From Actinomadura graeca (GTDB lineage: Bacteria; Actinomycetota; Actinomycetes; Streptosporangiales; Streptosporangiaceae), in NCBI RefSeq assembly GCF_019175365.1, contig NZ_CP059572.1:1-64000 (forward strand): a stretch of DNA of 64,000 nt. Direction: 5' to 3'. A model generated the notes under the pieces. The model saw only the letters and a program-made list of their open reading frames with translations. It was not told the DNA's origin and ran no database searches. The stretch's first letter is position 1. Each line of letters begins with the position of its first letter. Made by a program: the position numbers and the translations under genes. Of this stretch, positions 1 through 64,000 are shown piece by piece.

Positions 1-3000
1 GTTCCGAGGCGGCGCTGCTGGCCAAGGAGCTGGAGCAGGCCGGCGTCGGGCGCGGCGACCGCGTCGGCGTGCGCGTGCCGTCCGGCACCGCCGACCTGTA
101 CGTCGCGATCCTCGCCGTGCTCACCGCGGGCGCCGCGTACGTCCCCGTGGACGCCGACGACCCCGCCGAGCGCGCGGCGCTGGTCTTCGGCGAGGCGGGG
201 GTCTGCGCGGTCGTCGGCGAGGGCCGCGCGATCGCCCTCGGCGGCCTTCCCGGCGTCCCGTCCGGCCGTGCCGGGCGGCCGGAACCGGACGACGACGCGT
301 GGATCATCTTCACCTCCGGCTCCACCGGCAGGCCCAAGGGCGTCGCCGTCACCCACCGCAGCGCCGCCGCGTTCGTCGACGCCGAGGCCCGGCTGTTCCC
401 CGCCCGGCGGTCCGACCGCGTCCTCGCGGGCCTGTCGGTGGCGTTCGACGCGTCCTGTGAGGAGATGTGGCTGGCCTGGCGGCACGGCGCCTGCCTGGTG
501 CCCGCGCCGCGCTCGCTCGTGCGGACCGGCATGGACCTCGGGCCCTGGCTCGCCGCGCAGCGCATCACCGTCGTGTCGACCGTCCCGACCCTCGCCGCGC
601 TGTGGCCCGCCGAGTCCCTCGCCGGCATCCGGCTGCTGATCTTCGGCGGGGAGGCGTGCCCGCCGGAGCTGGCGGCGCGGCTCGCCGTCCCCGGCCGCCA
701 GGTCTGGAACACCTACGGCCCCACCGAGGCGACCGTGGTGGCCTGCGCCGCGCGGCTCGGCGGCGACGGCCCGGTCCGGATCGGGCTGCCGCTGGACGGC
801 TGGGACCTCGCCGTCGTCGACGGCGCCGGCGAGCCCGTCGCGCCCGGCGGGACGGGCGAGCTGGTGATCGGCGGCGTCGGCCTCGCCCGCTACCTCGACC
901 CCGCCAAGGACGCCGAGAAGTACGCGCCGCTGCCCTCCCTCGGCTGGGAGCGCGCCTACCGCAGCGGCGACCTGGTCAGGGCCGATCCCGCGGGCCTGGT
1001 GTTCGCCGGCCGCGCCGACGACCAGGTCAAGATCGGCGGCCGCCGGATCGAGCTGGGCGAGGTGGACGCCGCGCTCCAGGCGCTGCCCGGCGTCGCCGGG
1101 GCCGCCGCGGCCGTCCGCACGACCCCCGCCGGGCACCGGCTCCTGGTCGGCTACCTGGTCACCGGCGCCGGTTTCGACGCCGCCGCCGCCCGGAAAAGGC
1201 TCGGCGACGCGCTCCCGGCCTCGCTCGTCCCGCGCCTGGCCGAGGTGGACACGCTGCCCACCCGCACGTCCGGCAAGGTCGACCGGGACGCGCTGCCCTG
1301 GCCGCTGCCGGGCGCGGACGCGGCGGCCGGCGCGGGCGCCGGGCCGCTCACCGCCGCCGAGCGGTGGCTCGCCGGTTGCTGGGCCGAGGTGCTGGGGGAG
1401 GCCCCGGACGGCCCCGGCGCCGACTTCTTCGCCCTCGGCGGCAGCAGCCTCGGAGCCGCGCGCCTGGTCTCGGCCCTGCGCTCCCGCCACCCGTCCGTCG
1501 CTGTCGGCGACGTCTACGAGCACCCCACCCTCCGCGGCCTCGCCGCCCACCTCGGCGACGGCGAGCGGCAGGACGCCCCCGCCGCGCCCGCGCGCGCCGT
1601 CGCGCCGGTGCCGAGGCTCGCCGCCGCCGTCCAGGCGCTGCTGATGATCCCGCTGCTCACCCTCGGCGCGATGCGCTGGGTGACCGGGCTCGCGGTGTTC
1701 AACAACGTCACGGGGCTGCCCTGGGCGCCGGCGGTGCCGTGGTGGGCGGTGCTGGCGGGCGTGCTGCTGTTCGTCGCCCCGCCCGGCCGGATGGCCCTGT
1801 CCGCCGCCGGCGCGCGGCTCCTGCTGCGCGGGCTGCGGCCCGGCGCCTACCCGCGCGGCGGCGCCGTCCACCTGCGGCTGTGGGCGGCCGAGCAGCTCGC
1901 GGTCCGGCTGGGCGCGGCCGAGCTGTCGGCGGCCCCGTGGTTCGCGGTCTACGCCCGGGCGCTCGGCGCGCGGATCGGGCCCGACGTCGACCTGCACTCG
2001 CCGCCCCCGGTCACCGGGATGCTGCGGGTCGGCCGCGGCGCCGCGATCGAGCCCGAGACCGACCTCAGCGGGCACTGGCTGGACGGCGACGTGCTGCACG
2101 TCGGTGAGATCCGCGTCGGGGCCGGAGCCGCCGTCGGCGCCCGGGCCGTGCTGTTCCCCGGCGCCCGGATCGGCAAGAACGCCCAGGTGGCCGCGGGTTC
2201 GGCCGTGACGGGACGCGTCCCGGCGGGCCAGCGGTGGGCGGGTGCGCCCGCCGTCCGCCGCGGCAAGGCCCGGTGGCCCGCCGACGCCGCGCGCCCGCCC
2301 CGGCTGCGCCGCTGGACGCTCGCCTACGGCGCCACCGCCGTCCTGCTGGGCCTCCTGCCGCTGCTCGCCGCGCTGCCGGCCCTCGCCGTCCTCGGCGCAG
2401 CCCTGCGCGGCACCACCACCCTCGCAGGCGCGCTCGGCGCCGCCCTGCTCGCCGTGCCCGCCGCCACGCTCGCGGGCATGGCCGCGTTCGCCGCCGCCAC
2501 CCTGGCCGCCGTCCGGCTCCTCGGCCTCGGCCTCCGCGAGGGCGAGCACCCCGTGCACTCCGCGCAGGCGTGGCGGGCGTGGGCGTCGAGCCGGCTCATG
2601 GGGATGGCCCGCGTGTGGCTGTTCCCGCTGTACGCCAGCGTCCTCACCCCCGCCTGGCTGCGGGCCCTCGGCATGCGGGTCGGCCGGGACGTGGAGGCCT
2701 CGACCGTCCTGGCGCTGCCCGCCATGACCTCGGTCGCCGACGGCGCGTTCCTCGCCGACGATACGATGGTCGCGCCCTACGAGCTGGGCGGCGGGCGGAT
2801 GCGCGTCGCGCGGGCCCGCATCGGCAAGCGCGCCTTCCTCGGCAACTCCGGGATGACCGCGCCCGGCCGCAAGGTCCCCAAGGGCGGGCTGATCGGCGTG
2901 CTGTCGGCCGCCCCGAAGAAGGCCAAGGCCGGGGCGTCCTACCTCGGGATGCCCCCGGTGCGGCTGCGCCGCACCGCCGACGCCGCCGACCAGTCCCGCA

Positions 3001-3704
3001 CCTACCGCCCGTCCCGCGGGCTCCGGGCGGCGCGCGCGGCCGTCGAGGCGTGCAGGATCGTCCCGGCGGCGGCGAGCGTGGCCGTCGGGGTGCTGGCCGC
3101 CGCCGCGCTCGAAGGGCTCGCCGCCGCGTACGGGTCCGGCGCCGCGGCGCTGCTGGCCGGCCTCGTCCTCGCCGCCGCGGGCGTCCTCGCCGCCGCGGTC
3201 GCGACCGCCGCGAAATGGGCGCTCACCGGGCGGATCGCCCCCGGCGACCGGCAGCTGTGGAGCCCGTTCGTGTGGCGCAACGAACTCGCCGACAACTTCG
3301 TCGAGGTCCTCGCCGCGCCCTGGTTCGCCGAGCCGTGGCTCGGCACCGCCCCCCTCAACCTGTGGCTGCGCTCCCTCGGCGCGCGCATCGGACGCGGCGT
3401 CTGGTGCGCCACGTACTGGCTCCCCGAGGCCGACCTCGTCCGGCTCGGCGACGGCGCGTGCGTCAATCCGGGCTGTGTCCTGCAGACCCACCTGTTCCAC
3501 GACCGGATCATGAGGGTCGGCCCGGTCGTGCTGGAGGCCGGTGCGACGCTAGGCTCCAACGGGGTGGTCCTCCCCGCGGCCTCGCTGGGGGAGGGCACCA
3601 CGGTCGGACCCGCGTCCCTGGTCACGCGCGGCGAGCAGCTGCCCGCCGGCACCCGGTGGCTCGGCAATCCGATCGCGGCCTGGGCCCCCGGCGACCACGA
3701 CTGA
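1..3704 (+). CDS. Pls/PosA-type non-ribosomal peptide synthetase (5' end outside window)
   Basis: The reading frame is open from base 3, so the start lies upstream. Order of parts: adenylation domain to about nt 1300 (FTSGSTGRPKG core, NTYGPTEAT, YRSGDLV, lysine in TSGKVDRDALP), carrier domain with LGGSSLG (attachment serine codon near nt 1446), then six hydrophobic segments interleaved with three acyltransferase-like blocks carrying hexapeptide-repeat features (about nt 1940-2260, 2660-2960, 3380-3690). This A-T-(membrane-C)x3 layout is that of epsilon-poly-L-lysine synthetase, which activates one basic amino acid and polymerises it at the membrane. The specificity positions read D-A-E-S-I-G-T-V-V-K, close to the published lysine code, so lysine or another basic amino acid is my inferred substrate. 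An M1 peptidase gene follows 32 bp downstream. Confidence 0.9.
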   Translation, partial: SEAALLAKELEQAGVGRGDRVGVRVPSGTADLYVAILAVLTAGAAYVPVDADDPAERAALVFGEAGVCAVVGEGRAIALGGLPGVPSGRAGRPEPDDDAWIIFTSGSTGRPKGVAVTHRSAAAFVDAEARLFPARRSDRVLAGLSVAFDASCEEMWLAWRHGACLVPAPRSLVRTGMDLGPWLAAQRITVVSTVPTLAALWPAESLAGIRLLIFGGEACPPELAARLAVPGRQVWNTYGPTEATVVACAARLGGDGPVRIGLPLDGWDLAVVDGAGEPVAPGGTGELVIGGVGLARYLDPAKDAEKYAPLPSLGWERAYRSGDLVRADPAGLVFAGRADDQVKIGGRRIELGEVDAALQALPGVAGAAAAVRTTPAGHRLLVGYLVTGAGFDAAAARKRLGDALPASLVPRLAEVDTLPTRTSGKVDRDALPWPLPGADAAAGAGAGPLTAAERWLAGCWAEVLGEAPDGPGADFFALGGSSLGAARLVSALRSRHPSVAVGDVYEHPTLRGLAAHLGDGERQDAPAAPARAVAPVPRLAAAVQALLMIPLLTLGAMRWVTGLAVFNNVTGLPWAPAVPWWAVLAGVLLFVAPPGRMALSAAGARLLLRGLRPGAYPRGGAVHLRLWAAEQLAVRLGAAELSAAPWFAVYARALGARIGPDVDLHSPPPVTGMLRVGRGAAIEPETDLSGHWLDGDVLHVGEIRVGAGAAVGARAVLFPGARIGKNAQVAAGSAVTGRVPAGQRWAGAPAVRRGKARWPADAARPPRLRRWTLAYGATAVLLGLLPLLAALPALAVLGAALRGTTTLAGALGAALLAVPAATLAGMAAFAAATLAAVRLLGLGLREGEHPVHSAQAWRAWASSRLMGMARVWLFPLYASVLTPAWLRALGMRVGRDVEASTVLALPAMTSVADGAFLADDTMVAPYELGGGRMRVARARIGKRAFLGNSGMTAPGRKVPKGGLIGVLSAAPKKAKAGASYLGMPPVRLRRTADAADQSRTYRPSRGLRAARAAVEACRIVPAAASVAVGVLAAAALEGLAAAYGSGAAALLAGLVLAAAGVLAAAVATAAKWALTGRIAPGDRQLWSPFVWRNELADNFVEVLAAPWFAEPWLGTAPLNLWLRSLGARIGRGVWCATYWLPEADLVRLGDGACVNPGCVLQTHLFHDRIMRVGPVVLEAGATLGSNGVVLPAASLGEGTTVGPASLVTRGEQLPAGTRWLGNPIAAWAPGDHD

Positions 3705-3736
3705 CCCCGGAGGACCCGACCGTCCGTGAGCACCGC

Positions 3737-5041
3737 ATGAAGGCGCCCTCCGGCCGCGGAGGCGCCCCCTACTTCCCCGACCACGGCGACGGCGGGTACG
3801 GCGTCCGGCACTACGACCTCGACCTGGAGTACCGGGTCGGCCCGAACCGGCTCGGCGGCACGGCGCGTCTGTCGGCGGTCGCCGCCGCCCGCCTCGACCG
3901 GTTCGCCCTGGACCTCGGGGCGTTCCGGATCGGCAAGGTCCTCGTGGACGGCGGCCCCGCGCGGTTCCGGCACCGGCACGGGAAACTGCACGTCACCCCC
4001 GTCCGGCCGATAGCGCGGGACGCCGCGTTCACCGTCGAGGTCCGCTACACCGGCAACCCCTCCCCGGTGTCCAGCCTCTGGGGCGGGCTCGGCTGGGAGC
4101 AGCTCACCGACGGCTCGATCGTGGCCGGGCAGCCGATCGGCGCGCCCTCCTGGTTCCCCTGCAACGACCGCCCCGGCGACAAGGCCCGCTACCGGATCGC
4201 GGTGACCACCGCGTCGGCCTACGAGGCCGTCGCGAACGGGCGGCTGGTGGAGCGGCGGCGCGTCGGCGCGACCACCACCTGGGTGTACGAGCAGGACGAG
4301 CCCATGGCGACGTACCTGGCGAGCGTGCAGATCGGCCGCTACCAGTTCCTGGAGCTGGCCGGGCCCGTCCCGCAGCGCGTCTACTACCCCTCGGCCGCCG
4401 AGCGGCGCGTCCGGCACGACTTCGGCCGCCAGGGCGCGATGATCGAGGCGTTCACCCGCCTGTTCGGCCGGTACCCCTTCGGCGCCTACACCGTCGTGGT
4501 CGCCGACGACGAGCTGGAGATCCCCGTCGAGGCGCAGGGCATGTCGATCTTCGGGACCAACCACGTGGACGGCGCCCGCGGCCAGGAGCGGCTCGTCGCG
4601 CACGAACTGGCCCACCAGTGGTTCGGCAACAGCCTCACGGTGGCGTCCTGGAGCGACATCTGGCTGCACGAGGGCTTCGCCACCCACGCCGAGTGGCTGT
4701 GGTCGGAGGCGTCCGGCGGCGAGCCCGCCGCCGCGCACGCCGAGCGCTGGCACGCCCGCCTGGCCGAGGAGCCCCAGGACCTCGTCCTCGCCGATCCCGG
4801 CGCGCGGCACCTGTTCGACGACCGCGTCTACAAGCGGGGCGCGCTCGTCCTGCACGCGCTCCGCCGCGTCGTCGGCGACGAGGCGTTCTTCCGGACCATG
4901 CGGGAATGGACCGCCGCCCACCGGCATGGGACGGTGACGACCGGGGAGTTCACCGCCCTCGCCGGACGGGTCGCGGAGCGCCCGCTCGACGCGTTCTTCA
5001 CGGCCTGGCTGCGCGAGAAGGACCTGCCGCCGCTGCCCTGA
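3737..5041 (+). CDS. M1 family metallopeptidase
   Basis: 434 aa zinc aminopeptidase-like protein. The zinc site is complete: HELAHQ with H289, catalytic E290 and H293, and the third ligand E312 in WLHEGFA, spaced as in the M1 family; an exopeptidase-type substrate pocket motif VEAQGMS precedes it. No signal peptide is visible, so it is probably cytoplasmic. It is shorter than four-domain M1 enzymes and resembles the two-domain actinobacterial type. The ATG at 3737 begins the recognisable domain; a GGAGG lies about 24 bp upstream, which is distant, so the start is moderately certain. It follows the peptide synthetase on the same strand. M1-type enzymes are known to degrade epsilon-poly-lysine in producing streptomycetes, which suggests product turnover or self-protection here (inference). 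Confidence 0.88.
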   Translation: MKAPSGRGGAPYFPDHGDGGYGVRHYDLDLEYRVGPNRLGGTARLSAVAAARLDRFALDLGAFRIGKVLVDGGPARFRHRHGKLHVTPVRPIARDAAFTVEVRYTGNPSPVSSLWGGLGWEQLTDGSIVAGQPIGAPSWFPCNDRPGDKARYRIAVTTASAYEAVANGRLVERRRVGATTTWVYEQDEPMATYLASVQIGRYQFLELAGPVPQRVYYPSAAERRVRHDFGRQGAMIEAFTRLFGRYPFGAYTVVVADDELEIPVEAQGMSIFGTNHVDGARGQERLVAHELAHQWFGNSLTVASWSDIWLHEGFATHAEWLWSEASGGEPAAAHAERWHARLAEEPQDLVLADPGARHLFDDRVYKRGALVLHALRRVVGDEAFFRTMREWTAAHRHGTVTTGEFTALAGRVAERPLDAFFTAWLREKDLPPLP

Positions 5042-5124
5042 GCCTGCCGGGCCGGGCTTGCGCGGGCCGGTAAGGTGGTGGGTTTCGCCCGCACCCCGCC
5101 CCTCGCGCCCGGAGGTACGCGCCC

Positions 5125-7146
5125 ATGCCCGCCGAACCGTCCACGCTCGCCGCCGAGCGGGCCCATCTCGCCGCGTCCCGCGACGCGCTGCGCCGGATGC
5201 GCGAGCACGCGCGGGGATTGTCCGCGGACGCCGCGGCCGACTGGGTGTCCAGGCAGTTCCTGGAGTCGCTGCTCGACCAGCGGGTCGCCGCCCTCGCCGA
5301 CCATCCCGACACGCCGCTGTTCTTCGGGCGGATGGACCGCGACGCCGCGGTCCCCTCCGATCTCCCCGACGTGATGTACGTGGGGCGCAGGCACGTGCAC
5401 GACGGCCCGGAAGGACGGCCCCTCGTCCTGGACTGGCGCGCGCCGGTGTCCCGGGCGTTCTACCAGGCGGGCCCGGCCGACCCGATGGGCTGGCGGCTGC
5501 GGCGGCGGTTCGGCTTCCAGGGCGGCGAGCTGACCGCCTTCGAGGACGAGCCCCTCGACGGCCCGGCGGGCGGCGGGACGGGCCCGTCCAGGATCCTCAC
5601 CGACGAGATCGAGCGCCCCCGCACCGGGCCGATGCGCGACATCGTCGCCACGATCCAGCCCGACCAGGACGTGATCGTCCGCGCGGAGCTGCCGCGGACG
5701 GTGTGCGTGCAGGGCGCCCCCGGCACCGGCAAGACCGCCGTGGGCCTGCACCGCGCCGCCTACCTGCTGTTCACGCACCGCGAGCGGCTGTCGAAGTCCG
5801 GCGTGCTCATCGTCGGGCCCAACCGCGCGTTCCTGTCCTACATCTCCGCGGTGCTGCCCGCGCTCGGCGAGGTCCGCGTCGAGCAGGCGACCGTCGACGA
5901 CCTGCTCGGCGCGCCCGCGGGGGACGAACCGGCCGCCGTGTCCGCGCTCAAGGGCGACGCGCGGATGGCGCGGGTGGTCTCCCGGGCCCTGTGGGCGCAC
6001 GTCCGCAAACCCGAGGACGGCCTGGTCGTCACCCGCGGCGCGTCCCGCCACCGGCTCGCCGGCCACGAGGTCCGCGAGACCGCCGCCGCCCTGCGCGGCA
6101 CCACCCGCTACGGCAGCGGGAGGGCCGCGTTCGCCCAGCGGCTCGCCCACCGGATCCTGGTGCTGATGGAGCAGCGCGGCGAGGCGCCCGACGACCGCGT
6201 CCAGGACCAGGTCGCCCGGAGCGCGCCCGTCAGGCGGCTCCTCGACCAGGTGTGGCCCAAGGTCACCCCCGAGCAGGTCCTCTACCGGCTCCTGTCCGAC
6301 GCGGGCTTCCTGCGCACCGCCGCCAAGGGCGTCCTGGAGGAGGACGAGCAGGCGGCGCTGCTGTGGCGCAGGCCCGCACGCTCGCACCGGTCGGCCCGCT
6401 GGACCGCCGCCGACCGTGCCCTCCTGGACGAGCTGGGCGACCTCATCGAGCGCACCGCGTCCCTCGGGCACCTCGTCGTGGACGAGGCGCAGGACCTGTC
6501 GGCGATGCAACTGCGCGCCCTCGGCCGCCGGTGCGGGACGGGCTCGGCGACCGTCCTCGGCGACCTCGCGCAGGGCACCACCGCCTGGTCGGCGAGATCC
6601 TGGACGGACGTCCTCGCCCACCTCGGGCAGGAGGGGGAGGTCACCGAGCTGACCCTGGGGTTCCGGGTCCCCGGCACCGTCCTGGACTACGCCGCCCGCC
6701 TGCTCCCGCACGTCGCGCCGGAGCTGGAGAGGCCGCGGTCCCTGCGCGCCGGCGCCGGCGCGCTGGAGGTCCGCCGCGTCCCCGACCTGCTGCCCGCCGC
6801 CGTCCGGGCCGCCCGTGAGGCGCTGGAGCGGCCGGGGTCGGTCGGCCTGATCGTCCCCGACGCCGGCGCCGCGGCGCACGCGTCCGCGCTGGAGGCGGCC
6901 GGGCTCGCGCACGCGGTGCTCGGGCCCGGGCACGACGGCGCGGCGCGGCTGCTGGTCGTCCCCGCGGCCCTCGCCAAGGGCCTGGAGTACGACCACGTGA
7001 TCGTCGCCGAGCCCGCCGCCATCGCCGCCGCCGAAGAGCGCGGCCTCGCCCGCCTCTACGTGGCGCTGACCCGCGCCGTCACGTCCCTGACCGTCCTTCA
7101 CCAGGCCGACCTGCCGGCGGAACTGTGCGACCCGCCGGCGCCCTAG
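5125..7146 (+). CDS. HelD/HelR-family RNA polymerase-associated ATPase
   Basis: 673 aa UvrD/Rep-like superfamily 1 ATPase without a true DNA helicase role. Walker A GAPGTGKTA (K203) and Walker B DEAQDLS (from D453) are intact, and the N-terminal part has a coiled-coil-like arm followed by the DWRAPVSRAFY block typical of HelD proteins. Family members remove stalled RNA polymerase from DNA or nucleic acid from polymerase; the HelR subgroup also displaces rifamycins. I cannot tell which subgroup this is. Start ATG has GGAGG 10 bp upstream. The stop codon overlaps the stop of the convergent TetR gene by 4 bp. A sequence matching the left half of the rifamycin-associated element lies at 5054-5062, without a convincing right half. 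Confidence 0.85.
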   Translation: MPAEPSTLAAERAHLAASRDALRRMREHARGLSADAAADWVSRQFLESLLDQRVAALADHPDTPLFFGRMDRDAAVPSDLPDVMYVGRRHVHDGPEGRPLVLDWRAPVSRAFYQAGPADPMGWRLRRRFGFQGGELTAFEDEPLDGPAGGGTGPSRILTDEIERPRTGPMRDIVATIQPDQDVIVRAELPRTVCVQGAPGTGKTAVGLHRAAYLLFTHRERLSKSGVLIVGPNRAFLSYISAVLPALGEVRVEQATVDDLLGAPAGDEPAAVSALKGDARMARVVSRALWAHVRKPEDGLVVTRGASRHRLAGHEVRETAAALRGTTRYGSGRAAFAQRLAHRILVLMEQRGEAPDDRVQDQVARSAPVRRLLDQVWPKVTPEQVLYRLLSDAGFLRTAAKGVLEEDEQAALLWRRPARSHRSARWTAADRALLDELGDLIERTASLGHLVVDEAQDLSAMQLRALGRRCGTGSATVLGDLAQGTTAWSARSWTDVLAHLGQEGEVTELTLGFRVPGTVLDYAARLLPHVAPELERPRSLRAGAGALEVRRVPDLLPAAVRAAREALERPGSVGLIVPDAGAAAHASALEAAGLAHAVLGPGHDGAARLLVVPAALAKGLEYDHVIVAEPAAIAAAEERGLARLYVALTRAVTSLTVLHQADLPAELCDPPAP

Positions 7147-7748
7147 GCCCGCCGCGGCCGCCCCTGCGGGCCCGTCCCGCGTGCGGCGTCGGGGCGGAGC
7201 CCGTCGAAGACGATCCTCAGGACGTCGTCGCCCGCCCCCGCGCGCCCGGCCGCGTACGACAGCCCCGCCAGCAGCGCCGTCACCTGCGCCGGTTCCACGT
7301 CGGCGCGGACGGCACCGGCCTCCTGCGCCCTCCGCAGCAGTGCCCCGAGCTCGGACGCCAGCCCGGGGGCGGCCCGCCCTGCGGCCTCACCGGCGTCGCC
7401 GCCCGCCCAGGCCAGCGCTTCGGAGACCGCCCTCTCGGCCGCCGCCCGCCCCACGACGCGGGCGAGGAAGCCGAAGAACGCCGCGCCGGGGTCGTCCGCG
7501 TCCAGCAGGCCGCGCGCCTCCGCGGCCAGCCGCTCCAGCAGGGCGGCCAGGACGGCCTCCAGGAGCGACTCCTTGGTCGGGAAATGCCGGAACACCGTGC
7601 CGATCCCGACGCCCGCCTCCCGCGCGACCTCCTCGGTGGACGCCGACGCCCCCCGGGCCGCGAAGACGGCCTCGGCCGCGGCGAGCACCCGGGCGCGGTT
7701 GCGCACGGCGTCGGCGCGCGGGGGCCTCCCGGGCGGGGACGAGGTCAT
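7143..7748 (-). CDS. TetR/AcrR family transcriptional repressor
   Basis: 201 aa. The N-terminal helix-turn-helix (about residues 15-60, with EEVAREAGVGIGTVFRHFPTKE) is a classical TetR DNA-binding domain; the helical C-terminal part has a SBP_bac-unlike, YcdC/AefR-like ligand-binding fold of low conservation, so the ligand is unknown. I chose the ATG at 7748 because the HTH begins 15 residues later and the frame upstream of it is a mere extension into the promoter. It is divergent from the NTF2-like gene at 7834 and the 85-bp gap holds two matching inverted repeats placed on that gene's promoter, so it almost certainly represses it and probably itself. Confidence 0.9.
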   Translation of the reverse strand: MTSSPPGRPPRADAVRNRARVLAAAEAVFAARGASASTEEVAREAGVGIGTVFRHFPTKESLLEAVLAALLERLAAEARGLLDADDPGAAFFGFLARVVGRAAAERAVSEALAWAGGDAGEAAGRAAPGLASELGALLRRAQEAGAVRADVEPAQVTALLAGLSYAAGRAGAGDDVLRIVFDGLRPDAARGTGPQGRPRRA

Positions 7749-7762
7749 CGCGGCCTTTCCGT

Positions 7763-7792
7763 TTGACCGGGGGAGCCGGGACTCCCTACCTT
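7763..7792 (+). promoter_or_regulatory. Candidate sigma-70 promoter of the NTF2-like gene
   Basis: TTGACC (7763-7768) and TACCTT (7787-7792) are separated by 18 bp and precede the start codon at 7834 by about 40 bp. Operator copy 1 sits between the two hexamers and copy 2 covers the expected transcription start, an arrangement suited to repression. Confidence 0.55.
7771..7786. promoter_or_regulatory. TetR operator, copy 1
   Basis: Perfect inverted repeat GGGAG-N6-CTCCC inside the promoter spacer. It shares GGAGCnGGnACTCC with copy 2, whose centre is 27 bp away. Confidence 0.65.
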
Positions 7793-7797
7793 CTATT

Positions 7798-7813
7798 CGG
7801 AGCAGGAACTCCG
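7798..7813. promoter_or_regulatory. TetR operator, copy 2
   Basis: Perfect inverted repeat CGGAG-N6-CTCCG immediately downstream of the -10 hexamer. The inner twelve of fourteen bases equal copy 1, which makes chance unlikely. Confidence 0.65.
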
Positions 7814-7833
7814 ATTGTACGGGAGAGACAAGC

Positions 7834-8232
7834 ATGTCCGAGTTCGCCAGCCCCCGGGCCGTCTTCCAGCGGGTCATCGACGGGGTGACCGCACGGTGCA
7901 CGGAGGCCCTGCCACGCCTGTACGCGGAGGACGCGGTGATCGTCCCCCCCTTCGCCGGGGACGCCTCGCGCCTGGAGGGACGGGAGGCCCTGCGCGAGCA
8001 CTTCGCCCGGCTCGGGAGCCTGCCCGTCGAGATGACCGCGCGCAACGTCGTCGTCCACCAGACCGCCGACCCCGAGGTGATCGTCGCGGAGTTCGAGTAC
8101 GCGGGCCGCAACACCGAGACCGGCCGTGACTTCGTCGTCCCGAACATCGTGGTCCTGCGCGTCCGCAAGGGGCGCATCGTCGAGTCCCGGGACTACGCGC
8201 ACCACAGCGTGCTGGAGGCTGCGCTGGCGTGA
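7834..8232 (+). CDS. NTF2-like / SnoaL-fold protein
   Basis: 132 aa small alpha+beta-barrel protein. The pattern of an N-terminal helical pair, the YAEDAVIVPPF loop, and C-terminal strands ending with RIVESRDYAHH is that of ketosteroid isomerase-like SnoaL/NTF2 proteins, which bind or isomerise hydrophobic small molecules or serve as accessory domains. No residues allow a specific reaction to be assigned. ATG at 7834 is preceded by GGGAGAG about 7 bp upstream. It is expressed from the TetR-operator-bearing promoter in the divergent gap, so it is likely induced by the TetR ligand and may act on that ligand (inference). Confidence 0.82.
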   Translation: MSEFASPRAVFQRVIDGVTARCTEALPRLYAEDAVIVPPFAGDASRLEGREALREHFARLGSLPVEMTARNVVVHQTADPEVIVAEFEYAGRNTETGRDFVVPNIVVLRVRKGRIVESRDYAHHSVLEAALA

Positions 8233-8258
8233 CGCCCCCGGCGGCGGGGGCGGCGGGC

Positions 8259-9098
8259 TCAGCCGGTGACGACCGCCACGATCCTGCCGCCCGGCGGGAA
8301 CGCGCCGCGCCCCGCCAGGGAGAAGATCCCGGACATCATCTTCGCCACGTACACCCGGTCCAGGACGAGGCCGTGCCGTCCGGCGAAGTCGTCGGCGAAG
8401 GCGTCGAGGCCGCCCGTCCGCCGGGCGTAGCCGCCGAAGTGGAACCCGTGCTCGACCCGCCAGGTCCCGCGGCGCCCTCCGTAGGTCTCCCGCTGGAGGC
8501 GCTCGACCTCGGCGTCCAGGAAACCGCCTCTGAGCACCGCGAACCCGATCGCCCGCTGATGCGGCGCCAGGCCGGCGGCCAGGCCCGCGAGGGTCCCGCC
8601 CGTCCCGCACGGGCAGCACGCGACGTCGAAGCCGCCGAGCTCGGCGCCCAGCTCGGCACAGCCCCGGACGGCCGCCGCGTTGCTCCCGCCCTCGGGCAGC
8701 AGCAGGAAGCCGCCCCAGCGTTCGCGCAGCGCGGCCAGCACGTCCGGCTCGTGCTTGCGGCGGTAGGCGGGGCGGTCCAGGTAGCCGAGCCGCATCCCCA
8801 TCCGGGCGGCCTCGGCCAGGGTCCCGTTCAGCGGCAGGTGCTCCTCGCCGCGGATGATCCCGATCGTGGCGAACCCGAACAGCCGGCCCGCCACCGCGGT
8901 CGCGCGGACGTGGTTGGAGTAGGCCCCGCCGAAGGTCAGCACCGTCCCGTGCGCCCGCGCGGCGGCCACGTTGTGCTTGAGCTTGCGCCATTTGTTGCCC
9001 GGCAGATCCGGATGGACGAGATCGTCCCGCTTGAGGAACAGCCGCAGGCCGTGCGCGGCGATCCGCTCGTCCTCCAGCTCCACCACGGGGGAGGTCAT
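8259..9098 (-). CDS. PLP-dependent D-cysteine desulfhydrase / ACC deaminase-like enzyme
   Basis: 279 aa tryptophan-synthase-beta-type (fold type II) PLP enzyme. LPGNKWRKL gives the PLP lysine (K36), YSNH (60-63) matches the cofactor/substrate loop of ACC deaminase and D-cysteine desulfhydrase, and CGTGGTLAGL is the phosphate-binding glycine loop. It is somewhat shorter than the usual 325-340 aa. Substrate choice between D-cysteine, ACC or another D-amino acid cannot be read from the sequence. Its ATG overlaps the adenylate kinase stop codon (ATGA, 4 bp), so the two are translationally coupled. It converges on the NTF2-like gene with a 26-bp gap. Confidence 0.82.
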   Translation of the reverse strand: MTSPVVELEDERIAAHGLRLFLKRDDLVHPDLPGNKWRKLKHNVAAARAHGTVLTFGGAYSNHVRATAVAGRLFGFATIGIIRGEEHLPLNGTLAEAARMGMRLGYLDRPAYRRKHEPDVLAALRERWGGFLLLPEGGSNAAAVRGCAELGAELGGFDVACCPCGTGGTLAGLAAGLAPHQRAIGFAVLRGGFLDAEVERLQRETYGGRRGTWRVEHGFHFGGYARRTGGLDAFADDFAGRHGLVLDRVYVAKMMSGIFSLAGRGAFPPGGRIVAVVTG

Positions 9099-9739
9099 CG
9101 CGGCGCCGGGAGCCCGAGCTTCTCGCGGATCGTCGCCTGGACGGCGTCGATGCCCGGCGTGGCGTCGACCGTCACCACGTACTCCTTGCGGCCGAACAGC
9201 TCCAGGATCGGATCGGTCTTCTCCCGGTATGTCCGCAGCCGCTCGGCGACGGCCTCCTCGGTGTCGTCCTCCCTCGCCACCAGCTCGCCGCCGCACACGT
9301 CGCAGCGGCCCTCCTGCGTCGGCCGGTCGTCGATCAGGTTGTAGTCCATCCCGCAGCGGGAGCAGTACCGGCGGCCGAGGACGCGCCGCCGCACCTCCTC
9401 GTCCGGCAGGTCCAGGTGGATCACGCCGTCGATGTCGTAGCTCTCCAGGAAGAACTCCGCCTGCCGCCTGCTGCGCGGGAAGCCGTCGATGATGAACCCG
9501 AAGTTCCAGTCGTGCTGGTCCAGCCGGTCCCGGACGACGCCCTCCACCAGGTCGTCCCCGACCAGGTCACCGGCCGCCATGGTGCGCCGCACCTGCGCGC
9601 CCAGCTTGGTGTGGCTCGTGACGTGCCATCGGAAGATGTCGCCGACGCTGATGTGCACCAGGTCCAGGTCCCGGGCGAGCAGCCGGGACTGCGTGCCCTT
9701 CCCGCTGCCCTGGGCGCCGATGATGACGTACTTGCGCAT
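9095..9739 (-). CDS. adk: Adenylate kinase (extra copy)
   Basis: 214 aa, the normal length of a long-form bacterial adenylate kinase that converts ATP plus AMP to two ADP. P-loop GAQGSGKGT (8-16), NMP-binding GFIIDGFPRS, and a LID domain with four zinc cysteines (C126, C129, C146, C149) are all present, so it should be active. The housekeeping adk of actinobacteria normally sits beside secY in the ribosomal protein region; this one lies between a universal stress protein (36 bp upstream) and a PLP enzyme (4-bp overlap), so it is probably a second, specialised copy. Confidence 0.9.
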   Translation of the reverse strand: MRKYVIIGAQGSGKGTQSRLLARDLDLVHISVGDIFRWHVTSHTKLGAQVRRTMAAGDLVGDDLVEGVVRDRLDQHDWNFGFIIDGFPRSRRQAEFFLESYDIDGVIHLDLPDEEVRRRVLGRRYCSRCGMDYNLIDDRPTQEGRCDVCGGELVAREDDTEEAVAERLRTYREKTDPILELFGRKEYVVTVDATPGIDAVQATIREKLGLPAPR

Positions 9740-9775
9740 GCCTGAGACCCTATGCGGCGCGCGGCCCCGGCGGGA

Positions 9776-10333
9776 TCAGCGCGGGAGCCTCAGACGGCGG
9801 CCCAGCCTGCGGAAACGCGACCGGTCGGCGGTGTGGCCGGGGGAGACGTCCCGCGCGTTCAGGCACTCCAGCAGCGTGTCGAACGCCGGCGGGCGGACGC
9901 AGACCAGGGTGGCGCGGGCGCGGCGGGCGCAGTGCAGCCGCACCGACGGCCGCAGCAGCCGCGAGAACGGGCCGCGCTCCCCATGCCCGACGACCAGGAT
10001 GTCGTCGTCGCCCGCCAGCCGCACCAGCGTCGCCCCCGGCTCCCCGACCAGCGCCAGCGCGGTCAGGTCGACCCCGTCCGGGGGGCCGTCGCCCACCTCC
10101 GCCAGCAGCCCGGCGATCAGCTCGGCGCCGGAGCCGCGCAGCGCGTCGGTGATGCCGCAGCCCAGCTGGCCGGCGGCCGAGACGTGCGGGGGCAGCGGCG
10201 CCGCGTGCACGACCAGCAGCGGCAGCCTCCGGAGGCGGGCCTCGCCGATCGCCCAGGACAGCGCGCAGCGGGCTCCGGTGGAGTCGTCGACCCCCACGAC
10301 CACGCGGGGGCCGCCCTCCGGTCTCGCGATCAC
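9776..10333 (-). CDS. Universal stress protein (UspA family)
   Basis: 185 aa single Usp domain: strand VVVGVDDSTGA at the N-terminus, LLVVHAAP as the second strand, and DILVVGHGERG before the nucleotide loop. In ATP-binding Usps the loop ends in a Gly-Ser; here the equivalent place reads RPSV, so nucleotide binding may be weak or lost. The start is GTG at 10333, supported by GGAGGG 7 bp upstream; the frame is open further upstream but has no ribosome site there. It is first of a likely three-gene unit with adk and the PLP enzyme. A C-terminal arginine-rich tail of about 20 residues extends beyond the domain. Confidence 0.8.
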   Translation of the reverse strand: MIARPEGGPRVVVGVDDSTGARCALSWAIGEARLRRLPLLVVHAAPLPPHVSAAGQLGCGITDALRGSGAELIAGLLAEVGDGPPDGVDLTALALVGEPGATLVRLAGDDDILVVGHGERGPFSRLLRPSVRLHCARRARATLVCVRPPAFDTLLECLNARDVSPGHTADRSRFRRLGRRLRLPR

Positions 10334-10474
10334 GGGTCCCTCCAGACACCTGCGGGGTGATGTGCCCTCTAGGGTGCAGGCATACCCGTTCCGGCGGAAG
10401 TGTTTCGCACGCGGCGAAGCCGGGTTTCCGCAAAAAGGCGTGGGCGCGAAGGGACGGCCGGGCAGAATTCCGGT

Positions 10475-10969
10475 ATGGGCACACCGCACGATCACGACGC
10501 CTGCGCCGTCGCGCACGGCGACGCACCGGCCGGGGCGGAGGAGCGCACGCTCGTCGCGGTCTTCGCCACCCCGGTCGCCGGGCACCTCCTGCGCTACGGG
10601 GCCGACCTCGGCTACCGGACGTTCCTCATCGACCCCGACAAGGACCGCGACGGGCTGTCGGACCTGCCGCCCCTGGACGGCTCCACGGACGTCGTGGTCA
10701 CCGACCACCACCGGCGCGAGCTGGGGCCCGTGCTGCGCGACGTCCTCACCCAGCCCGTCCGCTGGATCGGGGTCATGGGCAACCCCCGCCACCCGGCCCC
10801 GCACATCCCGGCGCTGACCGAGCTGGGCGTGCCCGCGGCCGACATCGCCCGCGTGCGCCGCCCCATCGGCCTCAACATCGGCTCCCGCACGCCCGCGGAG
10901 ATCGCCGTCGCGACCCTCGCGGGCCTCATCGCCGACCGGAACGGGCGGCCGGGCGGGTTCGAGTTCTAG
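10475..10969 (+). CDS. XdhC Rossmann-domain protein (short form)
   Basis: 164 aa. The segment WIGVMGNPRHPAPHIPALTELGV followed by RRPIGLNIGSRTPAEIAVATLAGLIA is the hallmark of the C-terminal Rossmann domain of XdhC/CoxI, proteins that insert sulfurated molybdenum cofactor into xanthine dehydrogenase-type enzymes. The usual N-terminal XdhC half with its cysteine motif is missing, so this is a stand-alone Rossmann unit; no molybdenum hydroxylase gene is nearby. ATG at 10475 is chosen because it follows a short gap and the conserved part starts about 25 residues in; the N-terminus is histidine/acid rich. The 3' end overlaps the convergent radical SAM gene by 44 bp. Confidence 0.75.
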   Translation: MGTPHDHDACAVAHGDAPAGAEERTLVAVFATPVAGHLLRYGADLGYRTFLIDPDKDRDGLSDLPPLDGSTDVVVTDHHRRELGPVLRDVLTQPVRWIGVMGNPRHPAPHIPALTELGVPAADIARVRRPIGLNIGSRTPAEIAVATLAGLIADRNGRPGGFEF

Positions 10970-12353
10970 CGTCCGCGGCGGGGCGGGCGGGCTCGGAGCC
11001 GAACCCCGACAGGATCGACTCCAGGACGGGCAGCGCACGCCCCGCCTTCTTCGCGCGGATGACCATGTCCCACGCCGGCTCGAACTTCTTCCACCCCCCG
11101 GCGTAGGCGGCGTGCCGGGCCTTGCCCCGCAGGGTGGGCTTGGACGACGCGCCCCGCAAGATCGAACCCCAGCGGTAGAAGTCCTTGTAGGCGCGCCAGT
11201 AGCCGTCCTCCAGCTGCCGGGCGGTCATCTTCGCGGGCTTGAAGACCACGGTGCGGGTGTCGTAGCGGTCCCAGTCGCTGTGCAGGAGCCGTCCGGCCTT
11301 GGCCATCCGGTCGTAGAGGCGCGTCCCCGGATAGGGCGTCAGGATGTGGAACGTGGCCGTCTCGACGCCCTGCCCGACCGCCCAGTCGACGGTGCGGCCG
11401 AAGACGTCCGGGTCGTCCTCGTCCATCCCGAACACGAAGCTGCCGTTGACCATGACGCCGTTGTCGTGCAGCCGCTTGATCACCTGGGCGTAGTCGCGGT
11501 CGATGTTCTGCCATTTGCGCTGCTCGGCGAGGTTCCCCGCGTTGACGGTCTCGAACCCGACGAACAGGCTCCGCAGCCCGGACGCGACCGCCTTCTCCAG
11601 CAGCCCCGGGCGCAGCACCGCCTGGACGGTCCCGGCGGCCTGCCACAGCCGCCCCATGCCCCGCATCCCGTCGAACAGGGCGCCCGCGAACCGGGCGTTC
11701 CCGAACAGGTGGTCGTCGAGGAAGTACAGGTGGCGGCCCGGCAGCCGGTCGATCTCGGCGAGCGCCGCGTCCACGGTCTGGGTGTAGAACGACTTGCCGC
11801 CCTCGAAGAACGCCTCCTTGTAGCAGAAGTCGCACACGTGCGGGCAGCCGCGCGACACCACGATCGAGTTCGGCACCAGGTAGCGGTGCCGGTCGATCAG
11901 GTCGCGGCGGACCGGCGGCAGCCCCGCCAGGGTCCGCTCCGACGAGGTGTAGCGCCGCCCGGGGCGCCCGGCGCGCAGGTCCGCCAGGAAGCGGGGCCAG
12001 ATGTCCTCGCCGGGCCCGCAGAAGATCGTGTCGGCGTGCGCGGCGGCCTCCTCGGGCAGCGAGGTGACGTGCAGCCCGCCCAGGCAGACGTGGGCGCCCC
12101 GGGCGCGGTAGTGGTCGGCCAGCGCGTACGCCCGGCGCGCGGAGGTGATGTAGACCTGGATGACCACCAGGTCGGGCTCGTCGGACAGATCGACCTTCTG
12201 CACGTGCTCGTCGGTGAGGGTCACCTCGTCGCCGGGGTCGAGGTACCCGGCCAGGGTGGCGAGCCCGAGCGGGGGGAACAGCGAGTACTTGATCGGCCGG
12301 AAGAACGGGGACGTCGCCTCGGTCAGGGCGGGCAGGATCATCTTGACGCGCAT
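10926..12353 (-). CDS. B12-binding-domain radical SAM protein
   Basis: 475 aa. The N-terminal 130 residues form a cobalamin-binding-like Rossmann domain (DLVVIQVY, GAHVCLGGLHVTSLPEEA, FCGPGEDIWP) but lack the DxHxxG histidine, as in many base-off class B enzymes. The radical SAM core has the iron-sulfur cysteines in RGCPHVCDFCY (C170, C174, C177), followed by the typical FLDDHLFGN and SFVFGMDEDDPD segments. Such proteins perform methylations, ring contractions or C-C bond formation, for example in hopanoid or antibiotic pathways. Nothing beside it identifies the substrate; it stands alone, divergent from an ECF sigma factor. Start ATG 12353 gives the natural MRVKMILP beginning. Confidence 0.85.
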   Translation of the reverse strand: MRVKMILPALTEATSPFFRPIKYSLFPPLGLATLAGYLDPGDEVTLTDEHVQKVDLSDEPDLVVIQVYITSARRAYALADHYRARGAHVCLGGLHVTSLPEEAAAHADTIFCGPGEDIWPRFLADLRAGRPGRRYTSSERTLAGLPPVRRDLIDRHRYLVPNSIVVSRGCPHVCDFCYKEAFFEGGKSFYTQTVDAALAEIDRLPGRHLYFLDDHLFGNARFAGALFDGMRGMGRLWQAAGTVQAVLRPGLLEKAVASGLRSLFVGFETVNAGNLAEQRKWQNIDRDYAQVIKRLHDNGVMVNGSFVFGMDEDDPDVFGRTVDWAVGQGVETATFHILTPYPGTRLYDRMAKAGRLLHSDWDRYDTRTVVFKPAKMTARQLEDGYWRAYKDFYRWGSILRGASSKPTLRGKARHAAYAGGWKKFEPAWDMVIRAKKAGRALPVLESILSGFGSEPARPAADARTRTRPAARSGRR

Positions 12354-12410
12354 GACCCCACGATGTGGCCCGCCCGCGCGCGGACGGTGGGGGAGATGTG
12401 AAGATTCCGT

Positions 12411-12443
12411 GCAGGTCGCCGCGGAGTCGGCGCAGGTCGCCGC
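12411..12443. promoter_or_regulatory. 12-bp direct repeat pair in the divergent radical SAM / ECF sigma promoter region
   Basis: GCAGGTCGCCGC occurs at 12411-12422 and again at 12432-12443, exactly 21 bp apart (two helical turns), just upstream of a possible -10 hexamer TAGGAT (12445-12450) for the sigma factor gene. This geometry fits two protomers of a regulator on one DNA face. No regulator is known. Confidence 0.4.
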
Positions 12444-12553
12444 ATAGGATGTGGGTTCGCGCACGCGTTCTGTCGGTGGCGCCGCCTACCGTCCGTGGTG
12501 ACGGACGAGCCGCGCCGCCCCGGCGACGCCGCCGAGTGAGGGTGATCACCATC

Positions 12554-13531
12554 ATGGCCAACGGCACCATCGACAGCGACCAGGACTTCCAGCACCTCGC
12601 CGACCCGTACCGGCGGGAGCTGCTGGCGCACTGCTACCGGATGCTCGGCTCCATCCACGACGCCGAGGACCTGGTGCAGGAGACCTACCTGCGGGCGTGG
12701 CGCTCCTACGGCGCCTTCGAGGGGCGGTCCTCGCTGCGGACGTGGCTGTACCGGATCGCCACCAACGTCTGCCTGACGGCGATCGACCAGCGCGGCCACC
12801 GGCCCATGCCGTCGGGGCTGGGCGCGCCGAGCGACGAGCCGGAGCGGCCCGTCGTGGCCTCCCCGGAGGTGCCCTGGCTGGAGCCCGTGCCGGACGCGGT
12901 CATCGGCGCCGACGCGTCCGACCCCGCCACGATCGTCGCCGCCCGGGAGAGCACCCGGCTGGCGTTCGTCGCCGCCCTCCAGCACCTGCCCGCCAAGCAG
13001 CGGGTCGTCCTGATCCTGCGGGACGTGCTGAAGTGGCGGGCCGCCGAGGTCGCCGAGCTGCTCGGCACCTCCACCGCGGCGGTCAACAGCGCCCTGCAGC
13101 GGGCCCGGGCCCAGCTGGAGCAGGCCGCGCCCGTGCGGGACGAGCTGGTCGAGCCCAGCGACCCCGCCCAGCGCGACCTCCTCGAACGCTACGCCAGGGC
13201 CTTCGAGGAGGCCGACGTCGCCGGCCTGGTGGAGATCTTCAAGAAGGACGCGGTGTGGGAGATGCCGCCGTTCCCGGAGTGGTTCGTCGGCGCCGACACG
13301 ATCGTCCGGCTCATCGCGGCGCAGTGCGGGCCCGAGCCCGGCGAGCTGCGGATGGTCCCGGCCGCCGCCAACGGGCAGCCGGCGTTCGGGCTCTACAGGC
13401 GCGGCGAGGACGGCGTCCACCGCCCCTTCCAGATCCAGGTGCTCGCGATCACCGGCGAGGGCGTCGCCCAGGTCTCGGCGTTCTTCGACACCACGCTGTT
13501 CGCGACCTTCGGCCTGCCCGACTCCCTCTGA
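12554..13531 (+). CDS. ECF RNA polymerase sigma factor with C-terminal SnoaL-like domain
   Basis: 325 aa, nearly twice the size of a minimal ECF factor. Region 2 spans about residues 12-85 (YRMLGSIHDAEDLVQETYLRAWR), region 4 about 130-185 (AKQRVVLILRDVLKWRAAEVAELL then TSTAAVNSALQRARAQL). The remaining 130 residues are an NTF2/SnoaL-like domain, which in such factors (the SigG/SigX5 group) replaces a separate anti-sigma factor and tunes activity. No anti-sigma gene is adjacent, as expected. ATG 12554 is used; in-frame GTG codons at 12536 and 12542 are alternatives. Targets are unknown; the pca operon begins 190 bp downstream but has its own regulator motif. Confidence 0.88.
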   Translation: MANGTIDSDQDFQHLADPYRRELLAHCYRMLGSIHDAEDLVQETYLRAWRSYGAFEGRSSLRTWLYRIATNVCLTAIDQRGHRPMPSGLGAPSDEPERPVVASPEVPWLEPVPDAVIGADASDPATIVAARESTRLAFVAALQHLPAKQRVVLILRDVLKWRAAEVAELLGTSTAAVNSALQRARAQLEQAAPVRDELVEPSDPAQRDLLERYARAFEEADVAGLVEIFKKDAVWEMPPFPEWFVGADTIVRLIAAQCGPEPGELRMVPAAANGQPAFGLYRRGEDGVHRPFQIQVLAITGEGVAQVSAFFDTTLFATFGLPDSL

Positions 13532-13576
13532 CGGACGCCGGCGGACGCCGGGGCACGCCCACGGCTCCAGGCCGGC

Positions 13577-13608
13577 GCCCGGGTTTTCCGTTCAACGGAA
13601 ACCCGGGC
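13577..13608. promoter_or_regulatory. Inverted repeat before pcaI, likely IclR-type (PcaR/PobR) operator
   Basis: The core TTTCCGTT-C-AACGGAAA (13585-13601) is a perfect palindrome, flanked by GCCCGGG and CCCGGGC arms. The core TTTTCCG-N5-CGGAA recurs once more at 19516-19532, upstream of pobA, with the regulator gene between the two. It could also fold as a hairpin behind the sigma factor gene, but no T-run follows. Confidence 0.55.
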
Positions 13609-13721
13609 GGGCCTCCGGCCGGGGCTGCTGCCAGGGTGGGACCCAGCGGCGGTCCTGGCGGCGCGCCGCGGCGGCGGGCCGGCGCGGCCCGCCGGAGCCG
13701 ACAGGGAGGCACGGGAGGCAC

Positions 13722-14474
13722 ATGGACAAGGTCGTGGCCTCGGCGGCGGAGGCCGTCGCCGGCATCGGGGACGGCGCGTCGCTCGCCGTCGGCGGGTTCG
13801 GGCTCTGCGGGGTGCCCGCCGTCCTGATCGCGGCCCTGTACGAGCAGGGCGCGCGGGACCTGCGGGTCGTGTCCAACAACTGCGGCCTGGACGGGCGGGG
13901 CCTCGGGCAGCTGCTCGGCGCGGGCCGGATCGCCCGCGCGATGGGCTCCTACGTGGGGGACAACAAGGAGTTCGCCCGGCAGTACCTCGCCGGGGAGATC
14001 GAGGTCGAGCTGATGCCGCAGGGCACGCTCGCCGAGCGGCTGCGGGCGGGCGGCGCGGGCATCCCCGCGTTCTACACCCCCGCCGGGGTGGGCACGCAGG
14101 TCGCCGACGGCGGGCTGCCGTGGCGCTACGCCCCCGACGGCTCGGTCGCGGTCGCCTCGCCCGCCAAGGAGGTCCGCGAGTTCGGCGGCCGCGAGTACGT
14201 GCTGGAGGAGGGGATCCGCACCGACTTCGCACTCGTCCGCGCGGCGCTCGGCGACCGGCACGGCAACCTGGTGTTCGACAAGGCCGCCCGCAACTTCAAC
14301 CCGCTCGCCGCCATGGCGGGCCGGGTCACCCTCGCCGAGGTCGAGCGGCTCGCCGAGCCCGGCGAGATCGACCCCGACGCGGTCCACCTGCCCGGCGTGT
14401 TCGTCCAGCACGTCGTGGAGCTGACCCCCGGGCAGGCCGCCGACAAGCCGATCGAGAAGCGGACGGTGCGCTGA
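13722..14474 (+). CDS. pcaI: 3-oxoadipate CoA-transferase subunit A
   Basis: 250 aa alpha subunit of a class I CoA-transferase. The GGFGLCGVP glycine loop near residue 25, [12 protein letters not shown] and [14 protein letters not shown] are conserved in 3-oxoacid/3-oxoadipate transferases, which move CoA from succinyl-CoA to 3-oxoadipate. The pair with the next gene and the pca neighbours favour 3-oxoadipate as substrate over acetoacetate. GGGAGG precedes the ATG by about 11 bp. The stop shares one base with the pcaJ start (TGATG). It is the first gene of a seven-gene coupled operon reading pcaI-J-H-G-B-D-C. Confidence 0.9.
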
Positions 14475-15145
14475 TGGCCTGGTCAAGGAACGAGATCGCG
14501 GCGCGCGCCGCCGCCGAGCTGCCCGACGGCGCCTACGTCAACCTCGGCATCGGGCTGCCCACGCTGATCCCGGGGTACGTCCCCGAGGGACGGCACGTGG
14601 TCCTGCACGCCGAGAACGGCATCCTCGGCGTCGGCCCCTACCCCGCCGAAGACGACATCGACCCCGACCTGATCAACGCGGGCAAGGAGACGGTGACCGT
14701 GCTGCCGGGCGCGGCGTACTTCGACTCCTCGCTGTCCTTCGGCATGATCCGGGGAGGCCACATCGACATCGCGGTGCTCGGCGCCATGCAGGTCTCGGCC
14801 CGCGGCGACCTGGCCAACTGGTCGGTCCCGGGTAAGATGATCAAGGGGATGGGCGGGGCGATGGACCTCGTCCACGGCGCCCGCAGGGTGATCGTCGTGA
14901 TGGGCCACACCGCCCGCGACGGCAGCCCCAAGATCGTCGAGGAGTGCACGCTGCCGCTGACCGGCACCCGCTGCGTCGACCGGATCATCACCGACCTGGG
15001 CGTCCTGGACGTGACCGGCGACGGCCTCGTCCTCGTGGAGACCGCCCCCGGCGTCACGCGCGAGGAGATCGGCGCCGCCACCGGCCCGGCGCTGGCCGGG
15101 GACGCCCGGGGACGGCAGGACACGACGGAAGGGAGCGCGGCATGA
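14474..15145 (+). CDS. pcaJ: 3-oxoadipate CoA-transferase subunit B
   Basis: 223 aa beta subunit carrying the catalytic glutamate (E47 in HAENGILG) that forms the glutamyl-CoA thioester. [11 protein letters not shown] at the N-terminus and [21 protein letters not shown] further on are diagnostic. It overlaps pcaI by one base and pcaH by four (ATGA at 15142-15145). The C-terminal dozen residues are polar and look like a disordered tail. Confidence 0.92.
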
Positions 15146-15807
15146 CGCACCCGCCGTACCTGTACCCCGACTACCGCAGCACCGTCCTGCGCGCCCCGGC
15201 GCGCGAGCTGGTGATGCCGAAGCTCGGCCCCGACAGCGTCGAGCTGGCCTCGCCCGTCTTCGGGCACCACGAGCTCGGCCGCCTCGACGGCGACCTGACC
15301 CGCCAGCACGCCGGCGAGCCGCTCGGGGAGCGGATCACCGTCACCGGCCGGGTGCTGGACGGGGCGGGCCGCGCCGTCCGCGGCGCGCTGGTGGAGGTCT
15401 GGCAGGCCAACGCGTCCGGCCGGTACGCCCACCTGGGCGACCAGCACCCGGCGCCGCTCGACCCGAACTTCACCGGGGCGGGCCGCTGCCTGACCGACGC
15501 CGAGGGCCGCTACCGCTTCGTCACGATCAAGCCCGGCGCCTACCCGTGGCGCAACCACCCGAACGCCTGGCGGCCCGCCCACATCCACTTCTCGGTGTTC
15601 GGCACCGCGTTCACGCAGCGGCTCGTCACCCAGATGTACTTCCCGGGCGACCCGCTGTTCGCCTATGACCCGATCTTCCAGTCGATCCCCGACCAGCGCG
15701 CCCGTGAGCGGCTCATCTCCCGGTTCGACATGGACCTCACCGAACCGGAGTGGGCACTCGGCTACCGGTGGGACATCGTGCTCGGCGACACCCCGATGGA
15801 GACCTGA
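15142..15807 (+). CDS. pcaH: Protocatechuate 3,4-dioxygenase beta subunit
   Basis: 221 aa intradiol dioxygenase subunit holding the ferric iron. All four ligands are present at the expected spacing: Y95, Y134 (KPGAYPW), H147 and H149 (PAHIHFS). The enzyme opens protocatechuate to 3-carboxy-cis,cis-muconate with O2. The N-terminus [14 protein letters not shown] is that of PcaH rather than PcaG. Coupled by 4 bp to pcaJ and by 1 bp to pcaG. Confidence 0.95.
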
Positions 15808-16370
15808 TGACCGTCACCGAGCCCGCCGCGCCCGCGCACACGCCGTCGCAGACGGTCGGCCCGTTCTTCGGGTACGCGCTGCCCTACGCCGCCGGATCCG
15901 AGGTCGTCCCGGGCTGGCGGGAGGGCGCCATCACGATCCGGGGCCGGGTCCTCGACGGCGCCGGGCAGCCGGTGCCCGACGCGCTGGTGGAGATCTGGCA
16001 GGCCGACGAGGCCGGCGGCATCCCGCGGCGCCCCGGGGGCCTCGCCCGCGCCGGCCACGGTTTCTCCGGCTTCGGCCGGTGCGGCACCGACCCCGCCGGC
16101 GGCTTCTGGTTCACCACCGTCAAGCCGGGCGCGACCGGCGGCGGCGCGCCCTACATCGCCGTCCTGGTCTTCGCCCGGGGCCTGCTCAAGCCCGTCGCGA
16201 CCCGCCTGTACTTCCCCGAGGACGAGGCCGCCCACGAGGGCGACCCGCTGCTCGCCGAGGTACCCGCCGAGCGCCGCCCGACCCTCATCGCCGAGCCGGA
16301 CGGCGAGCGGGCGTACCGGTTCGACGTCCACCTGCAGGGTGATCGGGAGACGGTCTTCCTTGGCTTCTGA
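15807..16370 (+). CDS. pcaG: Protocatechuate 3,4-dioxygenase alpha subunit
   Basis: 187 aa partner of PcaH. It has the TPSQTVGPFFGYALPY start of PcaG and the jelly-roll core [20 protein letters not shown], but lacks the tyrosine/histidine iron ligand set, as expected for the structural alpha subunit that shapes the active site. The TGA of pcaH and its ATG share one base. Its 3' end overlaps pcaB. Confidence 0.93.
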   Translation: MTVTEPAAPAHTPSQTVGPFFGYALPYAAGSEVVPGWREGAITIRGRVLDGAGQPVPDALVEIWQADEAGGIPRRPGGLARAGHGFSGFGRCGTDPAGGFWFTTVKPGATGGGAPYIAVLVFARGLLKPVATRLYFPEDEAAHEGDPLLAEVPAERRPTLIAEPDGERAYRFDVHLQGDRETVFLGF

Positions 16371-17535
16371 GATTCCGGGGCCCGACGCGGGCCTGCTGTC
16401 GCCCGTCCGCGCCGGGACGGAGGCCGAGGCCGCCACCGGCGACGCCGCCTACCTGGCGGCGATGCTCGACGCCGAGGCCGCCCTCGCCCGCGCGCAGGCG
16501 CGGCTCGGCGTCATCCCCGCCGCCGCGGCGGAGGCGATCGGCGCGGCCGCGGCGTCCGGGCGGGTGGACCTGGCCGGCGTCGCGCGGCGCGCCCGCGGAT
16601 CTGGCAACCCCGTCGTGCCACTGGTCGGCGACCTGCGGAGGCTGGCCGGCGACGCCGGAGAGCACGTCCACAAGGGCGCCACCAGCCAGGACATCGCCGA
16701 CACCGGCGCCATGCTCGTCGCTGCCCGCGCCAGGCGCGTCACCCTCGCCCATCTCGACCGGGCACTGGACGCGCTGGCCGGGCTCGCGGCGCGGTACCGC
16801 GACACCCCGATGGCGGGCCGCACGCTCGGCCGCCAGGCGCTGCCGACGACGTTCGGGGCGAAGGCCGCCGGGTGGCTGCTCGGCTGCCTGGAGGCCCGCG
16901 GCCGGCTCGCCGCCGTCACCCTGCCGGTCCAGCTCGGCGGCGCCGCCGGGACCCTGGACGCCTACGGCGGGCGGGCGTTCGACCTCGTCGCCGGGTTCGC
17001 CGCCGAGACGGGGCTGGCGTGCCCCGTCCTGCCCTGGCACACCCGCCGCACGCCCGTCGCCGACCTCGCCGCCGCGCTGGCGCTGGTCTCCGGCGCCCTC
17101 GGCAAGATCGCGACCGATGTGTGGCTGCTCGCCCAGAGCGAGGTGGACGAGGTGGCGGAGGCCGCCGGTCCCGGCCGGGGCGGCTCGTCGGCGATGGCCC
17201 ACAAGCGGAACCCGGCGCTGGCGACCCTGGTCCGGTCCGCCGCGCTCCAGGTCCCCGCCTACGCCCAGGTGCTGCTGGCCGCGCAGGCCGCGCCGCTGGA
17301 GCGGCCCGCGGGGGAGTGGCACGCCGAATGGCAGCCGCTGCGCGAATGCCTGCGCCTCACCGGGGGCGCCGCCGAGACCGCCGCCGAGCTGCTCGGCGGC
17401 CTGGAGGTGCGCCCGGACCGGATGCGCGCCAACCTCGGCGGCCTGCTGGACGTGCTCGGCGAGGACCCGGGGCCCGGCGCCGCGCCGGACCTCGTCGACC
17501 GTGCCCTCACCGCCTACCGGGAGGACCGCGCGTGA
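16360..17535 (+). CDS. pcaB: 3-carboxy-cis,cis-muconate cycloisomerase
   Basis: 391 aa member of the fumarase/aspartase superfamily. The signature GSSAMAHKRNP (S-S-x-M-x-x-K-x-N-P) carries the catalytic serine loop, and HKGATSQDIADTG is the second conserved region. It lactonises carboxymuconate to 4-carboxymuconolactone. I prefer the TTG at 16360 because GGGAGACGG lies 9 bp upstream and the product starts like other PcaB proteins; a GTG at 16339 is the alternative and lacks a ribosome site. Overlap with pcaG is 11 bp, with pcaD 4 bp (GTGA). Confidence 0.9.
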   Translation: MASEIPGPDAGLLSPVRAGTEAEAATGDAAYLAAMLDAEAALARAQARLGVIPAAAAEAIGAAAASGRVDLAGVARRARGSGNPVVPLVGDLRRLAGDAGEHVHKGATSQDIADTGAMLVAARARRVTLAHLDRALDALAGLAARYRDTPMAGRTLGRQALPTTFGAKAAGWLLGCLEARGRLAAVTLPVQLGGAAGTLDAYGGRAFDLVAGFAAETGLACPVLPWHTRRTPVADLAAALALVSGALGKIATDVWLLAQSEVDEVAEAAGPGRGGSSAMAHKRNPALATLVRSAALQVPAYAQVLLAAQAAPLERPAGEWHAEWQPLRECLRLTGGAAETAAELLGGLEVRPDRMRANLGGLLDVLGEDPGPGAAPDLVDRALTAYREDRA

Positions 17536-18311
17536 CCCCGCCCACCCCGCCCCGGTACCGGATCGACGGCCCGGACGGCGCTCCCGTCATCGTGCTCGGC
17601 CCGTCCCTCGGCACCACGGCGGACCTGTGGCTGCCGCTGCTGCCCGCCCTGACCCGCGAGCACCGCGTGCTGCGCTACGACCTGCCCGGCCACGGCGGCG
17701 AACCCCCGCCCGACGGCCCGTTCACCGTCGCGGACCTCGCCGACGGGATCTCCGCGCTCCTGGACCGGCTGGAGATCGCCGAGGCCGCCTACGCCGGCGT
17801 GTCGCTCGGCGGCGCCGTCGGCACCGCCCTCGCGCTGCGCGCCCCCGGCCGCCTCGCCGGCCTCGTCCTGTGCTGCACCTCGCCGCGCTTCGGCGACCCG
17901 GGCGCGTGGCGCGAGCGGGCGGCCCTCGTCCGCCGCGAGGGCGTCGGGCCGGTCGCCGACACCGCCGCCGGACGCTGGTTCGCCCCCGGCTTCACCGGCG
18001 CGGACCCCTACGTGGCGATGCTCCGCGCCACCGACCCCGGGGGGTACGCCGCCTGCTGCGACGCCCTCGCCGCCTTCGACGCCACGGGCGTGCTGGACCG
18101 GATCGCCGCCCCCACCCTGGTGATCGCCGGCGCGGAGGACGTGCCGACGCCGCCGCGCGGGCACGCCGACCTGCTCGCCGAGGGCATCCCCGACGCCGGG
18201 CTGGTGATCGTCGAAGGGGCCGGGCACCTCGCGGTCGCCGAGCGGCCGGAGCCCGTCGCCGCCGTCATCACCGCGCACCTCGACCGCACATGGAAGGGAA
18301 CCCGCCGTTGA
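17532..18311 (+). CDS. pcaD: 3-oxoadipate enol-lactonase
   Basis: 259 aa alpha/beta hydrolase. Nucleophile elbow GVSLGGA, acid in GAEDVPTP and histidine in GAGHLAVAERP form the triad; LGPSLGTTADLW provides the oxyanion region typical of PcaD. It hydrolyses the enol-lactone to 3-oxoadipate. The GTG start overlaps the pcaB stop by 4 bp and the 3' end overlaps the TTG start of pcaC by 4 bp. In many actinobacteria this domain is fused to the decarboxylase (PcaL); here it is separate. Confidence 0.92.
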   Translation: MTPPTPPRYRIDGPDGAPVIVLGPSLGTTADLWLPLLPALTREHRVLRYDLPGHGGEPPPDGPFTVADLADGISALLDRLEIAEAAYAGVSLGGAVGTALALRAPGRLAGLVLCCTSPRFGDPGAWRERAALVRREGVGPVADTAAGRWFAPGFTGADPYVAMLRATDPGGYAACCDALAAFDATGVLDRIAAPTLVIAGAEDVPTPPRGHADLLAEGIPDAGLVIVEGAGHLAVAERPEPVAAVITAHLDRTWKGTRR

Positions 18312-18703
18312 GCGAGGAGCAGGACGCCGCCGAGGCCGGACGCCACGCGCGCGGCATGAGGACCCGCCGCACGGTGCTCGGCGACGCCCACGTCGACAGG
18401 GCCGTCGCCCGCACCGACGACTTCACCGCCGACTTCCAGGACCTCATCACCCGGTACGCGTGGGGCGAGATCTGGTCGCGGCCGGGACTGGACCGCAGGA
18501 CCCGGAGCTGCATCACCCTCACCGCCATGGTCGCCGGGGGGCACCTGGACGAGCTGGCCATGCACGTCCGCGCCGCACGCCGCAACGGGCTGACCCGCGA
18601 GGAGATCAAGGAGGTGCTCCTCCAGACGGCGATCTACTGCGGGGTCCCGGCCGCCAACTCCGCTTTCGCCGTCGCCCAGCGGGTACTTGCCGAGGAGGAG
18701 TGA
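18308..18703 (+). CDS. pcaC: 4-carboxymuconolactone decarboxylase
   Basis: 131 aa all-helical CMD family protein: RSCITLTAMVAGGHLDELAMHV and QTAIYCGVPAANSAF are the conserved active-site segments. It removes CO2 from carboxymuconolactone, giving the enol-lactone used by PcaD. The start is taken as TTG 18308 (AAGGGAA about 8 bp upstream, TTGA overlap with the pcaD stop, matching the rest of the operon); an in-frame ATG at 18290 is possible and would add six residues. Confidence 0.92.
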   Translation: MSEEQDAAEAGRHARGMRTRRTVLGDAHVDRAVARTDDFTADFQDLITRYAWGEIWSRPGLDRRTRSCITLTAMVAGGHLDELAMHVRAARRNGLTREEIKEVLLQTAIYCGVPAANSAFAVAQRVLAEEE

Positions 18704-18744
18704 GGCCCGGCGCACCGTGGCCGGGCACGGCCGCCGGGAGGGGC

Positions 18745-19545
18745 ATGGGGGAGCGCGCGCGTCCGGTCAGCGTGGCGGGCAAGGTGATGGCCATCCTCAA
18801 CGCCTTCGCCCTCGGTGACGTGCGGCTGACCCTCAGCGAGATCTGCCGCCGGGCCGGGCTGCCCCTCGCCACCGGCCACCGCCTGGTGGGGGAGCTGGCC
18901 GCGGGCGGGTTCCTGGAGCGGGTGCCGGACGGGACGTACCGCATCGGCACCCGGATGTGGCGTATCGGAAGCCAGGCGCCCGCCGTCACCGGGCTCCGCG
19001 AGCTGGCCCTGCCGCACATGGAGGACCTGTACGAGGCCACGCACGACAACGTCCAGCTCGCCATCCGCCGGGACCTGCGGGTCCTGGTCGTGGAACGGCT
19101 GCGCGGCACGCGGTCGGTGCCCGTCCTGACCCAGGTGGGCCAGACGCTCCCGCTCCACACGACCGGTGTCGGCAAGGTGCTGCTCGCCCACGCGCCCGCC
19201 GAGGTGCGCGAGGCGGTGCTGGCGGGGGAGCTGACCCGGCACGCCGCCCGCTCCATCACCGACGCGGGCGAGCTGCGGCGCTGCGTGGAGCAGGTCCGCC
19301 GCTCGGGGTACGCGGTGACCCGCGACGAGATGACGCTGGGCGCGGCGTCGGTGGGCGCCCCGGTGCGCGACGCGGACGGCGAGGTCGTCGCGGCGCTGTC
19401 GCTGGTCGCCCGGACGCGCAGCGCCGACCTGCGCCGGCTGCTGCCGCCCCTGACGACGGCGGCGCGGGCCCTGTCCCGCGACCTCGCCGCGCACTGGCGC
19501 GGACGCCCGGACCTGTTTTCCGCTGACCGGAACGCCAGAGCCTGA
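18745..19545 (+). CDS. IclR-family transcriptional regulator (PcaR/PobR-like)
   Basis: 266 aa. Winged helix-turn-helix at about residues 10-65 (LTLSEICRRAGLPLATGHRLVGEL), followed by the IclR effector domain with LPLHTTGVGKVLLAH and GYAVTRDEMTLGAASVGAPV. In actinobacteria such proteins control pca and pob genes in response to protocatechuate or 4-hydroxybenzoate. It sits 41 bp after pcaC and 67 bp before pobA, on the same strand. ATG 18745 has a GGGAGGGG ribosome site. A copy of the proposed operator is embedded in its last codons (19516-19532). Confidence 0.88.
   Translation: MGERARPVSVAGKVMAILNAFALGDVRLTLSEICRRAGLPLATGHRLVGELAAGGFLERVPDGTYRIGTRMWRIGSQAPAVTGLRELALPHMEDLYEATHDNVQLAIRRDLRVLVVERLRGTRSVPVLTQVGQTLPLHTTGVGKVLLAHAPAEVREAVLAGELTRHAARSITDAGELRRCVEQVRRSGYAVTRDEMTLGAASVGAPVRDADGEVVAALSLVARTRSADLRRLLPPLTTAARALSRDLAAHWRGRPDLFSADRNARA
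19516..19532. promoter_or_regulatory. Second IclR-type operator motif, before pobA
   Basis: TTTTCCG-N5-CGGAA, the same core and spacing as the repeat before pcaI (14 of 18 aligned bases equal). It lies within the 3' end of the regulator gene, 81 bp ahead of the pobA start. Confidence 0.5.
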
Positions 19546-19612
19546 GCGGGTCCCGCCGATCGCCAGGATCACGGGGAGGACCGCCCAGGTCAGGACACGA
19601 TGAGGAGGCTCG

Positions 19613-20773
19613 ATGCGCACCCAGGTCGCGATCGTCGGCGGCGGCCCCGCCGGGCTGCTGCTGTCCCACCTGCTGCACCGGGAGGGGATCGCCTCGGTGG
19701 TGCTGGAGGGACGCGACCGCGCTTACGTGGAGCACCGGCAGCGGGCCGGGATGCTGGAGCAGGGCACGACCGACGTGCTGCGCGAGAGCGGCGCCGGGGA
19801 GCGGCTCGACCGCGAGGGCCTCGTCCACCACGGGCTGGAGCTGCGGTTCGGCGGCGCCGGGCACCGGATCCCGATCACCGACCTGACCGGCCGGACGGTG
19901 ACCGTCTACGCCCAGACCGAGATCGTCAAGGACCTCGTCGCGCTGCGGCTGGCCGATGGCGGCGACGTCCGGTTCGAGGCGGAGGTCCTGGAGATCGACG
20001 CGTCCACGCCCGGGGTGACCTACCGGCAGGGCGGCCGGACCCGCACCCTCGAATGCGACTACGTCGCGGGCTGCGACGGCTTCCACGGGGTCGCCCGCCC
20101 CGCCGTCCCGGGCCTGCGGACGTTCTCCCGGGAGTACCCGTTCGCCTGGCTCGGCATCCTCGCCGACGTCCCGCCGTCCACCGACGAGCTGATCTACGCC
20201 CACCACGACCGCGGGTTCGCGCTGCACAGCCTGCGCTCCCCGAAGGTCAGCCGCCTCTACCTGCAGGTCTCCCCGGACGAGGACCTCGCGTCCTGGCCCG
20301 ACTCCCGCATCTGGGACGAGCTGGCCGCGCGGCTCGCGGCCGACGGCGGCTGGGAGCTGCGCCAGGGCCCGGTCACCGACAGGTCGATCACCCCGATGCG
20401 CAGCTTCGTGGCCGAGCCGATGCGCCACGACCGGCTGTTCCTGGCCGGGGACGCGGCGCACATCGTCCCGCCCACCGGCGCCAAGGGGCTGAACCTCGCG
20501 GTGTCGGACGTGACCGTGCTGGCGCGGGCCCTCACCGAGCGGTACGCGTCCGGGTCGGAGGCGCTCCTGGACTCCTACTCGGCCACCTGCCTGCGGCGCG
20601 CCTGGCGGGCCGAGCACTTCTCCTACTGGATGACCACCCTCCTGCACGTGGACCCGTCCGCCGACGGGTTCGCGCGCCGGCTCCAGCGCTCGCACTTGGA
20701 CTACGTGGCCTCCTCCCAGGCCGCCGCGACCTCCCTCGCCGAGAACTACGCCGGGCTGCCCCTCGACGGCTAG
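19613..20773 (+). CDS. pobA: 4-hydroxybenzoate 3-monooxygenase
   Basis: 386 aa group A flavoprotein hydroxylase that makes protocatechuate from 4-hydroxybenzoate. FAD motif GGGPAGLL (9-16), the RQRAGMLEQ segment, DG motif CDYVAGCDGFHGVAR and the GD motif LAGDAAHIVPPTGAKGLNLA are all those of PobA. GATGAGGAGG lies just before the ATG. It feeds the pca operon upstream; together they cover 4-hydroxybenzoate to beta-ketoadipyl-CoA. Confidence 0.95.
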   Translation: MRTQVAIVGGGPAGLLLSHLLHREGIASVVLEGRDRAYVEHRQRAGMLEQGTTDVLRESGAGERLDREGLVHHGLELRFGGAGHRIPITDLTGRTVTVYAQTEIVKDLVALRLADGGDVRFEAEVLEIDASTPGVTYRQGGRTRTLECDYVAGCDGFHGVARPAVPGLRTFSREYPFAWLGILADVPPSTDELIYAHHDRGFALHSLRSPKVSRLYLQVSPDEDLASWPDSRIWDELAARLAADGGWELRQGPVTDRSITPMRSFVAEPMRHDRLFLAGDAAHIVPPTGAKGLNLAVSDVTVLARALTERYASGSEALLDSYSATCLRRAWRAEHFSYWMTTLLHVDPSADGFARRLQRSHLDYVASSQAAATSLAENYAGLPLDG

Positions 20774-20789
20774 CGGCCCGCCCGATGGC

Positions 20790-20807
20790 CCCGGCGTGAC
20801 GGCCGGG
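20790..20807 (+). terminator. Possible hairpin terminator after pobA
   Basis: CCCGGC and GCCGGG arms around a six-base loop, 17 bp after the pobA stop. The stem is short and no T-run follows, so the role is tentative. Confidence 0.3.
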
Positions 20808-20842
20808 AGATCCAGGTCACCTATGCTGGCAGTCTCTGTAAT

Positions 20843-20871
20843 TTTGCGTGTAATGCACGTTCCTTTACGGT
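20843..20871 (+). promoter_or_regulatory. Candidate promoter of the PAP2-like gene
   Basis: TTTGCG (20843-20848), 17-bp spacer and TACGGT (20866-20871) lie in a noticeably AT-rich island (about 20830-20876) in otherwise GC-rich DNA, 75 bp ahead of the GTG start at 20946. Confidence 0.5.
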
Positions 20872-20945
20872 AGGTTCCCTGCCCCTCGCCTCGCCCGCCG
20901 CCGCGCGGGCGGGCGCGCAACGCCCGGACCTGGAAGGACGGCATT

Positions 20946-21773
20946 GTGAGGCTCCTGGAGCAGCCGCCCCGCCCGGTCCTGGCGCTCACGCGTCTGCGCA
21001 GGCAGGACCCGCGTGCGGGCGACCCGCGCGGCAGGGGCCCGCAGGGGCGGCCGAGGCCCGTCCGGGAGCTCCTGCTGATCGCCGTGCTCTTCGGCCTCTA
21101 CAAGCTCGGCCGGGTGCTGGCCGCCGGGCGCGTGCCGGAGGCGTTCGGCAACGCCCACCGGATCTGGGACCTCGAACGGGCCCTGGAGATGCCGAGCGAG
21201 ACCGGCCTCCAGCACGCGCTGCTGCACAGTGAGGCCCTCGTCCACGTGGCCAACTGCTACTACGCCTACGTGCACTTCCCGGCGATGGCGGTGTTCCTGC
21301 TGTGGACGTATCTGCGGCGCCCCGCCCACTACCGGTGGATCCGGCGGACCGTGGTCGCGCTGACCGCCGCGGGACTGGCGCTGCACCTGCTCGTCCCGCT
21401 CGCCCCGCCGCGGATGCTGGCCGGCACCGGGATGATCGACACGGCCGCGGTGTTCGGTCCCGCGGTGTACGGGTCGCCGGAGGCCGACACGATGGCCAAC
21501 CAGTACGCCGCCATGCCGTCCCTGCACATCGGCTGGGCCGCCGTCATCGCGCTCGGCCTCATCGCCGGTGCCCGGACGCGGTGGCGCTGGCTGTGGCTGC
21601 TGCACCCGGCCACCACCGCCGTCGTCGTCGCCACCGCGAACCACTACTGGCTGGACGGCGCCGTCGCGCTCGCCCTCCTGGTGCTGCTGGCGGCCACCGT
21701 CCCGCTGCTCCGGCCACCGTCCCGCGGACCCGATCGGAACGTTCCAGGTCCGGTGCGGCCAGAGGGCCCCTAG
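20946..21773 (+). CDS. PAP2-family membrane protein (inositol-phosphoryl transferase-like)
   Basis: 275 aa with about five to six membrane spans after a basic N-terminal 40 residues. The PAP2 active-site parts are PSLHIGW (with the acid-base histidine) and NHYWLDG, matching the PAP2_3 / inositolphosphotransferase-like subgroup that acts on lipid phosphates. A third conserved motif (KxxxxxxRP) is not obvious, which is usual for this subgroup. GTG 20946 is used with AAGGACGG just upstream. The last residues are proline-rich. Its stop overlaps the stop of convergent cphA by 4 bp. Substrate unknown. Confidence 0.8.
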   Translation: MRLLEQPPRPVLALTRLRRQDPRAGDPRGRGPQGRPRPVRELLLIAVLFGLYKLGRVLAAGRVPEAFGNAHRIWDLERALEMPSETGLQHALLHSEALVHVANCYYAYVHFPAMAVFLLWTYLRRPAHYRWIRRTVVALTAAGLALHLLVPLAPPRMLAGTGMIDTAAVFGPAVYGSPEADTMANQYAAMPSLHIGWAAVIALGLIAGARTRWRWLWLLHPATTAVVVATANHYWLDGAVALALLVLLAATVPLLRPPSRGPDRNVPGPVRPEGP

Positions 21774-24409
21774 ACCTCCGGCTCCGCGCCGAGGGTCTCC
21801 AGCAGCTCGGTGACCGGCTCCAGCTTCTCGTACAGCAGCAGGACGGGCTCGCCCGGCCCCGCGATGTCCAGGGCCGAGGTCAGCGCGCCCTTCAGGTCAC
21901 CCGCGGGATGGTGGACCACGTCCGGGCGCGCCTCCCGCAGCCCCTCGGTGATCAGCCGCGTCATCTCGCCCGACCGCCGCCCGCGCAGGTCCTCGTCCTC
22001 GTAGACGACGACGCGCCCGAACGCCTCCGCCAGCGCCCGCGCCGTCTCGGTCACCAGCTCGTCGGACCGGTCGCCCGGCAGCGTGACGGCCGCGACACCG
22101 GACCGCCCCCAGTGCCGCTCGACGAACGCGCCCATCGCGCCGACGGCCGCCGGGTTGTGCGCGTAGTCGACCAGGACGGGATTGGACCCGACCCGGTACA
22201 CGCAGCCGCGGCCCGGGTTGCGCGTGTGCGGCTCGAACGTGCGCAGCGCCTCGGCCACGACGTCCGCCTCGACGCCGAGCGCGCGGGCGGCGGCGGCCGC
22301 GGCCAGCGCGTTGGCGACCACGTGGCGGGCCTGCCCGCCGAACGCGCCCGCCACCTCCGCCACCGGCAGCAACCGGGTGCGGGCGGCGCCCCGCGCCTCG
22401 GTCAGCCAGCCGTCCTCGACGACGTGGGCGGTGCCGCCGCGGCGCAGGTGCGCCGCGAGCGGCGGCGCGTCCGGCGACAGGGCGAAGTAGCGCACCGCCG
22501 GCCCCCGGTCGCGGACCGCGCGCCGGCCGGCCATCCCCGCCGTGGCCGCGTCCTCGGCGTTCAGGACGAGATGCCCACCCCGGCGGATCTCCTCGGCCAC
22601 CAGCGCCTTGATGTCCACCAGGTCCTCGACCGACTCGGTGTCGTCCATCCCGAGGTGGTCGCGGGTGACGTTGGTGATCACGGCCACGTCCGCGCGGTCG
22701 TAGCCGAGCCCCCGCCGGACGATCCCGCCGCGCGCCGTCTCCAGCACCGCCGCCTCCACCGACCGGTCGCCGAGCACCATCTCGGCCGACCGGGGCCCGG
22801 ACGCGTCGGACAGGTGGACGAGCCGCCCGCCCACGTACACGCCCTCGGTGCTGGTCATCCCGGTGCGCAGCCCGCCCAGCTCCAGCATGTGCGCGATCAT
22901 CCGGACCGTGGTGGTCTTGCCGTTGGTCCCGGTGACCGAGACGACCGGCACCCGTGACGGCGAGCCCTCGGGGTACATCAGGTCGATGATGTCGCCGGCG
23001 ACGTCGCGTCCCGGCCCCTCGCAGGGGGCCAGGTGCATCCGCAGCCCCGGCGCGGCGTTGACCTCCAGGATCCCCGCGGCGCCGGGCTCGGCGGGCGGCG
23101 GGGAGCCGACGCCGGGCAGCCGCAGGTCGATGCCGCACACGTCCATGCCGACCGTCGCGGCGGCGCGCACGCACATCCCCGCGACGTCCGGGTGGACGGC
23201 GTCGGTCACGTCCCGGCTCGTGCCGCCGGTGGACAGGTTGGCGTTGCGGCGCAGCCAGACCGTCTCCCCGTCCGCGGGGACGGTCACCGGGCCGTGCCCC
23301 TGCCGCGCCAGCAGCCCCAGCTCGGCCGGGCCGAGCGCGAGGCGGGTCAGCGGCCGGTCGTGGCCCTCGCCGCGCGCCGGGTCGGCGTTGACCCGTTCCA
23401 CCAGCGCGGCGACCGAGGAGACGCCGTCGCCCGTCACGCACGCGGCGGTCAGCTCGGCGGCGGCCGCCACCCGCCCGCCGACGACCAGGACCCGGTAGTC
23501 CTTGCCCGGGACGTAGGACTCGACGAGCACCTCCCCCTCGTCGCCGGCGGCGGCGCCGAACGCGGCCACGACCTCCGGGGGGCTCGTCAGCCCGACGTGC
23601 ACGCCCTCGCCCTGGTGCCCCGACAGCGGCTTGACCACCACCGGCCCGCCGATCGCGCGCAGCGCCGCCAGCGCCTCGGCAGGCGACCCTGCCGTCCGCC
23701 CCGCCGGGACGGGCAGGCCCGCGTCGGCCAGCAGCCGGTGCGCGAGCCGCTTGTCGGCCGCGGCCTCCATCCCGATCGCCGAGGTCGCGTCGGTCATCGC
23801 CGCCCACACCGTCCGGCGGTGCCGCCCGTAGCCCAGCCGCAGCAGGTTCAGGTCGCCGACCCGGCGGACCGGCACCCCGCGCCGGCGCGCCGCCCGCGCG
23901 AGCGCCGCGGTGCTCACGCCGAGCCGCCCGGCCTCGTACTCGGCCGCGACCGGCGCCAGGTCGGCGGCGAGGTCAGGCACCCACCCCGCGAGGGCGCCGT
24001 TGACGGCCCGGACCGCGAGCGCGATCAGCCGCTCCACGACCGTCGAGCCGGACGGCTCGTCGCGCGGGCACTCCAGGATCACCTCGTAGTCGCCGGGGCC
24101 TCCGGCGAGGACCGTCCGGCCGAAGTACACCTCGCGGCCGATGAGGCCCGACAGCTCCAGCGTGACGTGCTCGGTGACGTGGCCGAAGTAGGTGCCCCTG
24201 GCCATCGCGTCGAGGAGCCCGCCCGGCCGCCCGGCCGAGCAGTGGTGCGAGGTCAGTCCCGGCAGCGCCGCCACCAGCCGGTCGGCGAACCCGGGGTGGT
24301 CGGTGGTCTCGTGGCCGGTCAGGCCCTGAAGGTCCAGCCGCGCGATGGCGACGGGACGGGAAAGGTAGACGTTCGGGCCGCTCAGGCGGCGCACATGGTC
24401 GAGCCGCAC
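21770..24409 (-). CDS. cphA: Cyanophycin synthetase
   Basis: 879 aa, the normal CphA1 size. N-terminal cyanophycin-specific domain (1-160), ATP-grasp domain (about 200-480; VVVKPLSGHQGEGV, LEVNAAPGLRMHL) that adds aspartate, and a C-terminal Mur-ligase-like domain (P-loop VTGTNGKTTT near residue 495, NVTRDHLG, DYAHNPAAVG) that adds arginine. It makes the multi-L-arginyl-poly-L-aspartate nitrogen and carbon store without ribosomes. The gene follows cyanophycinase by only 3 bp, so synthesis and breakdown are co-transcribed. ATG start; no primer-synthesis gene is nearby. Confidence 0.93.
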   Translation of the reverse strand: MRLDHVRRLSGPNVYLSRPVAIARLDLQGLTGHETTDHPGFADRLVAALPGLTSHHCSAGRPGGLLDAMARGTYFGHVTEHVTLELSGLIGREVYFGRTVLAGGPGDYEVILECPRDEPSGSTVVERLIALAVRAVNGALAGWVPDLAADLAPVAAEYEAGRLGVSTAALARAARRRGVPVRRVGDLNLLRLGYGRHRRTVWAAMTDATSAIGMEAAADKRLAHRLLADAGLPVPAGRTAGSPAEALAALRAIGGPVVVKPLSGHQGEGVHVGLTSPPEVVAAFGAAAGDEGEVLVESYVPGKDYRVLVVGGRVAAAAELTAACVTGDGVSSVAALVERVNADPARGEGHDRPLTRLALGPAELGLLARQGHGPVTVPADGETVWLRRNANLSTGGTSRDVTDAVHPDVAGMCVRAAATVGMDVCGIDLRLPGVGSPPPAEPGAAGILEVNAAPGLRMHLAPCEGPGRDVAGDIIDLMYPEGSPSRVPVVSVTGTNGKTTTVRMIAHMLELGGLRTGMTSTEGVYVGGRLVHLSDASGPRSAEMVLGDRSVEAAVLETARGGIVRRGLGYDRADVAVITNVTRDHLGMDDTESVEDLVDIKALVAEEIRRGGHLVLNAEDAATAGMAGRRAVRDRGPAVRYFALSPDAPPLAAHLRRGGTAHVVEDGWLTEARGAARTRLLPVAEVAGAFGGQARHVVANALAAAAAARALGVEADVVAEALRTFEPHTRNPGRGCVYRVGSNPVLVDYAHNPAAVGAMGAFVERHWGRSGVAAVTLPGDRSDELVTETARALAEAFGRVVVYEDEDLRGRRSGEMTRLITEGLREARPDVVHHPAGDLKGALTSALDIAGPGEPVLLLYEKLEPVTELLETLGAEPEV

Positions 24410-24412
24410 GGG

Positions 24413-25246
24413 CTATCCCTCCTCCGGGCCGCGCATGGTGCCGAGGGCCGGCAGCCTGTCGTTCATCTGGAACGAGCAGCCGGCGGGCAGCAGGTGCAGC
24501 GACACATCGAACATCGCCATCGGCTCGTGGTCCGAGGCGGCGTAGGCGACGGTGGACTGGCCGGCGTCCACGACCGTGACGACGCCGGTGCCGACCACGC
24601 CGAACTGGCCGTCGCCCACCACGATCGCGGTGTCCTCGTCGATCCCGACACCGAGCAGCCGCGTGTCCAGCGCTATCCCGCTCATCAGCCGCGGGAGCCG
24701 GCCGCGCTCGTTGAAGTGCATGTCGATCAGCACGTTGTCGAGCAGCGCGAGGCCCGGGCCGACCTTCACGCTGGAGGCGGCGACCTCGTGGCCGTGGCCG
24801 CCGAGGATCATCCAGTGGCCCATGGCGGTGGCGCCGGCGCTGGTCCCGGCGATGACGAGGCCCTCCTGGTCGAGCCGCCGCTTGAGCAGCTCGTTGGTCC
24901 GCGACCCCACCAGCGTCCGGATCCGCGACTGGTCGCCGCCGCTGAACAGCACGCCGGTGGCCGCGTCGAGGGCGCGCAGGGTCGCGGCGTCGTCGGCGGC
25001 GGCGCGGCCGAGCAGCCGCAGCTCCCGGACGGAGGACACGCCGAGCCGCCCGAACACGGCGGTGTACTCGTCGGCGACCTCCTCGGGCACCTCGGTGGCG
25101 GTGGTCACCACCACGACCCGCGCGTCCTCGCCGCCGGCCAGCTCGACGAAGGTCTCCAGCGCCCCGGACCCGCAGGTCCGGTCCTCCGCGCCGCCGATGA
25201 TCAGAAGCCGGCCCTTGCGTCCGGCACCCCCCTGTTTCTCTGTCAC
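24413..25246 (-). CDS. cphB: Cyanophycinase
   Basis: 277 aa serine exopeptidase of the S51 family that cuts cyanophycin to beta-Asp-Arg dipeptides. The nucleophile is S136 in IAGTSAGATA, preceded by FSGGDQSR and followed by DMHFNERGRLPRL, all typical. The start is GTG 25246 with AGGGGA close upstream; the overlapping ATG at 25248 is in another frame and stops at once. No isoaspartyl dipeptidase gene is nearby to finish degradation. Confidence 0.92.
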   Translation of the reverse strand: MTEKQGGAGRKGRLLIIGGAEDRTCGSGALETFVELAGGEDARVVVVTTATEVPEEVADEYTAVFGRLGVSSVRELRLLGRAAADDAATLRALDAATGVLFSGGDQSRIRTLVGSRTNELLKRRLDQEGLVIAGTSAGATAMGHWMILGGHGHEVAASSVKVGPGLALLDNVLIDMHFNERGRLPRLMSGIALDTRLLGVGIDEDTAIVVGDGQFGVVGTGVVTVVDAGQSTVAYAASDHEPMAMFDVSLHLLPAGCSFQMNDRLPALGTMRGPEEG

Positions 25247-25260
25247 ATCCCCTAGCTACC

Positions 25261-25291
25261 CTTTGATCACACTAGGTAGTCTTTCGATCAC
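25261..25291. promoter_or_regulatory. Direct repeat in the cphB / ABC1-kinase divergent gap
   Basis: CTTTGATCAC (25261-25270) and CTTTCGATCAC (25281-25291) are near-identical and start 20 bp apart, close to two helical turns. The first also contains the palindrome TGATCA. The site lies 15-45 bp upstream of the cphB start, in an AT-rich patch, so it may be an operator for the cyanophycin operon. Confidence 0.4.
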
Positions 25292-25510
25292 GGTGGGCGT
25301 CCGCCGAGGCCACCCAGGGACGCGTGGCCGTTCCGAGGCCGGAACCCCGCCCTGCACCGGCCCCGAGCAGGGCCCCGGACGTGGCGGGGGAATCCCGGCG
25401 CCCGTCCCGACGCTGAAGACTTGTGTCAAACGATGACCGCTTTATGGCGTTTGCCTGCCATGAGAGGCTGGAGATCATTGGACGCATCGTCGAACGAGGG
25501 GCGCCCGGCC

Positions 25511-26863
25511 GTGAGTGACATCCCCCGCCGCGCGGTGACGCGGACCGCCAAGCTCGCCACGCTGCCGCTCGGGTTCGCGGGCCGCACCGCCCTCGGCCTC
25601 GGCAAGCGCACCATCGGACGGCCCGCCGAGGCCGTCGCGCTGGAGGTGCAGCGCCGCACCGCCGAGCAGCTGTTCGCGGTGCTCGGCGAGCTCAAGGGCG
25701 GCGCGATGAAGGTCGGGCAGCTGCTGTCGATCTTCGAGGCGGGGCTGCCCGAGGAGATCGCGGGACCGTTCCGCGCGAGCCTGACCCGGCTCCAGGAGGC
25801 CGCGCCGCCGATGCCCGCCGCCACCGCCCACCGCGTCCTCGCCGAGGGGCTCGGGCCCGATTGGCGCGCCTCGTTCGCCGAGTTCGACGACCGGCCCGCC
25901 GCCGCCGCGTCCATCGGCCAGGTGCACCGGGCCGTCTGGCACGACGGACGCGCCGTCGCGGTGAAGGTGCAGTACCCCGGCGCCGCCCAGGCCCTCATGA
26001 GCGACTTCAACCAGATCTCCCGGCTGAGCCGCCTGTTCACGCCGCTGTTCCCCGGCGTCGAGGTCAAGCCCGTGGTCGCCGACCTCAAGCGGCGGCTGGA
26101 GAAGGAGCTGGACTACCTCGACGAGGCCCGCGCGCAGACCGCCTTCCACGACGCCTACGCCGGCGACCCCGACTTCCTCGTCCCGGCCGTCGTCGCCCAG
26201 TCCGGCGACGTCCTGGTCACCGAGTGGCTGGAAGGCACCCCGCTCGCCGAGGTGATCGCCGGGGACGACCAGGGGCTCCGCGACCGCGCCGGGCTGCTGC
26301 TGTTCCGCTTCCTGCTGTCCGGGCCGTCCCGCTGCGAGATGATCCACATCGATCCGCACCCGGGGAACTTCCGCATGCTGGACGACGGCCGCCTCGGCGT
26401 CATGGACTTCGGCGGCGCCGCCCGCGTCCCCGCCGCGTTGCAGTGGTCGATCGGCCGGCTGCTGCGCATCGGGACGCTCGGCGACCCCGAGGCGATCGTC
26501 GCGGCCCTGCGCGAGGAGGGCTTCCTCGCCCCGGACGGCGACGTCGACCCCGGGCAGGTCGCCGCGTTCGTCGCCCCGCACGCCGCGCCGTTCGCCACCG
26601 AGCGGTTCCGCTACTCCCGCGAGTGGCTGCGCGAGCAGACCGCGCGCGGGCTCGGCCTCGCCTCCGACATGCGCCCGGGCGCGCTCGCGCGCCAGTTCCG
26701 GCTGCCGCCGCAGTACCTGGCCGTCAGCCGCGCGCTGTCGGGCTGCGGCGGCGTCCTGTGCCAGCTGGAGGCCGAGGGCCCGTTCCGCGCGGAGGCCGAG
26801 CGGTGGCTGCCCGGCTTCACCGGCGACGGCGACCCGGACGGGACCGAGGAGGCCCTCGCCTGA
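25511..26863 (+). CDS. ABC1/UbiB (AarF) atypical kinase-like protein
   Basis: 450 aa. The family's KxGQ element is present in KGGAMKVGQLLS, the alanine-rich loop AAAASIGQVHRA replaces the usual glycine loop, VAVKVQYPG gives the nucleotide lysine, and IHIDPHPGNF with VMDFGGA supply the catalytic and metal residues. Relatives support quinone synthesis or lipid handling; function here is unknown. I chose GTG 25511 (GAGGGG 9 bp upstream) over the ATG at 25421, because the extra 30 residues look unconserved. Convergent with the siderophore-interacting protein, gap 22 bp. Confidence 0.85.
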   Translation: MSDIPRRAVTRTAKLATLPLGFAGRTALGLGKRTIGRPAEAVALEVQRRTAEQLFAVLGELKGGAMKVGQLLSIFEAGLPEEIAGPFRASLTRLQEAAPPMPAATAHRVLAEGLGPDWRASFAEFDDRPAAAASIGQVHRAVWHDGRAVAVKVQYPGAAQALMSDFNQISRLSRLFTPLFPGVEVKPVVADLKRRLEKELDYLDEARAQTAFHDAYAGDPDFLVPAVVAQSGDVLVTEWLEGTPLAEVIAGDDQGLRDRAGLLLFRFLLSGPSRCEMIHIDPHPGNFRMLDDGRLGVMDFGGAARVPAALQWSIGRLLRIGTLGDPEAIVAALREEGFLAPDGDVDPGQVAAFVAPHAAPFATERFRYSREWLREQTARGLGLASDMRPGALARQFRLPPQYLAVSRALSGCGGVLCQLEAEGPFRAEAERWLPGFTGDGDPDGTEEALA

Positions 26864-26885
26864 CCCGCCGCCCGCCGCCGGCCCG

Positions 26886-27731
26886 TCAGGCGAGCGCCTC
26901 GGCCTCTTCCTCCTCCACCTGCCGGTTCCACTCGCGCTTGGACGACTGCCAGCCGTCCTCGTCGCGGCCCATCCGCCAGTAGCCGGAGATCGACAGCCGC
27001 TCCAGCGGCAGCCCCCGGTCGACGCGCAGGTACCGCCGCAGCGCCTTGACGAAGCCGGCCTCGCCGTGCACGAACGCGTGCACGTTCTCCCCGGGGAACT
27101 CCAGCTTCTGGACGGCCTCGACCAGCAGGTCGCCGACCCTCCCGCCATCGCGGTGCAGCCACACGACCTCGGCGCTGCCCGGCGCCGCGAGCTCCTGCTC
27201 CTCGTCCGGCCCGGAGACCTCGATGAACACCCGCGCCGGGGCGCCGTCGGGGATCCGCTCCAGTGACGCGGCGATGGCCGGCAGCGCGCTCTCGTCACCG
27301 GCGAGCAGATGCCAGCCGGCGTCGGCGCGCGGCGCGTAGCCGCCGCCGGGCCCGCTGAAGTAGATCTCCTCGCCGGGCCGCACGTTCGCCGCCCACGGGC
27401 CCGCGAGCCCCTCGTCCCCGTGGTAGACGAAGTCGATCACGAGCTCGACGGCCTCGGCGTCCCAGGAGCGGACGGTGTAGGTCCGCATGCTCGGCCACTG
27501 CTCACGCGGCATCTCCGCGCGGACCCGCTCCATGTCGAACGGCTCGGGGTAGGTGACACCCGGCTGCGGGAACAGCAGCTTCACGTAGTGGTCGGTGAAT
27601 TCGCCCGCGCCGAACCCGGCCAGTTCCCCGCCTCCGAGGACCACCCTGATCATGTGCGGCGTGAGACGCTCCGTGCGCAGCACTCTCCCCCGGTGGAGTC
27701 TCGGCTTCCTGCGCGCCGGTTCGATCGCCAT
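26886..27731 (-). CDS. Siderophore-interacting protein (FAD-dependent ferric-siderophore reductase)
   Basis: 281 aa. The ferredoxin-reductase-like FAD domain has RTYTVRSWD (isoalloxazine/ribityl motif, the family RxYTxR), and the C-terminal SIP domain includes LLAGDESALPAIAASLE and HAFVHGEAGFVKALRRYL. These cytoplasmic enzymes release iron from imported ferric siderophores using NAD(P)H. ATG 27731 follows GGAGGG by 5 bp. An IdeR/DmdR-like iron box lies 26 bp upstream, so repression by iron-loaded regulator is expected. The C-terminus is glutamate-rich. Confidence 0.92.
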   Translation of the reverse strand: MAIEPARRKPRLHRGRVLRTERLTPHMIRVVLGGGELAGFGAGEFTDHYVKLLFPQPGVTYPEPFDMERVRAEMPREQWPSMRTYTVRSWDAEAVELVIDFVYHGDEGLAGPWAANVRPGEEIYFSGPGGGYAPRADAGWHLLAGDESALPAIAASLERIPDGAPARVFIEVSGPDEEQELAAPGSAEVVWLHRDGGRVGDLLVEAVQKLEFPGENVHAFVHGEAGFVKALRRYLRVDRGLPLERLSISGYWRMGRDEDGWQSSKREWNRQVEEEEAEALA

Positions 27732-27756
27732 GCAACCCTCCAGAGATCGGACACTA

Positions 27757-27775
27757 TTAGGCAACCCTAACCCGT
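27757..27775 (-). promoter_or_regulatory. IdeR/DmdR-type iron box
   Basis: TTAGG-CAAC-CCTAA (27757-27770) is a perfect inverted repeat and matches 12 of 14 bases of the right part of the actinobacterial iron-box consensus TTAGGTTAGGCTAACCTAA. It sits 26 bp ahead of the siderophore-interacting protein start, where a repressor would block its promoter. Confidence 0.65.
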
Positions 27776-27940
27776 ACTGACCTCTGGATCCTCCCCGGCA
27801 CGGCGCGAAAGCGGCGCGCGCCCGCCGCGATCGCCGGGCGCCCGCCGGGGCATGCCGGGCCACCCTCCGGGAAGGGCCGTGTGCGATACGTTCTTGGGCA
27901 CTCGCGCGTACCCTCAGCCGCCCGTGTCGCCGGAGGAACC

Positions 27941-28714
27941 ATGTCCGTGCTCGCCCAGCTGCTCGCCGCCGTCGCCGGGGGATCGGTCGAGGTCGTCGAC
28001 CTGACCGCCCCGCTGTCGGAGCGGACCCCGATCCTGCGCCTCCCGGAGCCGTTCGCCAACACCGTGCCGTTCTCGCTGCGCGAGATCAGCCGGTACGACG
28101 ACCGGGGCCCCGCCTGGTACTGGAACGACATCGTCACCGGCGAGCACGTCGGCACCCACTTCGACGCGCCCGTGCACTGGGCCACCGGGCGCGACCGGGA
28201 GGACGTCTCCCAGGTGCCGCCCGGCCGCCTCGTCGCCCCCGCCGTGGTGCTGGACGCGTCCGCGCGGGCCGCCGCCGACCCCGACTTCCTGCTGGAGATC
28301 GACCACGTCCGGGACTGGGAGCGCGAGCACGGGGCGCTCCCCGACGGCGGCTGGCTCCTCTACCGGACGGGCTGGGACGCGCGGTCCGGCGACCAGGAGT
28401 CCTTCCTCAACGCCGACGAGACCGGCCCCCACACGCCGGGGATCTCCGCCGAGTGCGCCCGCTGGCTCGCCGAGGAGACCCCGCTCATCGGCCTGGGCAC
28501 GGAGACGGTCGGCACCGACGCGGGCGCCGCGCACGGGTTCGACCCGCCGTTCCCCTGCCACTCCTACTTCCTCGGCGCGGGCAAGTACGGCCTCACCCAG
28601 CTCCAGAACCTCGCCAGGCTGCCGGCGCGCGGGGCGGTGCTCCTCGCCTCGCCGCTGCCGATCGTCGGCGGCTCCGGCAGCCCCGCCCGCGTGCTCGCCC
28701 TGGTCGAGCGATGA
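27941..28714 (+). CDS. Cyclase-family metal-dependent hydrolase (kynurenine formamidase-like)
   Basis: 257 aa. The family metal motif HxGTHxDxPxH is seen in GEHVGTHFDAPVHW; WLLYRTGWD and LIGLGTETVGTDAG are also conserved. Members hydrolyse amides, isatin or cyclic imides, or act as polyketide cyclases. ATG 27941 has a strong GGAGGA 5 bp upstream. It is translationally coupled (ATGA) to the ThDP enzyme that follows, so the two should act on one pathway; I cannot name it. Confidence 0.82.
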   Translation: MSVLAQLLAAVAGGSVEVVDLTAPLSERTPILRLPEPFANTVPFSLREISRYDDRGPAWYWNDIVTGEHVGTHFDAPVHWATGRDREDVSQVPPGRLVAPAVVLDASARAAADPDFLLEIDHVRDWEREHGALPDGGWLLYRTGWDARSGDQESFLNADETGPHTPGISAECARWLAEETPLIGLGTETVGTDAGAAHGFDPPFPCHSYFLGAGKYGLTQLQNLARLPARGAVLLASPLPIVGGSGSPARVLALVER

Positions 28715-30423
28715 TCGTCGCGGAGGCGGTGGGGGAGACCCTCGCGCGGCTCGGCGCCGGGACCGTCTTCGGCGTCGTCGGCAGCGGCAACTTCCACGTG
28801 ACGAACGCGCTCGTCGCGAACGGCGCCCGCTACGTCGCGGCCCGCCACGAGGGCGGCGCCGCGACGATGGCCGACGCGTACGCGCGGGTCACCGGCGGCC
28901 TCGGCGTGCTGTCGGTGCACCAGGGACCCGGCCTCACCAACGCCCTCACCGGCATCGCCGAGGCCGCCAAGAGCCGCACGCCGCTGCTGGTGCTGGCGGG
29001 CGAGGTCGCCGCCGCCGAGGTGCGCTCCAACTTCCGCGTCGACCAGGCCGCCCTCGCGGCGGCCGTCGGCGCCGTCCCCGAGCGGATCCACTCGCCCGGC
29101 ACCGCGCTGGCCGACGTCGCCCGCGCCTGCCGCACCGCCGTCGCCGAGCGCCGCACCGTGCTGCTCGGGCTGCCGCTGGACGTGCAGGGCGCCCCCCACC
29201 CGGACGCCGCGGCGCCCGAGCGCCCGTCCGCGGGGGCCGACGGCCATCCGGCCGGGTACCGCCCGCGGGCTGCGCGGGTCCCGCCGCTGCCCGTCCCGCC
29301 GGCGGGTGCGATCGCCCGGCTCGCCGACGCGCTCCAGGGCGCCGGGCGCCCGGTGTTCATCGCCGGGCGCGGCGCGCGGCTCTCGCGCGCGGGGGAGGTC
29401 CTCGCCCGGCTGGCGGGACGCGTCGGCGCGCTGCCCGCGACCTCGGCCGTCGCGCGGGGCCTGTTCGCCGGGGACCCCTTCGCCCTGGACGTCAGCGGAG
29501 GGTTCGCCACGCCCGCCGCTGCGGAGCTGATCGGCGGCGCGGACCTGATCGTCGCGTGGGGTTGCGCGCTGAACGCGTGGACCACCCGGCACGGCGCCCT
29601 CATCGGCCGGGACACCACCGTCGTGCAGGTGGACGTGGACGCCCAGGCCCTCGGCGCGCACCGGCCCGTCGACCTCGGCCTGATCGGCGACGTCACCGAG
29701 ACCGCGCTCGCCGTCTCCGCCGAGCTGGAGGCGCGCGGGCACGGCGCCACCGGATACCGGACGGAGGAGGTCGCGGCGCGGCTCGCCCGCGAGGGACGCT
29801 GGCAGGACGTCCCCTACGAGGAGCATCCCGACGGCGAGGGCGACGACGGCGCCCGCATCGATCCCCGGACTCTGACGATCGCACTGGACGGGCTGCTCCC
29901 GCGCGAGCGGACCGTCGCGGTCGACTCGGGCAACTTCATGGGCTATCCGGCGATGTTCCTGGACGTCCCCGACGCCGACGGCCTCGTCCTCACCCAGGCG
30001 TTCCAGTCGATCGGGCTCGGGCTCGCCACCGCGATCGGCGCCGCCGTCGCCCGGCCGGACCGGCTGACGGTCGCCGCGCTCGGCGACGGCGGCGCGCTCA
30101 TGGCGGCCGCGGAGCTGGAGACGGCCGCCCGGCTCGGGCTCGGCCTGCTGGTGGTCGTCTACGACGACGAGGCGTACGGGGCGGAGGTGCACCACTTCGG
30201 CCCGCACGGCCATCCGCTGGACACCGTCACCTTCCCGCCCGCCGACGTGGCCGCGATCGGCCGCGGGTTCGGCTGCGCCGCCGCCACCGTCCGGTGCCGG
30301 GACGACCTCGCGGCGGTGGGGGAGTGGCTGGCGGGACCCCGCGACCGGCCGATGATCGTGGACGCCAAGATCACCCGGGGGCGGCCCGCCTGGTGGCTGG
30401 AGGAGGCGTTCCGCGATCACTGA
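28711..30423 (+). CDS. Thiamine diphosphate-dependent enzyme (acetolactate synthase-like)
   Basis: 570 aa with the three-domain layout of ThDP decarboxylases/synthases: Pyr domain with catalytic glutamate in ARHEGGAATMADAYA, central domain around 190-330, and PP domain with the ThDP-magnesium segment from ALGDGGALMAAAELE to the YDDEAYG turn. The usual asparagine pair at that turn is Asp-Asp here, still compatible with metal binding. No FAD-type or regulatory subunit is nearby, so true acetolactate synthase is unlikely; a 2-oxoacid decarboxylase or sulfo-/hydroxyacyl-type lyase is possible. Coupled by 4 bp to the cyclase gene. Confidence 0.8.
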   Translation: MIVAEAVGETLARLGAGTVFGVVGSGNFHVTNALVANGARYVAARHEGGAATMADAYARVTGGLGVLSVHQGPGLTNALTGIAEAAKSRTPLLVLAGEVAAAEVRSNFRVDQAALAAAVGAVPERIHSPGTALADVARACRTAVAERRTVLLGLPLDVQGAPHPDAAAPERPSAGADGHPAGYRPRAARVPPLPVPPAGAIARLADALQGAGRPVFIAGRGARLSRAGEVLARLAGRVGALPATSAVARGLFAGDPFALDVSGGFATPAAAELIGGADLIVAWGCALNAWTTRHGALIGRDTTVVQVDVDAQALGAHRPVDLGLIGDVTETALAVSAELEARGHGATGYRTEEVAARLAREGRWQDVPYEEHPDGEGDDGARIDPRTLTIALDGLLPRERTVAVDSGNFMGYPAMFLDVPDADGLVLTQAFQSIGLGLATAIGAAVARPDRLTVAALGDGGALMAAAELETAARLGLGLLVVVYDDEAYGAEVHHFGPHGHPLDTVTFPPADVAAIGRGFGCAAATVRCRDDLAAVGEWLAGPRDRPMIVDAKITRGRPAWWLEEAFRDH

Positions 30424-30486
30424 CCGTGTAACCGCCCATACGGAGGGGAATGATCCGGAGCCTACGCCGCATCCCGGGGAGGACCG

Positions 30487-31332
30487 ATGGCGCATGGGCC
30501 CCGACTGCCGGAGCTCGGCCGCGAGATGGCCGCCGAGTTCGCCGGCACGCTGATCCTCATCCTCTTCGGGGCCGGCGTCGTCGCCCAGGCCGTCGCGGGC
30601 AGCGGCCTCGGCGACCCGCAGAGCCTCGGCGGGCACGACGCCATCACCTGGGCGTGGGGCATCGGCGTGACGCTCGGCGTCTACGTCTCGGCCCGGATCA
30701 GCGGCGGGCACATCAACCCGGCCGTGACGTTGGCCCTCGCCGTGTTCAAGGGGTTCCCCTGGCGCAAGGTGGGGCCGTTCTGGGTCGCGCAGACCGCGGG
30801 CGCGTTCGTCGCCGCGCTGATCGTCCGGTGGAACTACAGCGAGGTGCTCGCCAAGTTCGACCCCGGCCACACCCTGAAGTCGCAAGGGGTGTTCTCGACC
30901 CTGCCGGGCAACGGGACGCTGCCGGTGGGGACGTGGGGGGCGTTCCGCGACCAGGTGATCGGCACCGCGATCCTGCTGTTCGTCGTGCTCGCCCTCACCG
31001 ATCTGCGCAACTCCCCGCCGCTGGCCAACATGACCCCGTTCGTCATCGGACTTCTGGTGGTGGCGATCGGGATGGCGTGGGGGACGGACGCCGGTTACGC
31101 GATCAACCCGGCGCGCGACTTCGGCCCGCGCGCGGCCCAGTTCATCACCGGGTACGGGAACGCATGGCGGGACCAGAACGGCGACTTCTATTTCTGGGTG
31201 CCGATAGGCGGCCCGCTGATCGGCGGGATCATCGGAGCGGGCCTGTACCTCCTGCTCATCGGGCGCAACATCCCCGAGGAGGACCAGGGGCCCGGTGGCG
31301 GCGAGCCACGGCCCGAATACGACGTCCGCTGA
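30487..31332 (+). CDS. glpF: Glycerol facilitator (MIP family aquaglyceroporin)
   Basis: 281 aa, six membrane spans plus two re-entrant loops with the NPA boxes GGHINPAVT and [13 protein letters not shown]. The aspartate directly after the second NPAR is the mark of glycerol-conducting channels rather than water-only aquaporins. GGGGAGGACC precedes the ATG. Glycerol kinase follows 32 bp downstream, forming the common glpFK pair. The C-terminal 20 residues are acidic and proline-rich. Confidence 0.93.
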
Positions 31333-31364
31333 CGGTCCCGTCCGGCAAGGAAGGAAGGTCTGAC

Positions 31365-32939
31365 ATGGCTGATTTCGTTGGTGCGCTGGATCAGGGGACG
31401 ACCAGCACCAGGTTCATGGTGTTCGATCACTCCGGTGCGGTGGTGGCCCGGCACCAGCTGGAACACCGGCAGATCCTGCCCCGCCCCGGGTGGGTCGAGC
31501 ACGACCCCGCCGAAATCTGGGAGAACACCCGCACCGTCATCCAGACCGCGCTGGCCACCGCCGGGCTGTCCACCACCGACCTGCAGGCCATCGGCATCAC
31601 CAACCAGCGCGAGACCACCGTGGTCTGGGACCCCCGCACCGGCCACCCCCTGCACAACGCCATCGTCTGGCAGGACACCCGCACCGACCAGATCACCACC
31701 GCCCTGCAACACGACAGCCGCGGCCAGATGATCCGCGACCGCACCGGCCTGCCCCCCGCCACCTACTTCTCCGCCGCCAAAGCCCAATGGATCCTGGACA
31801 ACACCCCCGGCGCCCGCCAGGCCGCCCAGCACGGCCACGCCCTCATGGGCACCATCGACACCTGGCTGCTATGGAACCTCACCGGCGGCCCCCACGGCGG
31901 CGTCCACCTCACCGACCCCACCAACGCCTCCCGCACCATGCTCATGGACCTGCACACCCTCACCTGGGACCCCGAACTGCTGGACATCTTCACCCTCCCG
32001 GCCACCATGCTCCCGGCCATCGGCCCCTCCACCCAGCCCGGCGGCTACGGCCCCACCCACCCCGACACCCCCCTCGCCCACCCCACCACCGCAAGCACAG
32101 GCACCGGGGGCGGCACCGCCGGGGGCGGGGGCGGGGGCGGGGTGCCGGTCACCGCGATCCTGGGCGACCAGCAAGCCGCCACCGTCGGACAGGTCTGCTT
32201 CGCCCCCGGCGAGGCCAAAAACACCTACGGCACCGGCAACTTCCTGCTGCTCAACACCGGCCACCAGCCCGTGACCTCCCACGCCGGGATGCTCACCACC
32301 GTGTGCTACCAGCTGGCCGGGCAACCCCCCGTCTACGCCCTGGAAGGCTCCATCGCCGTCACCGGATCGGCCGTGCAATGGCTCCGCGACCAGCTCGGCC
32401 TCATCACCGACGCCGCCCACAGCGAAACCCTGGCCCGCCAGGCCGGCGACAACGGCGGCATCTACTTCGTCCCCGCCTTCTCCGGCCTGTTCGCCCCCTA
32501 CTGGCGCGCCGACGCCCGCGGCGCCATCGTCGGCCTGTCGCGCCACACCACCGCCGCGCACCTGGCCCGCGCCACCCTGGAGGCCATCTGCTACCAGACC
32601 CGCGACGTGGTCGAGGCCATGCACCACGACTCCGGCGTCACCCTGGAAGTCCTCAAGGTCGACGGCGGCGTCACCACCAACCACCTGTGCATGCAACTGC
32701 AAGCCGACATCCTGGGCGTCCCGGTCTCACGCCCCACCATCACCGAAACCACCGCCCTGGGCGCCGCCTACGCCGCCGGCCTGGCCACCGGCCTGTGGCA
32801 CGACACCGACGAACTACGCACCCACTGGCACCAAGACCACCGCTGGGAACCCACCTGGACCCCCCGCCAACGCGACCACGCCTACACCGGATGGAAGAAA
32901 GCCGTCGAACGCACCTACGGATGGATCGACATCGACTGA
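31365..32939 (+). CDS. glpK: Glycerol kinase with a glycine-rich insertion
   Basis: 524 aa against about 500 usually. FGGY-kinase landmarks are intact: [25 protein letters not shown], the [12 protein letters not shown] and [12 protein letters not shown] segments and a C-terminal [13 protein letters not shown]. The enzyme phosphorylates glycerol taken in by GlpF. Between about nt 32090 and 32150 there is an extra Thr/Gly run ending in seven glycines, absent from typical GlpK. Codon use differs from neighbours, with frequent GAA, CAA and AAA and a strong C bias. GAAGGAAGG precedes the ATG. No glpD is next to it. Confidence 0.93.
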
Positions 32940-33046
32940 ACACGCGGCGTGTCCTTGCCGTCACGCCGGCCCGAACGTGATCTAGCATCCGGCGGGGGGC
33001 GGGCCGTCCCGGCCGCGCGTCCAGCCGTCCCGCCGAGAGGATCTCC

Positions 33047-33919
33047 ATGACCAGTCGAGCCACAGGGGCCGTGCTCGCCGTCGCCGCCGCGGCCGTGCTC
33101 GGCGCGGCCGGCGCCGGTGCGGCCCGGGCCGTGCCGCCGTCCGCCGTCCCCGCGCCGCCGGAGCGCGCCTCGGTGAAGGGCGACTTCACCGGCATCGTCG
33201 CGCTCAGCAACTGCTCCGGCTCGCTCGTGCGAGGGCCGCGCTCGCGCGACACCGACGCCGCCCTGGTGCTGACCAACGGCCACTGCCTGGAGGGCGGCAT
33301 GCCGAAGGCCGGCGAGGTCGTCGTCGACCGGCCGTCCCGCCGGACGTTCGAGCTTCTCGACCCGGCCGGGACGAGGACGCTGGGGAGGCTCCGGGCGACG
33401 CGCGTCGAGTACGCCACCATGACCGGCACCGACGTCACGGTCTACCGGCTGGACAGCACCTACGCGGCCATCCGGAAGCGGTTCGCCGCCGCCGCGCTGC
33501 GCCTGTCCGCCTCCAGGCCGCACGACGGCACCGAGATCCGCGTCGTGTCCGGCTACTGGAAGAGGGTCTACCGCTGCAAGATCGACGCGACCGTCCACCG
33601 GCTCCGTGAGGACCAGTGGACCTGGATGGACTCCATCCGCTACACGCCCGAGTGCCGGACGGTCCACGGCACGTCCGGCTCGCCGGTCGTCGACGTCCGT
33701 TCCGGCAGGGTCGTCGGCGTCAACAACACCGGCAACGACGACGGCGGGCGCTGCACGCTCAACAATCCCTGCGAGGTCGCCCGGAACGGCCACGTCACGG
33801 TCCGGAAGGGAATCCACTACGCCCAGCAGACGGACGCGCTCGCCCGCTGCCTCGGCGGCGGGAACGACGTCGTGGTCGGCGGGTCCTGCCCGCTTCCCGG
33901 ACCGGCCGGCGGGCGCTGA
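33047..33919 (+). CDS. Secreted trypsin-like serine protease
   Basis: 290 aa. Residues 1-28 form a signal peptide (arginine, long alanine-rich core, ARA cut site). The catalytic triad is H79 (LTNGHC), D129 (TGTDVTV) and S212 (HGTSGSPVV). Eight cysteines, including those at NCSGS, NGHC, YRCK and PECR, suggest disulfides typical of extracellular proteases. No propeptide homologous to alpha-lytic protease is evident. Gene stands alone; GAGAGGATC lies just before the ATG. Substrate unknown. Confidence 0.87.
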   Translation: MTSRATGAVLAVAAAAVLGAAGAGAARAVPPSAVPAPPERASVKGDFTGIVALSNCSGSLVRGPRSRDTDAALVLTNGHCLEGGMPKAGEVVVDRPSRRTFELLDPAGTRTLGRLRATRVEYATMTGTDVTVYRLDSTYAAIRKRFAAAALRLSASRPHDGTEIRVVSGYWKRVYRCKIDATVHRLREDQWTWMDSIRYTPECRTVHGTSGSPVVDVRSGRVVGVNNTGNDDGGRCTLNNPCEVARNGHVTVRKGIHYAQQTDALARCLGGGNDVVVGGSCPLPGPAGGR

Positions 33920-33938
33920 CCGGGGAAGGGGCGTCCGG

Positions 33939-34730
33939 TCACTCCGAGAGCATCCCGGCGCGGAGCTTCTCCAGCGTGCCCCGCAGCAGCCGCGACACAT
34001 GCATCTGGGACAGCCCCACCTCGTCGGCGATCTGCGTCTGCGTCTTGTTGCCGAAGAACCGCAGCAGCAGGATCCGCCGCTCGCGTTCGGGGAGACCGGC
34101 GATCAGGGGGCGCAGGGCGTGGCCGTCGATGAAGGCGTCCAGCGCCGGGTCGTCGGAGCCGAGGTGCTCGCCGACCGAGCCGTGGTCGCCGTCCGGCGCG
34201 CCGTCCGCCGGGGCCTCCAGCGACAGCGGGCGGTAGGCGTCGCACGCGATGAGCACCTCCACCGCCTCCTCCTCGGTGACGCCCATGAGGGCGGCGACCT
34301 CCCCGGTCGTCGGCGACCGGCCGTGCTCGCGGGTGAAGTCCTGCGCCGTGCGCTGGAGGACGGGACGCAGCTCCTGGAGGCGGCGCGAGACCCGCACCCC
34401 CCACGTCTTGTCCCGGAAGTGCCGCTTCACCTCCCCGGTCACCACCGGGTAGGCGTAGGTGACGAACCGGTCGCCGACGCCGGGGTCGAAGCGGTTGATC
34501 GCCTTGACCAGCCCCAGGTAGGCGACCTGCTGGAGGTCGTCGATCGGCTCGCCGCGGCCGGCGTAGCGGCGCGCCACCCCGCGCACGAGCGGGACGTGCA
34601 GGTCCACGATCCGGGTGCGCAGCCGCTCGCGCCGCGGGTCACCGTCGGAGAGCAGCTTCATCTCCGCGAGCAGCTCCTCGGCCTCGCCGTCCTCGAACCG
34701 GGCCGGCCGGGTCGTCCGCGCCGTCGTCAT
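33939..34730 (-). CDS. SigB/SigF/SigG-family RNA polymerase sigma factor
   Basis: 263 aa group 3 sigma factor. Region 2 includes EPIDDLQQVAYLGLVKAINRFDP and FVTYAYPVVTGEVKRHFRD; region 3 TREHGRSPTTGEVAALMG; region 4 ERRILLLRFFGNKTQTQIADEVGLSQMHVSRLLR. Relatives direct stress and late sporulation genes and are normally held by an anti-sigma kinase, but no such gene is adjacent. ATG 34730 follows GGAGAC. A promoter of its own class lies 53 bp upstream, suggesting autoregulation. Confidence 0.92.
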   Translation of the reverse strand: MTTARTTRPARFEDGEAEELLAEMKLLSDGDPRRERLRTRIVDLHVPLVRGVARRYAGRGEPIDDLQQVAYLGLVKAINRFDPGVGDRFVTYAYPVVTGEVKRHFRDKTWGVRVSRRLQELRPVLQRTAQDFTREHGRSPTTGEVAALMGVTEEEAVEVLIACDAYRPLSLEAPADGAPDGDHGSVGEHLGSDDPALDAFIDGHALRPLIAGLPERERRILLLRFFGNKTQTQIADEVGLSQMHVSRLLRGTLEKLRAGMLSE

Positions 34731-34782
34731 GGGGCGTCTCCTTCGCGGCTGGGGCCGGTACGCGGCGACCGGCCACGTCCCT

Positions 34783-34807
34783 CTACCCGCCGGATCATTG
34801 ATCACAC
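34783..34807 (-). promoter_or_regulatory. Candidate SigB/SigF-type promoter of the sigma gene
   Basis: On the minus strand GTGT-N15-GGGTAG (34807 down to 34783) is close to the GTTT-N14-16-GGGTAT pattern read by this sigma class, 53 bp before the start codon. Confidence 0.45.
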
Positions 34808-34888
34808 CGGGAGCGGCGGAGGGAGCCGCCCCGGCGCTCCCGCCTGCGGAGACCCCGGTGATCCACCCCGCGGGTGATCGGTAGACTG

Positions 34889-34922
34889 TCCGCCGCGTCC
34901 CTCGGGTGAGGGACGCGGCGGA
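34889..34922 (+). promoter_or_regulatory. Strong hairpin in the crcB leader
   Basis: A perfect 15-bp stem (TCCGCCGCGTCCCTC and its complement) with a GGGT loop begins just after a possible -10 hexamer TAGACT (34882-34887). Two smaller GC hairpins follow (GGCGGG-G-CCCGCC and CCCCCGG-T-CCGGGGG, about 34923-34952) before the crcB start at 35016. I could not recognise the conserved core of the fluoride riboswitch that often precedes crcB. Confidence 0.45.
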
Positions 34923-35015
34923 GGCGGGGCCCGCCGCCCCCGGTCCGGGGGAGACCACGGTGACGGCCGCCGGCGGTCCGCGCCGGGACGCGTGTCCCGC
35001 CGGTAGGAGTGAGCC

Positions 35016-35501
35016 ATGCCCGACGCGGCGGCCGACGGCCCCGTCGATCCCGATGTCGACCTGCGCGTCCCGGCGCAGCGCTCCGAGCTGCGCCGCGCCC
35101 CCTGGTCGATCCTCGCGGCGGTGTCGGCGGGCGGGGTCCTCGGAGCGCTGGCCCGCTGGGGGCTGACCAGCGCCTTCCCGTACCGGCCGGCGGAGTTCCC
35201 CTGGTCCGTCTTCTGGATCAACGTCACGGGGTGCCTGGCGATCGGGGTGCTGATGGTGCTGGTCACCGAGGCCGGGCCCGTGCACCGGCTGGTGCGCCCG
35301 TTCCTCGGCGTCGGCGTCCTGGGAGGTTTCACCACGTTCTCCACCTATGTCGTGGACATCCAGCGGGCGGTGGAGGACGATGCCGCCGGTCTGGCGCTCG
35401 CCTATCTGGCAGGGACGCTCGCCGCCGCACTGCTCGCCGTGTTCGCCGGGATGCGGCTGACCCGGCGGTTCGCCCTCCGGCGCCCCCGGGAACGTCCGTG
35501 A
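35016..35501 (+). CDS. crcB: Fluoride channel CrcB/Fluc, subunit 1
   Basis: 161 aa with four membrane spans. GGVLGALARWGL, INVTGCLAIGVL and GGFTTFSTYVVD (the Phe box and Thr/Ser track) are the family's conserved parts. The protein dimerises in antiparallel fashion to export fluoride. A cytosolic N-terminal extension of about 30 residues is acidic. AGGAG precedes the ATG. The gene overlaps the second crcB by 4 bp, so an obligate heterodimer is likely, as in many Gram-positives. Confidence 0.93.
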   Translation: MPDAAADGPVDPDVDLRVPAQRSELRRAPWSILAAVSAGGVLGALARWGLTSAFPYRPAEFPWSVFWINVTGCLAIGVLMVLVTEAGPVHRLVRPFLGVGVLGGFTTFSTYVVDIQRAVEDDAAGLALAYLAGTLAAALLAVFAGMRLTRRFALRRPRERP

Positions 35502-35860
35502 CCGGGCTGCTGGTCGTGCTCGGCGCGGCGCTGGGCGCGCCGCTGCGCTACCTGACCGACCGCGCGGTGCAGTCCCGTCACGACTCGGTCTTCCCCTGGG
35601 GGACGTTCACCGTCAACGTCGCGGGGTCCGCGTTGCTGGGGTTCCTCGCCGCGCTCCCGGCGGACGGCGGCGTCATGTCGCTCGCCGGGACGGGCTTCTG
35701 CGGCGCGCTGACCACCTACTCCACGTTCGGCTACGAGACGCTGCGCCTCGCCGAGGGCGGGGCGCGCTTCTACGCGGTGGCCAACGCCGTCGCGAGCATC
35801 GCGGCCGGGCTGGGCGCCGCCTATTGCGGGATGGCCGTCGCGGCGGCGGTCACCGGCTGA
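35498..35860 (+). CDS. crcB: Fluoride channel CrcB/Fluc, subunit 2
   Basis: 120 aa, four membrane spans, with GAALGAPLRYLTDR, TFTVNVAGSALLGFL and GALTTYSTFGYET. It starts at a GTG that overlaps the stop of subunit 1 (GTGA). The two subunits differ in their extensions but both keep the asparagine in the second span and the TTxST motif. Confidence 0.92.
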   Translation: MTGLLVVLGAALGAPLRYLTDRAVQSRHDSVFPWGTFTVNVAGSALLGFLAALPADGGVMSLAGTGFCGALTTYSTFGYETLRLAEGGARFYAVANAVASIAAGLGAAYCGMAVAAAVTG

Positions 35861-36070
35861 CGGCGGGGCCGCGGGGGAAAGCGGACCGGGAAACCCGATC
35901 GGGAAAGGAAAGCCGACCAGGAAAGCATGGTGCGGCCCAGGCTCGCAGTCCTGAGCACATGGCAGCGGGCTCGCGAGTGGGCCGCCCCGTGACTCTGCCC
36001 ATGTGGCCGTTCCGGTAAACCGATCAGCCTGTGCCGCGTCGTACCTCCGGTGAGAAACGGGTTTTCGGCC

Positions 36071-36484
36071 TTACTCGCGGGCTTTTGCGGTCGCGCGGCG
36101 GTTGGCCTTCTGGATCGCCTTGACCAGTTCGTCCTTGGTCATGGTGGACCGGCCCTGGACGTCGAGCCGCTTCGCGATCTCGTACAGGTGCTTCTTGGTG
36201 GCGTTGGCGTCGACGCCCTCGGCGGTCTTGGACGGCCTGCTGCGCGACTGCGGCGTGTCCTTGGCGGCCTGCTCGTCCGAGGGGCCCTTCCGCCCGCCCG
36301 CCTTGCGCTTCCAGCGGTCGCCGATCTTCTCGAATCTGTGCTTGAGGGCGCTGAACGCGGTGCGGTGCGCCCGCTCGCCCTCGCCGTACTGCTCGACCGC
36401 GGAGTCGTGGGCCTTGACCCAGGTGTCCTGCGCGTCCTCGGGTGAGCGGCGGAGCGTCGAGGGCATGTCCTCGCGGCCCGGCAT
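36071..36484 (-). CDS. ChaB-domain protein with Rho-N/SAP-like tail
   Basis: 137 aa. The N-terminal 60 residues (TLRRSPEDAQDTWVKAHDSAVEQYG, then ALKHRFEKIGDRWKRK) match the small ChaB family first described beside the E. coli cation transporter ChaA. A lysine/serine-rich linker leads to a C-terminal helical domain (KKHLYEIAKRLDVQGRSTMTKDELVKAI) like the Rho N-terminal or SAP DNA-binding fold. The combination is seen in actinobacteria, with unknown role; nucleic-acid binding is plausible. GGAG precedes the ATG. The 210-bp gap after crcB upstream shows only scattered GGAAA runs and no clear gene. Confidence 0.78.
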   Translation of the reverse strand: MPGREDMPSTLRRSPEDAQDTWVKAHDSAVEQYGEGERAHRTAFSALKHRFEKIGDRWKRKAGGRKGPSDEQAAKDTPQSRSRPSKTAEGVDANATKKHLYEIAKRLDVQGRSTMTKDELVKAIQKANRRATAKARE

Positions 36485-36607
36485 GTCGGTCTCCTCTCCC
36501 TCGTCGGTGCCCTGTCAGGCGCGTCGTGCGGCGTCCTGTCGCCGTACCCGGCTCAGGCGAGTCCAACCGGCGGTCCCAGACGGGGCCGGTCACAGGCGGG
36601 GCCGGTC

Positions 36608-37564
36608 TCAGGCGGGGTCGGCGACGACCAGCTCCTGCTCGAACCAGTCGATCGTGCCGCGCAGGCCCTCCTCGACGGTGATCCGCGGGCTCCAGCCGAG
36701 GAGTTCGCGGGCCAGGGTGGTGTCGGGACGCCGGACACGCGGGTCGTCCTCGGGACGCTCGACGAAGCGGATCCGGGACGGTGAGCCGGTCAGCTCGACG
36801 ACCAGCTCCGCGAGATCGGCCATGGAGAGCTCGTACGGGCTGCCGATGTTCACCGGGCCCGGATGGCGGGACATGGCGAGCGCCACGATCCCGCGGACGG
36901 TGTCGTCGACGTGGCAGATCGAGCGCGTCTGCGAGCCGTCCCCCGTCACCGTGAGGTCCTCGCCCGTCAGCGCCTGGCGCAGGAACGTCGGGATGGCGCG
37001 GCCGTCGTCGGGCCGCATCCTCGGCCCGTAGGTGTTGAAGATCCGGACGATCGCCGCGTCGAGGCCCCGGGAATGCCGGAACGCCGAGGTCAGGGCCTCG
37101 CCGAAGCGCTTGGCCTCGTCGTACACGCTGCGCGGCCCCACCGGGTTCACGTTGCCCCAGTACGTCTCCGGCTGCGGGTGGACGAGCGGGTCGCCGTACA
37201 CCTCCGAGGTGGAGGCCAGCACGAACCGGGCGCCCTTCTCCTCGGCCAGCTCCAGCGCGTTGCGGGTGCCCTGGCTGCCGACCTCCAGGGTCTGGATGGG
37301 AAGCCGCAGATAGTCCGCCGGCGACGCCGCCGAGGCGAGGTGGAACACGTAGCCGACCTCGCCCGGCACGTGCACGGGTTCGGTCAGGTCGCGCCTGACG
37401 AACCGGAAGTCCCGCCGCCCGGTGAGGTGCGCGATGTTGCGCGACGTCCCGGTCAGCAGATTGTCCAGGCACACCACCGAGATCCCCCGGGCGAGCAGTG
37501 CCTCGCACAGGTGCGACCCGAGGAAGCCCGAGCCTCCCGTCACCACGGCGCGTCGATGTCTCAT
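36608..37564 (-). CDS. UXS-like NAD-dependent nucleotide-sugar epimerase/decarboxylase
   Basis: 318 aa extended short-chain dehydrogenase. NAD motif TGGSGFLGSHLC, ASTSEVYGDP with the catalytic serine/threonine, and YDEAKRFGE with Tyr-x3-Lys; RIFNTYGPRMRPDDGRAI is the typical UDP-glucuronate decarboxylase substrate region. It may supply UDP-xylose, or act on the heptose made by this operon in place of the missing HldD (inference). It is the last gene of the ten-gene operon, overlapping the GT9 gene by 4 bp. Confidence 0.85.
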   Translation of the reverse strand: MRHRRAVVTGGSGFLGSHLCEALLARGISVVCLDNLLTGTSRNIAHLTGRRDFRFVRRDLTEPVHVPGEVGYVFHLASAASPADYLRLPIQTLEVGSQGTRNALELAEEKGARFVLASTSEVYGDPLVHPQPETYWGNVNPVGPRSVYDEAKRFGEALTSAFRHSRGLDAAIVRIFNTYGPRMRPDDGRAIPTFLRQALTGEDLTVTGDGSQTRSICHVDDTVRGIVALAMSRHPGPVNIGSPYELSMADLAELVVELTGSPSRIRFVERPEDDPRVRRPDTTLARELLGWSPRITVEEGLRGTIDWFEQELVVADPA

Positions 37565-38529
37565 CCTGGTCCCCTCACGGTGTGGGCGAGCGCGCGGCCT
37601 GCCGCCTCGACGGCCTGGCCGGCGGTGATCTCCAGCAGGCCGGGATGCGGTTCGCGGCCGTGCGGGTCGCCGCGCCGCCCGGCCCACAGGACCAGGTGCT
37701 CGGCGCGGTCGGGCGGCCCCCAGCGGCCGGGCGGCGTCGGGCCGAACAGCAGCACCGACGGCGTCCGGAACGCGGTGGCCAGGTGGGCGGGGCCGGTGTC
37801 GCCGCACACCACGAGGCGGGCGCCGGCGACGAGCGCGGCGAGCCGCGGCAGCGGTGTACGGCCCGACAGGTCGGCGCCCGGGTCCAGCCCGGCGAGCTCG
37901 ACGACGCGGCGCGCGATGGCCGCCTCGCCGGGGCCGCCGGTGACGACGACGCGTTCGCCGCCGTCCCGCAGCGCGGCCGCGACGGCCGCGAACCGCTCGG
38001 CCGGCCAGCGCCGCGCGGGGAAGGCCGCCCCCGGGTGGACCACCACGGCGCCGGGCGCGGGGGAGGCGGCCCGGGGCGCCGCCAGGTCCAGGTCGCCGGG
38101 GTCGGCGTGGAACCCGTACGCGCGGACGAGCCGGCACCACCGCGCCACCTCGTGCTCGTCGGGGTCCCAGTCGGGGCCGTCGGCGTGCGGGGCGGCGGTG
38201 CAGGCGAACGCCATCAGCCGGCCCGGTGACAGCGCCGCGAGGACGCGGTGGCTCCGCGGGCCCCGGCCGTGCAGGTTGACCGCCACGTCCACCGGCCCGG
38301 CGGGCGGCAGCGGGGCCAGGCCGTCCGCGGGCAGGACCGCGTCGACGGCGCCGGTGGCGCGGGCCAGCGCCGTCAATGCCTTGGGCGCGGCGAGCGTCAG
38401 CCGGGCCCCGGGCATCCCGCGGCGCACGGCCCGCAGCGCGGGCACGGCGGTCAGCAGGTCGCCCAGGCCGAGGGCGCGCAGGACCACGACGCGGCGCGCC
38501 GTCGTCGGCAGCGGCGCGCTGGTGGTCAC
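37561..38529 (-). CDS. Glycosyltransferase family 9 (heptosyltransferase-type), copy 1
   Basis: 322 aa GT-B protein. The N-terminal RALGLGDLLTAVPALRAV and the C-terminal VVCGDTGPAHLATAFRTPSVLLFGPT are diagnostic for ADP-heptose:LPS heptosyltransferase-like enzymes; VVVHPGAAFPARRWPAERF is the acceptor/donor loop. With GmhA, HldE and a GmhB domain encoded in the same operon, the donor is probably an ADP-heptose. The GTG start overlaps the SDR stop (GTGA). No signal or membrane span: it should act on the inner face of the membrane. Confidence 0.88.
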   Translation of the reverse strand: MTTSAPLPTTARRVVVLRALGLGDLLTAVPALRAVRRGMPGARLTLAAPKALTALARATGAVDAVLPADGLAPLPPAGPVDVAVNLHGRGPRSHRVLAALSPGRLMAFACTAAPHADGPDWDPDEHEVARWCRLVRAYGFHADPGDLDLAAPRAASPAPGAVVVHPGAAFPARRWPAERFAAVAAALRDGGERVVVTGGPGEAAIARRVVELAGLDPGADLSGRTPLPRLAALVAGARLVVCGDTGPAHLATAFRTPSVLLFGPTPPGRWGPPDRAEHLVLWAGRRGDPHGREPHPGLLEITAGQAVEAAGRALAHTVRGPG

Positions 38530-39203
38530 GGCCACGACGGCTCCCGCGACGGGCAGACGACCATCTCGCGGACCTCGCATCCCGCGGGCTGCGCGAGCGC
38601 GAACGCGACCGCCGCCGCGACGTCCGCGGGCCGGTTGAGCTCGGCGTCGGGGCCCGGCCTGTACTGCTCGGTGCGGTCGTCGAAGAAGGCGGTGTCCATC
38701 CCGCCGGGGACCATCAGCGTCACGCCGACCCTCCCGGCCAGCTCGGCGGCGAGCGCCCGGGTGAAGCCGACGACGCCGAACTTGGACGCGCAGTAGGCGG
38801 TGGCGTCGCCGAGCGCCCGCAGCCCGAGCGTGGACGCGACCGTGACGATCCGCCCGCGCGGCTCGTCCTCCAGGTAGGGCAGCGCGGCGCGCACGACGGC
38901 GGCGGTGCCGAGCAGGTTCACCCGCACGACCCGCTCCCAGTCCTCGGCGGGCACGTCCCCCAGGGCGCCGCACGCGTCGATCCCGGCGGCGGTGACGACC
39001 GCGTCCAGCCCCCCGCCGGAGCGGGCCAGCCCGTGCACGGCGCGCTCGGCGCACCCGCGGTCGGCGAGGTCGGCCTGGACGTACTCGACGTCGTCCTTGG
39101 GCGGGTGCAGGTCCAGGACGAGCGGACGTCCCCCGTCCTCGGCGACCCTGCGGGCGATGGCCGCGCCGAGCCCGGAGGCGCCACCGGTGATGAGGACGTT
39201 CAT
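38526..39203 (-). CDS. Short-chain dehydrogenase/reductase
   Basis: 225 aa classical SDR. Cofactor motif TGGASGLGAAIA, NAG-like turn TAAGI, catalytic serine in VASTLG and YCASKFG with Tyr-x3-Lys. The substrate is unknown; within a heptose operon it could oxidise or reduce a sugar carbon. Coupled by 4-bp overlaps to hldE upstream and the GT9 gene downstream. Confidence 0.85.
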   Translation of the reverse strand: MNVLITGGASGLGAAIARRVAEDGGRPLVLDLHPPKDDVEYVQADLADRGCAERAVHGLARSGGGLDAVVTAAGIDACGALGDVPAEDWERVVRVNLLGTAAVVRAALPYLEDEPRGRIVTVASTLGLRALGDATAYCASKFGVVGFTRALAAELAGRVGVTLMVPGGMDTAFFDDRTEQYRPGPDAELNRPADVAAAVAFALAQPAGCEVREMVVCPSREPSWP

Positions 39204-40597
39204 GATGCGGTTCCCTTCGTCGTCGACAGCAGGCGTGAGGTGGAGCGCCCTTCGAGCAGGGGCAGCAGGACCACCTCGCCGCCGTTGGCCCGGACCGTGC
39301 CGGCCTCGGGCAGCGGGGTCCCGGCGTAGTCGGCGCCCTTGACCCACACCTGCGGCCGCAGCCGCTCCAGCAGCGGCGCCGGGGTGTCGTCGTCGAAGAC
39401 CACCGCCGCGTCCACGTCGCTGAGCGCCTCCAGCACCCGGACGCGGTCGGCGGCGGGCGTCACCGGGCGGTCCGGGCCCTTGCGGCGGCGCACCGAGGCG
39501 TCGGAGTTCACGCAGACGATCAGGCAGTCGCCGAGCCGCCGCGCCTGCCGCAGCAGGCTGACGTGCCCGGCGTGCAGCAGGTCGAAGCAGCCGCCGGTCG
39601 CCACGACCGTGCCGCCGGCGCGCCGGGTGCGCTCGGCGAGGCCGAAGGCGTCCTCCCCGCGTTCGGGGACGAGCCGGGCGGTGCCGTTCTCGGTGAGCCG
39701 CGTGGCGAGCGCCGACGCCGCGCCCGCCCGGACGAACTCCGAGGCGCGCCGGACGCCCTCGGTGACCGCCGCGGTGAGCGGTCCGCCGTCGGCGAGCACG
39801 TCCACCGCCCCGACCGCGAAGCCGTCGCCGGCCCCGCACGCGTCGCCCCGCGCGGGTTCGGCCGGGGCGAGGAAGGGCGTGCGCGTCCCGTCGCACAGCA
39901 GGGCGCCCTCGGCGCCGAGGGTGATCGCGACGCCGTCCAGGCCCCACAGCCGGCCGAGATGCCGGCCGCGCCGCCCGGCCGCCGCCAGCCCGGATCCGCC
40001 GATCTCGGCGCCGTCCGCCGCGGCGAGCCGTGCGGCCTCCTCCTCGTTCGGGGTGAGCAGCCGCGTGCCGGGCACCGGCGGCTCCCCCTTCGGGTGCGGG
40101 TCCCACACGACCGGGACGTGGCCGGGCAGGTCGCCCAGCAGGGACCGGACGGCGCGGTGCCGGGTCACGCCGCGCCCGTAGTCGGAGACCAGCACGGCGC
40201 CGGCCCCCGCCACGGCGTCGGTGACGCGCGGACCGACGGGCCCGTCCAGGGCCTGCCCTTCCCCTGTGTCCAGGCGCGCCACCGACTGCTCTCCCGCGCG
40301 GATGCGCAGCTTGCAGGGCGTCCCGCCGTGCAGGTGGAACGCGGCGACCTCCACGTGCCGCTCCAGCATCGCGCGCAGCCGCCGGCCGGGCTCGTCGTCG
40401 GCCAGCGCGGTGACGAGCACCACCTCGCGGCCGGACGCCGCCGCCAGCAGCGCGGCCAGCCCCGCGCCGCCCGGGCGGGGGCGCTCCTCGGCCTGCTCGA
40501 CGACCGGGACCGGCGCGTCCGGGCAGAGCCGGCTGCTGGTGCCGACGATGTCGATGTCGAGCAGGACGTCGCCCACCACGACCAGCGGCGCGGTCAT
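39200..40597 (-). CDS. hldE: Bifunctional heptose-7-phosphate kinase / heptose-1-phosphate adenylyltransferase
   Basis: 465 aa, HldE/RfaE length. The N-terminal PfkB-type kinase domain has VVGDVLLDIDIVG at the start and GDACGAGDGFAVGAV with the catalytic aspartate. From about residue 330 a cytidylyltransferase-like domain carries GGCFDLLHAGHVSLL (the HxGH nucleotide motif) and RVRVLEALSDVDAAVVFDDDTP. It phosphorylates D-glycero-D-manno-heptose 7-phosphate and, after GmhB, makes ADP-heptose. It lies between GmhA and an SDR, each joined by 4-bp overlaps. Confidence 0.9.
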   Translation of the reverse strand: MTAPLVVVGDVLLDIDIVGTSSRLCPDAPVPVVEQAEERPRPGGAGLAALLAAASGREVVLVTALADDEPGRRLRAMLERHVEVAAFHLHGGTPCKLRIRAGEQSVARLDTGEGQALDGPVGPRVTDAVAGAGAVLVSDYGRGVTRHRAVRSLLGDLPGHVPVVWDPHPKGEPPVPGTRLLTPNEEEAARLAAADGAEIGGSGLAAAGRRGRHLGRLWGLDGVAITLGAEGALLCDGTRTPFLAPAEPARGDACGAGDGFAVGAVDVLADGGPLTAAVTEGVRRASEFVRAGAASALATRLTENGTARLVPERGEDAFGLAERTRRAGGTVVATGGCFDLLHAGHVSLLRQARRLGDCLIVCVNSDASVRRRKGPDRPVTPAADRVRVLEALSDVDAAVVFDDDTPAPLLERLRPQVWVKGADYAGTPLPEAGTVRANGGEVVLLPLLEGRSTSRLLSTTKGTAS

Positions 40598-41190
40598 CCC
40601 CCCACCCCCAGGACCTCGTCGATCACTCCGCACAGCAGGTGGAGCGCCGCGAGGTGGATCTCCTGGACGGTCGCGGTGGCCGCGGCGTCCACGGCGATGG
40701 CGTCGTCGCAGGACCCGGTGAGCGGGTTCGGGCCCGGGCCGGTCAGCGCCCAGGCGGCCATCCCCGTGCGCCGCGCCCGGTGCGCCGCCGCGATCACGTT
40801 GGGGCTGCGGCCGCTCGTCGACAGGCAGAGCAGCACGTCGCCGGTGCGGCCGTGCGCCTGCACCTGCCGCGCGAAGACGTCCACCGGGCCGTAGTCGTTG
40901 CCGATGGCGGTGACCGCGGAGGTGTCGGCGTGCAGCGGGATCGCCGACAGCGGCCGCCGGTCGCTCTCGAACCTGCCGGTCAGCTCGGCCGTCAGATGCT
41001 GGGCCTCGGCGGCGCTGCCCCCGTTGCCGCAGGCGAGCAGCCGCCCGCCGGTGCCGAGGACGCGGGCGAGCCGGCGTCCCCACGCGGCGACCGTCGGCAC
41101 GTGCTCGCGGAACCGCAGCGCGGCCTCCGCGAGCGCCTCCAGCCGCTCGTCCTGCGCGGTGAGGACCGGGCTGCGCGCCGGCGCCGTCAC
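40594..41190 (-). CDS. gmhA: Sedoheptulose-7-phosphate isomerase
   Basis: 198 aa SIS-domain protein. ACGNGGSAAEAQHLTAEL, IPLHADTSAVTAIGND, LCLSTSGRSPNVIAA and the C-terminal EIHLAALHLLCGVIDE (with the catalytic histidine) are those of GmhA, the first committed enzyme of heptose synthesis from sedoheptulose 7-phosphate. An N-terminal helix of 45 residues matches the family. GTG start overlapping the preceding glycosyltransferase stop by 4 bp. Confidence 0.92.
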   Translation of the reverse strand: MTAPARSPVLTAQDERLEALAEAALRFREHVPTVAAWGRRLARVLGTGGRLLACGNGGSAAEAQHLTAELTGRFESDRRPLSAIPLHADTSAVTAIGNDYGPVDVFARQVQAHGRTGDVLLCLSTSGRSPNVIAAAHRARRTGMAAWALTGPGPNPLTGSCDDAIAVDAAATATVQEIHLAALHLLCGVIDEVLGVGG

Positions 41191-42401
41191 GCCGCCACCC
41201 CGCTCAGGGCGCCCGCCCGCCGGTAGACGCCGGCGGTGCCGGCGGCCACGCGCGCCCACGAGTAGCGGGCCCGCGCCCGGTCGCGGCCCGCGCGGCCCAT
41301 CGCGGCACGCTTCACCGGGTCGTCCAGCAGCTCCCGGATCGCCGCGGCGGCGGCCCCGGGATCGCGGGGCGGCACGTGCGCGCCGGTGACGCCCGGGACG
41401 ACGGTGTCGAGATGACCGCCGACGCCGCTCGCCACGACGGGCACGCCGCAGGCCATGGCCTCCAGCGGCACCATCCCGAACGGCTCGTACCAGGGCAGCG
41501 TGACGACCGCGCTCGCCGACCGCAGCAGCGGGGCGACCTCGTCGCGGCCGACCCGCCCGAGGAACTCCACGCGGCCGGAGACGCCCGCGTCCCGCGCCAC
41601 CCGCCGCAGCCTGCGCACCTCCGGGTCGCCGTCCAGGTCCGCGCGCGGCGGTCCTCCGGCGACGGCCAGCCGGGCGCCCGGCAGGTACGCCAGCGCCTCG
41701 ATGGCGGTGTCGACGCCCTTGCGCTCGACCAGGCGGGACAGCACCACGAGCGGGCCCGCGTCCGCGCCGTCCCGTCCCCGGCGGGGTGTGAAGAGGCCGA
41801 GGTCGACGCCGCACGGGACGACCGACACGCGGTCGCGCGGGACGCCCAGCGCGGCGAGCTCGGCGACCTCGTCCGCGCACGTCGCGATGACGGCGTCGGC
41901 GCCGCGCCCGAGGGCCCGCTCCAGCCGGACGCGGGAGGCGGGACTGGTGTCGCCGTCGCCCTGGTGGCGGCGCTTGACGCTGCCGAGCGCGTGGTAGGTC
42001 TGCACCACCGGCACATGCCGGGGGCCCGGCGGGCCGGACGCCTGGACGGCGGCGAGCCCGCTCATCCAGAAGTGGGCGTGCGCCACGTCGGGCGGATCGG
42101 CGGACCAGCGCCGCTCCAGGTAGAGGCCGAACGCGTGCATCCAGGGCAGCAGGTCGTCCTTGGCGATGCGCTCGGGCGGGCCCGCCGGGACGTGCTCGAC
42201 GGTCACCCCGGGCGCGAGGCGGACGCGGCGGGGGAGGGCGGGGGCGTCCCGGCGGGTGTAGACGGTGACGTCGTGCCCTTGGCGGCCCAGCTCGGCGGCC
42301 AGCTCGGCGACGAACACGTTCTGCCCGCCGCCGTCCGCCCCGCCGAGCCCGCCGGCGGCGGCCAGCGGGCTGGCGTGCTCGGAGACCATGGCAATCCTCA
42401 T
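41187..42401 (-). CDS. GT-B glycosyltransferase (family 4 type)
   Basis: 404 aa. N-terminal GGLGGADGGGQNVFVAELA and the C-terminal WYEPFGMVPLEAMACGVPVV (E-x7-E motif) are standard for family 4 retaining transferases such as sucrose-phosphate or mannosyl transferases. LSRLVERKGVDTAIEAL is the donor-domain start. Acceptor and donor unknown; presumably it extends the glycan built by this operon. Four-base overlaps on both sides. Confidence 0.9.
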   Translation of the reverse strand: MRIAMVSEHASPLAAAGGLGGADGGGQNVFVAELAAELGRQGHDVTVYTRRDAPALPRRVRLAPGVTVEHVPAGPPERIAKDDLLPWMHAFGLYLERRWSADPPDVAHAHFWMSGLAAVQASGPPGPRHVPVVQTYHALGSVKRRHQGDGDTSPASRVRLERALGRGADAVIATCADEVAELAALGVPRDRVSVVPCGVDLGLFTPRRGRDGADAGPLVVLSRLVERKGVDTAIEALAYLPGARLAVAGGPPRADLDGDPEVRRLRRVARDAGVSGRVEFLGRVGRDEVAPLLRSASAVVTLPWYEPFGMVPLEAMACGVPVVASGVGGHLDTVVPGVTGAHVPPRDPGAAAAAIRELLDDPVKRAAMGRAGRDRARARYSWARVAAGTAGVYRRAGALSGVAA

Positions 42402-43393
42402 CGCGTTACCTCCCAGAGAGTCCGCTGCCAATCGCGCAGGAACCGGGGCAGCCCGTAGCGGTCGACGGCGTGGGCCCGCGCCTCCTTGCCCATCTGGCGG
42501 GCACGCGGCGGGTCGGCGGTCAGCGACCGCGCGGCGTCGGCGAGGGTGCCGGCGCGCGTGGACAGCACCCCCGCCTCCGGCGGCACCGCCTCGACGGCCT
42601 CGGTGGTGGCCAGCGCCACCACCGGCAGGCCGAGCATCATGGCCTCGATGAGCGCGAGGCCGAGCGAGGTCCACCGGTAGGGGTGGACGTAGACGCGGCG
42701 GCGGGCGAGCTCCTCGTGCATCCTCGCCTGCGGCAGGTCCTCGAAGGTCCACAGCGACTCGGGCGCGATGCCGAGCCGTCCGGGGACGTCGGCGACGTTC
42801 ATCCCGAACAGGTCGAGGGGGACGGCCGCGGCCAGCCCGGCGAGCAGGTCGGTGCCCGCGACGCGGCCCCGGCGGAGGGGGTCGTTGATGACGACGCCGG
42901 CGCGGGGCATGTCACCGGTGCAGCGGTAGCCGGGGTCCACGACGCCGTGCTCGATGACCGTGGTCGGCGCCCGCCCGCAGTTCCAGAACAGCTGGTTGAA
43001 GTGGGTGACGTGCACGACGGGGATGTCGGCGCGGTCGTGCAGGAAATGCCGGCTGTCGGGGACGATCTCCTCCGGCCATCCGGCGTCCGCGGGCGTCCGG
43101 CGGGGGGTGTCGTGCTCGACGTACACGGCGGGGACGTCGCGTCCCGGGCGCCGGCCGAGCCACTCCTCGGTGAGGCGCAGCTCGCGCGGCCGCTGCAGGA
43201 CGACCACGTCCACCTCCTCGTCCCGGAGCCGGTCGAAGGGCACCTCGACGGCGCGGCCGGGCCAGGCGAAGGTGTCGGGGCGCCCCCTGCCGTCCGGGCC
43301 GCGGCCGGGCGTGACGGGCACCAGCGTGGTGTGCGGGCCGTGCACGAACGACGTCGCCCACGAGCCGTGCACGTGCCAGAGCAGGACCCTCAT
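42398..43393 (-). CDS. GT-B glycosyltransferase (divergent)
   Basis: 331 aa. The C-terminal half is recognisable as a family 4-like donor domain (YVHPYRWTSLGLALIEAMMLGLPVVA), while the N-terminal half (MRVLLWHVHGSWATSFVHG, VYVEHDTPRRTPADAGWPE, VVHVTHFNQLFWNC) is of a less common type found in actinobacterial glycan operons beside carbamoyltransferases. No membrane segment. ATGA overlaps on both ends keep it inside the operon. Confidence 0.83.
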   Translation of the reverse strand: MRVLLWHVHGSWATSFVHGPHTTLVPVTPGRGPDGRGRPDTFAWPGRAVEVPFDRLRDEEVDVVVLQRPRELRLTEEWLGRRPGRDVPAVYVEHDTPRRTPADAGWPEEIVPDSRHFLHDRADIPVVHVTHFNQLFWNCGRAPTTVIEHGVVDPGYRCTGDMPRAGVVINDPLRRGRVAGTDLLAGLAAAVPLDLFGMNVADVPGRLGIAPESLWTFEDLPQARMHEELARRRVYVHPYRWTSLGLALIEAMMLGLPVVALATTEAVEAVPPEAGVLSTRAGTLADAARSLTADPPRARQMGKEARAHAVDRYGLPRFLRDWQRTLWEVTR

Positions 43394-44409
43394 GCGACCA
43401 CCTCCCCGCCGGGCCCGACGTCGGCCGCGACGATCTCGACGGCCGCGGCGACCTCCTCGGCGCGGACGGACGCCAGGCACGGGTGCCCGTCGACCGGGCA
43501 TTCGCGGGCCCGGCTGTCCTTGCAGGGCGCCTGCTGGTCGCCGAGCAGCGCCAGCGGGACCCCGAACGGCGCCCACCGGGCGGCCGGGACGGTCGGCGCG
43601 AACAGCGACACGACGGGCGTGCCGACGGCGGCGGCCAGGTGCGCGGGACCGGTGTTGCCCGCGACGACGGCGCGCGCGCCCCGCAGCACCGACCCCAGCT
43701 CGGCCAGCGTCGTGCGGCCGCCGAGGTCCAGCCCGTCCTCCCCGGCGACGAGCGCGGTCAGCTCCTTCTCGTCGCCGTGGCCGGTGACGACGACACGGTG
43801 CCCGGCCGCGCCGAGGACGCGCACGGCGTCGGCGCAGTGCGCCGGCGGCCACGCCCGTGCCGGGACGGACGCCCCCGGATGCACCACCACGTACCCGGGC
43901 CCGCCGGTGAGGTGGTCGGTGTCGGGCAGCGGCTCACGGACCCGCAGCCGGGTGTCGGCCGACGCGGGGAACCCCGCGTCCTCGGCGAGCGCGAGCATGC
44001 GCAGCGGCTCGGGCACGTCGCCCTCGGGACGGTGCCGCAGGTCCAGCAGCGAGCCGGGGTAGTCCTCGCTGATGCCGCCGATCCACGGCGTCCCCGCCAG
44101 GCGCAGCAGCAGCGCCAGCGGCAGCGGCGACTGGTGCGACGAGGTGAGGATCAGCGCCCGGTCGAAGCCCGCGAGCGTCCCGGTGAACCGCTCGATGTCC
44201 AGGACGTCGACCGGGTCGGGCTCCGGGTCGATCCACGGCGCGCGCCACTCGATCACCTCGTCCACGCCGGGGAGCAGGTCGGCGGCGGCGCGGCCGCGCG
44301 GCCCGCACAGCAGCACGACCTCCTCGGCGCGCGCGGCCACCGCCCGCACCGCGGGCCCGGCGAGCAGCACGTCGCCGATGTTGTCCTGCCTGGCCACCAG
44401 CACCCTCAC
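43390..44409 (-). CDS. Glycosyltransferase family 9 (heptosyltransferase-type), copy 2
   Basis: 339 aa. RQDNIGDVLLAGPAVRAVAA and VVAGNTGPAHLAAAVGTPVVSLFAPT mark the GT9 family; VVVHPGASVPARAWPP is the partner loop. It is more heptosyltransferase-like than copy 1 in its ARQDNIGD start. A C-terminal cluster of cysteines (CKDSRARECPVDGHPCL) could bind metal and is also found in some LPS heptosyltransferases. GTG start overlapping the GT2-GmhB stop by 4 bp. Confidence 0.9.
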   Translation of the reverse strand: MRVLVARQDNIGDVLLAGPAVRAVAARAEEVVLLCGPRGRAAADLLPGVDEVIEWRAPWIDPEPDPVDVLDIERFTGTLAGFDRALILTSSHQSPLPLALLLRLAGTPWIGGISEDYPGSLLDLRHRPEGDVPEPLRMLALAEDAGFPASADTRLRVREPLPDTDHLTGGPGYVVVHPGASVPARAWPPAHCADAVRVLGAAGHRVVVTGHGDEKELTALVAGEDGLDLGGRTTLAELGSVLRGARAVVAGNTGPAHLAAAVGTPVVSLFAPTVPAARWAPFGVPLALLGDQQAPCKDSRARECPVDGHPCLASVRAEEVAAAVEIVAADVGPGGEVVA

Positions 44410-45950
44410 CGCGACCTCCCTCCGCCGAGCAGCAGGTCCACGGCGGCTTCCAGCGTCGGCGCCGTCTCCGGCGCGCGCGCGATCTCCACTGGCAGGGTCC
44501 GCCCGGTGGGCACGAGGATGCCGCGAGCACCCGCCGCGGCGGCGGCCTCGACGTCGCCGCCGATGTCGCCGATGACGGCGCAGTCGGACGGCCGCGCGCC
44601 CAGCCGCCGCGCCGCGCGCTCGATCATCCCCGGCAGCGGCTTGCGGCACGCGCATCCGTCGTCGCCGTCGTGGGGGCAGAACTCCCACACGTCGACGCGG
44701 CCGAGCAGCTCCTCCACGCGCGCGTTCACGCGCCGCACGTCCCCCGCCGTGATGCGGCCCTTGGCCACGCCCGACTGGTTGGACACCACGCCGATGCGGA
44801 CCCCGTGGCGCCGCAGCCGGTCCAGGGCCCGCCGCGCCCCCGGCATCGGCTCGACCCGCCGGGGGTCGCCGTTGTACGGGACGTCGCGGATGAGGGTGTC
44901 GTCGCGGTCGAAGAGGACCACCCGGGGCCCGGCCCACGGCCGCGCGCGCCGGTGCGCGAGGAGCCCCCGGATCCGGTGCCGGATCGCCACGGGCGGGATC
45001 ACGGCGCTGGTCACCAGCATCAGCGCGACCTCGGCGCCCGTCCGCGGCCCCGGCCGGATCCGCTCCGCGGCGAACCGCGCGGTGAGCGCGGCCCAGACCG
45101 TCCCGGAGACCAGGGCGATCCCTGTCACCCGGCCCCTCCGGGGCGGCCGCCTCCGGGCCGCGACGAGGGCGGGGGGCACGGTGACGAGGGCGGCGAGGCC
45201 CGCGAGCGTGGTGGCGGCGTGGCGGCGCAGCAGGCCCGGGCCCTCACCGGCGCGGGCGCGCCAGGAACGGCCGTGCAGGCGCCACATCAGGACGTCGTCG
45301 GCGTTGCCGGCCTGGGCGCGGACCGAGGCCCACGGACCCGCGGGCCGCACCGGATGGGTGATCTCCCGCGTGCCGCGGACGAGGCGGTGGCCGGCGTCCA
45401 GGACGCGCAGCGCCAGGTCGGCGTCCTCGCGGTAGGCCCGGCGGAACCGTTCGTCGAAGCCGCCCGTCCCGGCGAGGACGCCGCGCCGGTAGGCCATGTC
45501 GGCGGTGATCCAGTCGGCGTCCGCGAGACCGGCGGTGCCCCGCTCCCAGTCGGTGGGGCGCTGCCCGTCCGGCGGCGGGACCCTGACGCGGCCCTTGGAC
45601 CCGGCGACGCCGGGCGGCAGGCCGGCGAGGTCGTCGGCGAGCCGGGCGCACCAGCCGGGGCCGGGGACGACGTCGTCGTCGAGGAAGGCCACCCACTCGG
45701 TCGCGGCGGCGCGCCAGCCGGTGTTCCGCGCGGCGGCGGGACCCCGTCCCCCGGAGCGCAGGACCCGGATGCCCGGCCCGCCGGGCGGCGGCAGCGGCAG
45801 TGGCAGCGGCGCGCCGGGCACGGGACGGTCGTCCACGACGATGATCTCGTGCGGGGCGCCTTCCCCGCCGGCGGCGGACGCGAGGAGGGCGTCGAGCGTC
45901 ACGCGCAGGCTGTCCCTGCCGATCGTCGGGACGACGACGGTGTGGCTCAT
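44406..45950 (-). CDS. Fusion of a GT2 glycosyltransferase and a GmhB-type heptose bisphosphate phosphatase
   Basis: 514 aa. Residues 1-225 are a GT-A transferase (VVPTIGRDSL, HEIIVVDDRP, WVAFLDDDVVPGPGW with the metal DDD, REDADLALRV). Two to three hydrophobic stretches follow (about 245-335). Residues about 345-500 are a HAD phosphatase: VLFDRDDTLIRDVPY, VVSNQSG, and CPHDGDDGCACRKP, the zinc loop typical of D,D-heptose 1,7-bisphosphate phosphatase, then GDIGGDVEAA. The HAD half supplies the GmhB step between the two HldE activities. Its start overlaps the carbamoyltransferase stop. Confidence 0.88.
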   Translation of the reverse strand: MSHTVVVPTIGRDSLRVTLDALLASAAGGEGAPHEIIVVDDRPVPGAPLPLPLPPPGGPGIRVLRSGGRGPAAARNTGWRAAATEWVAFLDDDVVPGPGWCARLADDLAGLPPGVAGSKGRVRVPPPDGQRPTDWERGTAGLADADWITADMAYRRGVLAGTGGFDERFRRAYREDADLALRVLDAGHRLVRGTREITHPVRPAGPWASVRAQAGNADDVLMWRLHGRSWRARAGEGPGLLRRHAATTLAGLAALVTVPPALVAARRRPPRRGRVTGIALVSGTVWAALTARFAAERIRPGPRTGAEVALMLVTSAVIPPVAIRHRIRGLLAHRRARPWAGPRVVLFDRDDTLIRDVPYNGDPRRVEPMPGARRALDRLRRHGVRIGVVSNQSGVAKGRITAGDVRRVNARVEELLGRVDVWEFCPHDGDDGCACRKPLPGMIERAARRLGARPSDCAVIGDIGGDVEAAAAAGARGILVPTGRTLPVEIARAPETAPTLEAAVDLLLGGGRSR

Positions 45951-47584
45951 CGGTGCACCTCCCCGCGGCGCACCACGAAGGGCCCGATCGCCAGCAGGTC
46001 GACCGGCGCGGACCCGAAGCACTCCAGCGCGTCGCGGGGGTCGTCGGCCATGGGACGGCCCGCGGTGTTCAGGCTGGTGTTGACGAGGACCGGCAGGCCG
46101 GTCAGCGCGCGGAACTCCTCCAGGAGCCGCGCCACGAGCGGCTCGTCCGCGGGGGAGACGGTCTGGACGCGCGCCGTGCCGTCCACGTGGACGACCGCGG
46201 GTATCCGTTCCCGCCATCCGGGGCGGACGCGGTGGACGAACAGCATGTACGGGCTCGGGATCGGCCCGTCGAAGATCTCGGGCGCGTGCTCCAGCGCGAC
46301 CATCGGCGCGATCGGGCGGAATTGCTCGCGGCCCTTGACGTCGTTGAGCCGCTCCACGTTGCCGGCGTGGCCGGGATGGGCGAGCAGCGAGCGGTGGCCG
46401 AGCGCGCGCGGCCCGTACTCCGAGCGGCCCTGGAACCAGGCGACGATCTCGTTGCGCGCGAGGGCCCCGGCGACGGTGGCGGCCAGGTCGTCCGGGCGCT
46501 CGTACGGGATCTTCGCGGTGTCCAGGTACCGGGCGATCCGCCGGTCGTCCCACCCCCGTCCGAGGTCGGCGCCGGGCATCGCCGCGAGCGGCCCGCCCCG
46601 CTGCCGGGCGAGGTGCAGGGCGGCGCCGAGCGCCGTCCCCGCGTCACCCGCGGCCGGCTGCACCCAGATCTCGTCGTAGGGACCCGACTCCGCGAGCCGG
46701 GTGTTGGCCACGCAGTTCAGCGCGACGCCGCCGGCGAGCATCAGGCGCCGTGAGCCCGTCCGCCCGCGCAGCCAGGCGGCCAGGTCGAGCAGCACCTCCT
46801 CCAGCCGGGCCTGGACGCTCGCGGCGAGGTCGGCGTGGTCGCGGGTCCATTCGCCGTCCGGCGGGCGGGCCTTGGCGAGCGCGCCCCAGTCGACCGGCCT
46901 GACCGCGAAGCCCCCGTCGCCGGTGGCGCCCACGTGCTCGCGCAGCTCGCCGAGGAAGCGCGGCTCCCCGTAGGAGGCGAGCGCCATGACCTTGTACTCG
47001 TCGCTGGAGCGCAGGAATCCCAGGTGCTCGGTGAGGTCCTCGTACATGAGGCCGAGGGAGTGGGGGAGCCGCTGCGCCTGCAGGACGGTCAGGGCGCCGT
47101 TCTCGTAGGTCCCGGCCAGATGCGAGTGCGACTCGCCGCGGCCGTCTAGGACGAGCACGTCCCCGTCGCCCGGCGACGGCGCCGCGAGTCCCGCGGACGC
47201 GGCGTGCGCGACGTGGTGCGGGACGTACTCGACGATACCGGGGTCCAGCCCGGGCAGCGCCGTGGACAGGAACGCGGGCGCGCGCCGGGCGTACAGCGTC
47301 CGCAGCCGCTCCCACTGCTCGTCGTGCCCGTCCAGGCCGGGCTCGACGAGGTGGGGGTCATAGGAGTAGGCGACGGCGTCGAGGTCGCCGGGTTCCAGCC
47401 CGGCCTCCTCCAGGCACCATCGGGCTGCCCTTTCCGGCAGTTCCCAGGCCGCGAAGGGCACCGGGCGTTTCCCGTGTTTGCGGCGGCTGAAACGTTCCTC
47501 CTCCGCCGCGGCGACGACGACCCCGTCCGCCACGAGGGCGGCTGCCGGGTCATGGAAAATCGCGTTGATTCCGAGCACACGCAT
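45947..47584 (-). CDS. O-carbamoyltransferase (TobZ/NodU family)
   Basis: 545 aa. Kae1-like N-terminal domain: VLGINAIFHDPAAALV, metal site HHVAHAAS, VLVLDGRGE, and LAGGVALNCVANTRL. YrdC-like C-terminal part: FQGRSEYGPRALGHRSLLAHP and LVNTSLNTAGRPM. It transfers carbamoyl from carbamoyl phosphate via carbamoyl-AMP to a hydroxyl, usually on a sugar. It is the first gene of the ten-gene heptose/glycan operon. ATG 47584 fits the family's start; the ribosome site (GGGGCC) is weak. Confidence 0.92.
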   Translation of the reverse strand: MRVLGINAIFHDPAAALVADGVVVAAAEEERFSRRKHGKRPVPFAAWELPERAARWCLEEAGLEPGDLDAVAYSYDPHLVEPGLDGHDEQWERLRTLYARRAPAFLSTALPGLDPGIVEYVPHHVAHAASAGLAAPSPGDGDVLVLDGRGESHSHLAGTYENGALTVLQAQRLPHSLGLMYEDLTEHLGFLRSSDEYKVMALASYGEPRFLGELREHVGATGDGGFAVRPVDWGALAKARPPDGEWTRDHADLAASVQARLEEVLLDLAAWLRGRTGSRRLMLAGGVALNCVANTRLAESGPYDEIWVQPAAGDAGTALGAALHLARQRGGPLAAMPGADLGRGWDDRRIARYLDTAKIPYERPDDLAATVAGALARNEIVAWFQGRSEYGPRALGHRSLLAHPGHAGNVERLNDVKGREQFRPIAPMVALEHAPEIFDGPIPSPYMLFVHRVRPGWRERIPAVVHVDGTARVQTVSPADEPLVARLLEEFRALTGLPVLVNTSLNTAGRPMADDPRDALECFGSAPVDLLAIGPFVVRRGEVHR

Positions 47585-47666
47585 GCGAAGGCCCCGATTC
47601 GGCGCAGCATCAAATGGGGAGCAGATGCCGTCGTCGTAGGCACCGCCCAGGGGTGCTAACCAGAGC

Positions 47667-47686
47667 AAATCCCCTATAGGTGATTT
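47667..47686. promoter_or_regulatory. Near-perfect 20-bp palindrome between the divergent glycan genes
   Basis: AAATCCCC-TATA-GGTGATTT (one mismatch) lies 83 bp from the carbamoyltransferase start and 122 bp from the divergent GT2 start, in the most AT-rich part of the 224-bp gap. It may be an operator for both directions. A looser repeat CCGAGAA ... TTCTCGG (47694-47726) is adjacent. Confidence 0.45.
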
Positions 47687-47808
47687 CCCATTGCCGAGAA
47701 CCGGCTCACTAAACACCGCTTCTCGGAAAGACCGTGGCGAACAAGGCGCGGTGGTACATCTAGACCGTCGCCATACATTTCCTCGCCCGGCTCGGGTACT
47801 GGCCGCCC

Positions 47809-48696
47809 ATGCGTTTCACCGTCGTGGTCATCACCCGGAACCGCAGGCGCGCGCTGCTGGCCGCGCTCGCGCGCCTGCGGTCACTCGCGGAACGGCCTCC
47901 GGTCATCGTGGTGGACAACGCCTCGGAGGACGGCAGCGCCGACGCCGTCGCCGCCCTCTTCCCGGAGTTCCGCCTGATCCGGTCGCGACGCAACCTGGGC
48001 GCCGTCGCGCGCAACGCCGCGGTGGACCACGTCCGCACCCCGTACACGGCCTTCTGCGACGACGACGTCTGGTGGGAGCCGGAGGCGCCCTCCCGCGCCG
48101 CGGACCTCCTGGACGCCCATCCGCGCCTCGCGGTCGTGACCGCCCGGATCCTGGTGGAGCCGGGCGGGCGCGAGGACCCGATCGTGACCGAGCTGCGGCA
48201 CTCGCCCGTCCCGGGCCCGCCGTGGCTGCCCGGGCCGGCGCTCGGCTCCTTCCTGGCCGGGGCGTCCATGGTCCGGGTCGCCGCCTTCCGCGAGGCCGGC
48301 GGGTTCTGTCCCCGGCTGTGGCTCGGCGGCGAGGAGGAGCTCCTCAGCGCCGACCTGATGGCGCTCGGCTGGCACCTCTGCTACGCCGACGACGTGGTCG
48401 TGCACCACGAGCCGTCACCGCGGCGCGAAGCGAGCCTGAGGCGCCGGCACGGAATCCGCAACACACTGTGGTTCACCTGGCTGCGCCGCCCGCTGCCCGC
48501 CGCGGCCCGCCGCACGGCCGGGCTCCTGCGCACGCTGCCCCGCGACCGGGTCACCGCGGGGGCGCTCGCCGAGGCCCTGGCCGGGCTGCCGTGGGTCGCC
48601 CGCGAGCGCCGGACGCTGCCCCGCGACGTCGAGGAGCGGCTCCGCACGCTGGAGGCGTCCCAGCGCCATTCCAAGGCCCGGCGCTATGTCGGATGA
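47809..48696 (+). CDS. Family 2 glycosyltransferase
   Basis: 295 aa soluble GT-A enzyme: VVVITRNRRRALLAAL, PVIVVDNASEDGSADAV, RRNLGAVARNAAVDH, FCDDDVWWEP (metal binding) and FCPRLWLGGEEELLSADL. The tail is arginine-rich without membrane spans. It diverges from the heptose operon and is followed 69 bp later by a clear paralogue, so both probably serve the same glycan. Donor unknown. Confidence 0.88.
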   Translation: MRFTVVVITRNRRRALLAALARLRSLAERPPVIVVDNASEDGSADAVAALFPEFRLIRSRRNLGAVARNAAVDHVRTPYTAFCDDDVWWEPEAPSRAADLLDAHPRLAVVTARILVEPGGREDPIVTELRHSPVPGPPWLPGPALGSFLAGASMVRVAAFREAGGFCPRLWLGGEEELLSADLMALGWHLCYADDVVVHHEPSPRREASLRRRHGIRNTLWFTWLRRPLPAAARRTAGLLRTLPRDRVTAGALAEALAGLPWVARERRTLPRDVEERLRTLEASQRHSKARRYVG

Positions 48697-48765
48697 CGGC
48701 CGGTGCCACCGCGCGGGCGGGACGCCCGCCACAAGGGCGGACCCCCGCCCGGAAGGAGCGGCCCG

Positions 48766-49593
48766 ATGGCCGATGTCACGGTCGTCGTCGCGACCCGGAA
48801 CCGCGCCGACGAGCTGCGCCGCAGCCTCCGCCGGCACCACGCCCCGGTGATCGTCGCCGACAACGCCTCCGCCGACGACACCCCGGAGGTCGCCGAGGCC
48901 GCCGGCGCCGAGGTGGTGCGGCTGCCGCGCAACCTCGGGGCGGCGGCCCGCAACATCGGCGCCGAGCGCGCCGCGACGCCCTACGTCGCCTTCGCCGACG
49001 ACGACTCCTGGTGGGCGCCCGGCGCGCTGGAACGGGCCGTGCGGCTCCTCGGCTCGCACCCGCGGGCGGCGCTGCTGGCCGCGCGCGTGCTCGTCGGCGA
49101 GGACGAGCGGCTGGAGCCGGTGTCCGCGCAGATGGCGCGCGCGCCGCTCGGCCGGCCGGGCGGCCTGCCGGGGCCGGCCGTCCTCGGGTTCCTGGCCTGC
49201 TCGGCCATCGTGCGCCGCGACGCCTTCCTCGGCGTCGGCGGCTTCTCGCCGGTCCTGCACTTCGGAGGCGAGGAGGAACTCCTCGCGCTCGACCTGGCCG
49301 CCGCGGGCTGGGGCCTGGCGTACGTGGACGAGCTCGTCGTCCACCACCACCCCTCCACGGCGAACCGCGACCCGGCGGCCAGACGGCGCCGGGAGGCCCG
49401 CAACCGGCTGCTCACCGCGTGGCTCCGGCGCCCGCTGCCCGCCGTGGCCCGCGCCACCGCCGCCGCCCTCACCACCCGGGACGGGCGGGCGGGGCTCGCC
49501 GACGCCGCCCGCGTCCTGCCCGCGCTGGCCCTGGCCCGCCGGCCGGTCCCCCCGGCCGTCGAGGCGGCGCGGGCGCGGCTGGCGGGCCGCTGA
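48766..49593 (+). CDS. Family 2 glycosyltransferase (paralogue of the preceding gene)
   Basis: 275 aa. It aligns over its length with the gene before it: VVVATRNRADELRRSL, PVIVADNASADDTPEV, PRNLGAAARNIGAE, FADDDSWWAP, LHFGGEEELLALDLAAAGW. The two look like a tandem duplication that has diverged. GGAAGGAG 7 bp before ATG 48766 fixes the start; an upstream ATG at 48703 would add an arginine/glycine-rich stretch and lacks a ribosome site. Confidence 0.88.
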   Translation: MADVTVVVATRNRADELRRSLRRHHAPVIVADNASADDTPEVAEAAGAEVVRLPRNLGAAARNIGAERAATPYVAFADDDSWWAPGALERAVRLLGSHPRAALLAARVLVGEDERLEPVSAQMARAPLGRPGGLPGPAVLGFLACSAIVRRDAFLGVGGFSPVLHFGGEEELLALDLAAAGWGLAYVDELVVHHHPSTANRDPAARRRREARNRLLTAWLRRPLPAVARATAAALTTRDGRAGLADAARVLPALALARRPVPPAVEAARARLAGR

Positions 49594-49666
49594 CCCGCGA
49601 CGTTTCGGGGCGGTGGGCGGGGTAGGCCGCCCGAGACCGCCCGCCGACAAGCGAAGGAGACACCGG

Positions 49667-50272
49667 ATGCGCGCCGTGGTGATCAACTGCACGCTGAAGC
49701 GCTCGCCCGAGAAGTCCAACACCGAGGCGCTCGCCGCCGTGGTCGAGGGCGAGCTGCGCGCCCGGGACGTCACCGTGGAGAGCATCCGCGCGGTGGACCT
49801 GGACATCCCGCCGGGGGTGGAGACCGATCTCGGCTCCGGCGATCAGTGGCCGGGCGTCCACCGGTCGCTGGTGGAGTCGGAGATCCTGGTGATCGCGTCG
49901 CCGACCTGGGCGGGTCATCCGTCGTCGGTCGCGCAGCGGGTCATCGAGCGGATGGACGCGATGCTGTCGGAGAAGGACGACGCGGGACGGCCGATCGCCT
50001 ACAACCGGGTCGCCGGGGTGGTCGTCACCGGGAACGAGGACGGGGCGCACCACGTGATCAGCGAGATCAGCGGGGCGCTGAACGAGTTCGGCTACACGAT
50101 CCCCGGCCAGGCGTGGACGTACTGGAACCGGGGGCCCGGCCCCGGGGAGAGCTACCTGGACTCCGGCGAGGGCCGGGACTGGTCGGCGAGCACCGGCCGG
50201 GCGATGGCCTCCAACCTCGTGGCCGCCGCGGCGGCGCTCGCCGCGCGTCCCATCCCGGCGCCGCCGTCCTGA
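49667..50272 (+). CDS. NADPH-dependent FMN reductase / flavodoxin-like protein
   Basis: 201 aa flavodoxin fold. INCTLKRSPEKSNTEAL is the phosphate loop of the WrbA/NADPH-FMN reductase group, ILVIASPTWAGHPSSVAQRVIERMD the second flavin loop, and VVVTGNEDGAHHVI the third. It probably reduces FMN or quinones in the cytosol. GAAGGAG precedes ATG 49667. It converges on the MFS gene with a 6-bp gap. Confidence 0.85.
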   Translation: MRAVVINCTLKRSPEKSNTEALAAVVEGELRARDVTVESIRAVDLDIPPGVETDLGSGDQWPGVHRSLVESEILVIASPTWAGHPSSVAQRVIERMDAMLSEKDDAGRPIAYNRVAGVVVTGNEDGAHHVISEISGALNEFGYTIPGQAWTYWNRGPGPGESYLDSGEGRDWSASTGRAMASNLVAAAAALAARPIPAPPS

Positions 50273-50278
50273 CCGGCG

Positions 50279-51715
50279 TCAGGTCCCGGGCCCGGCGGCG
50301 CGGGCCGTCCCGCCCCGCGCCAGGGCGGCGCCCCACACGGCCGCGAACACGGCGGCGGCTGCCAGCGCCCACCCGGTGCCGTACTCGGCGTGCCGCGTGG
50401 AGCCGCCGTCCCCGGCGAGCGTGAGGAACAGCGTCCCGACGGTCGCGACACCGGTGACCTGGCCGATCTGCATGAGCGTCAGCATCAGGCCGCCGGCGTC
50501 GGCGGCGTCCTCGGCCGGAACGTGGCGCAGCGCCGTCGTCATGACGACCGGCATCACGCCGAGGCCGGCGCCGATGACCGTCGTCAGCACCAGGTACCGG
50601 GGGCCGCCGTCCGCGAGCGGGCCCACGCACAGATAGCCCGCCGCCGCGACGGCGAACCCGGCCGGGACGGCGCGGCCGTGCCAGCGGGCGGGCAGGCGCT
50701 GCCAGCTCAGCCCGACCAGCCCGAACGCGGTGACGCACGGCACGAACGCCAGCCCGGACCTCAGCGGCGACATGCCCAGGTCGCCCTGGAGGTGCAGGGT
50801 GGTGGTGAACAGGAACGCGGCCCAGGTGCACGGCGCGAGGACCAGCACGGCGCAGGCGACCGCGAGCCGCGGCGCGCGCAGGACCCGCCCGGAGATGAGC
50901 GGCCGCCCGCCACCGGCCGCGACCCGCCGCTCCACCGCCGCGAACACGGCCAGGAACGCGGCGCTCGCCGCCAGCGACGCCCACCCCCACAGCGGCCAGC
51001 CCAGCTCGTGGCCGAGGATCAGCGGGACGACCAGCAGCAGCACCGCCGGGGACAGCGTCGCCAGGCCCGGCAGGTCCAGGCGGCCGCCGCGCGGGCCCCG
51101 GTCGGCCGGCAGCAGCCGCGGCCCCGCCAGCAGCAGCGCGGCGCCGATCGGCACGTTGACGAGGAAGACCGCCCGCCAGCCGGAGCCGAGCAGGCCGGCG
51201 CTGACGAGCAGGCCGCCCGCGACCTGGCCGGCGACGATGCCGCCCGCGATGACCGCCGAGTAGACGCCGAGCGCGCGGGCCCGTGCCGCGCCGGTGAAGT
51301 TCCGCTGGATCATCGACATCACCTGCGGCGTCATCAGCGCGGCGCCCGCGCCCTGCAGGAACCGGAAGCCCACCAGCGTCCAGGTGGACGGCGCCAGCCC
51401 GCAGGCCAGCGACGTCACCGTGAACGCGGCCAGCCCGAGGTGGTACATGCGGCGGTTCCCCGCGATGTCGCCGAGCCTGGCCCCCGTGATCAGCAGGACG
51501 GCGTAGGAGATGATGTAGCCCGCCACGACCAGCTGGAGCCCCGCGCCGGAGGCGTGCAGGTCCGCGCGCATGGTGGGCAGGGCCACGTTGACGATGTTGA
51601 CGTCCAGGATCGCCATGAACTGCCCGAGCAGGAGCAGGGCCAGCATGAGGCGGCCCGGCCCGTTCCGCGGGCCCCGATCGGGGACGGTCCCGGGCAGATC
51701 GGTTGTCTGAGTCAT
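50279..51715 (-). CDS. MFS drug efflux transporter (DHA2, 14-span type)
   Basis: 478 aa, about 14 membrane spans. Conserved motifs: LDVNIVNVALPTM in span 1 (motif D1), GARLGDIAGNRRMYHLGL (motif A), FRFLQGAGAALMTPQVMSMI (motif B region) and GSGWRAVFLVNVPIG (motif C/after span 5). Members export antibiotics and cations by proton antiport. It is divergent from an HTH regulator, with a 39-bp inverted repeat structure between, which suggests local control. Confidence 0.9.
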   Translation of the reverse strand: MTQTTDLPGTVPDRGPRNGPGRLMLALLLLGQFMAILDVNIVNVALPTMRADLHASGAGLQLVVAGYIISYAVLLITGARLGDIAGNRRMYHLGLAAFTVTSLACGLAPSTWTLVGFRFLQGAGAALMTPQVMSMIQRNFTGAARARALGVYSAVIAGGIVAGQVAGGLLVSAGLLGSGWRAVFLVNVPIGAALLLAGPRLLPADRGPRGGRLDLPGLATLSPAVLLLVVPLILGHELGWPLWGWASLAASAAFLAVFAAVERRVAAGGGRPLISGRVLRAPRLAVACAVLVLAPCTWAAFLFTTTLHLQGDLGMSPLRSGLAFVPCVTAFGLVGLSWQRLPARWHGRAVPAGFAVAAAGYLCVGPLADGGPRYLVLTTVIGAGLGVMPVVMTTALRHVPAEDAADAGGLMLTLMQIGQVTGVATVGTLFLTLAGDGGSTRHAEYGTGWALAAAAVFAAVWGAALARGGTARAAGPGT

Positions 51716-51736
51716 GGACACGAGCATCCGGGAGCC

Positions 51737-51775
51737 CCGGTACCGGTAACGAGAGCCCGCGGATACTGGTACCGG
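51737..51775. promoter_or_regulatory. Inverted-repeat operator between the MFS and HTH genes
   Basis: CCGGTACCGGTA (51737-51748) and TACTGGTACCGG (51764-51775) are inverted copies with one mismatch in 12, separated by 15 bp, 22 bp upstream of the MFS start and 43 bp upstream of the HTH gene. Each arm also contains a GGTACC palindrome. Confidence 0.55.
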
Positions 51776-51818
51776 CAGCACCTGGAAGGAACGGCGGGCG
51801 CACGGCAGGCTGGGGGGC

Positions 51819-52706
51819 GTGACGATGACCGGCGTGGGCACCGCGGGCGGCCCGAGGGGGCGGCAGCGCCGCGGCGAGCTGGCGGCGTTCCTGCGCAGCC
51901 GGCGTGAGCGGATCACCCCCGCCGACGTCGGGATGCCGCCCGGCCCGCGCCGCCGCACGCCCGGCCTGCGCCGGGAGGAGGTCGCCCAGCTCGCCGGGGT
52001 CGGCGTCACCTGGTACACCTGGCTGGAGCAGGGCCGCCCGATCAACGCCAGCACGCAGGTCCTGGACGCGGTGGCCCGCACCCTGCGCCTGGACGCCGCC
52101 GAGCGCGAGCACCTGTACCGGCTGGCCGAGGTCCCGGACGCGGCCGCCCCCGAGGACGCCGACGTCCTGCCCGAGGACGTGCAGACGGTCCTGGACGCCC
52201 TCGACCCCGTCCCCGCCGCGGTCTACAACGGCCGTTCCGACCTCCTCGCCTGGAACCGCGCCTACGCGGCGATCTTCCCGCGCGTGGTGGCCGCGCCGCC
52301 CGGCGAGCGCAACTCGATGTGGATGGTGTTCACGCTCCCGCCGTGCTGCAACCCGGTCGTGAACATGGCCACGGAGGGGCCGGCGCACGTCGCGGTGTTC
52401 CGCCACCGCTACAGCCGGCACGTGGACGAGCCGGGCTGGAAGGAGCTCGTCCGGCGGCTCCGGGCGGCCAGCCCCGAGTTCGCGCGGCTCTGGGCCGACC
52501 ACGACGTCGCCGTCCCCGTGGCGCGGACCAAGGTGTTCCAGCACCACGCCGTCGGCCTGGTGCGCACCCGCACCACCAGCCTGGACCTCAGCGCGGCGCC
52601 CGGCTCCCGCATGATCGTCTACGCGCCGACCGACGCCGGGAGCCGCGAGCGGATCGGCTGGCTGCTCGCCCACCCCGAGGCCGCCGCCCCCGACCACGTC
52701 CACTGA
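51819..52706 (+). CDS. XRE-family HTH regulator with MmyB-like ligand domain
   Basis: 295 aa. The first 90 residues hold the HTH seen in many actinomycete regulators (LAAFLRSRRERITPADVG, RRTPGLRREEVAQLAGVGVTWYTWLEQG). The C-terminal MmyB-like PAS-type domain (VYNGRSDLLAWNRAYAAIFP, HHAVGLVRTRTTSLDL, RMIVYAPTD) binds fatty-acid-like ligands in relatives. It likely controls the divergent efflux gene through the inverted repeat. Start GTG 51819 or ATG 51825; the GGGGGG site favours the first. Confidence 0.9.
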   Translation: MTMTGVGTAGGPRGRQRRGELAAFLRSRRERITPADVGMPPGPRRRTPGLRREEVAQLAGVGVTWYTWLEQGRPINASTQVLDAVARTLRLDAAEREHLYRLAEVPDAAAPEDADVLPEDVQTVLDALDPVPAAVYNGRSDLLAWNRAYAAIFPRVVAAPPGERNSMWMVFTLPPCCNPVVNMATEGPAHVAVFRHRYSRHVDEPGWKELVRRLRAASPEFARLWADHDVAVPVARTKVFQHHAVGLVRTRTTSLDLSAAPGSRMIVYAPTDAGSRERIGWLLAHPEAAAPDHVH

Positions 52707-52845
52707 ACGGCCGTTCCCGGCCGGCCCGGGAGCCCCCCGCCCGCCGCGTGCGCGATCGGGCGCCCGCGTCCCCGTCCCCGCCCGGAGGCGTGAAGGGAGC
52801 CCGAGCGTGGCAAGAAGAACCTGAGATCTGGACGAGGAGGTCCCG

Positions 52846-54885
52846 GTGGTCGTGCTGCGCAGCTATGTGTCGGGTTCGTGGTCCTCTCCTGACGACGAGG
52901 GGGCGCCGCTGCGCGACGCCGTCACCGGGGAGGAGGTCGCGCGGATCTCCTCGGCGGGGATCGACATGGGCGCCGCCCTCGACCACGGGCGGCGCGTGGG
53001 CGGCCCCGTCCTGCGGGAGCTGACGTTCCACCAGCGCGCCGCCTTGCTGAAGGCGCTGGCGTCCCATCTGAGGGAGCACCGCGAGGAGCTGTACGCGCTG
53101 TCGGCGCGGACGGGCGCCACGCTCGGGGACTCCCGGTTCGACGTGGACGGCGGCATCGGGGTGCTGTTCGGCTATGCGGGCAAGGGCAGGCGGGAACTGC
53201 CCAACGACCGGATCCTGGTCGAGGGGGACGTGGAGCCGCTGGGCAAGGGCGGCACGTTCACCGGGCAGCACCTGTGCACGCCGTCCCTCGGTGTGGCGGT
53301 GCAGATCAACGCGTTCAACTTCCCGGTCTGGGGACCGCTGGAGAAGCTGGCGCCCGCGTTCCTCGCGGGGGTCCCGAGCCTGGTCAAGCCCGCGAGCCAG
53401 ACCGCCTACCTGACGGCCCGGCTGATCGAGCTGGTCGTCGAGTCCGGCATCCTGCCGGAGGGCTCGGTGCAGCTGGTGTGCGGTGAGCCCCGTGACCTGC
53501 TCGACCACCTCACGGAGCAGGACATCGTCGCGTTCACCGGGTCGGCGTCCACCGCCCGCCTGCTGCGCACCCACCCCGCGGTCGTCGGGAACGCGGTGCG
53601 GTTCAACGCCGAGGCCGACTCGCTGAACTGCTCGATCCTGGGCCCGGACGCCACGCCCGGCACACCGGAGTTCGACCTGTTCGTCGAGCAGCTCGTCACC
53701 GAGATGACCGTCAAGGCCGGGCAGAAGTGCACCGCGATCCGGCGGGCGCTGGTCCCGGCGTCCCTCATCGACGACGTGGCCGCCGCCGCCCGCGAGCGGC
53801 TCGCCTCGGTCACGGTCGGGAACCCGGCCGTCCCGGAGGTCCGGATGGGCGCCCTCGCCGGCCTCGGCCAGCGCGAGGAGGTGCGCCGCTCGCTCAAGGC
53901 GCTCCTGGACGCGGCGCGCGTCGTCTCCGGCGACCCCGGCCGCGTCGAGGTCGTGGACGCGGACGCCGAGCGGGGCGCGTTCATGGCGCCGATCCTGCTG
54001 CGGGCCGACGACGCCGACCGCGCCGAGCCGCACGAGGTCGAGGCGTTCGGGCCGGTGAGCACGCTGCTGCCCTACGAGGGGACGGCGCGGGCGGTCGCGC
54101 TGGCCGCGCGGGGCCGGGGCAGCCTCGCCGGGTCCGTGGTGACCGCCGACGCCGGGTTCGCCCGCGACGTCGTGCTCGGCGCGGCGCCCTGGCACGGGCG
54201 GCTGCTCGTCCTGAACCGGGAGGACGCCGGGGAGTCCACTGGGCACGGGTCGCCGCTGCCCGCGCTCGTCCACGGCGGCCCCGGACGCGCCGGCGGCGGC
54301 GAGGAGCTGGGCGGGATCCGCGGCGTCGTCCACCACATGCGCCGCACCGCCGTGCAGGCCGGTCCCGCGACACTGACCGCGATCACCGGCAGGTGGGTGC
54401 CCGGCACCGACCGGACGGTCACCCGCGAGCACCCGTTCCGCAGGCACCTGGAGGACCTGCGCGTCGGCGACACCGCCGTCGGCGGGCCCCGCGCCGTCAC
54501 CCTCGCCGACGTCGAGCACTTCGCCGAGTTCACCGGCGACACCTTCTACGCCCACATGGACGAGGACGCCGCGCGGGCCAACCCGTTCTTCGGCGGGCGC
54601 GTCGCCCACGGCTACCTCATCGTCTCGTTCGCGGCCGGGCTGTTCGTCGACCCCGCCCCCGGGCCCGTCCTGGCGAACTACGGCCTGGAGAACCTGCGCT
54701 TCCTCACCCCCGTCAACCCCGGGGACGAGCTGACCGTCACGCTGACCGCCAAGCAGATCACGCCGCGCGAGGGCGCGGACTACGGCGAGGTCCGCTGGGA
54801 CACCGACGTCACCAACCAGGACGGCGCGTCGGTCGCCAAGTACGACGTGCTGACCCTGGTGGCCAGGCGGCCGACGCACGGCTGA
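52846..54885 (+). CDS. paaZ: Bifunctional oxepin-CoA hydrolase / semialdehyde dehydrogenase
   Basis: 679 aa. N-terminal aldehyde dehydrogenase domain (INAFNFPVWGPLEKLAPA, FTGSASTARLL, catalytic C295 in GQKCTAIRRAL) and C-terminal MaoC-type hydratase (about 540-679; FAEFTGDTFYAHMDEDAA, FGGRVAHGYLIVS). This is the PaaZ layout that opens the oxepin ring of phenylacetate intermediates and oxidises the aldehyde. No other paa gene is present in the window, so it is an orphan copy. GTG 52846 has GAGGAGG 6 bp upstream. Confidence 0.92.
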   Translation: MVVLRSYVSGSWSSPDDEGAPLRDAVTGEEVARISSAGIDMGAALDHGRRVGGPVLRELTFHQRAALLKALASHLREHREELYALSARTGATLGDSRFDVDGGIGVLFGYAGKGRRELPNDRILVEGDVEPLGKGGTFTGQHLCTPSLGVAVQINAFNFPVWGPLEKLAPAFLAGVPSLVKPASQTAYLTARLIELVVESGILPEGSVQLVCGEPRDLLDHLTEQDIVAFTGSASTARLLRTHPAVVGNAVRFNAEADSLNCSILGPDATPGTPEFDLFVEQLVTEMTVKAGQKCTAIRRALVPASLIDDVAAAARERLASVTVGNPAVPEVRMGALAGLGQREEVRRSLKALLDAARVVSGDPGRVEVVDADAERGAFMAPILLRADDADRAEPHEVEAFGPVSTLLPYEGTARAVALAARGRGSLAGSVVTADAGFARDVVLGAAPWHGRLLVLNREDAGESTGHGSPLPALVHGGPGRAGGGEELGGIRGVVHHMRRTAVQAGPATLTAITGRWVPGTDRTVTREHPFRRHLEDLRVGDTAVGGPRAVTLADVEHFAEFTGDTFYAHMDEDAARANPFFGGRVAHGYLIVSFAAGLFVDPAPGPVLANYGLENLRFLTPVNPGDELTVTLTAKQITPREGADYGEVRWDTDVTNQDGASVAKYDVLTLVARRPTHG

Positions 54886-54948
54886 CCGGCGCGGCCGGGC
54901 CGTGGACCGCGGCGCCGCGGTGCGCCCGCGCGACGCCGCCGGGCGCCG

Positions 54949-56088
54949 TCAGACGCGGGCGGTCTCCGGGCGGAGCCGGTCGCCCGCCAGCCGCGCGGCG
55001 TCCAGGGGCGTGACGTCCACGGGAGGCTCGCGGCCGAGGTAGAGGTCCCGGACGACCTCGCCGACCGCCGGCCCCTGCAGGAAGCCGTGCCCGGAGAAGC
55101 CCGTCGCGTACAGGAACCGGGACACCCCCGGGGCCTCGCCGATGAGGGCGTTGTGGTCGGGGGTGACCTCGTACAGGCCGGCCCAGCCGCCGGTCAGGCG
55201 GGCGTCGAGCAGCCGCGGTGCGCGGGCGCCGATCGCCGCGGTGAGGCGGGGGAGCCAGGCGTCGGAGTAGCCGAGCGCGAAGCCCGGCCGCTCGTCGGGG
55301 TCGGACATCCCGAGCAGCAGCCCGGCGCCCTCGCCGTGGAAGTAGAACGAGGTCGTGAAGTCGATGGTCATCGGCACCGGGCGGGGCAGGTCGGGCATCG
55401 GCCCGGTGACGGCGATCTGGCGCCGCAGCGGCTCCACCGGGAGGTCCACCCCCGCCATCGCGCCGACCGCCGCCGACCAGGCCCCCGCCGCGCAGACGAC
55501 CGCCGCCGCCGCGACGCGGCCCGCCGCCGTGCGGACGCCCGTGACCCGGCCGCCGTCGACGTCGACGCCGAGGACCTCGCAGCGGGTGCGGATCCGCGCG
55601 CCGTGCCGGCGCGCCCCGGCGGCGTATCCGAGCACCACCGACTCCGGGGTGCAGTGCCCGTCGTCGGGGGAGTACGCGGCGGCCAGCAGACCGTCCGGCG
55701 CGACCAGCGGGGACAGCCGCCGCGCCTCCGCCACCGTGAGCATGCGGCTCGGGACGCCCAGCGCGTTCTGCAGGGCCACGCTCCGCTCGAACGCCGCCAC
55801 GTCCTCCGGCCGCGACAGCAGGAACAGGTACCCGACACGGCGCAGGTCGATCTCCTGGCCCGGCCGCGTCCCGAACCGCGCGAACGCCTCCAGGCTGCGG
55901 GCGCCGAGCCGGATGTTGACCTCGTCGGAGAACTGCGCCCGGACGCCGCCCGCGGCCTTGCAGGTCGAGCCCGAGCCCAGTGCGCCGCGCTCCAGCAGGA
56001 GCACCCCCACCCCGGCCTCGGCGAGGTGGAAGGCGATGCTCGTCCCCATCACGCCGCCGCCGATGACGACGACCTCGGCCGCGTCCAC
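54949..56088 (-). CDS. FAD-dependent amine/imino-acid oxidoreductase (sarcosine oxidase beta-like)
   Basis: 379 aa DAO-family flavoprotein. VVVIGGGVMGTSIAFHLAEAG is the FAD Rossmann motif; STCKAAGGVRAQF and GWAGLYEVTPDHNALIGEA with GFSGHGFLQGPAVGE complete the FAD site. Such enzymes oxidise N-methyl or cyclic amino acids. The GTG at 56088 is preceded by GGGGG and lies 9 bp after the aldehyde dehydrogenase stop, so they form one operon; an imine or aldehyde product passed to the dehydrogenase is plausible (pipecolate or proline-type substrate, low certainty). Confidence 0.87.
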   Translation of the reverse strand: MDAAEVVVIGGGVMGTSIAFHLAEAGVGVLLLERGALGSGSTCKAAGGVRAQFSDEVNIRLGARSLEAFARFGTRPGQEIDLRRVGYLFLLSRPEDVAAFERSVALQNALGVPSRMLTVAEARRLSPLVAPDGLLAAAYSPDDGHCTPESVVLGYAAGARRHGARIRTRCEVLGVDVDGGRVTGVRTAAGRVAAAAVVCAAGAWSAAVGAMAGVDLPVEPLRRQIAVTGPMPDLPRPVPMTIDFTTSFYFHGEGAGLLLGMSDPDERPGFALGYSDAWLPRLTAAIGARAPRLLDARLTGGWAGLYEVTPDHNALIGEAPGVSRFLYATGFSGHGFLQGPAVGEVVRDLYLGREPPVDVTPLDAARLAGDRLRPETARV

Positions 56089-56096
56089 CGTGCCCC

Positions 56097-57635
56097 CTAG
56101 AGCCGGAAGCCCAGGTCGGGCTCCATCTCGATGACGTCCATCTGCGCCTTCTGGAGCCGTCCCGAGTGGTCCCAGTTCATCGACTGCCAGCGGGTGAACT
56201 GGTCCAGCACCCACATCCCCGACTGGCGGCTCCCGTTCCCCGACCGCCCGTTCCCGCCGAACGGCAGGTGCGCCTCGGCCCCGGACGTGGAGTTGTTCAC
56301 GCTGACCATCCCGGCCGAGACCCGCCGCCGGAACGCGAACACCGTCGCCGGGTCCGCCGTGTAGATCGACGCGGACAGCCCGTAGCCGGGGGCGTTGGCG
56401 AGGGCGACGGCCTCGTCCGGCGTGCGGTAGGACGCGACGCCGACGATGGGCCCGAACGTCTCGTTCATGAACAGCTCGTCGCCGGGGCCCGTGCCGTCCA
56501 CGATCACGGGGTGGTAGAACAGCCCGGCCCCGGGGTCGCCGACGAAGCCGGCGCGCGGGTTGGCCGCCGTGATCCGTCCCGTCCCCGACGAGCCGTGGAC
56601 GGTGTGCCGCGGGCCGATCCAGCCGAGGGCCTTCTCGAAGCCGTCGGCGAACCGCTCGCACATCAGCGGCCCGAACAGCACGTCGGCGGCCGGGTCGCCG
56701 ACCGGCGCGGCCCGCGCCGCCTCGTCGAGCAGCCGGACGAACTCCGCGTGCACCGACTCGTGCACGATCGCCGTGCCGAGGGAGGTGCAGCGCTGCCCGG
56801 CGGTGCCGAACCCCGAGAACAGGGCGCCCTCGACGGCCAGGGGGAGGTCGGCGTCCCCGGCGACGACCATCGGGTTCTTCCCGCCCAGCTCCAGGCACGG
56901 CGTCTGCAGGTGGCGGCCGCACAGCGCGCCGATCCGCGACCCGACCTCCGTGGAGCCGGTGAAGCCCACCTTGTCGACCAGCCCGGCGTCCAGTGCCTCC
57001 TCCAGCCCCCGGAACGTCTCCGGGCCGTCGGCGTACACGACGTTGAGGACGCCGTCCGGGAGCCCGGCGTGGGCGAACAGCTCGTAGAGCGCCTCCGCGC
57101 AGGCCGCCGCGTACTCCGCGGGCTTCCATACGACGGTGTTGCCGCACAGCAGCGCCGGGACGATGTACCAGGACGGCACCGCGACGGGGAAGTTCCCCGC
57201 CGTGATCACGGTGACGACCCCGACCGGGTCGCGGAACGTGAACAGCTGCTTGTCCGGCATCTCCGACGGCACGGTCTGGCCGTACAGCCGCCGCCCCTCC
57301 CCGAGGAAGAACGCGCACGTGTCCGCGATCTCCTGGACCTCGCCGAGGGCCTCGGCGTACGGCTTGCCGACCTCCCGGGTGACGAGACGGGCGAGGGCCT
57401 GCTTGTTGGCCTCGACCAGCCGCCCGGCGGCGGCGACGGCCTGCCCCCGGACGGGTGCCGGCACGTCCCGCCAGGCGTCCTGCGCCGCCCGCGCCGCGCG
57501 GCACGCGGCCACGACGTCGCCGCCCCCGGCGAGCGAGACCTCGGCGACCGTCTCGGACGTGCGGGAGGGATCGGTGGACCGGTACGGACGCGGCCCCGCC
57601 GGTATCCGGGCGCCGCCGATGACGGAGGTGAGCAC
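56097..57635 (-). CDS. Aldehyde dehydrogenase family protein
   Basis: 512 aa NAD(P)-dependent dehydrogenase. ITAGNFPVAVPSWY, VWKPAEY, FTGSTEVGSRIG, the glutamate in LELGGKNPMVVAG and the catalytic cysteine in GTAGQRCTSLG are all present. The sequence resembles the aminoadipate-semialdehyde / 2-aminomuconate branch rather than betaine aldehyde types. GTG start with GGGAG 5 bp upstream. Partner of the FAD oxidoreductase; divergent from the E1 fusion across a 250-bp gap that holds an inverted repeat GGCTTG-N13-CAAGCC (57686-57710). Confidence 0.88.
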   Translation of the reverse strand: MLTSVIGGARIPAGPRPYRSTDPSRTSETVAEVSLAGGGDVVAACRAARAAQDAWRDVPAPVRGQAVAAAGRLVEANKQALARLVTREVGKPYAEALGEVQEIADTCAFFLGEGRRLYGQTVPSEMPDKQLFTFRDPVGVVTVITAGNFPVAVPSWYIVPALLCGNTVVWKPAEYAAACAEALYELFAHAGLPDGVLNVVYADGPETFRGLEEALDAGLVDKVGFTGSTEVGSRIGALCGRHLQTPCLELGGKNPMVVAGDADLPLAVEGALFSGFGTAGQRCTSLGTAIVHESVHAEFVRLLDEAARAAPVGDPAADVLFGPLMCERFADGFEKALGWIGPRHTVHGSSGTGRITAANPRAGFVGDPGAGLFYHPVIVDGTGPGDELFMNETFGPIVGVASYRTPDEAVALANAPGYGLSASIYTADPATVFAFRRRVSAGMVSVNNSTSGAEAHLPFGGNGRSGNGSRQSGMWVLDQFTRWQSMNWDHSGRLQKAQMDVIEMEPDLGFRL

Positions 57636-57885
57636 GCTCCCAGCCTGGACGGCCCCCGCGCCCGCGCCAAGATCGGCCAGAGCACGGCTTGCTTACCGTG
57701 AGGCCAAGCCCGGCTGACGCTTCCGCCGCGCGCCGCCCGGCCGTCCCGCGGCATCGGGCCGGTTCCCGGTCCAGAGCTTGGCTCCGGCGCCCGCGGTGCC
57801 CGATGCTCGACTCCGCGGCCATACCGCAGCCCGCATCGCTGGCGCGCCGCGGCGCCTCGCGGGCACGACGACGCAGGGAGCCCGC

Positions 57886-60033
57886 ATGCCCGAGCCCGCC
57901 GACGCCCATTTCCTGGAGCAGGCCGCCGCCCTCCGGCCGCCGGAGCCGCCCTCCCCCGCGGGGCCGCTCGGCAACGCGCGCCTGCTGGAGCTGTTCGACG
58001 CCCAGCTCGGCAGCCGGCACCTGGACCTCGCCGCGCGCCGGCTCCAGGCGGACGGCCACGGCTTCTACACCATCGGCTCGGCCGGGCACGAGGGCGGCGC
58101 CGCCGTGGCCGCGGTCCTGCGCCCCGGTGACCCGGCGCTCCTGCACTACCGGTCGGGCGCGTTCTTCCTGGAGCGCGCGCGGCAGGCGCCGGGCGGCGAC
58201 CCGCTCCGCGACGTCCTCCTCGGCCTGGTCGCCGCCGCCGAGGACCCGGTCTCGGGGGGCCGTCACAAGGTCTTCGGCAGCAGGCGGCTCAACGTCATCC
58301 CGCAGACCTCGACGATCGCCTCCCACCTCCCGCGCGCGCTCGGCGTCGCGTTCGCGATCGAGCGCGCGGCGCGTCTCGGCCTGGACTCGCCGTGGCCGCG
58401 CGACGCGGTGGCCGTCTGCGGCTTCGGGGACGCCTCGGCCAACCACTCCACCGCGACGGGCGCGATCAACGCGGCGGTGAACTGCGGCTTCCAGGGCCTC
58501 CCCATGCCGTTGCTGCTGGTGTGCGAGGACAACGGCATCGGCATCAGCGTCCGCACGCCGCCCGGCTGGATCCACGCGGCGTACGGCTCCCGCCCGGGGC
58601 TGGCCTACTTCCACGCCGACGGCGGCGACCTGGAGGACGCCTACGACGCGGCGCGCCGGGCGGCCGCCTGGGTCCGCGGGCGCCGCCGTCCCGCGTTCCT
58701 GCACCTGCGCACGGTCCGCCTGATGGGCCACGCGGGCTCCGACGTCGAGACGTCCTACCGCACCCCCGCCGAGATCGCCGCCGATCTGGACGCCGACCCG
58801 CTGCTCGGCACCGCGCGGCTGCTCGTCGGCCGGGGCGCGGCGACCGCCGCGGAGGTCGTCGCGCTGTACGAGGCCAAGCGCGCCGAGGTGGCGGCGCTCG
58901 CCGCCGAGGTCGCCGGAGCCCCGAGGCTCGCGTCCGCCGCGGAGGTCATGGCCCCGCTGGCGGCGCCCGTCCGCCCGCGCCCGGCGCAGGCCGGGCCCGT
59001 GCCCGGCGTGCCCGACGGGGAGCCGGTGACCGTCGCGCGGGCGATCAACCGGACGCTCGGCGAGCTGCTCGACGAGCGGCCGGGCCTGCTGGTGTTCGGC
59101 GAGGACGTGGCGCGCAAGGGCGGCGTCTACGGCGTCACCCGCGGGCTGCGGCGGCGGGCCGGGGCGGCGCGGGTGTTCGACACGATCCTGGACGAGCAGT
59201 CGGTCCTCGGCCTGGCGCTCGGGCTCGGGGTGGCCGGGATGCTGCCCGTGCCGGAGATCCAGTACCTGGCCTATCTGCACAACGCCATCGACCAGATCCG
59301 CGGCGAGGCGGCGACGCTGCCGTTCTTCTCCGCCGGGCGGTACCGCAACCCCATGGTCGTGCGCATCGCCGCGTACGCCTACCAGAAGGGGTTCGGCGGC
59401 CATTTCCACAACGACAACGCGGTGGCGGCGCTGCGCGAGGTGCCGGGCCTCGTCATCGCCTCGCCGGCCCGGCCGGACGACGCCGCCGGGATGCTGCGCG
59501 CCTGCGTGGACGCCGCCGAGGACGCCGGGCGCGTCTGCGCGGTGCTGGAGCCGATCGCCCTCTACCACCACCGCGACCTGCACGAGGACGGCGACGGCGG
59601 CTGGCTCGCCGCGCCGCCGCCCGCCCCGGTCCCGCTCGGCCGGGCCCGCCTGCACGGGTCGGGCGGGGACGTCACGATCGTCACCTTCGCGAACGGGCTG
59701 CGGCTGAGCCTGCGCGCGGCCCGCCGCCTGGAGGGACGGGGCGTGCGCTGCCGCGTCCTCGACCTGCGCTGGCTCGCCCCGCTGCCCGTGGACGACCTGC
59801 TGCGCGAGGCGGAGGCCACCGGCGCCGTCCTGGTCGCCGACGAGACCCGCCGCACCGGGGGCGTCTCCGAGGCGGTCCTCGCCGCGCTGGCCGACCGGGG
59901 CTTCCGGGGCCGCGCGGCCCGCGTCGCCGGCGAGGACAGCTTCATCCCCCTCGGCGACGCCGCCCGCCACGTGCTGCTGTCGGAGAGGGCGATCGAGGAC
60001 GCCGTCCTGCGGCTTCTCGACGGCCCGGTATGA
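57886..60033 (+). CDS. Alpha-ketoacid dehydrogenase E1, fused alpha and beta subunits
   Basis: 715 aa. The N-terminal half is an E1 alpha: IGSAGHEGGAAV, ThDP-binding FGDASANHSTATGAINAA, and CEDNGIGISVRTP. The C-terminal half is an E1 beta: AINRTLGELLDERPGLLVFGEDV, DEQSVLGLALGLG, PEIQYLAYLHNAIDQIRGEAA. The two are joined at about residue 375. Such fusions belong to branched-chain 2-oxoacid or pyruvate dehydrogenase types; no E2 or E3 gene is nearby. AGGGAG precedes ATG 57886. It is divergent from the ALDH-oxidase pair. Confidence 0.88.
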   Translation: MPEPADAHFLEQAAALRPPEPPSPAGPLGNARLLELFDAQLGSRHLDLAARRLQADGHGFYTIGSAGHEGGAAVAAVLRPGDPALLHYRSGAFFLERARQAPGGDPLRDVLLGLVAAAEDPVSGGRHKVFGSRRLNVIPQTSTIASHLPRALGVAFAIERAARLGLDSPWPRDAVAVCGFGDASANHSTATGAINAAVNCGFQGLPMPLLLVCEDNGIGISVRTPPGWIHAAYGSRPGLAYFHADGGDLEDAYDAARRAAAWVRGRRRPAFLHLRTVRLMGHAGSDVETSYRTPAEIAADLDADPLLGTARLLVGRGAATAAEVVALYEAKRAEVAALAAEVAGAPRLASAAEVMAPLAAPVRPRPAQAGPVPGVPDGEPVTVARAINRTLGELLDERPGLLVFGEDVARKGGVYGVTRGLRRRAGAARVFDTILDEQSVLGLALGLGVAGMLPVPEIQYLAYLHNAIDQIRGEAATLPFFSAGRYRNPMVVRIAAYAYQKGFGGHFHNDNAVAALREVPGLVIASPARPDDAAGMLRACVDAAEDAGRVCAVLEPIALYHHRDLHEDGDGGWLAAPPPAPVPLGRARLHGSGGDVTIVTFANGLRLSLRAARRLEGRGVRCRVLDLRWLAPLPVDDLLREAEATGAVLVADETRRTGGVSEAVLAALADRGFRGRAARVAGEDSFIPLGDAARHVLLSERAIEDAVLRLLDGPV

Positions 60034-60139
60034 AATCCCTGATCTCGCGAAGAATCGGACTATATTCCTGAACCGCCCCGCCGCGCACGGTGTCCCACGG
60101 GGCACACGTCTGCACTCGTCCCAGGAAAGGCGGCCCGCG

Positions 60140-62092
60140 GTGGCGGTCGAACCCCTGCGGCCGGACGACCCGGCCGACATCGGCGGATACGAGCTCCTCG
60201 GCCGTCTCGGGGCGGGCGGGCAGGGCGTGGTCTACGTCGCGCGCCGCCCCGGGTCGGACGGGCGGGTGGCGGTCAAGACGCCCCACCCCCGTCCCGCCGG
60301 GGCCGCGGACGCCGACCTCTCGGAGATCGCGCTCGTCCGCCAGATCGCCCGCTTCTGCACCGCGCGGGTCCTGGACGCCGGGACCGACGGGGACCGTCCG
60401 TTCATCGTCAGCGAGTACGTCGACGGCCCATCCCTGCGCGCCGCCGTGGAGGAGCACGGGCCGCTGGGCGGCGCGGAGCTGGAGCGCCTCGCCGTCGGGA
60501 CGATGGTGGCGCTCACCGCCACCCACGCCGCGAACGTCGTCCACCGGGACTTCACGCCGGGGAACGTGCTCCTCGCCGCCGACGGCCCTCGCGTGGTCGA
60601 CTTCGGGGTCGCCAGGGCGCTCGGGCCGTCCGGGCGCGGTGAACCGGGCGTGTCCGGGACGCCCGCGTTCATGGCGCCCGAGCAGGAGGCGGGCGGCGAG
60701 GTCGGCGCGGCCGCCGACGTCTACTCCTGGGCCGTCACGATGAGCTTCGCCGCGCTCGGCCCGCGGGTGTTCGGCGACGGCGGGCCGCACAGCGCGTTCG
60801 ACCGGCGGCTGCGGCTGGAGCGGTACCTGGTGGACCTGCCGTCCTGGCTGAGCCGGGTCGTCGCGCCCTGCCTGGCGCAGGATCCGGTGGAGCGCCCCGC
60901 GGCGAGCGAGGTGCTGCTGCGCCTGCTCGGCCACGGCCCGGCCCGCGCCGGGGAGGACGACGGCACGTCCACGCGCCGCGACACCGGGGACGGCGCGGAG
61001 CCGGGACCGCCACCGGCGCCCGAGGCGCGGGTGGGGCATCCGCGCGCGCCGACCATCGGGCGGCGCGCCGAGGCGCGCTCCGGGGCCGCCGCCGCCGGGC
61101 ATCCCGGGCCCGCGTCGGGCGGGACGGTCATCTCGGCCTGGCGCCGCCACCGCATCCTGATCGTGGCCACCGCGCTCGCCCTGTCCGGCGCCGTCGCCGC
61201 CGCGGCCGTCCTGTGGCCGCGCCAGGGCGGTTCCGGCGGACGCCGCCCCGCGGTGGCGGGACCTCCGTCCACGGCGCGGCGGATCACCGTGGGCTCGGCG
61301 AACTTCCCCGAGAGCGTCCTGCTGAGCGAGATCTACGCCCAGAAACTGGAGGCCGGGGGCCGGTCCGTCGTCCGCCGCCGCGGCATCGGGTCCCGCGAGA
61401 CCTACTATCCGCTGGCCCGGTCCGGTGAGATCGACGTCGTCCCCGAGTACAACGGCGCGCTCGCCTCCTACGTCGGGGCCCTGGACCTGGACGCCGGGGC
61501 CCCGGCGACCACGCCGTCGGTGAACGCCGCACTCCGCACGGAGCTGCCGGCCCCGCTGGAGATCCTCGATTCCGCGAAGGCCGAGGACAAGGACGCGATC
61601 GTCGTCACGCGGCGGACCGTCACACGCTACGGCCTCACCTCGCTTGCCGGGCTCGCGGAGGTCTCGGACGGCTTCGTCCTCGGCGGCACGCCGGAGGCCG
61701 AGACACGGCACCAGGGGATGATCGGCCTCAGGGCCGTCTACGGCGCCCGGTTCAAGGACTTCCAGCCCTTCCGGCACGACGACTTCGGCACCCTCGCCGA
61801 CCTGCTGGAGAAGGGGTCGCTGCAGGCGGCGCAGATGTTCACCACCGACCCCGCGCTCCGCGCCCGCGACTTCGTCGTCCTGGACGATCCGAAGCGGCTG
61901 TTCGGCGCCCAGAACGTCACGCCGCTGGTCAACCGCGGCGGCGTGGACGGCGCGGCCCGCGCCGCGCTCGACGCCGTCTCGGCCAAGCTCACCACCGACG
62001 ACCTGCGCTACATGAACGCGCGGGTCGAGGTGAACCGGGACCCCGTCGAGGCCGTCGCCAAGGCGTGGCTCGTCCAGAACGGCCTGGTCTGA
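60140..62092 (+). CDS. Membrane Ser/Thr protein kinase with extracellular osmoprotectant-binding (OpuAC-like) domain
   Basis: 650 aa. Cytoplasmic Hanks kinase, residues 15-270: glycine loop GRLGAGGQGVVYVA, K46, HRDFTPGN (D137, N142) and DFG (154-156), so it should be active. A proline/charge-rich linker (275-335) leads to one membrane span at about 338-360. Outside lies a domain beginning ITVGSANFPESVLLSEIYAQ, with ARSGEIDVVPEYNGALASYVG and FTTDPALRARDFVVLDDP, as in glycine-betaine/choline-binding proteins (ProX/OpuAC). It probably senses a compatible solute and signals by phosphorylation. GTG start, AGGAAAGG upstream. Confidence 0.9.
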   Translation: MAVEPLRPDDPADIGGYELLGRLGAGGQGVVYVARRPGSDGRVAVKTPHPRPAGAADADLSEIALVRQIARFCTARVLDAGTDGDRPFIVSEYVDGPSLRAAVEEHGPLGGAELERLAVGTMVALTATHAANVVHRDFTPGNVLLAADGPRVVDFGVARALGPSGRGEPGVSGTPAFMAPEQEAGGEVGAAADVYSWAVTMSFAALGPRVFGDGGPHSAFDRRLRLERYLVDLPSWLSRVVAPCLAQDPVERPAASEVLLRLLGHGPARAGEDDGTSTRRDTGDGAEPGPPPAPEARVGHPRAPTIGRRAEARSGAAAAGHPGPASGGTVISAWRRHRILIVATALALSGAVAAAAVLWPRQGGSGGRRPAVAGPPSTARRITVGSANFPESVLLSEIYAQKLEAGGRSVVRRRGIGSRETYYPLARSGEIDVVPEYNGALASYVGALDLDAGAPATTPSVNAALRTELPAPLEILDSAKAEDKDAIVVTRRTVTRYGLTSLAGLAEVSDGFVLGGTPEAETRHQGMIGLRAVYGARFKDFQPFRHDDFGTLADLLEKGSLQAAQMFTTDPALRARDFVVLDDPKRLFGAQNVTPLVNRGGVDGAARAALDAVSAKLTTDDLRYMNARVEVNRDPVEAVAKAWLVQNGLV

Positions 62093-62154
62093 CGGCCGGG
62101 CACGAGATCTCTTGTGGAGATCGGTGAGCGGCCCTCGCCCTCGCGCGCTCGACA

Positions 62155-62193
62155 GCGCCGGGCGGCCGTCACGCTGTGACGGCCGCCCGGCGC
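62155..62193. terminator. Bidirectional hairpin terminator
   Basis: A perfect 18-bp stem, GCGCCGGGCGGCCGTCAC and its complement, with a 3-base GCT loop lies between the convergent kinase and substrate-binding protein genes, 63 bp past the kinase stop. No T-run, as usual in high-GC actinomycetes. Confidence 0.7.
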
Positions 62194-62209
62194 CGCCCCG
62201 GTCCCGCCG

Positions 62210-63139
62210 TCAGGGCGTGCGGGCCGCCCCGACCAGCTCCGCCACGCCCGGCAGGACCGCGTCCGCGACCGTGATCCTCCGGTCGATCAGCCCGGCGGCG
62301 TGGAAGAGGTCGGCCGCGCGCTGCTGCTCGGCGACGAACTCCCCGCTCACCGGCTCCAGGCCGAACGGCCGGTGCCGCAGGGCGTGCTCCCAGGCTGCCG
62401 GGTCGCCGCCGTCGTCGGCCGCGAACAGCTTCGCCGCCTCGGCCGGGTTCTCCTTGATCCAGGCGTCCGACTCGCGCAGCGCGGCGACGATGGCCGCCAG
62501 CTCCTCCCGGCGCTCCTCGGCGAAGTCGCGGCGCGTGAACCACAGCGACCGGTGGCTGAACAGGCCGCCGGTCTCGATGAGCGTGCGCGGGGCCGCCTCC
62601 CGCTCCACCCGCGTCAGCGCCGGGTACGAGCCGACCCACGCGTCGACCTCGCGGTCCAGGAACAGCTGCGCGGCGTCGCCGTAGGCGTCCACCGGCTCGA
62701 TGTCGCTCCAGCCGAGGCCGGCGCCGTCCAGCGCGAACAGCAGCAGCGTCGTCTGCCAGGAGCCGTGCCCGAGCGCGACCCTGCGGCCCTTGAGGTCGGC
62801 GGGCGAGGCGATGCCCGAGTCCTCGTGGACGACGAGCCGCCCGTTCTCGTGCCGCGGGCCCGACGTCGCCACGTACACGATGTCGTGGCCCTTGGCCTGC
62901 GCCGTGACCGGCGGTGTCGAGCCGGTGCCGATGAAGTCGTACCCGCCGTCGAAGAGGTGGTCGCCGTGCGCGGACGGCAGGCCCTCGGCGGGCGACGGCC
63001 GGTCCCCGGACGGCAGCGAGCGGAAGTCCACCCACTCGACGTCGGGGAGGGAACGCTCCAGGACGCCCCGGTGGCGCAGCACCCACAGGGAGTTGTTGCT
63101 CGGGAAGTAGCCGACGCGGACGGGCTTGGACTCGGACAT
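62210..63139 (-). CDS. SsuA/NMT1-type ABC substrate-binding protein lacking a signal peptide
   Basis: 309 aa. VRVGYFPSNNSLWVLRHRGVLE at the very N-terminus, STPPVTAQAKGHDIVYVA, DLKGRRVALGHGSWQTTLLLF and WIKENPAEAAKLFA match aliphatic sulfonate/nitrate/thiamine-precursor binding proteins. The mature fold starts at residue 7, so there is no signal peptide or lipobox in this frame; either the real start is elsewhere or the protein stays in the cytosol. It overlaps the flavin monooxygenase stop by one base. No permease or ATPase gene follows in the window. Confidence 0.8.
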   Translation of the reverse strand: MSESKPVRVGYFPSNNSLWVLRHRGVLERSLPDVEWVDFRSLPSGDRPSPAEGLPSAHGDHLFDGGYDFIGTGSTPPVTAQAKGHDIVYVATSGPRHENGRLVVHEDSGIASPADLKGRRVALGHGSWQTTLLLFALDGAGLGWSDIEPVDAYGDAAQLFLDREVDAWVGSYPALTRVEREAAPRTLIETGGLFSHRSLWFTRRDFAEERREELAAIVAALRESDAWIKENPAEAAKLFAADDGGDPAAWEHALRHRPFGLEPVSGEFVAEQQRAADLFHAAGLIDRRITVADAVLPGVAELVGAARTP

Positions 63140-64000
63140 CAGGGGGTTCCTCTCGTCGCGGAGATGGGGGAGTGGTCGCGGAGGTCGTGGCCGCGCAGCA
63201 GGGGCAGCACCCGCTCGCCCACGCGGTACGCCTCCTCCAGGTGGGGCACACCGGCGAGGATGAACGCGTCCACGCCGATGCCGATCAGTTCGTCAAGCCG
63301 CGCGGCGACCTGCGCGTGACTGCCGACGAGGCCGAACGCCGGGCCGCCCCGCAGCAGGTGGAAGCCGCCCCACACGTTCGGGGCCGCCTCCAGCTCGCGG
63401 TAGTGCGTGACCGGCCAGCCGACGAAGGACGAGCTGCGCAGCCATCCGACCGAGTCGCCCGTGGCCTCGGGGCCGCGGAGCCGGGCGGGGTCGACGTGCC
63501 GCCAGCCGCGCCGGATCTCGTCCCAGGCCTCCTCCTCGGTCTCGCGGGCGAGCACGTCGACGCGCACCGCGAACCGCGGCGCCCGCCCGAGCGCCTCGGT
63601 GTGCTCGCGCACCTGCGCGAACTTGGCGGCCAGCGCCTCGAAGGGCTCCAGCCACGACAGGTAGTAGTCGGCGTGCCGCCCGGCGGCCCGGATCGCCGCG
63701 GGCGAGGAGCCGGAGAAGTAGATCTCCGGGAACGGCTGGCGGGCGAGCGGACCGGGCAGCCCGGCGCCCTCCACGCGGTAGAAGCGGCCCTCGTAGTCGA
63801 ACGGCCCGCCGTCCCACACGCCCTTCAGCACGTCGAGGAACTCCGAGGTCCGCGCGTACCGGTCGTCGTGGTCGACCTTGTCGCCCCACCACAGCTGCGG
63901 GGGCCCGCCGCCACCGGAGATGACGTTGTAGACCACGCGCCCGCCGGTCACCCGCTGGAGGCTCGCCGACATCCGCGCGGCCTGCACCGGATGCAGGAAC
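63139..64000 (-). CDS. LLM-class flavin-dependent monooxygenase (SsuD-like), 5' end outside window
   Basis: About 287 codons are visible and the frame runs off the window edge. LQRVTGGRVVYNVISGGG, RTSEFLDVLKGVWDGGPFDYEGRFY and EIYFSGSSPAAIRAAGRHADYYLSW are characteristic of alkanesulfonate monooxygenase-type luciferase-like enzymes that use FMNH2 and O2 to cleave C-S or related bonds. The stop TGA shares one base with the start of the binding-protein gene. A partner flavin reductase is not seen here. Confidence 0.88.
   Translation of the reverse strand, partial: FLHPVQAARMSASLQRVTGGRVVYNVISGGGGPPQLWWGDKVDHDDRYARTSEFLDVLKGVWDGGPFDYEGRFYRVEGAGLPGPLARQPFPEIYFSGSSPAAIRAAGRHADYYLSWLEPFEALAAKFAQVREHTEALGRAPRFAVRVDVLARETEEEAWDEIRRGWRHVDPARLRGPEATGDSVGWLRSSSFVGWPVTHYRELEAAPNVWGGFHLLRGGPAFGLVGSHAQVAARLDELIGIGVDAFILAGVPHLEEAYRVGERVLPLLRGHDLRDHSPISATRGTP

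Follow-up and report, generated by a model that had tools for sequence, protein, structure and literature searches.

A predicted heptose and carbamoyltransferase locus of Actinomadura graeca, an ortholog of the Streptomyces cell-wall glycan operon

Gram-positive hosts have no LPS, and the question raised by this stretch of Actinomadura graeca DNA (the window, 64,000 nucleotides) is what purpose is served there by enzymes of nucleotide-heptose synthesis encoded together with glycosyltransferases and a carbamoyltransferase. Ten genes lie on the minus strand at 36608-47584, with no internal stop in any of them and a third-position GC of 0.94-0.98. Their coordinates come from an ORF reading of the window (a crude gene caller left most of them unresolved) and confirm the layout described in the sequence-only reading: neighbouring genes overlap by 4 bp at all nine junctions, six of them ATGA and three GTGA. 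Identical order of the ten genes is found in 13 of 14 main-type loci of the same genus, the fourteenth (L023) starting within GT2-GmhB at a contig end; with such conservation, a chance assembly of ORFs is rejected. The size first given, ten genes, is an undercount: orthology adds two plus-strand genes, GT2c and GT2d (47809-49593), bringing the locus to twelve. Rfam and tRNA scans of the whole window returned no matches.

The locus is the ortholog of the cwg (cell-wall glycan) operon of Streptomyces coelicolor, sco6179-6190, and its product is probably a surface glycan or glycolipid. Among 392 Streptomyces genomes searched, a single one (G553) contains an exact copy of the 29-bp sigma-E promoter published for cwg, and five others contain it with one or two mismatches. 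In the cwg locus found by promoter, the match ends 147 bp upstream of the EPI start codon, the distance printed in Table 1 of the regulon paper (PMC6767563), and the genes follow in the order EPI-CT-GT2-GmhB-GT9a-GTBa-GT4b-GmhA-HldE-GT9b-GT2d-GT2c. GmhA is eighth and HldE ninth, in agreement with the annotation of SCO6186 and SCO6187 as GmhA and HldE (PMC5839063). All twelve cwg functions have orthologs in the window, with 48-72% protein identity to the promoter-identified Streptomyces locus (L059). According to the regulon paper, cwg of S. coelicolor is partly sigma-E-dependent and induced by vancomycin (PMC6767563). The literature also gives cell-wall glycan synthesis as the earlier prediction for the operon and counts it as one of just two in vivo sigma-E targets known before 2019; cwgA of the same species is salt-responsive. 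The operon is reportedly the subject of a study by Hong et al. in 2002. A heptose operon in a Gram-positive had been presented as an oddity; the operon is real, and the surprise was overstated, as it had already been described and named in S. coelicolor. No structure of a cwg product is reported in the open-licence PMC literature searched.

Domain searches return the enzyme families assigned earlier to the ten genes (a carbamoyltransferase, a GT2-GmhB protein, two GT9 and two GT-B transferases, GmhA, HldE, an SDR and a UXS-type enzyme). By family and motif, the set for NDP-D-glycero-D-manno-heptose is complete, as had been claimed, with isomerase, kinase, phosphatase and nucleotidyltransferase all retaining their catalytic motifs. 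GmhA (40594..41190, minus strand; cwgH by order, 59% identity to L059) is the predicted sedoheptulose 7-phosphate isomerase, of the SIS family, and HldE (39200..40597, minus strand; cwgI by order, 54%) combines heptose 7-phosphate kinase and heptose 1-phosphate nucleotidyltransferase. The phosphatase belongs to GT2-GmhB (44406..45950, minus strand), in which a GT2 domain, a hydrophobic linker and a GmhB-type HAD-IIIA phosphatase occupy the fused cwgC and cwgD positions; its GmhB domain has DxD and the Cys/His zinc loop CPHDGDDGCACRKP. HldE has the motifs GAGD and HAGH, and, within LLEGRSTS, an Arg as the fifth residue of the STT motif (residue counts for this motif and for the GT9 motifs are taken from alignments). 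Since Arg at this position has been linked to promiscuity between ADP, CDP and UDP, the heptose may be activated with CDP or UDP as well as with ADP.

It is unlikely that the NDP-sugar is not a heptose at all, GmhA and HldE having drifted to another sugar phosphate. Scores below the full-length NCBIfam equivalog cut-offs (HldE 254.8 against 521, its kinase domain 109.5 against 345, GmhA 174 against 276, the GmhB domain 103.5 against 178) mean that the substrate identity of HldE and GmhA is not guaranteed, and the HldE nucleotidyltransferase domain lies at the limit, with 179.2 for a cut-off of 181.5 and 182.1 in the genome scan; among 296 genomes of the class, 59 encode a domain of this type that scores over the curated cut-off. 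An HldD-type 6-epimerase over cut-off is absent from the whole genome, which would suit a different sugar, but HldD is unnecessary for D-glycero-D-manno-heptose. The two GT9 enzymes point in opposite directions. GT9a (43390..44409, minus strand; cwgE by order) carries Asn at the Asp position of D-[TS]-G-x-x-H in 115 of 115 cases (117 distinct sequences), where the solved GT9s in the alignments, like heptosyltransferases, have Asp. GT9b (37561..38529, minus strand; cwgJ by order, 58%) keeps the canonical motif, with both Asp and His in 104/104 (104 of 109 distinct sequences being of sufficient length) and an N-terminal GD in 95 of these, the other nine having gaps. Against drift also stands the co-occurrence of GmhA, both HldE domains and a GmhB with its zinc loop, motifs kept. 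Heptose stays the preferred sugar.

The remaining genes extend the chemistry. CT (45947..47584, minus strand; cwgB by order, 72%) is an O-carbamoyltransferase of the NodU/TobZ/NovN/GdmN family, as first proposed, with both the N- and C-terminal Carbam_trans domains and, in 90 of 101 distinct sequences, the HHxxHA motif of NodU/TobZ O-carbamoyltransferases. EPI (36608..37564, minus strand; cwgA by order, 66%) is an extended SDR of the UDP-glucuronate decarboxylase (UDP-xylose synthase) type; the UXS likeness noted earlier holds, its closest solved relative being human UXS1 (329 bits against 139 for the next family), and the SEVYGDP and YxxxK motifs are present, with STSEVYGDP in 98 of 100 distinct sequences. 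GTBa (42398..43393, minus strand; cwgF by order, PF00534 41 bits, 58%) is a GT-B glycosyltransferase, and GT4b (41187..42401, minus strand; cwgG by order, 58%) an MshA-like family 4 enzyme, also GT-B (PF00534). SDR (38526..39203, minus strand) is a short-chain dehydrogenase that many relatives have as well. Divergent from the main operon, GT2c (47809..48696, plus strand; PF00535 75 bits, 65%) is the ortholog of the twelfth cwg gene, sco6190 by order, and GT2d (48703..49593, plus strand; PF00535 77 bits, 48%; GTG start uncertain), which adjoins GT2c in L059 too, that of the eleventh, sco6189 by order; both are family 2 glycosyltransferases.

Whereas orthology, the completeness of the set and the intact motifs are direct results, we infer substrates, order of assembly, product and a stress role in Actinomadura as follows. 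GmhA, the two HldE domains and GmhB would convert sedoheptulose 7-phosphate to NDP-D-glycero-D-manno-heptose (with ADP, possibly CDP or UDP), and EPI would convert UDP-glucuronate to UDP-xylose. Seven glycosyltransferases (the GT2 of the fusion, GT9a, GTBa, GT4b, GT9b, GT2c and GT2d) would build an oligosaccharide on a membrane carrier, CT would carbamoylate one sugar, and the product would be a surface glycan or glycolipid tied to the envelope-stress response. The operon genes include no flippase, polymerase, ligase or transporter, and the assignment to the cell wall follows from the Streptomyces regulon and from the linker of GT2-GmhB. Hydropathy scanning marks this linker as hydrophobic but picks out segments of the soluble enzymes GmhA, HldE, GTBa and GT9b too, so that as a hint of membrane or envelope location it is only suggestive.

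Regulation of the locus may involve an 18-bp near-palindrome, AATCACCTATAGGGGATT (47668..47685, read on the minus strand), within the divergent intergenic region 47585-47808. At up to three mismatches it is the sole site in the 8.98-Mb genome; at up to two it is present in 42 of 60 Actinomadura genomes, and it is conserved when 14 intergenic regions are aligned, which makes it a candidate operator or promoter element. A sigma-E pattern scan of the 416 bp upstream of CT in the window gave no site. The pattern is insensitive: it recovers the published site in L059 but gives no site upstream of EPI in L060, L062, L063 or L116, and L033, L036 and the 59 bp scanned in L039 are likewise without a match.

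The gene set recurs in many actinomycete genera, in variable order, which answers the call for a neighbourhood search in other actinobacteria and rules out a cluster peculiar to this strain. Around HldE in 54 full-length named loci of 80 (at least 42% identity, at most 10 kb away), GmhA is found in 53, GT2/GmhB and GT9b in 50 each, GT4b and EPI in 49 each, GT9a in 48, GTBa in 47, CT in 43, SDR in 31, and GT2c and GT2d in 27 each. The count for GT9a is a lower bound, as the stretches of L027, L037, L078, L080 and L100 keep the heptose genes and are without GT9a, which their genomes encode just beyond the stretch or elsewhere (the genome check covered these five loci, with L134 outside it). The eight Geodermatophilus/Blastococcus loci showed no CT in the vicinity of HldE, so carbamoylation is not constant.

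Septacidin and hygromycin B are antibiotics that bear a heptose or a carbamoyl sugar, and bleomycin-type compounds contain a carbamoyl-mannose disaccharide. A secreted natural product, a heptose- or carbamoyl-sugar antibiotic, would be consistent with the nearest solved structures to CT, which include NovN, TobZ and GdmN of antibiotic pathways, and with three HldE loci that have few cwg genes nearby (L090, L109 and L035). It is nevertheless quite improbable: the 20 flanking window ORFs scanned contain no multimodular PKS or NRPS to form a scaffold, the only ORF among them with AMP-binding and carrier domains (69-3704) lies ~33 kb away, and conservation over many genera together with sigma-E control of the Streptomyces ortholog better matches envelope chemistry. 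A dedicated antibiotic cluster is rejected on the same grounds, and of the carbamoylated heptose glycan first proposed for the surface or for secretion, it is the surface role that gains from the sigma-E-controlled ortholog. That ADP-heptose itself should be the purpose, as a signal or ALPK1 immune agonist, is very hard to sustain: NDP-heptoses from several kingdoms do activate ALPK1 (commentary PMC11461863), but seven glycosyltransferases and usually a carbamoyltransferase accompany the pathway, and most of the named holders belong to soil genera, even if Nocardia and a Mycobacterium also occur. The interest once attached to ADP-heptose as a metabolite stands for its known ALPK1 activity and is qualified by the HldE Arg, ADP being perhaps not the sole nucleotide.

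Within the preferred reading, a surface glycan or glycolipid, the role of GT9a calls for separate treatment. Eroded operons, located via operator, GT9a and SDR searches, occur in seven of 60 Actinomadura genomes; GT9a is kept in six of the seven, five of these six being without HldE. Its substitution counts there resemble purifying selection, although they span the time before and after deletion, part of each terminal branch predating the loss; G694 looks relaxed (GT9a 12:16, SDR 9:9), and support is low for some tree nodes (0.14 for G694 with G012, 0.72 for G704). GTBa and CT, the genome-wide controls, are absent from all seven eroded and six empty Actinomadura genomes; GmhA, GT2-GmhB, GT4b, GT9b, EPI and GT2c/d were outside these controls. 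The retained GT9a usually sits behind the operon's own candidate operator. Assembly artefact is rejected for the eroded operons, given contiguous relics in six HldE-less genomes, G005 and G726 being single-contig, and for G725, a single-contig genome with a partly eroded operon; HldE scraps at contig ends in G703 and G721 are attributed to such an artefact, which may also account for G015. Erosion in Streptomyces took another form: in G450, a single-contig genome with the cwg promoter at one mismatch, the examined stretch has only GT2, GT4b and scraps, and GT9a is found nowhere in the genome at E 1e-10. This counts against a general retention of GT9a, which may be lineage-specific.

Retention in eroded operons and the Asn motif suggest that GT9a probably acts independently of heptose, on a donor different from the one made by the operon, and that SDR may work together with it. 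Of the earlier claim that both GT9s are of heptosyltransferase type, the part on GT9b stands by its canonical Asp and that on GT9a has become doubtful. A wider proposal is put forward tentatively, as a possibility that may well prove wrong: actinomycetes would widely make, on a Gram-positive envelope, an LPS-core-like oligosaccharide with heptose, xylose and carbamoyl, in which GT9a, its donor changed with Asp to Asn, acts with SDR without heptose, heptosylation and carbamoylation being later or dispensable steps, at least in Actinomadura. Such dispensability would explain why some five Actinomadura lineages keep GT9a with most of the operon lost.

That NDP-heptose occurs in organisms other than Gram-negatives, and that it is active on ALPK1, has been published before (commentary PMC11461863). 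What is new is the Asn of GT9a against the Asp of GT9b and solved GT9s, the Actinomadura erosion series with GT9a kept, and the promiscuity-linked Arg of HldE. With twelve functions common to many genera and a natural deletion series, cwg becomes tractable, the eroded Actinomadura species being natural knockouts; the series suggests that GT9a and SDR serve a separate function in Actinomadura, and that CT, GmhA, GmhB, GTBa, GT9b and EPI go together. A heptose glycan on Gram-positive envelopes, if true, would lengthen the list of possible producers of ALPK1 agonists.

Among known systems, the cwg operon shares with the window all twelve functions and the core order from CT to HldE. It differs in that GT2 and GmhB, fused in the window, are separate reading frames in L059, and in the extra SDR, which is placed before GT9b in the window and is absent next to cwg in the Streptomyces loci examined. 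The single-strand order with EPI first and GT2c last does not occur in the window, where EPI is last and GT2c/GT2d are divergent; upstream stands the single-site near-palindrome, the weak scan giving no sigma-E-like site. Gene order of cwg is rearranged in other genera too and was not treated as essential. The Gram-negative ADP-heptose/LPS core system (GmhA, HldE, GmhB, WaaC/WaaF) has enzyme families and motifs in common with the window, including the WaaC/WaaF Asp motif in GT9b; the window departs from it by the lack of an HldD over cut-off, the Asn of GT9a, and additional GT2/GT4 enzymes and UXS. The LPS core of Pseudomonas aeruginosa contains 7-O-carbamoyl heptose (WapO), a carbamoyl on heptose likened here by description only, and in a Gram-negative LPS. 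Septacidin-type antibiotics represent an NDP-heptose pathway in an actinomycete (named in PMC11461863); compared by description, they are secreted small molecules, in contrast to the many glycosyltransferases and broad conservation of the window's locus.

The ten-gene block on the minus strand (36608-47584) is as the sequence-only reading described it, with every gene at the coordinates claimed, intact frames, a third-position GC of 0.94-0.98 and nine junctions that are all 4-bp overlaps. Family scans give the transcription order: O-carbamoyltransferase (CT), fused glycosyltransferase and phosphatase (GT2-GmhB), family 9 glycosyltransferase GT9a, GT-B types GTBa and GT4b, heptose isomerase GmhA, heptose kinase/nucleotidyltransferase HldE, short-chain dehydrogenase (SDR), family 9 glycosyltransferase GT9b and UXS-type EPI. 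Ten genes are not the whole locus, which counts twelve because two family 2 glycosyltransferase genes (GT2c and GT2d, 47809-49593) adjoin the operon divergently; eleven of them span all twelve functions of the Streptomyces cell-wall-glycan (cwg) operon, and the other is SDR. Near the operon 3′ end, on the minus strand at 33939-35285, is a gene for a sigma-70 family factor with regions 2, 3 and 4; it stays adjacent in several Actinomadura loci, some of them eroded, with most genes lost. Elsewhere, the window encodes a sigma factor fused with a SnoaL-like domain (12365-13531, plus), an AMP-binding, carrier and hexapeptide-repeat protein (69-3704, plus) and a cyanophycin-synthetase-like protein (21770-24409, minus).

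In a search of solved structures, the best match of EPI is human UDP-glucuronate decarboxylase UXS1 (329 bits, against 139 for the next family); CT is closest to NovN, 7xb6, TobZ and GdmN, GmhA to phosphoheptose isomerases and the GmhB domain to the heptose bisphosphate phosphatase 4pnh. One half of HldE matches the heptose 7-phosphate kinase 4e84, the other the putative cytidylyltransferase 5x9q. The set of isomerase, kinase, phosphatase and nucleotidyltransferase is complete and its motifs are intact, which makes NDP-heptose the expected donor. GmhA, HldE and GmhB would supply it, EPI should yield UDP-xylose, and seven glycosyltransferases with CT would finish a carbamoylated oligosaccharide; no carrier, exporter or anchor occurs among the operon genes. 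No HldD-type epimerase exceeds the cut-off in the A. graeca genome, which is consistent with a D-glycero-D-manno-heptose product.

GT9a and GT9b both match LPS heptosyltransferases, GT9a weakly. At the Asp position of the D-[TS]-G-x-x-H motif, a residue that we take to contact the donor in WaaC, the alignments hold Asn in 115/115 GT9a and Asp in 104/104 GT9b, counts that do not represent independent events in alignments rich in close relatives. Asp also occupies this position in WaaC, WaaF and 3tov, as aligned by the structure search. As for the nucleotide, the accessible text of PMC11461863, which comments on Tang et al. 2024, states that such enzymes can also make CDP- and UDP-heptose when the fifth residue of their (F/L)xxGxSTT motif is Arg. 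The window HldE carries this Arg (LLEGRSTS), and its relatives have Arg (84), Tyr (26) or His (13) there (123 aligned of 128 distinct).

Across 60 Actinomadura genomes, HldE is present in 45, GT9a in 53, SDR in 43, GTBa in 47 and CT in 46. The 15 genomes without HldE comprise six that are eroded, six that are empty (G017, G022, G698, G702, G706 and G712, with no HldE, GT9a, SDR, GTBa or CT in genome searches), one that is ambiguous (G015) and two (G703 and G721) in which HldE is cut at contig ends. Among the eroded loci, G005 keeps GT9a and SDR; G013 the same with scraps; G694 GT9a, GT4b and SDR; G019 GT9a and a CT scrap; G704 GT9a; and G726 SDR and an HldE scrap. A seventh, G725, keeps GT9a, GT4b, HldE and SDR. 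Retention over the seven is therefore GT9a 6, SDR 5, GT4b 2 and HldE 1, and nothing past scraps of CT, GT2-GmhB, GmhA, GTBa, GT9b or EPI was found in their locus stretches. The GT9a tree places the eroded genomes apart (G005 with G725; G013; G694; G019; G704), a scatter that suggests, some supports being low, about five separate erosions retaining GT9a.

Single-change counts (nonsynonymous:synonymous) for GT9a are 47:117 on eroded branches and 32:90 on sisters, against an unconstrained expectation of 2.5:1; for SDR they are 35:57 and 20:37, against 2.6:1, one sister (G725) being itself eroded. On these counts both genes look constrained despite the loss of heptose genes. Judged by gene content, operon NDP-heptose cannot feed GT9a in species eroded of these genes. 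The idea that GT9a is the operon's core everywhere is countered by an eroded Streptomyces cwg locus (G450:C1:6067800-6086000), which holds the promoter (1 mismatch), GT2, GT4b and scraps in a genome without GT9a.

The divergent intergenic region (47585-47808) contains an 18-bp near-palindrome, AATCACCTATAGGGGATT, which is the single site in the 8.98 Mb A. graeca genome at ≤3 mismatches and occurs at ≤2 mismatches in 42/60 Actinomadura genomes. By hand count, 37 of the 60 have both site and HldE, 8 HldE only, 5 the site only and 10 neither. In five of the six eroded loci keeping GT9a, the site precedes that gene by 86-220 bp (2-3 mismatches to the symmetrised form); none was found in G019. A sigma-E pattern had no match upstream of CT; this pattern is insensitive, detecting the published site in the G553 cwg locus and missing four other Streptomyces loci tried, so the negative carries little weight.

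A neighbourhood search found the ten genes in the same order in 13 of 14 same-genus main-type loci; the remaining one starts inside GT2-GmhB, at a contig end. The nearest named HldE loci among the matches listed are from Actinomadura (L064-L067, 84-87% identity). Within the best 80 of 572 confirmed matches in named genomes, 54 loci cover 21 kb or more. With families scored at ≥42% identity, these 54 contain at least 54 HldE, 53 GmhA, 50 GT2/GmhB, 50 GT9b, 49 GT4b, 49 EPI, 48 GT9a, 47 GTBa, 43 CT, 31 SDR, 27 GT2c and 27 GT2d, all lower bounds because genes past the flank escape the count. Matches listed include Streptomyces, Nocardia, Amycolatopsis, Geodermatophilus, Blastococcus, Micromonospora, Nonomuraea and a Mycobacterium, and an HldE-type nucleotidyltransferase domain exceeds the curated cut-off in 59/296 class genomes. 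Heptose-nucleotide genes are therefore ordinary in actinomycetes, contrary to the emphasis of the sequence-only reading.

Variants were also observed. A second cwg type within Actinomadura (L029, L030 and L184, in G016, G010 and G727; 51-71% identity) has two divergent blocks without SDR. L045 (G083:C7), G099:C129, G225:C157, G065:C1 and G260:C1 each carry two HldE-type genes, on opposite strands and separated by ~10 kb; in L045 the second HldE (39%) accompanies a second GT9a-like gene (36%). HldE has few cwg genes nearby in L090 (Actinomadura sp. HBU206391), L109 (Amycolatopsis xylanica) and L035, possibly antibiotic-type or other heptose clusters. A cwg-like locus in a MAG named Chloroflexi bacterium (L094, HldE 52%) may reflect transfer or mis-binning.

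The accessible text of PMC6767563 describes S. coelicolor cwg (sco6179-6190) as a 12-gene operon that is induced by vancomycin, depends in part on sigma-E and is predicted to produce a cell-wall glycan; that of PMC5839063 annotates SCO6186 as GmhA and SCO6187 as HldE. No cwg product is given in the titles, abstract openings and passages covered, drawn mainly from openly available papers, hence no claim that it is unpublished. In the same literature, searched on other questions, no description was met of the deletion series, of the Asn that is invariant in GT9a or of the single-site near-palindrome. The 29-bp promoter printed in PMC6767563, searched in 392 Streptomyces genomes, is exact in G553 and has 1-2 mismatches in five others. 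The G553 copy stops 147 bp short of the EPI start codon, the distance printed in that paper, and is followed by EPI, CT, GT2, GmhB, GT9a, GTBa, GT4b, GmhA, HldE, GT9b, GT2d and GT2c. GmhA and HldE are the eighth and ninth genes, in agreement with the SCO6186/SCO6187 annotation; other SCO numbers follow from gene order. Identities between G553 and the window are 66% (EPI), 72% (CT), 55% and 62% (GT2 and GmhB, each with GT2-GmhB), 64% (GT9a), 58% (GTBa, GT4b and GT9b), 59% (GmhA), 54% (HldE), 48% (GT2d) and 65% (GT2c). The window operon is a further member of the known cwg kind and does not newly reveal heptose chemistry in Gram-positives.
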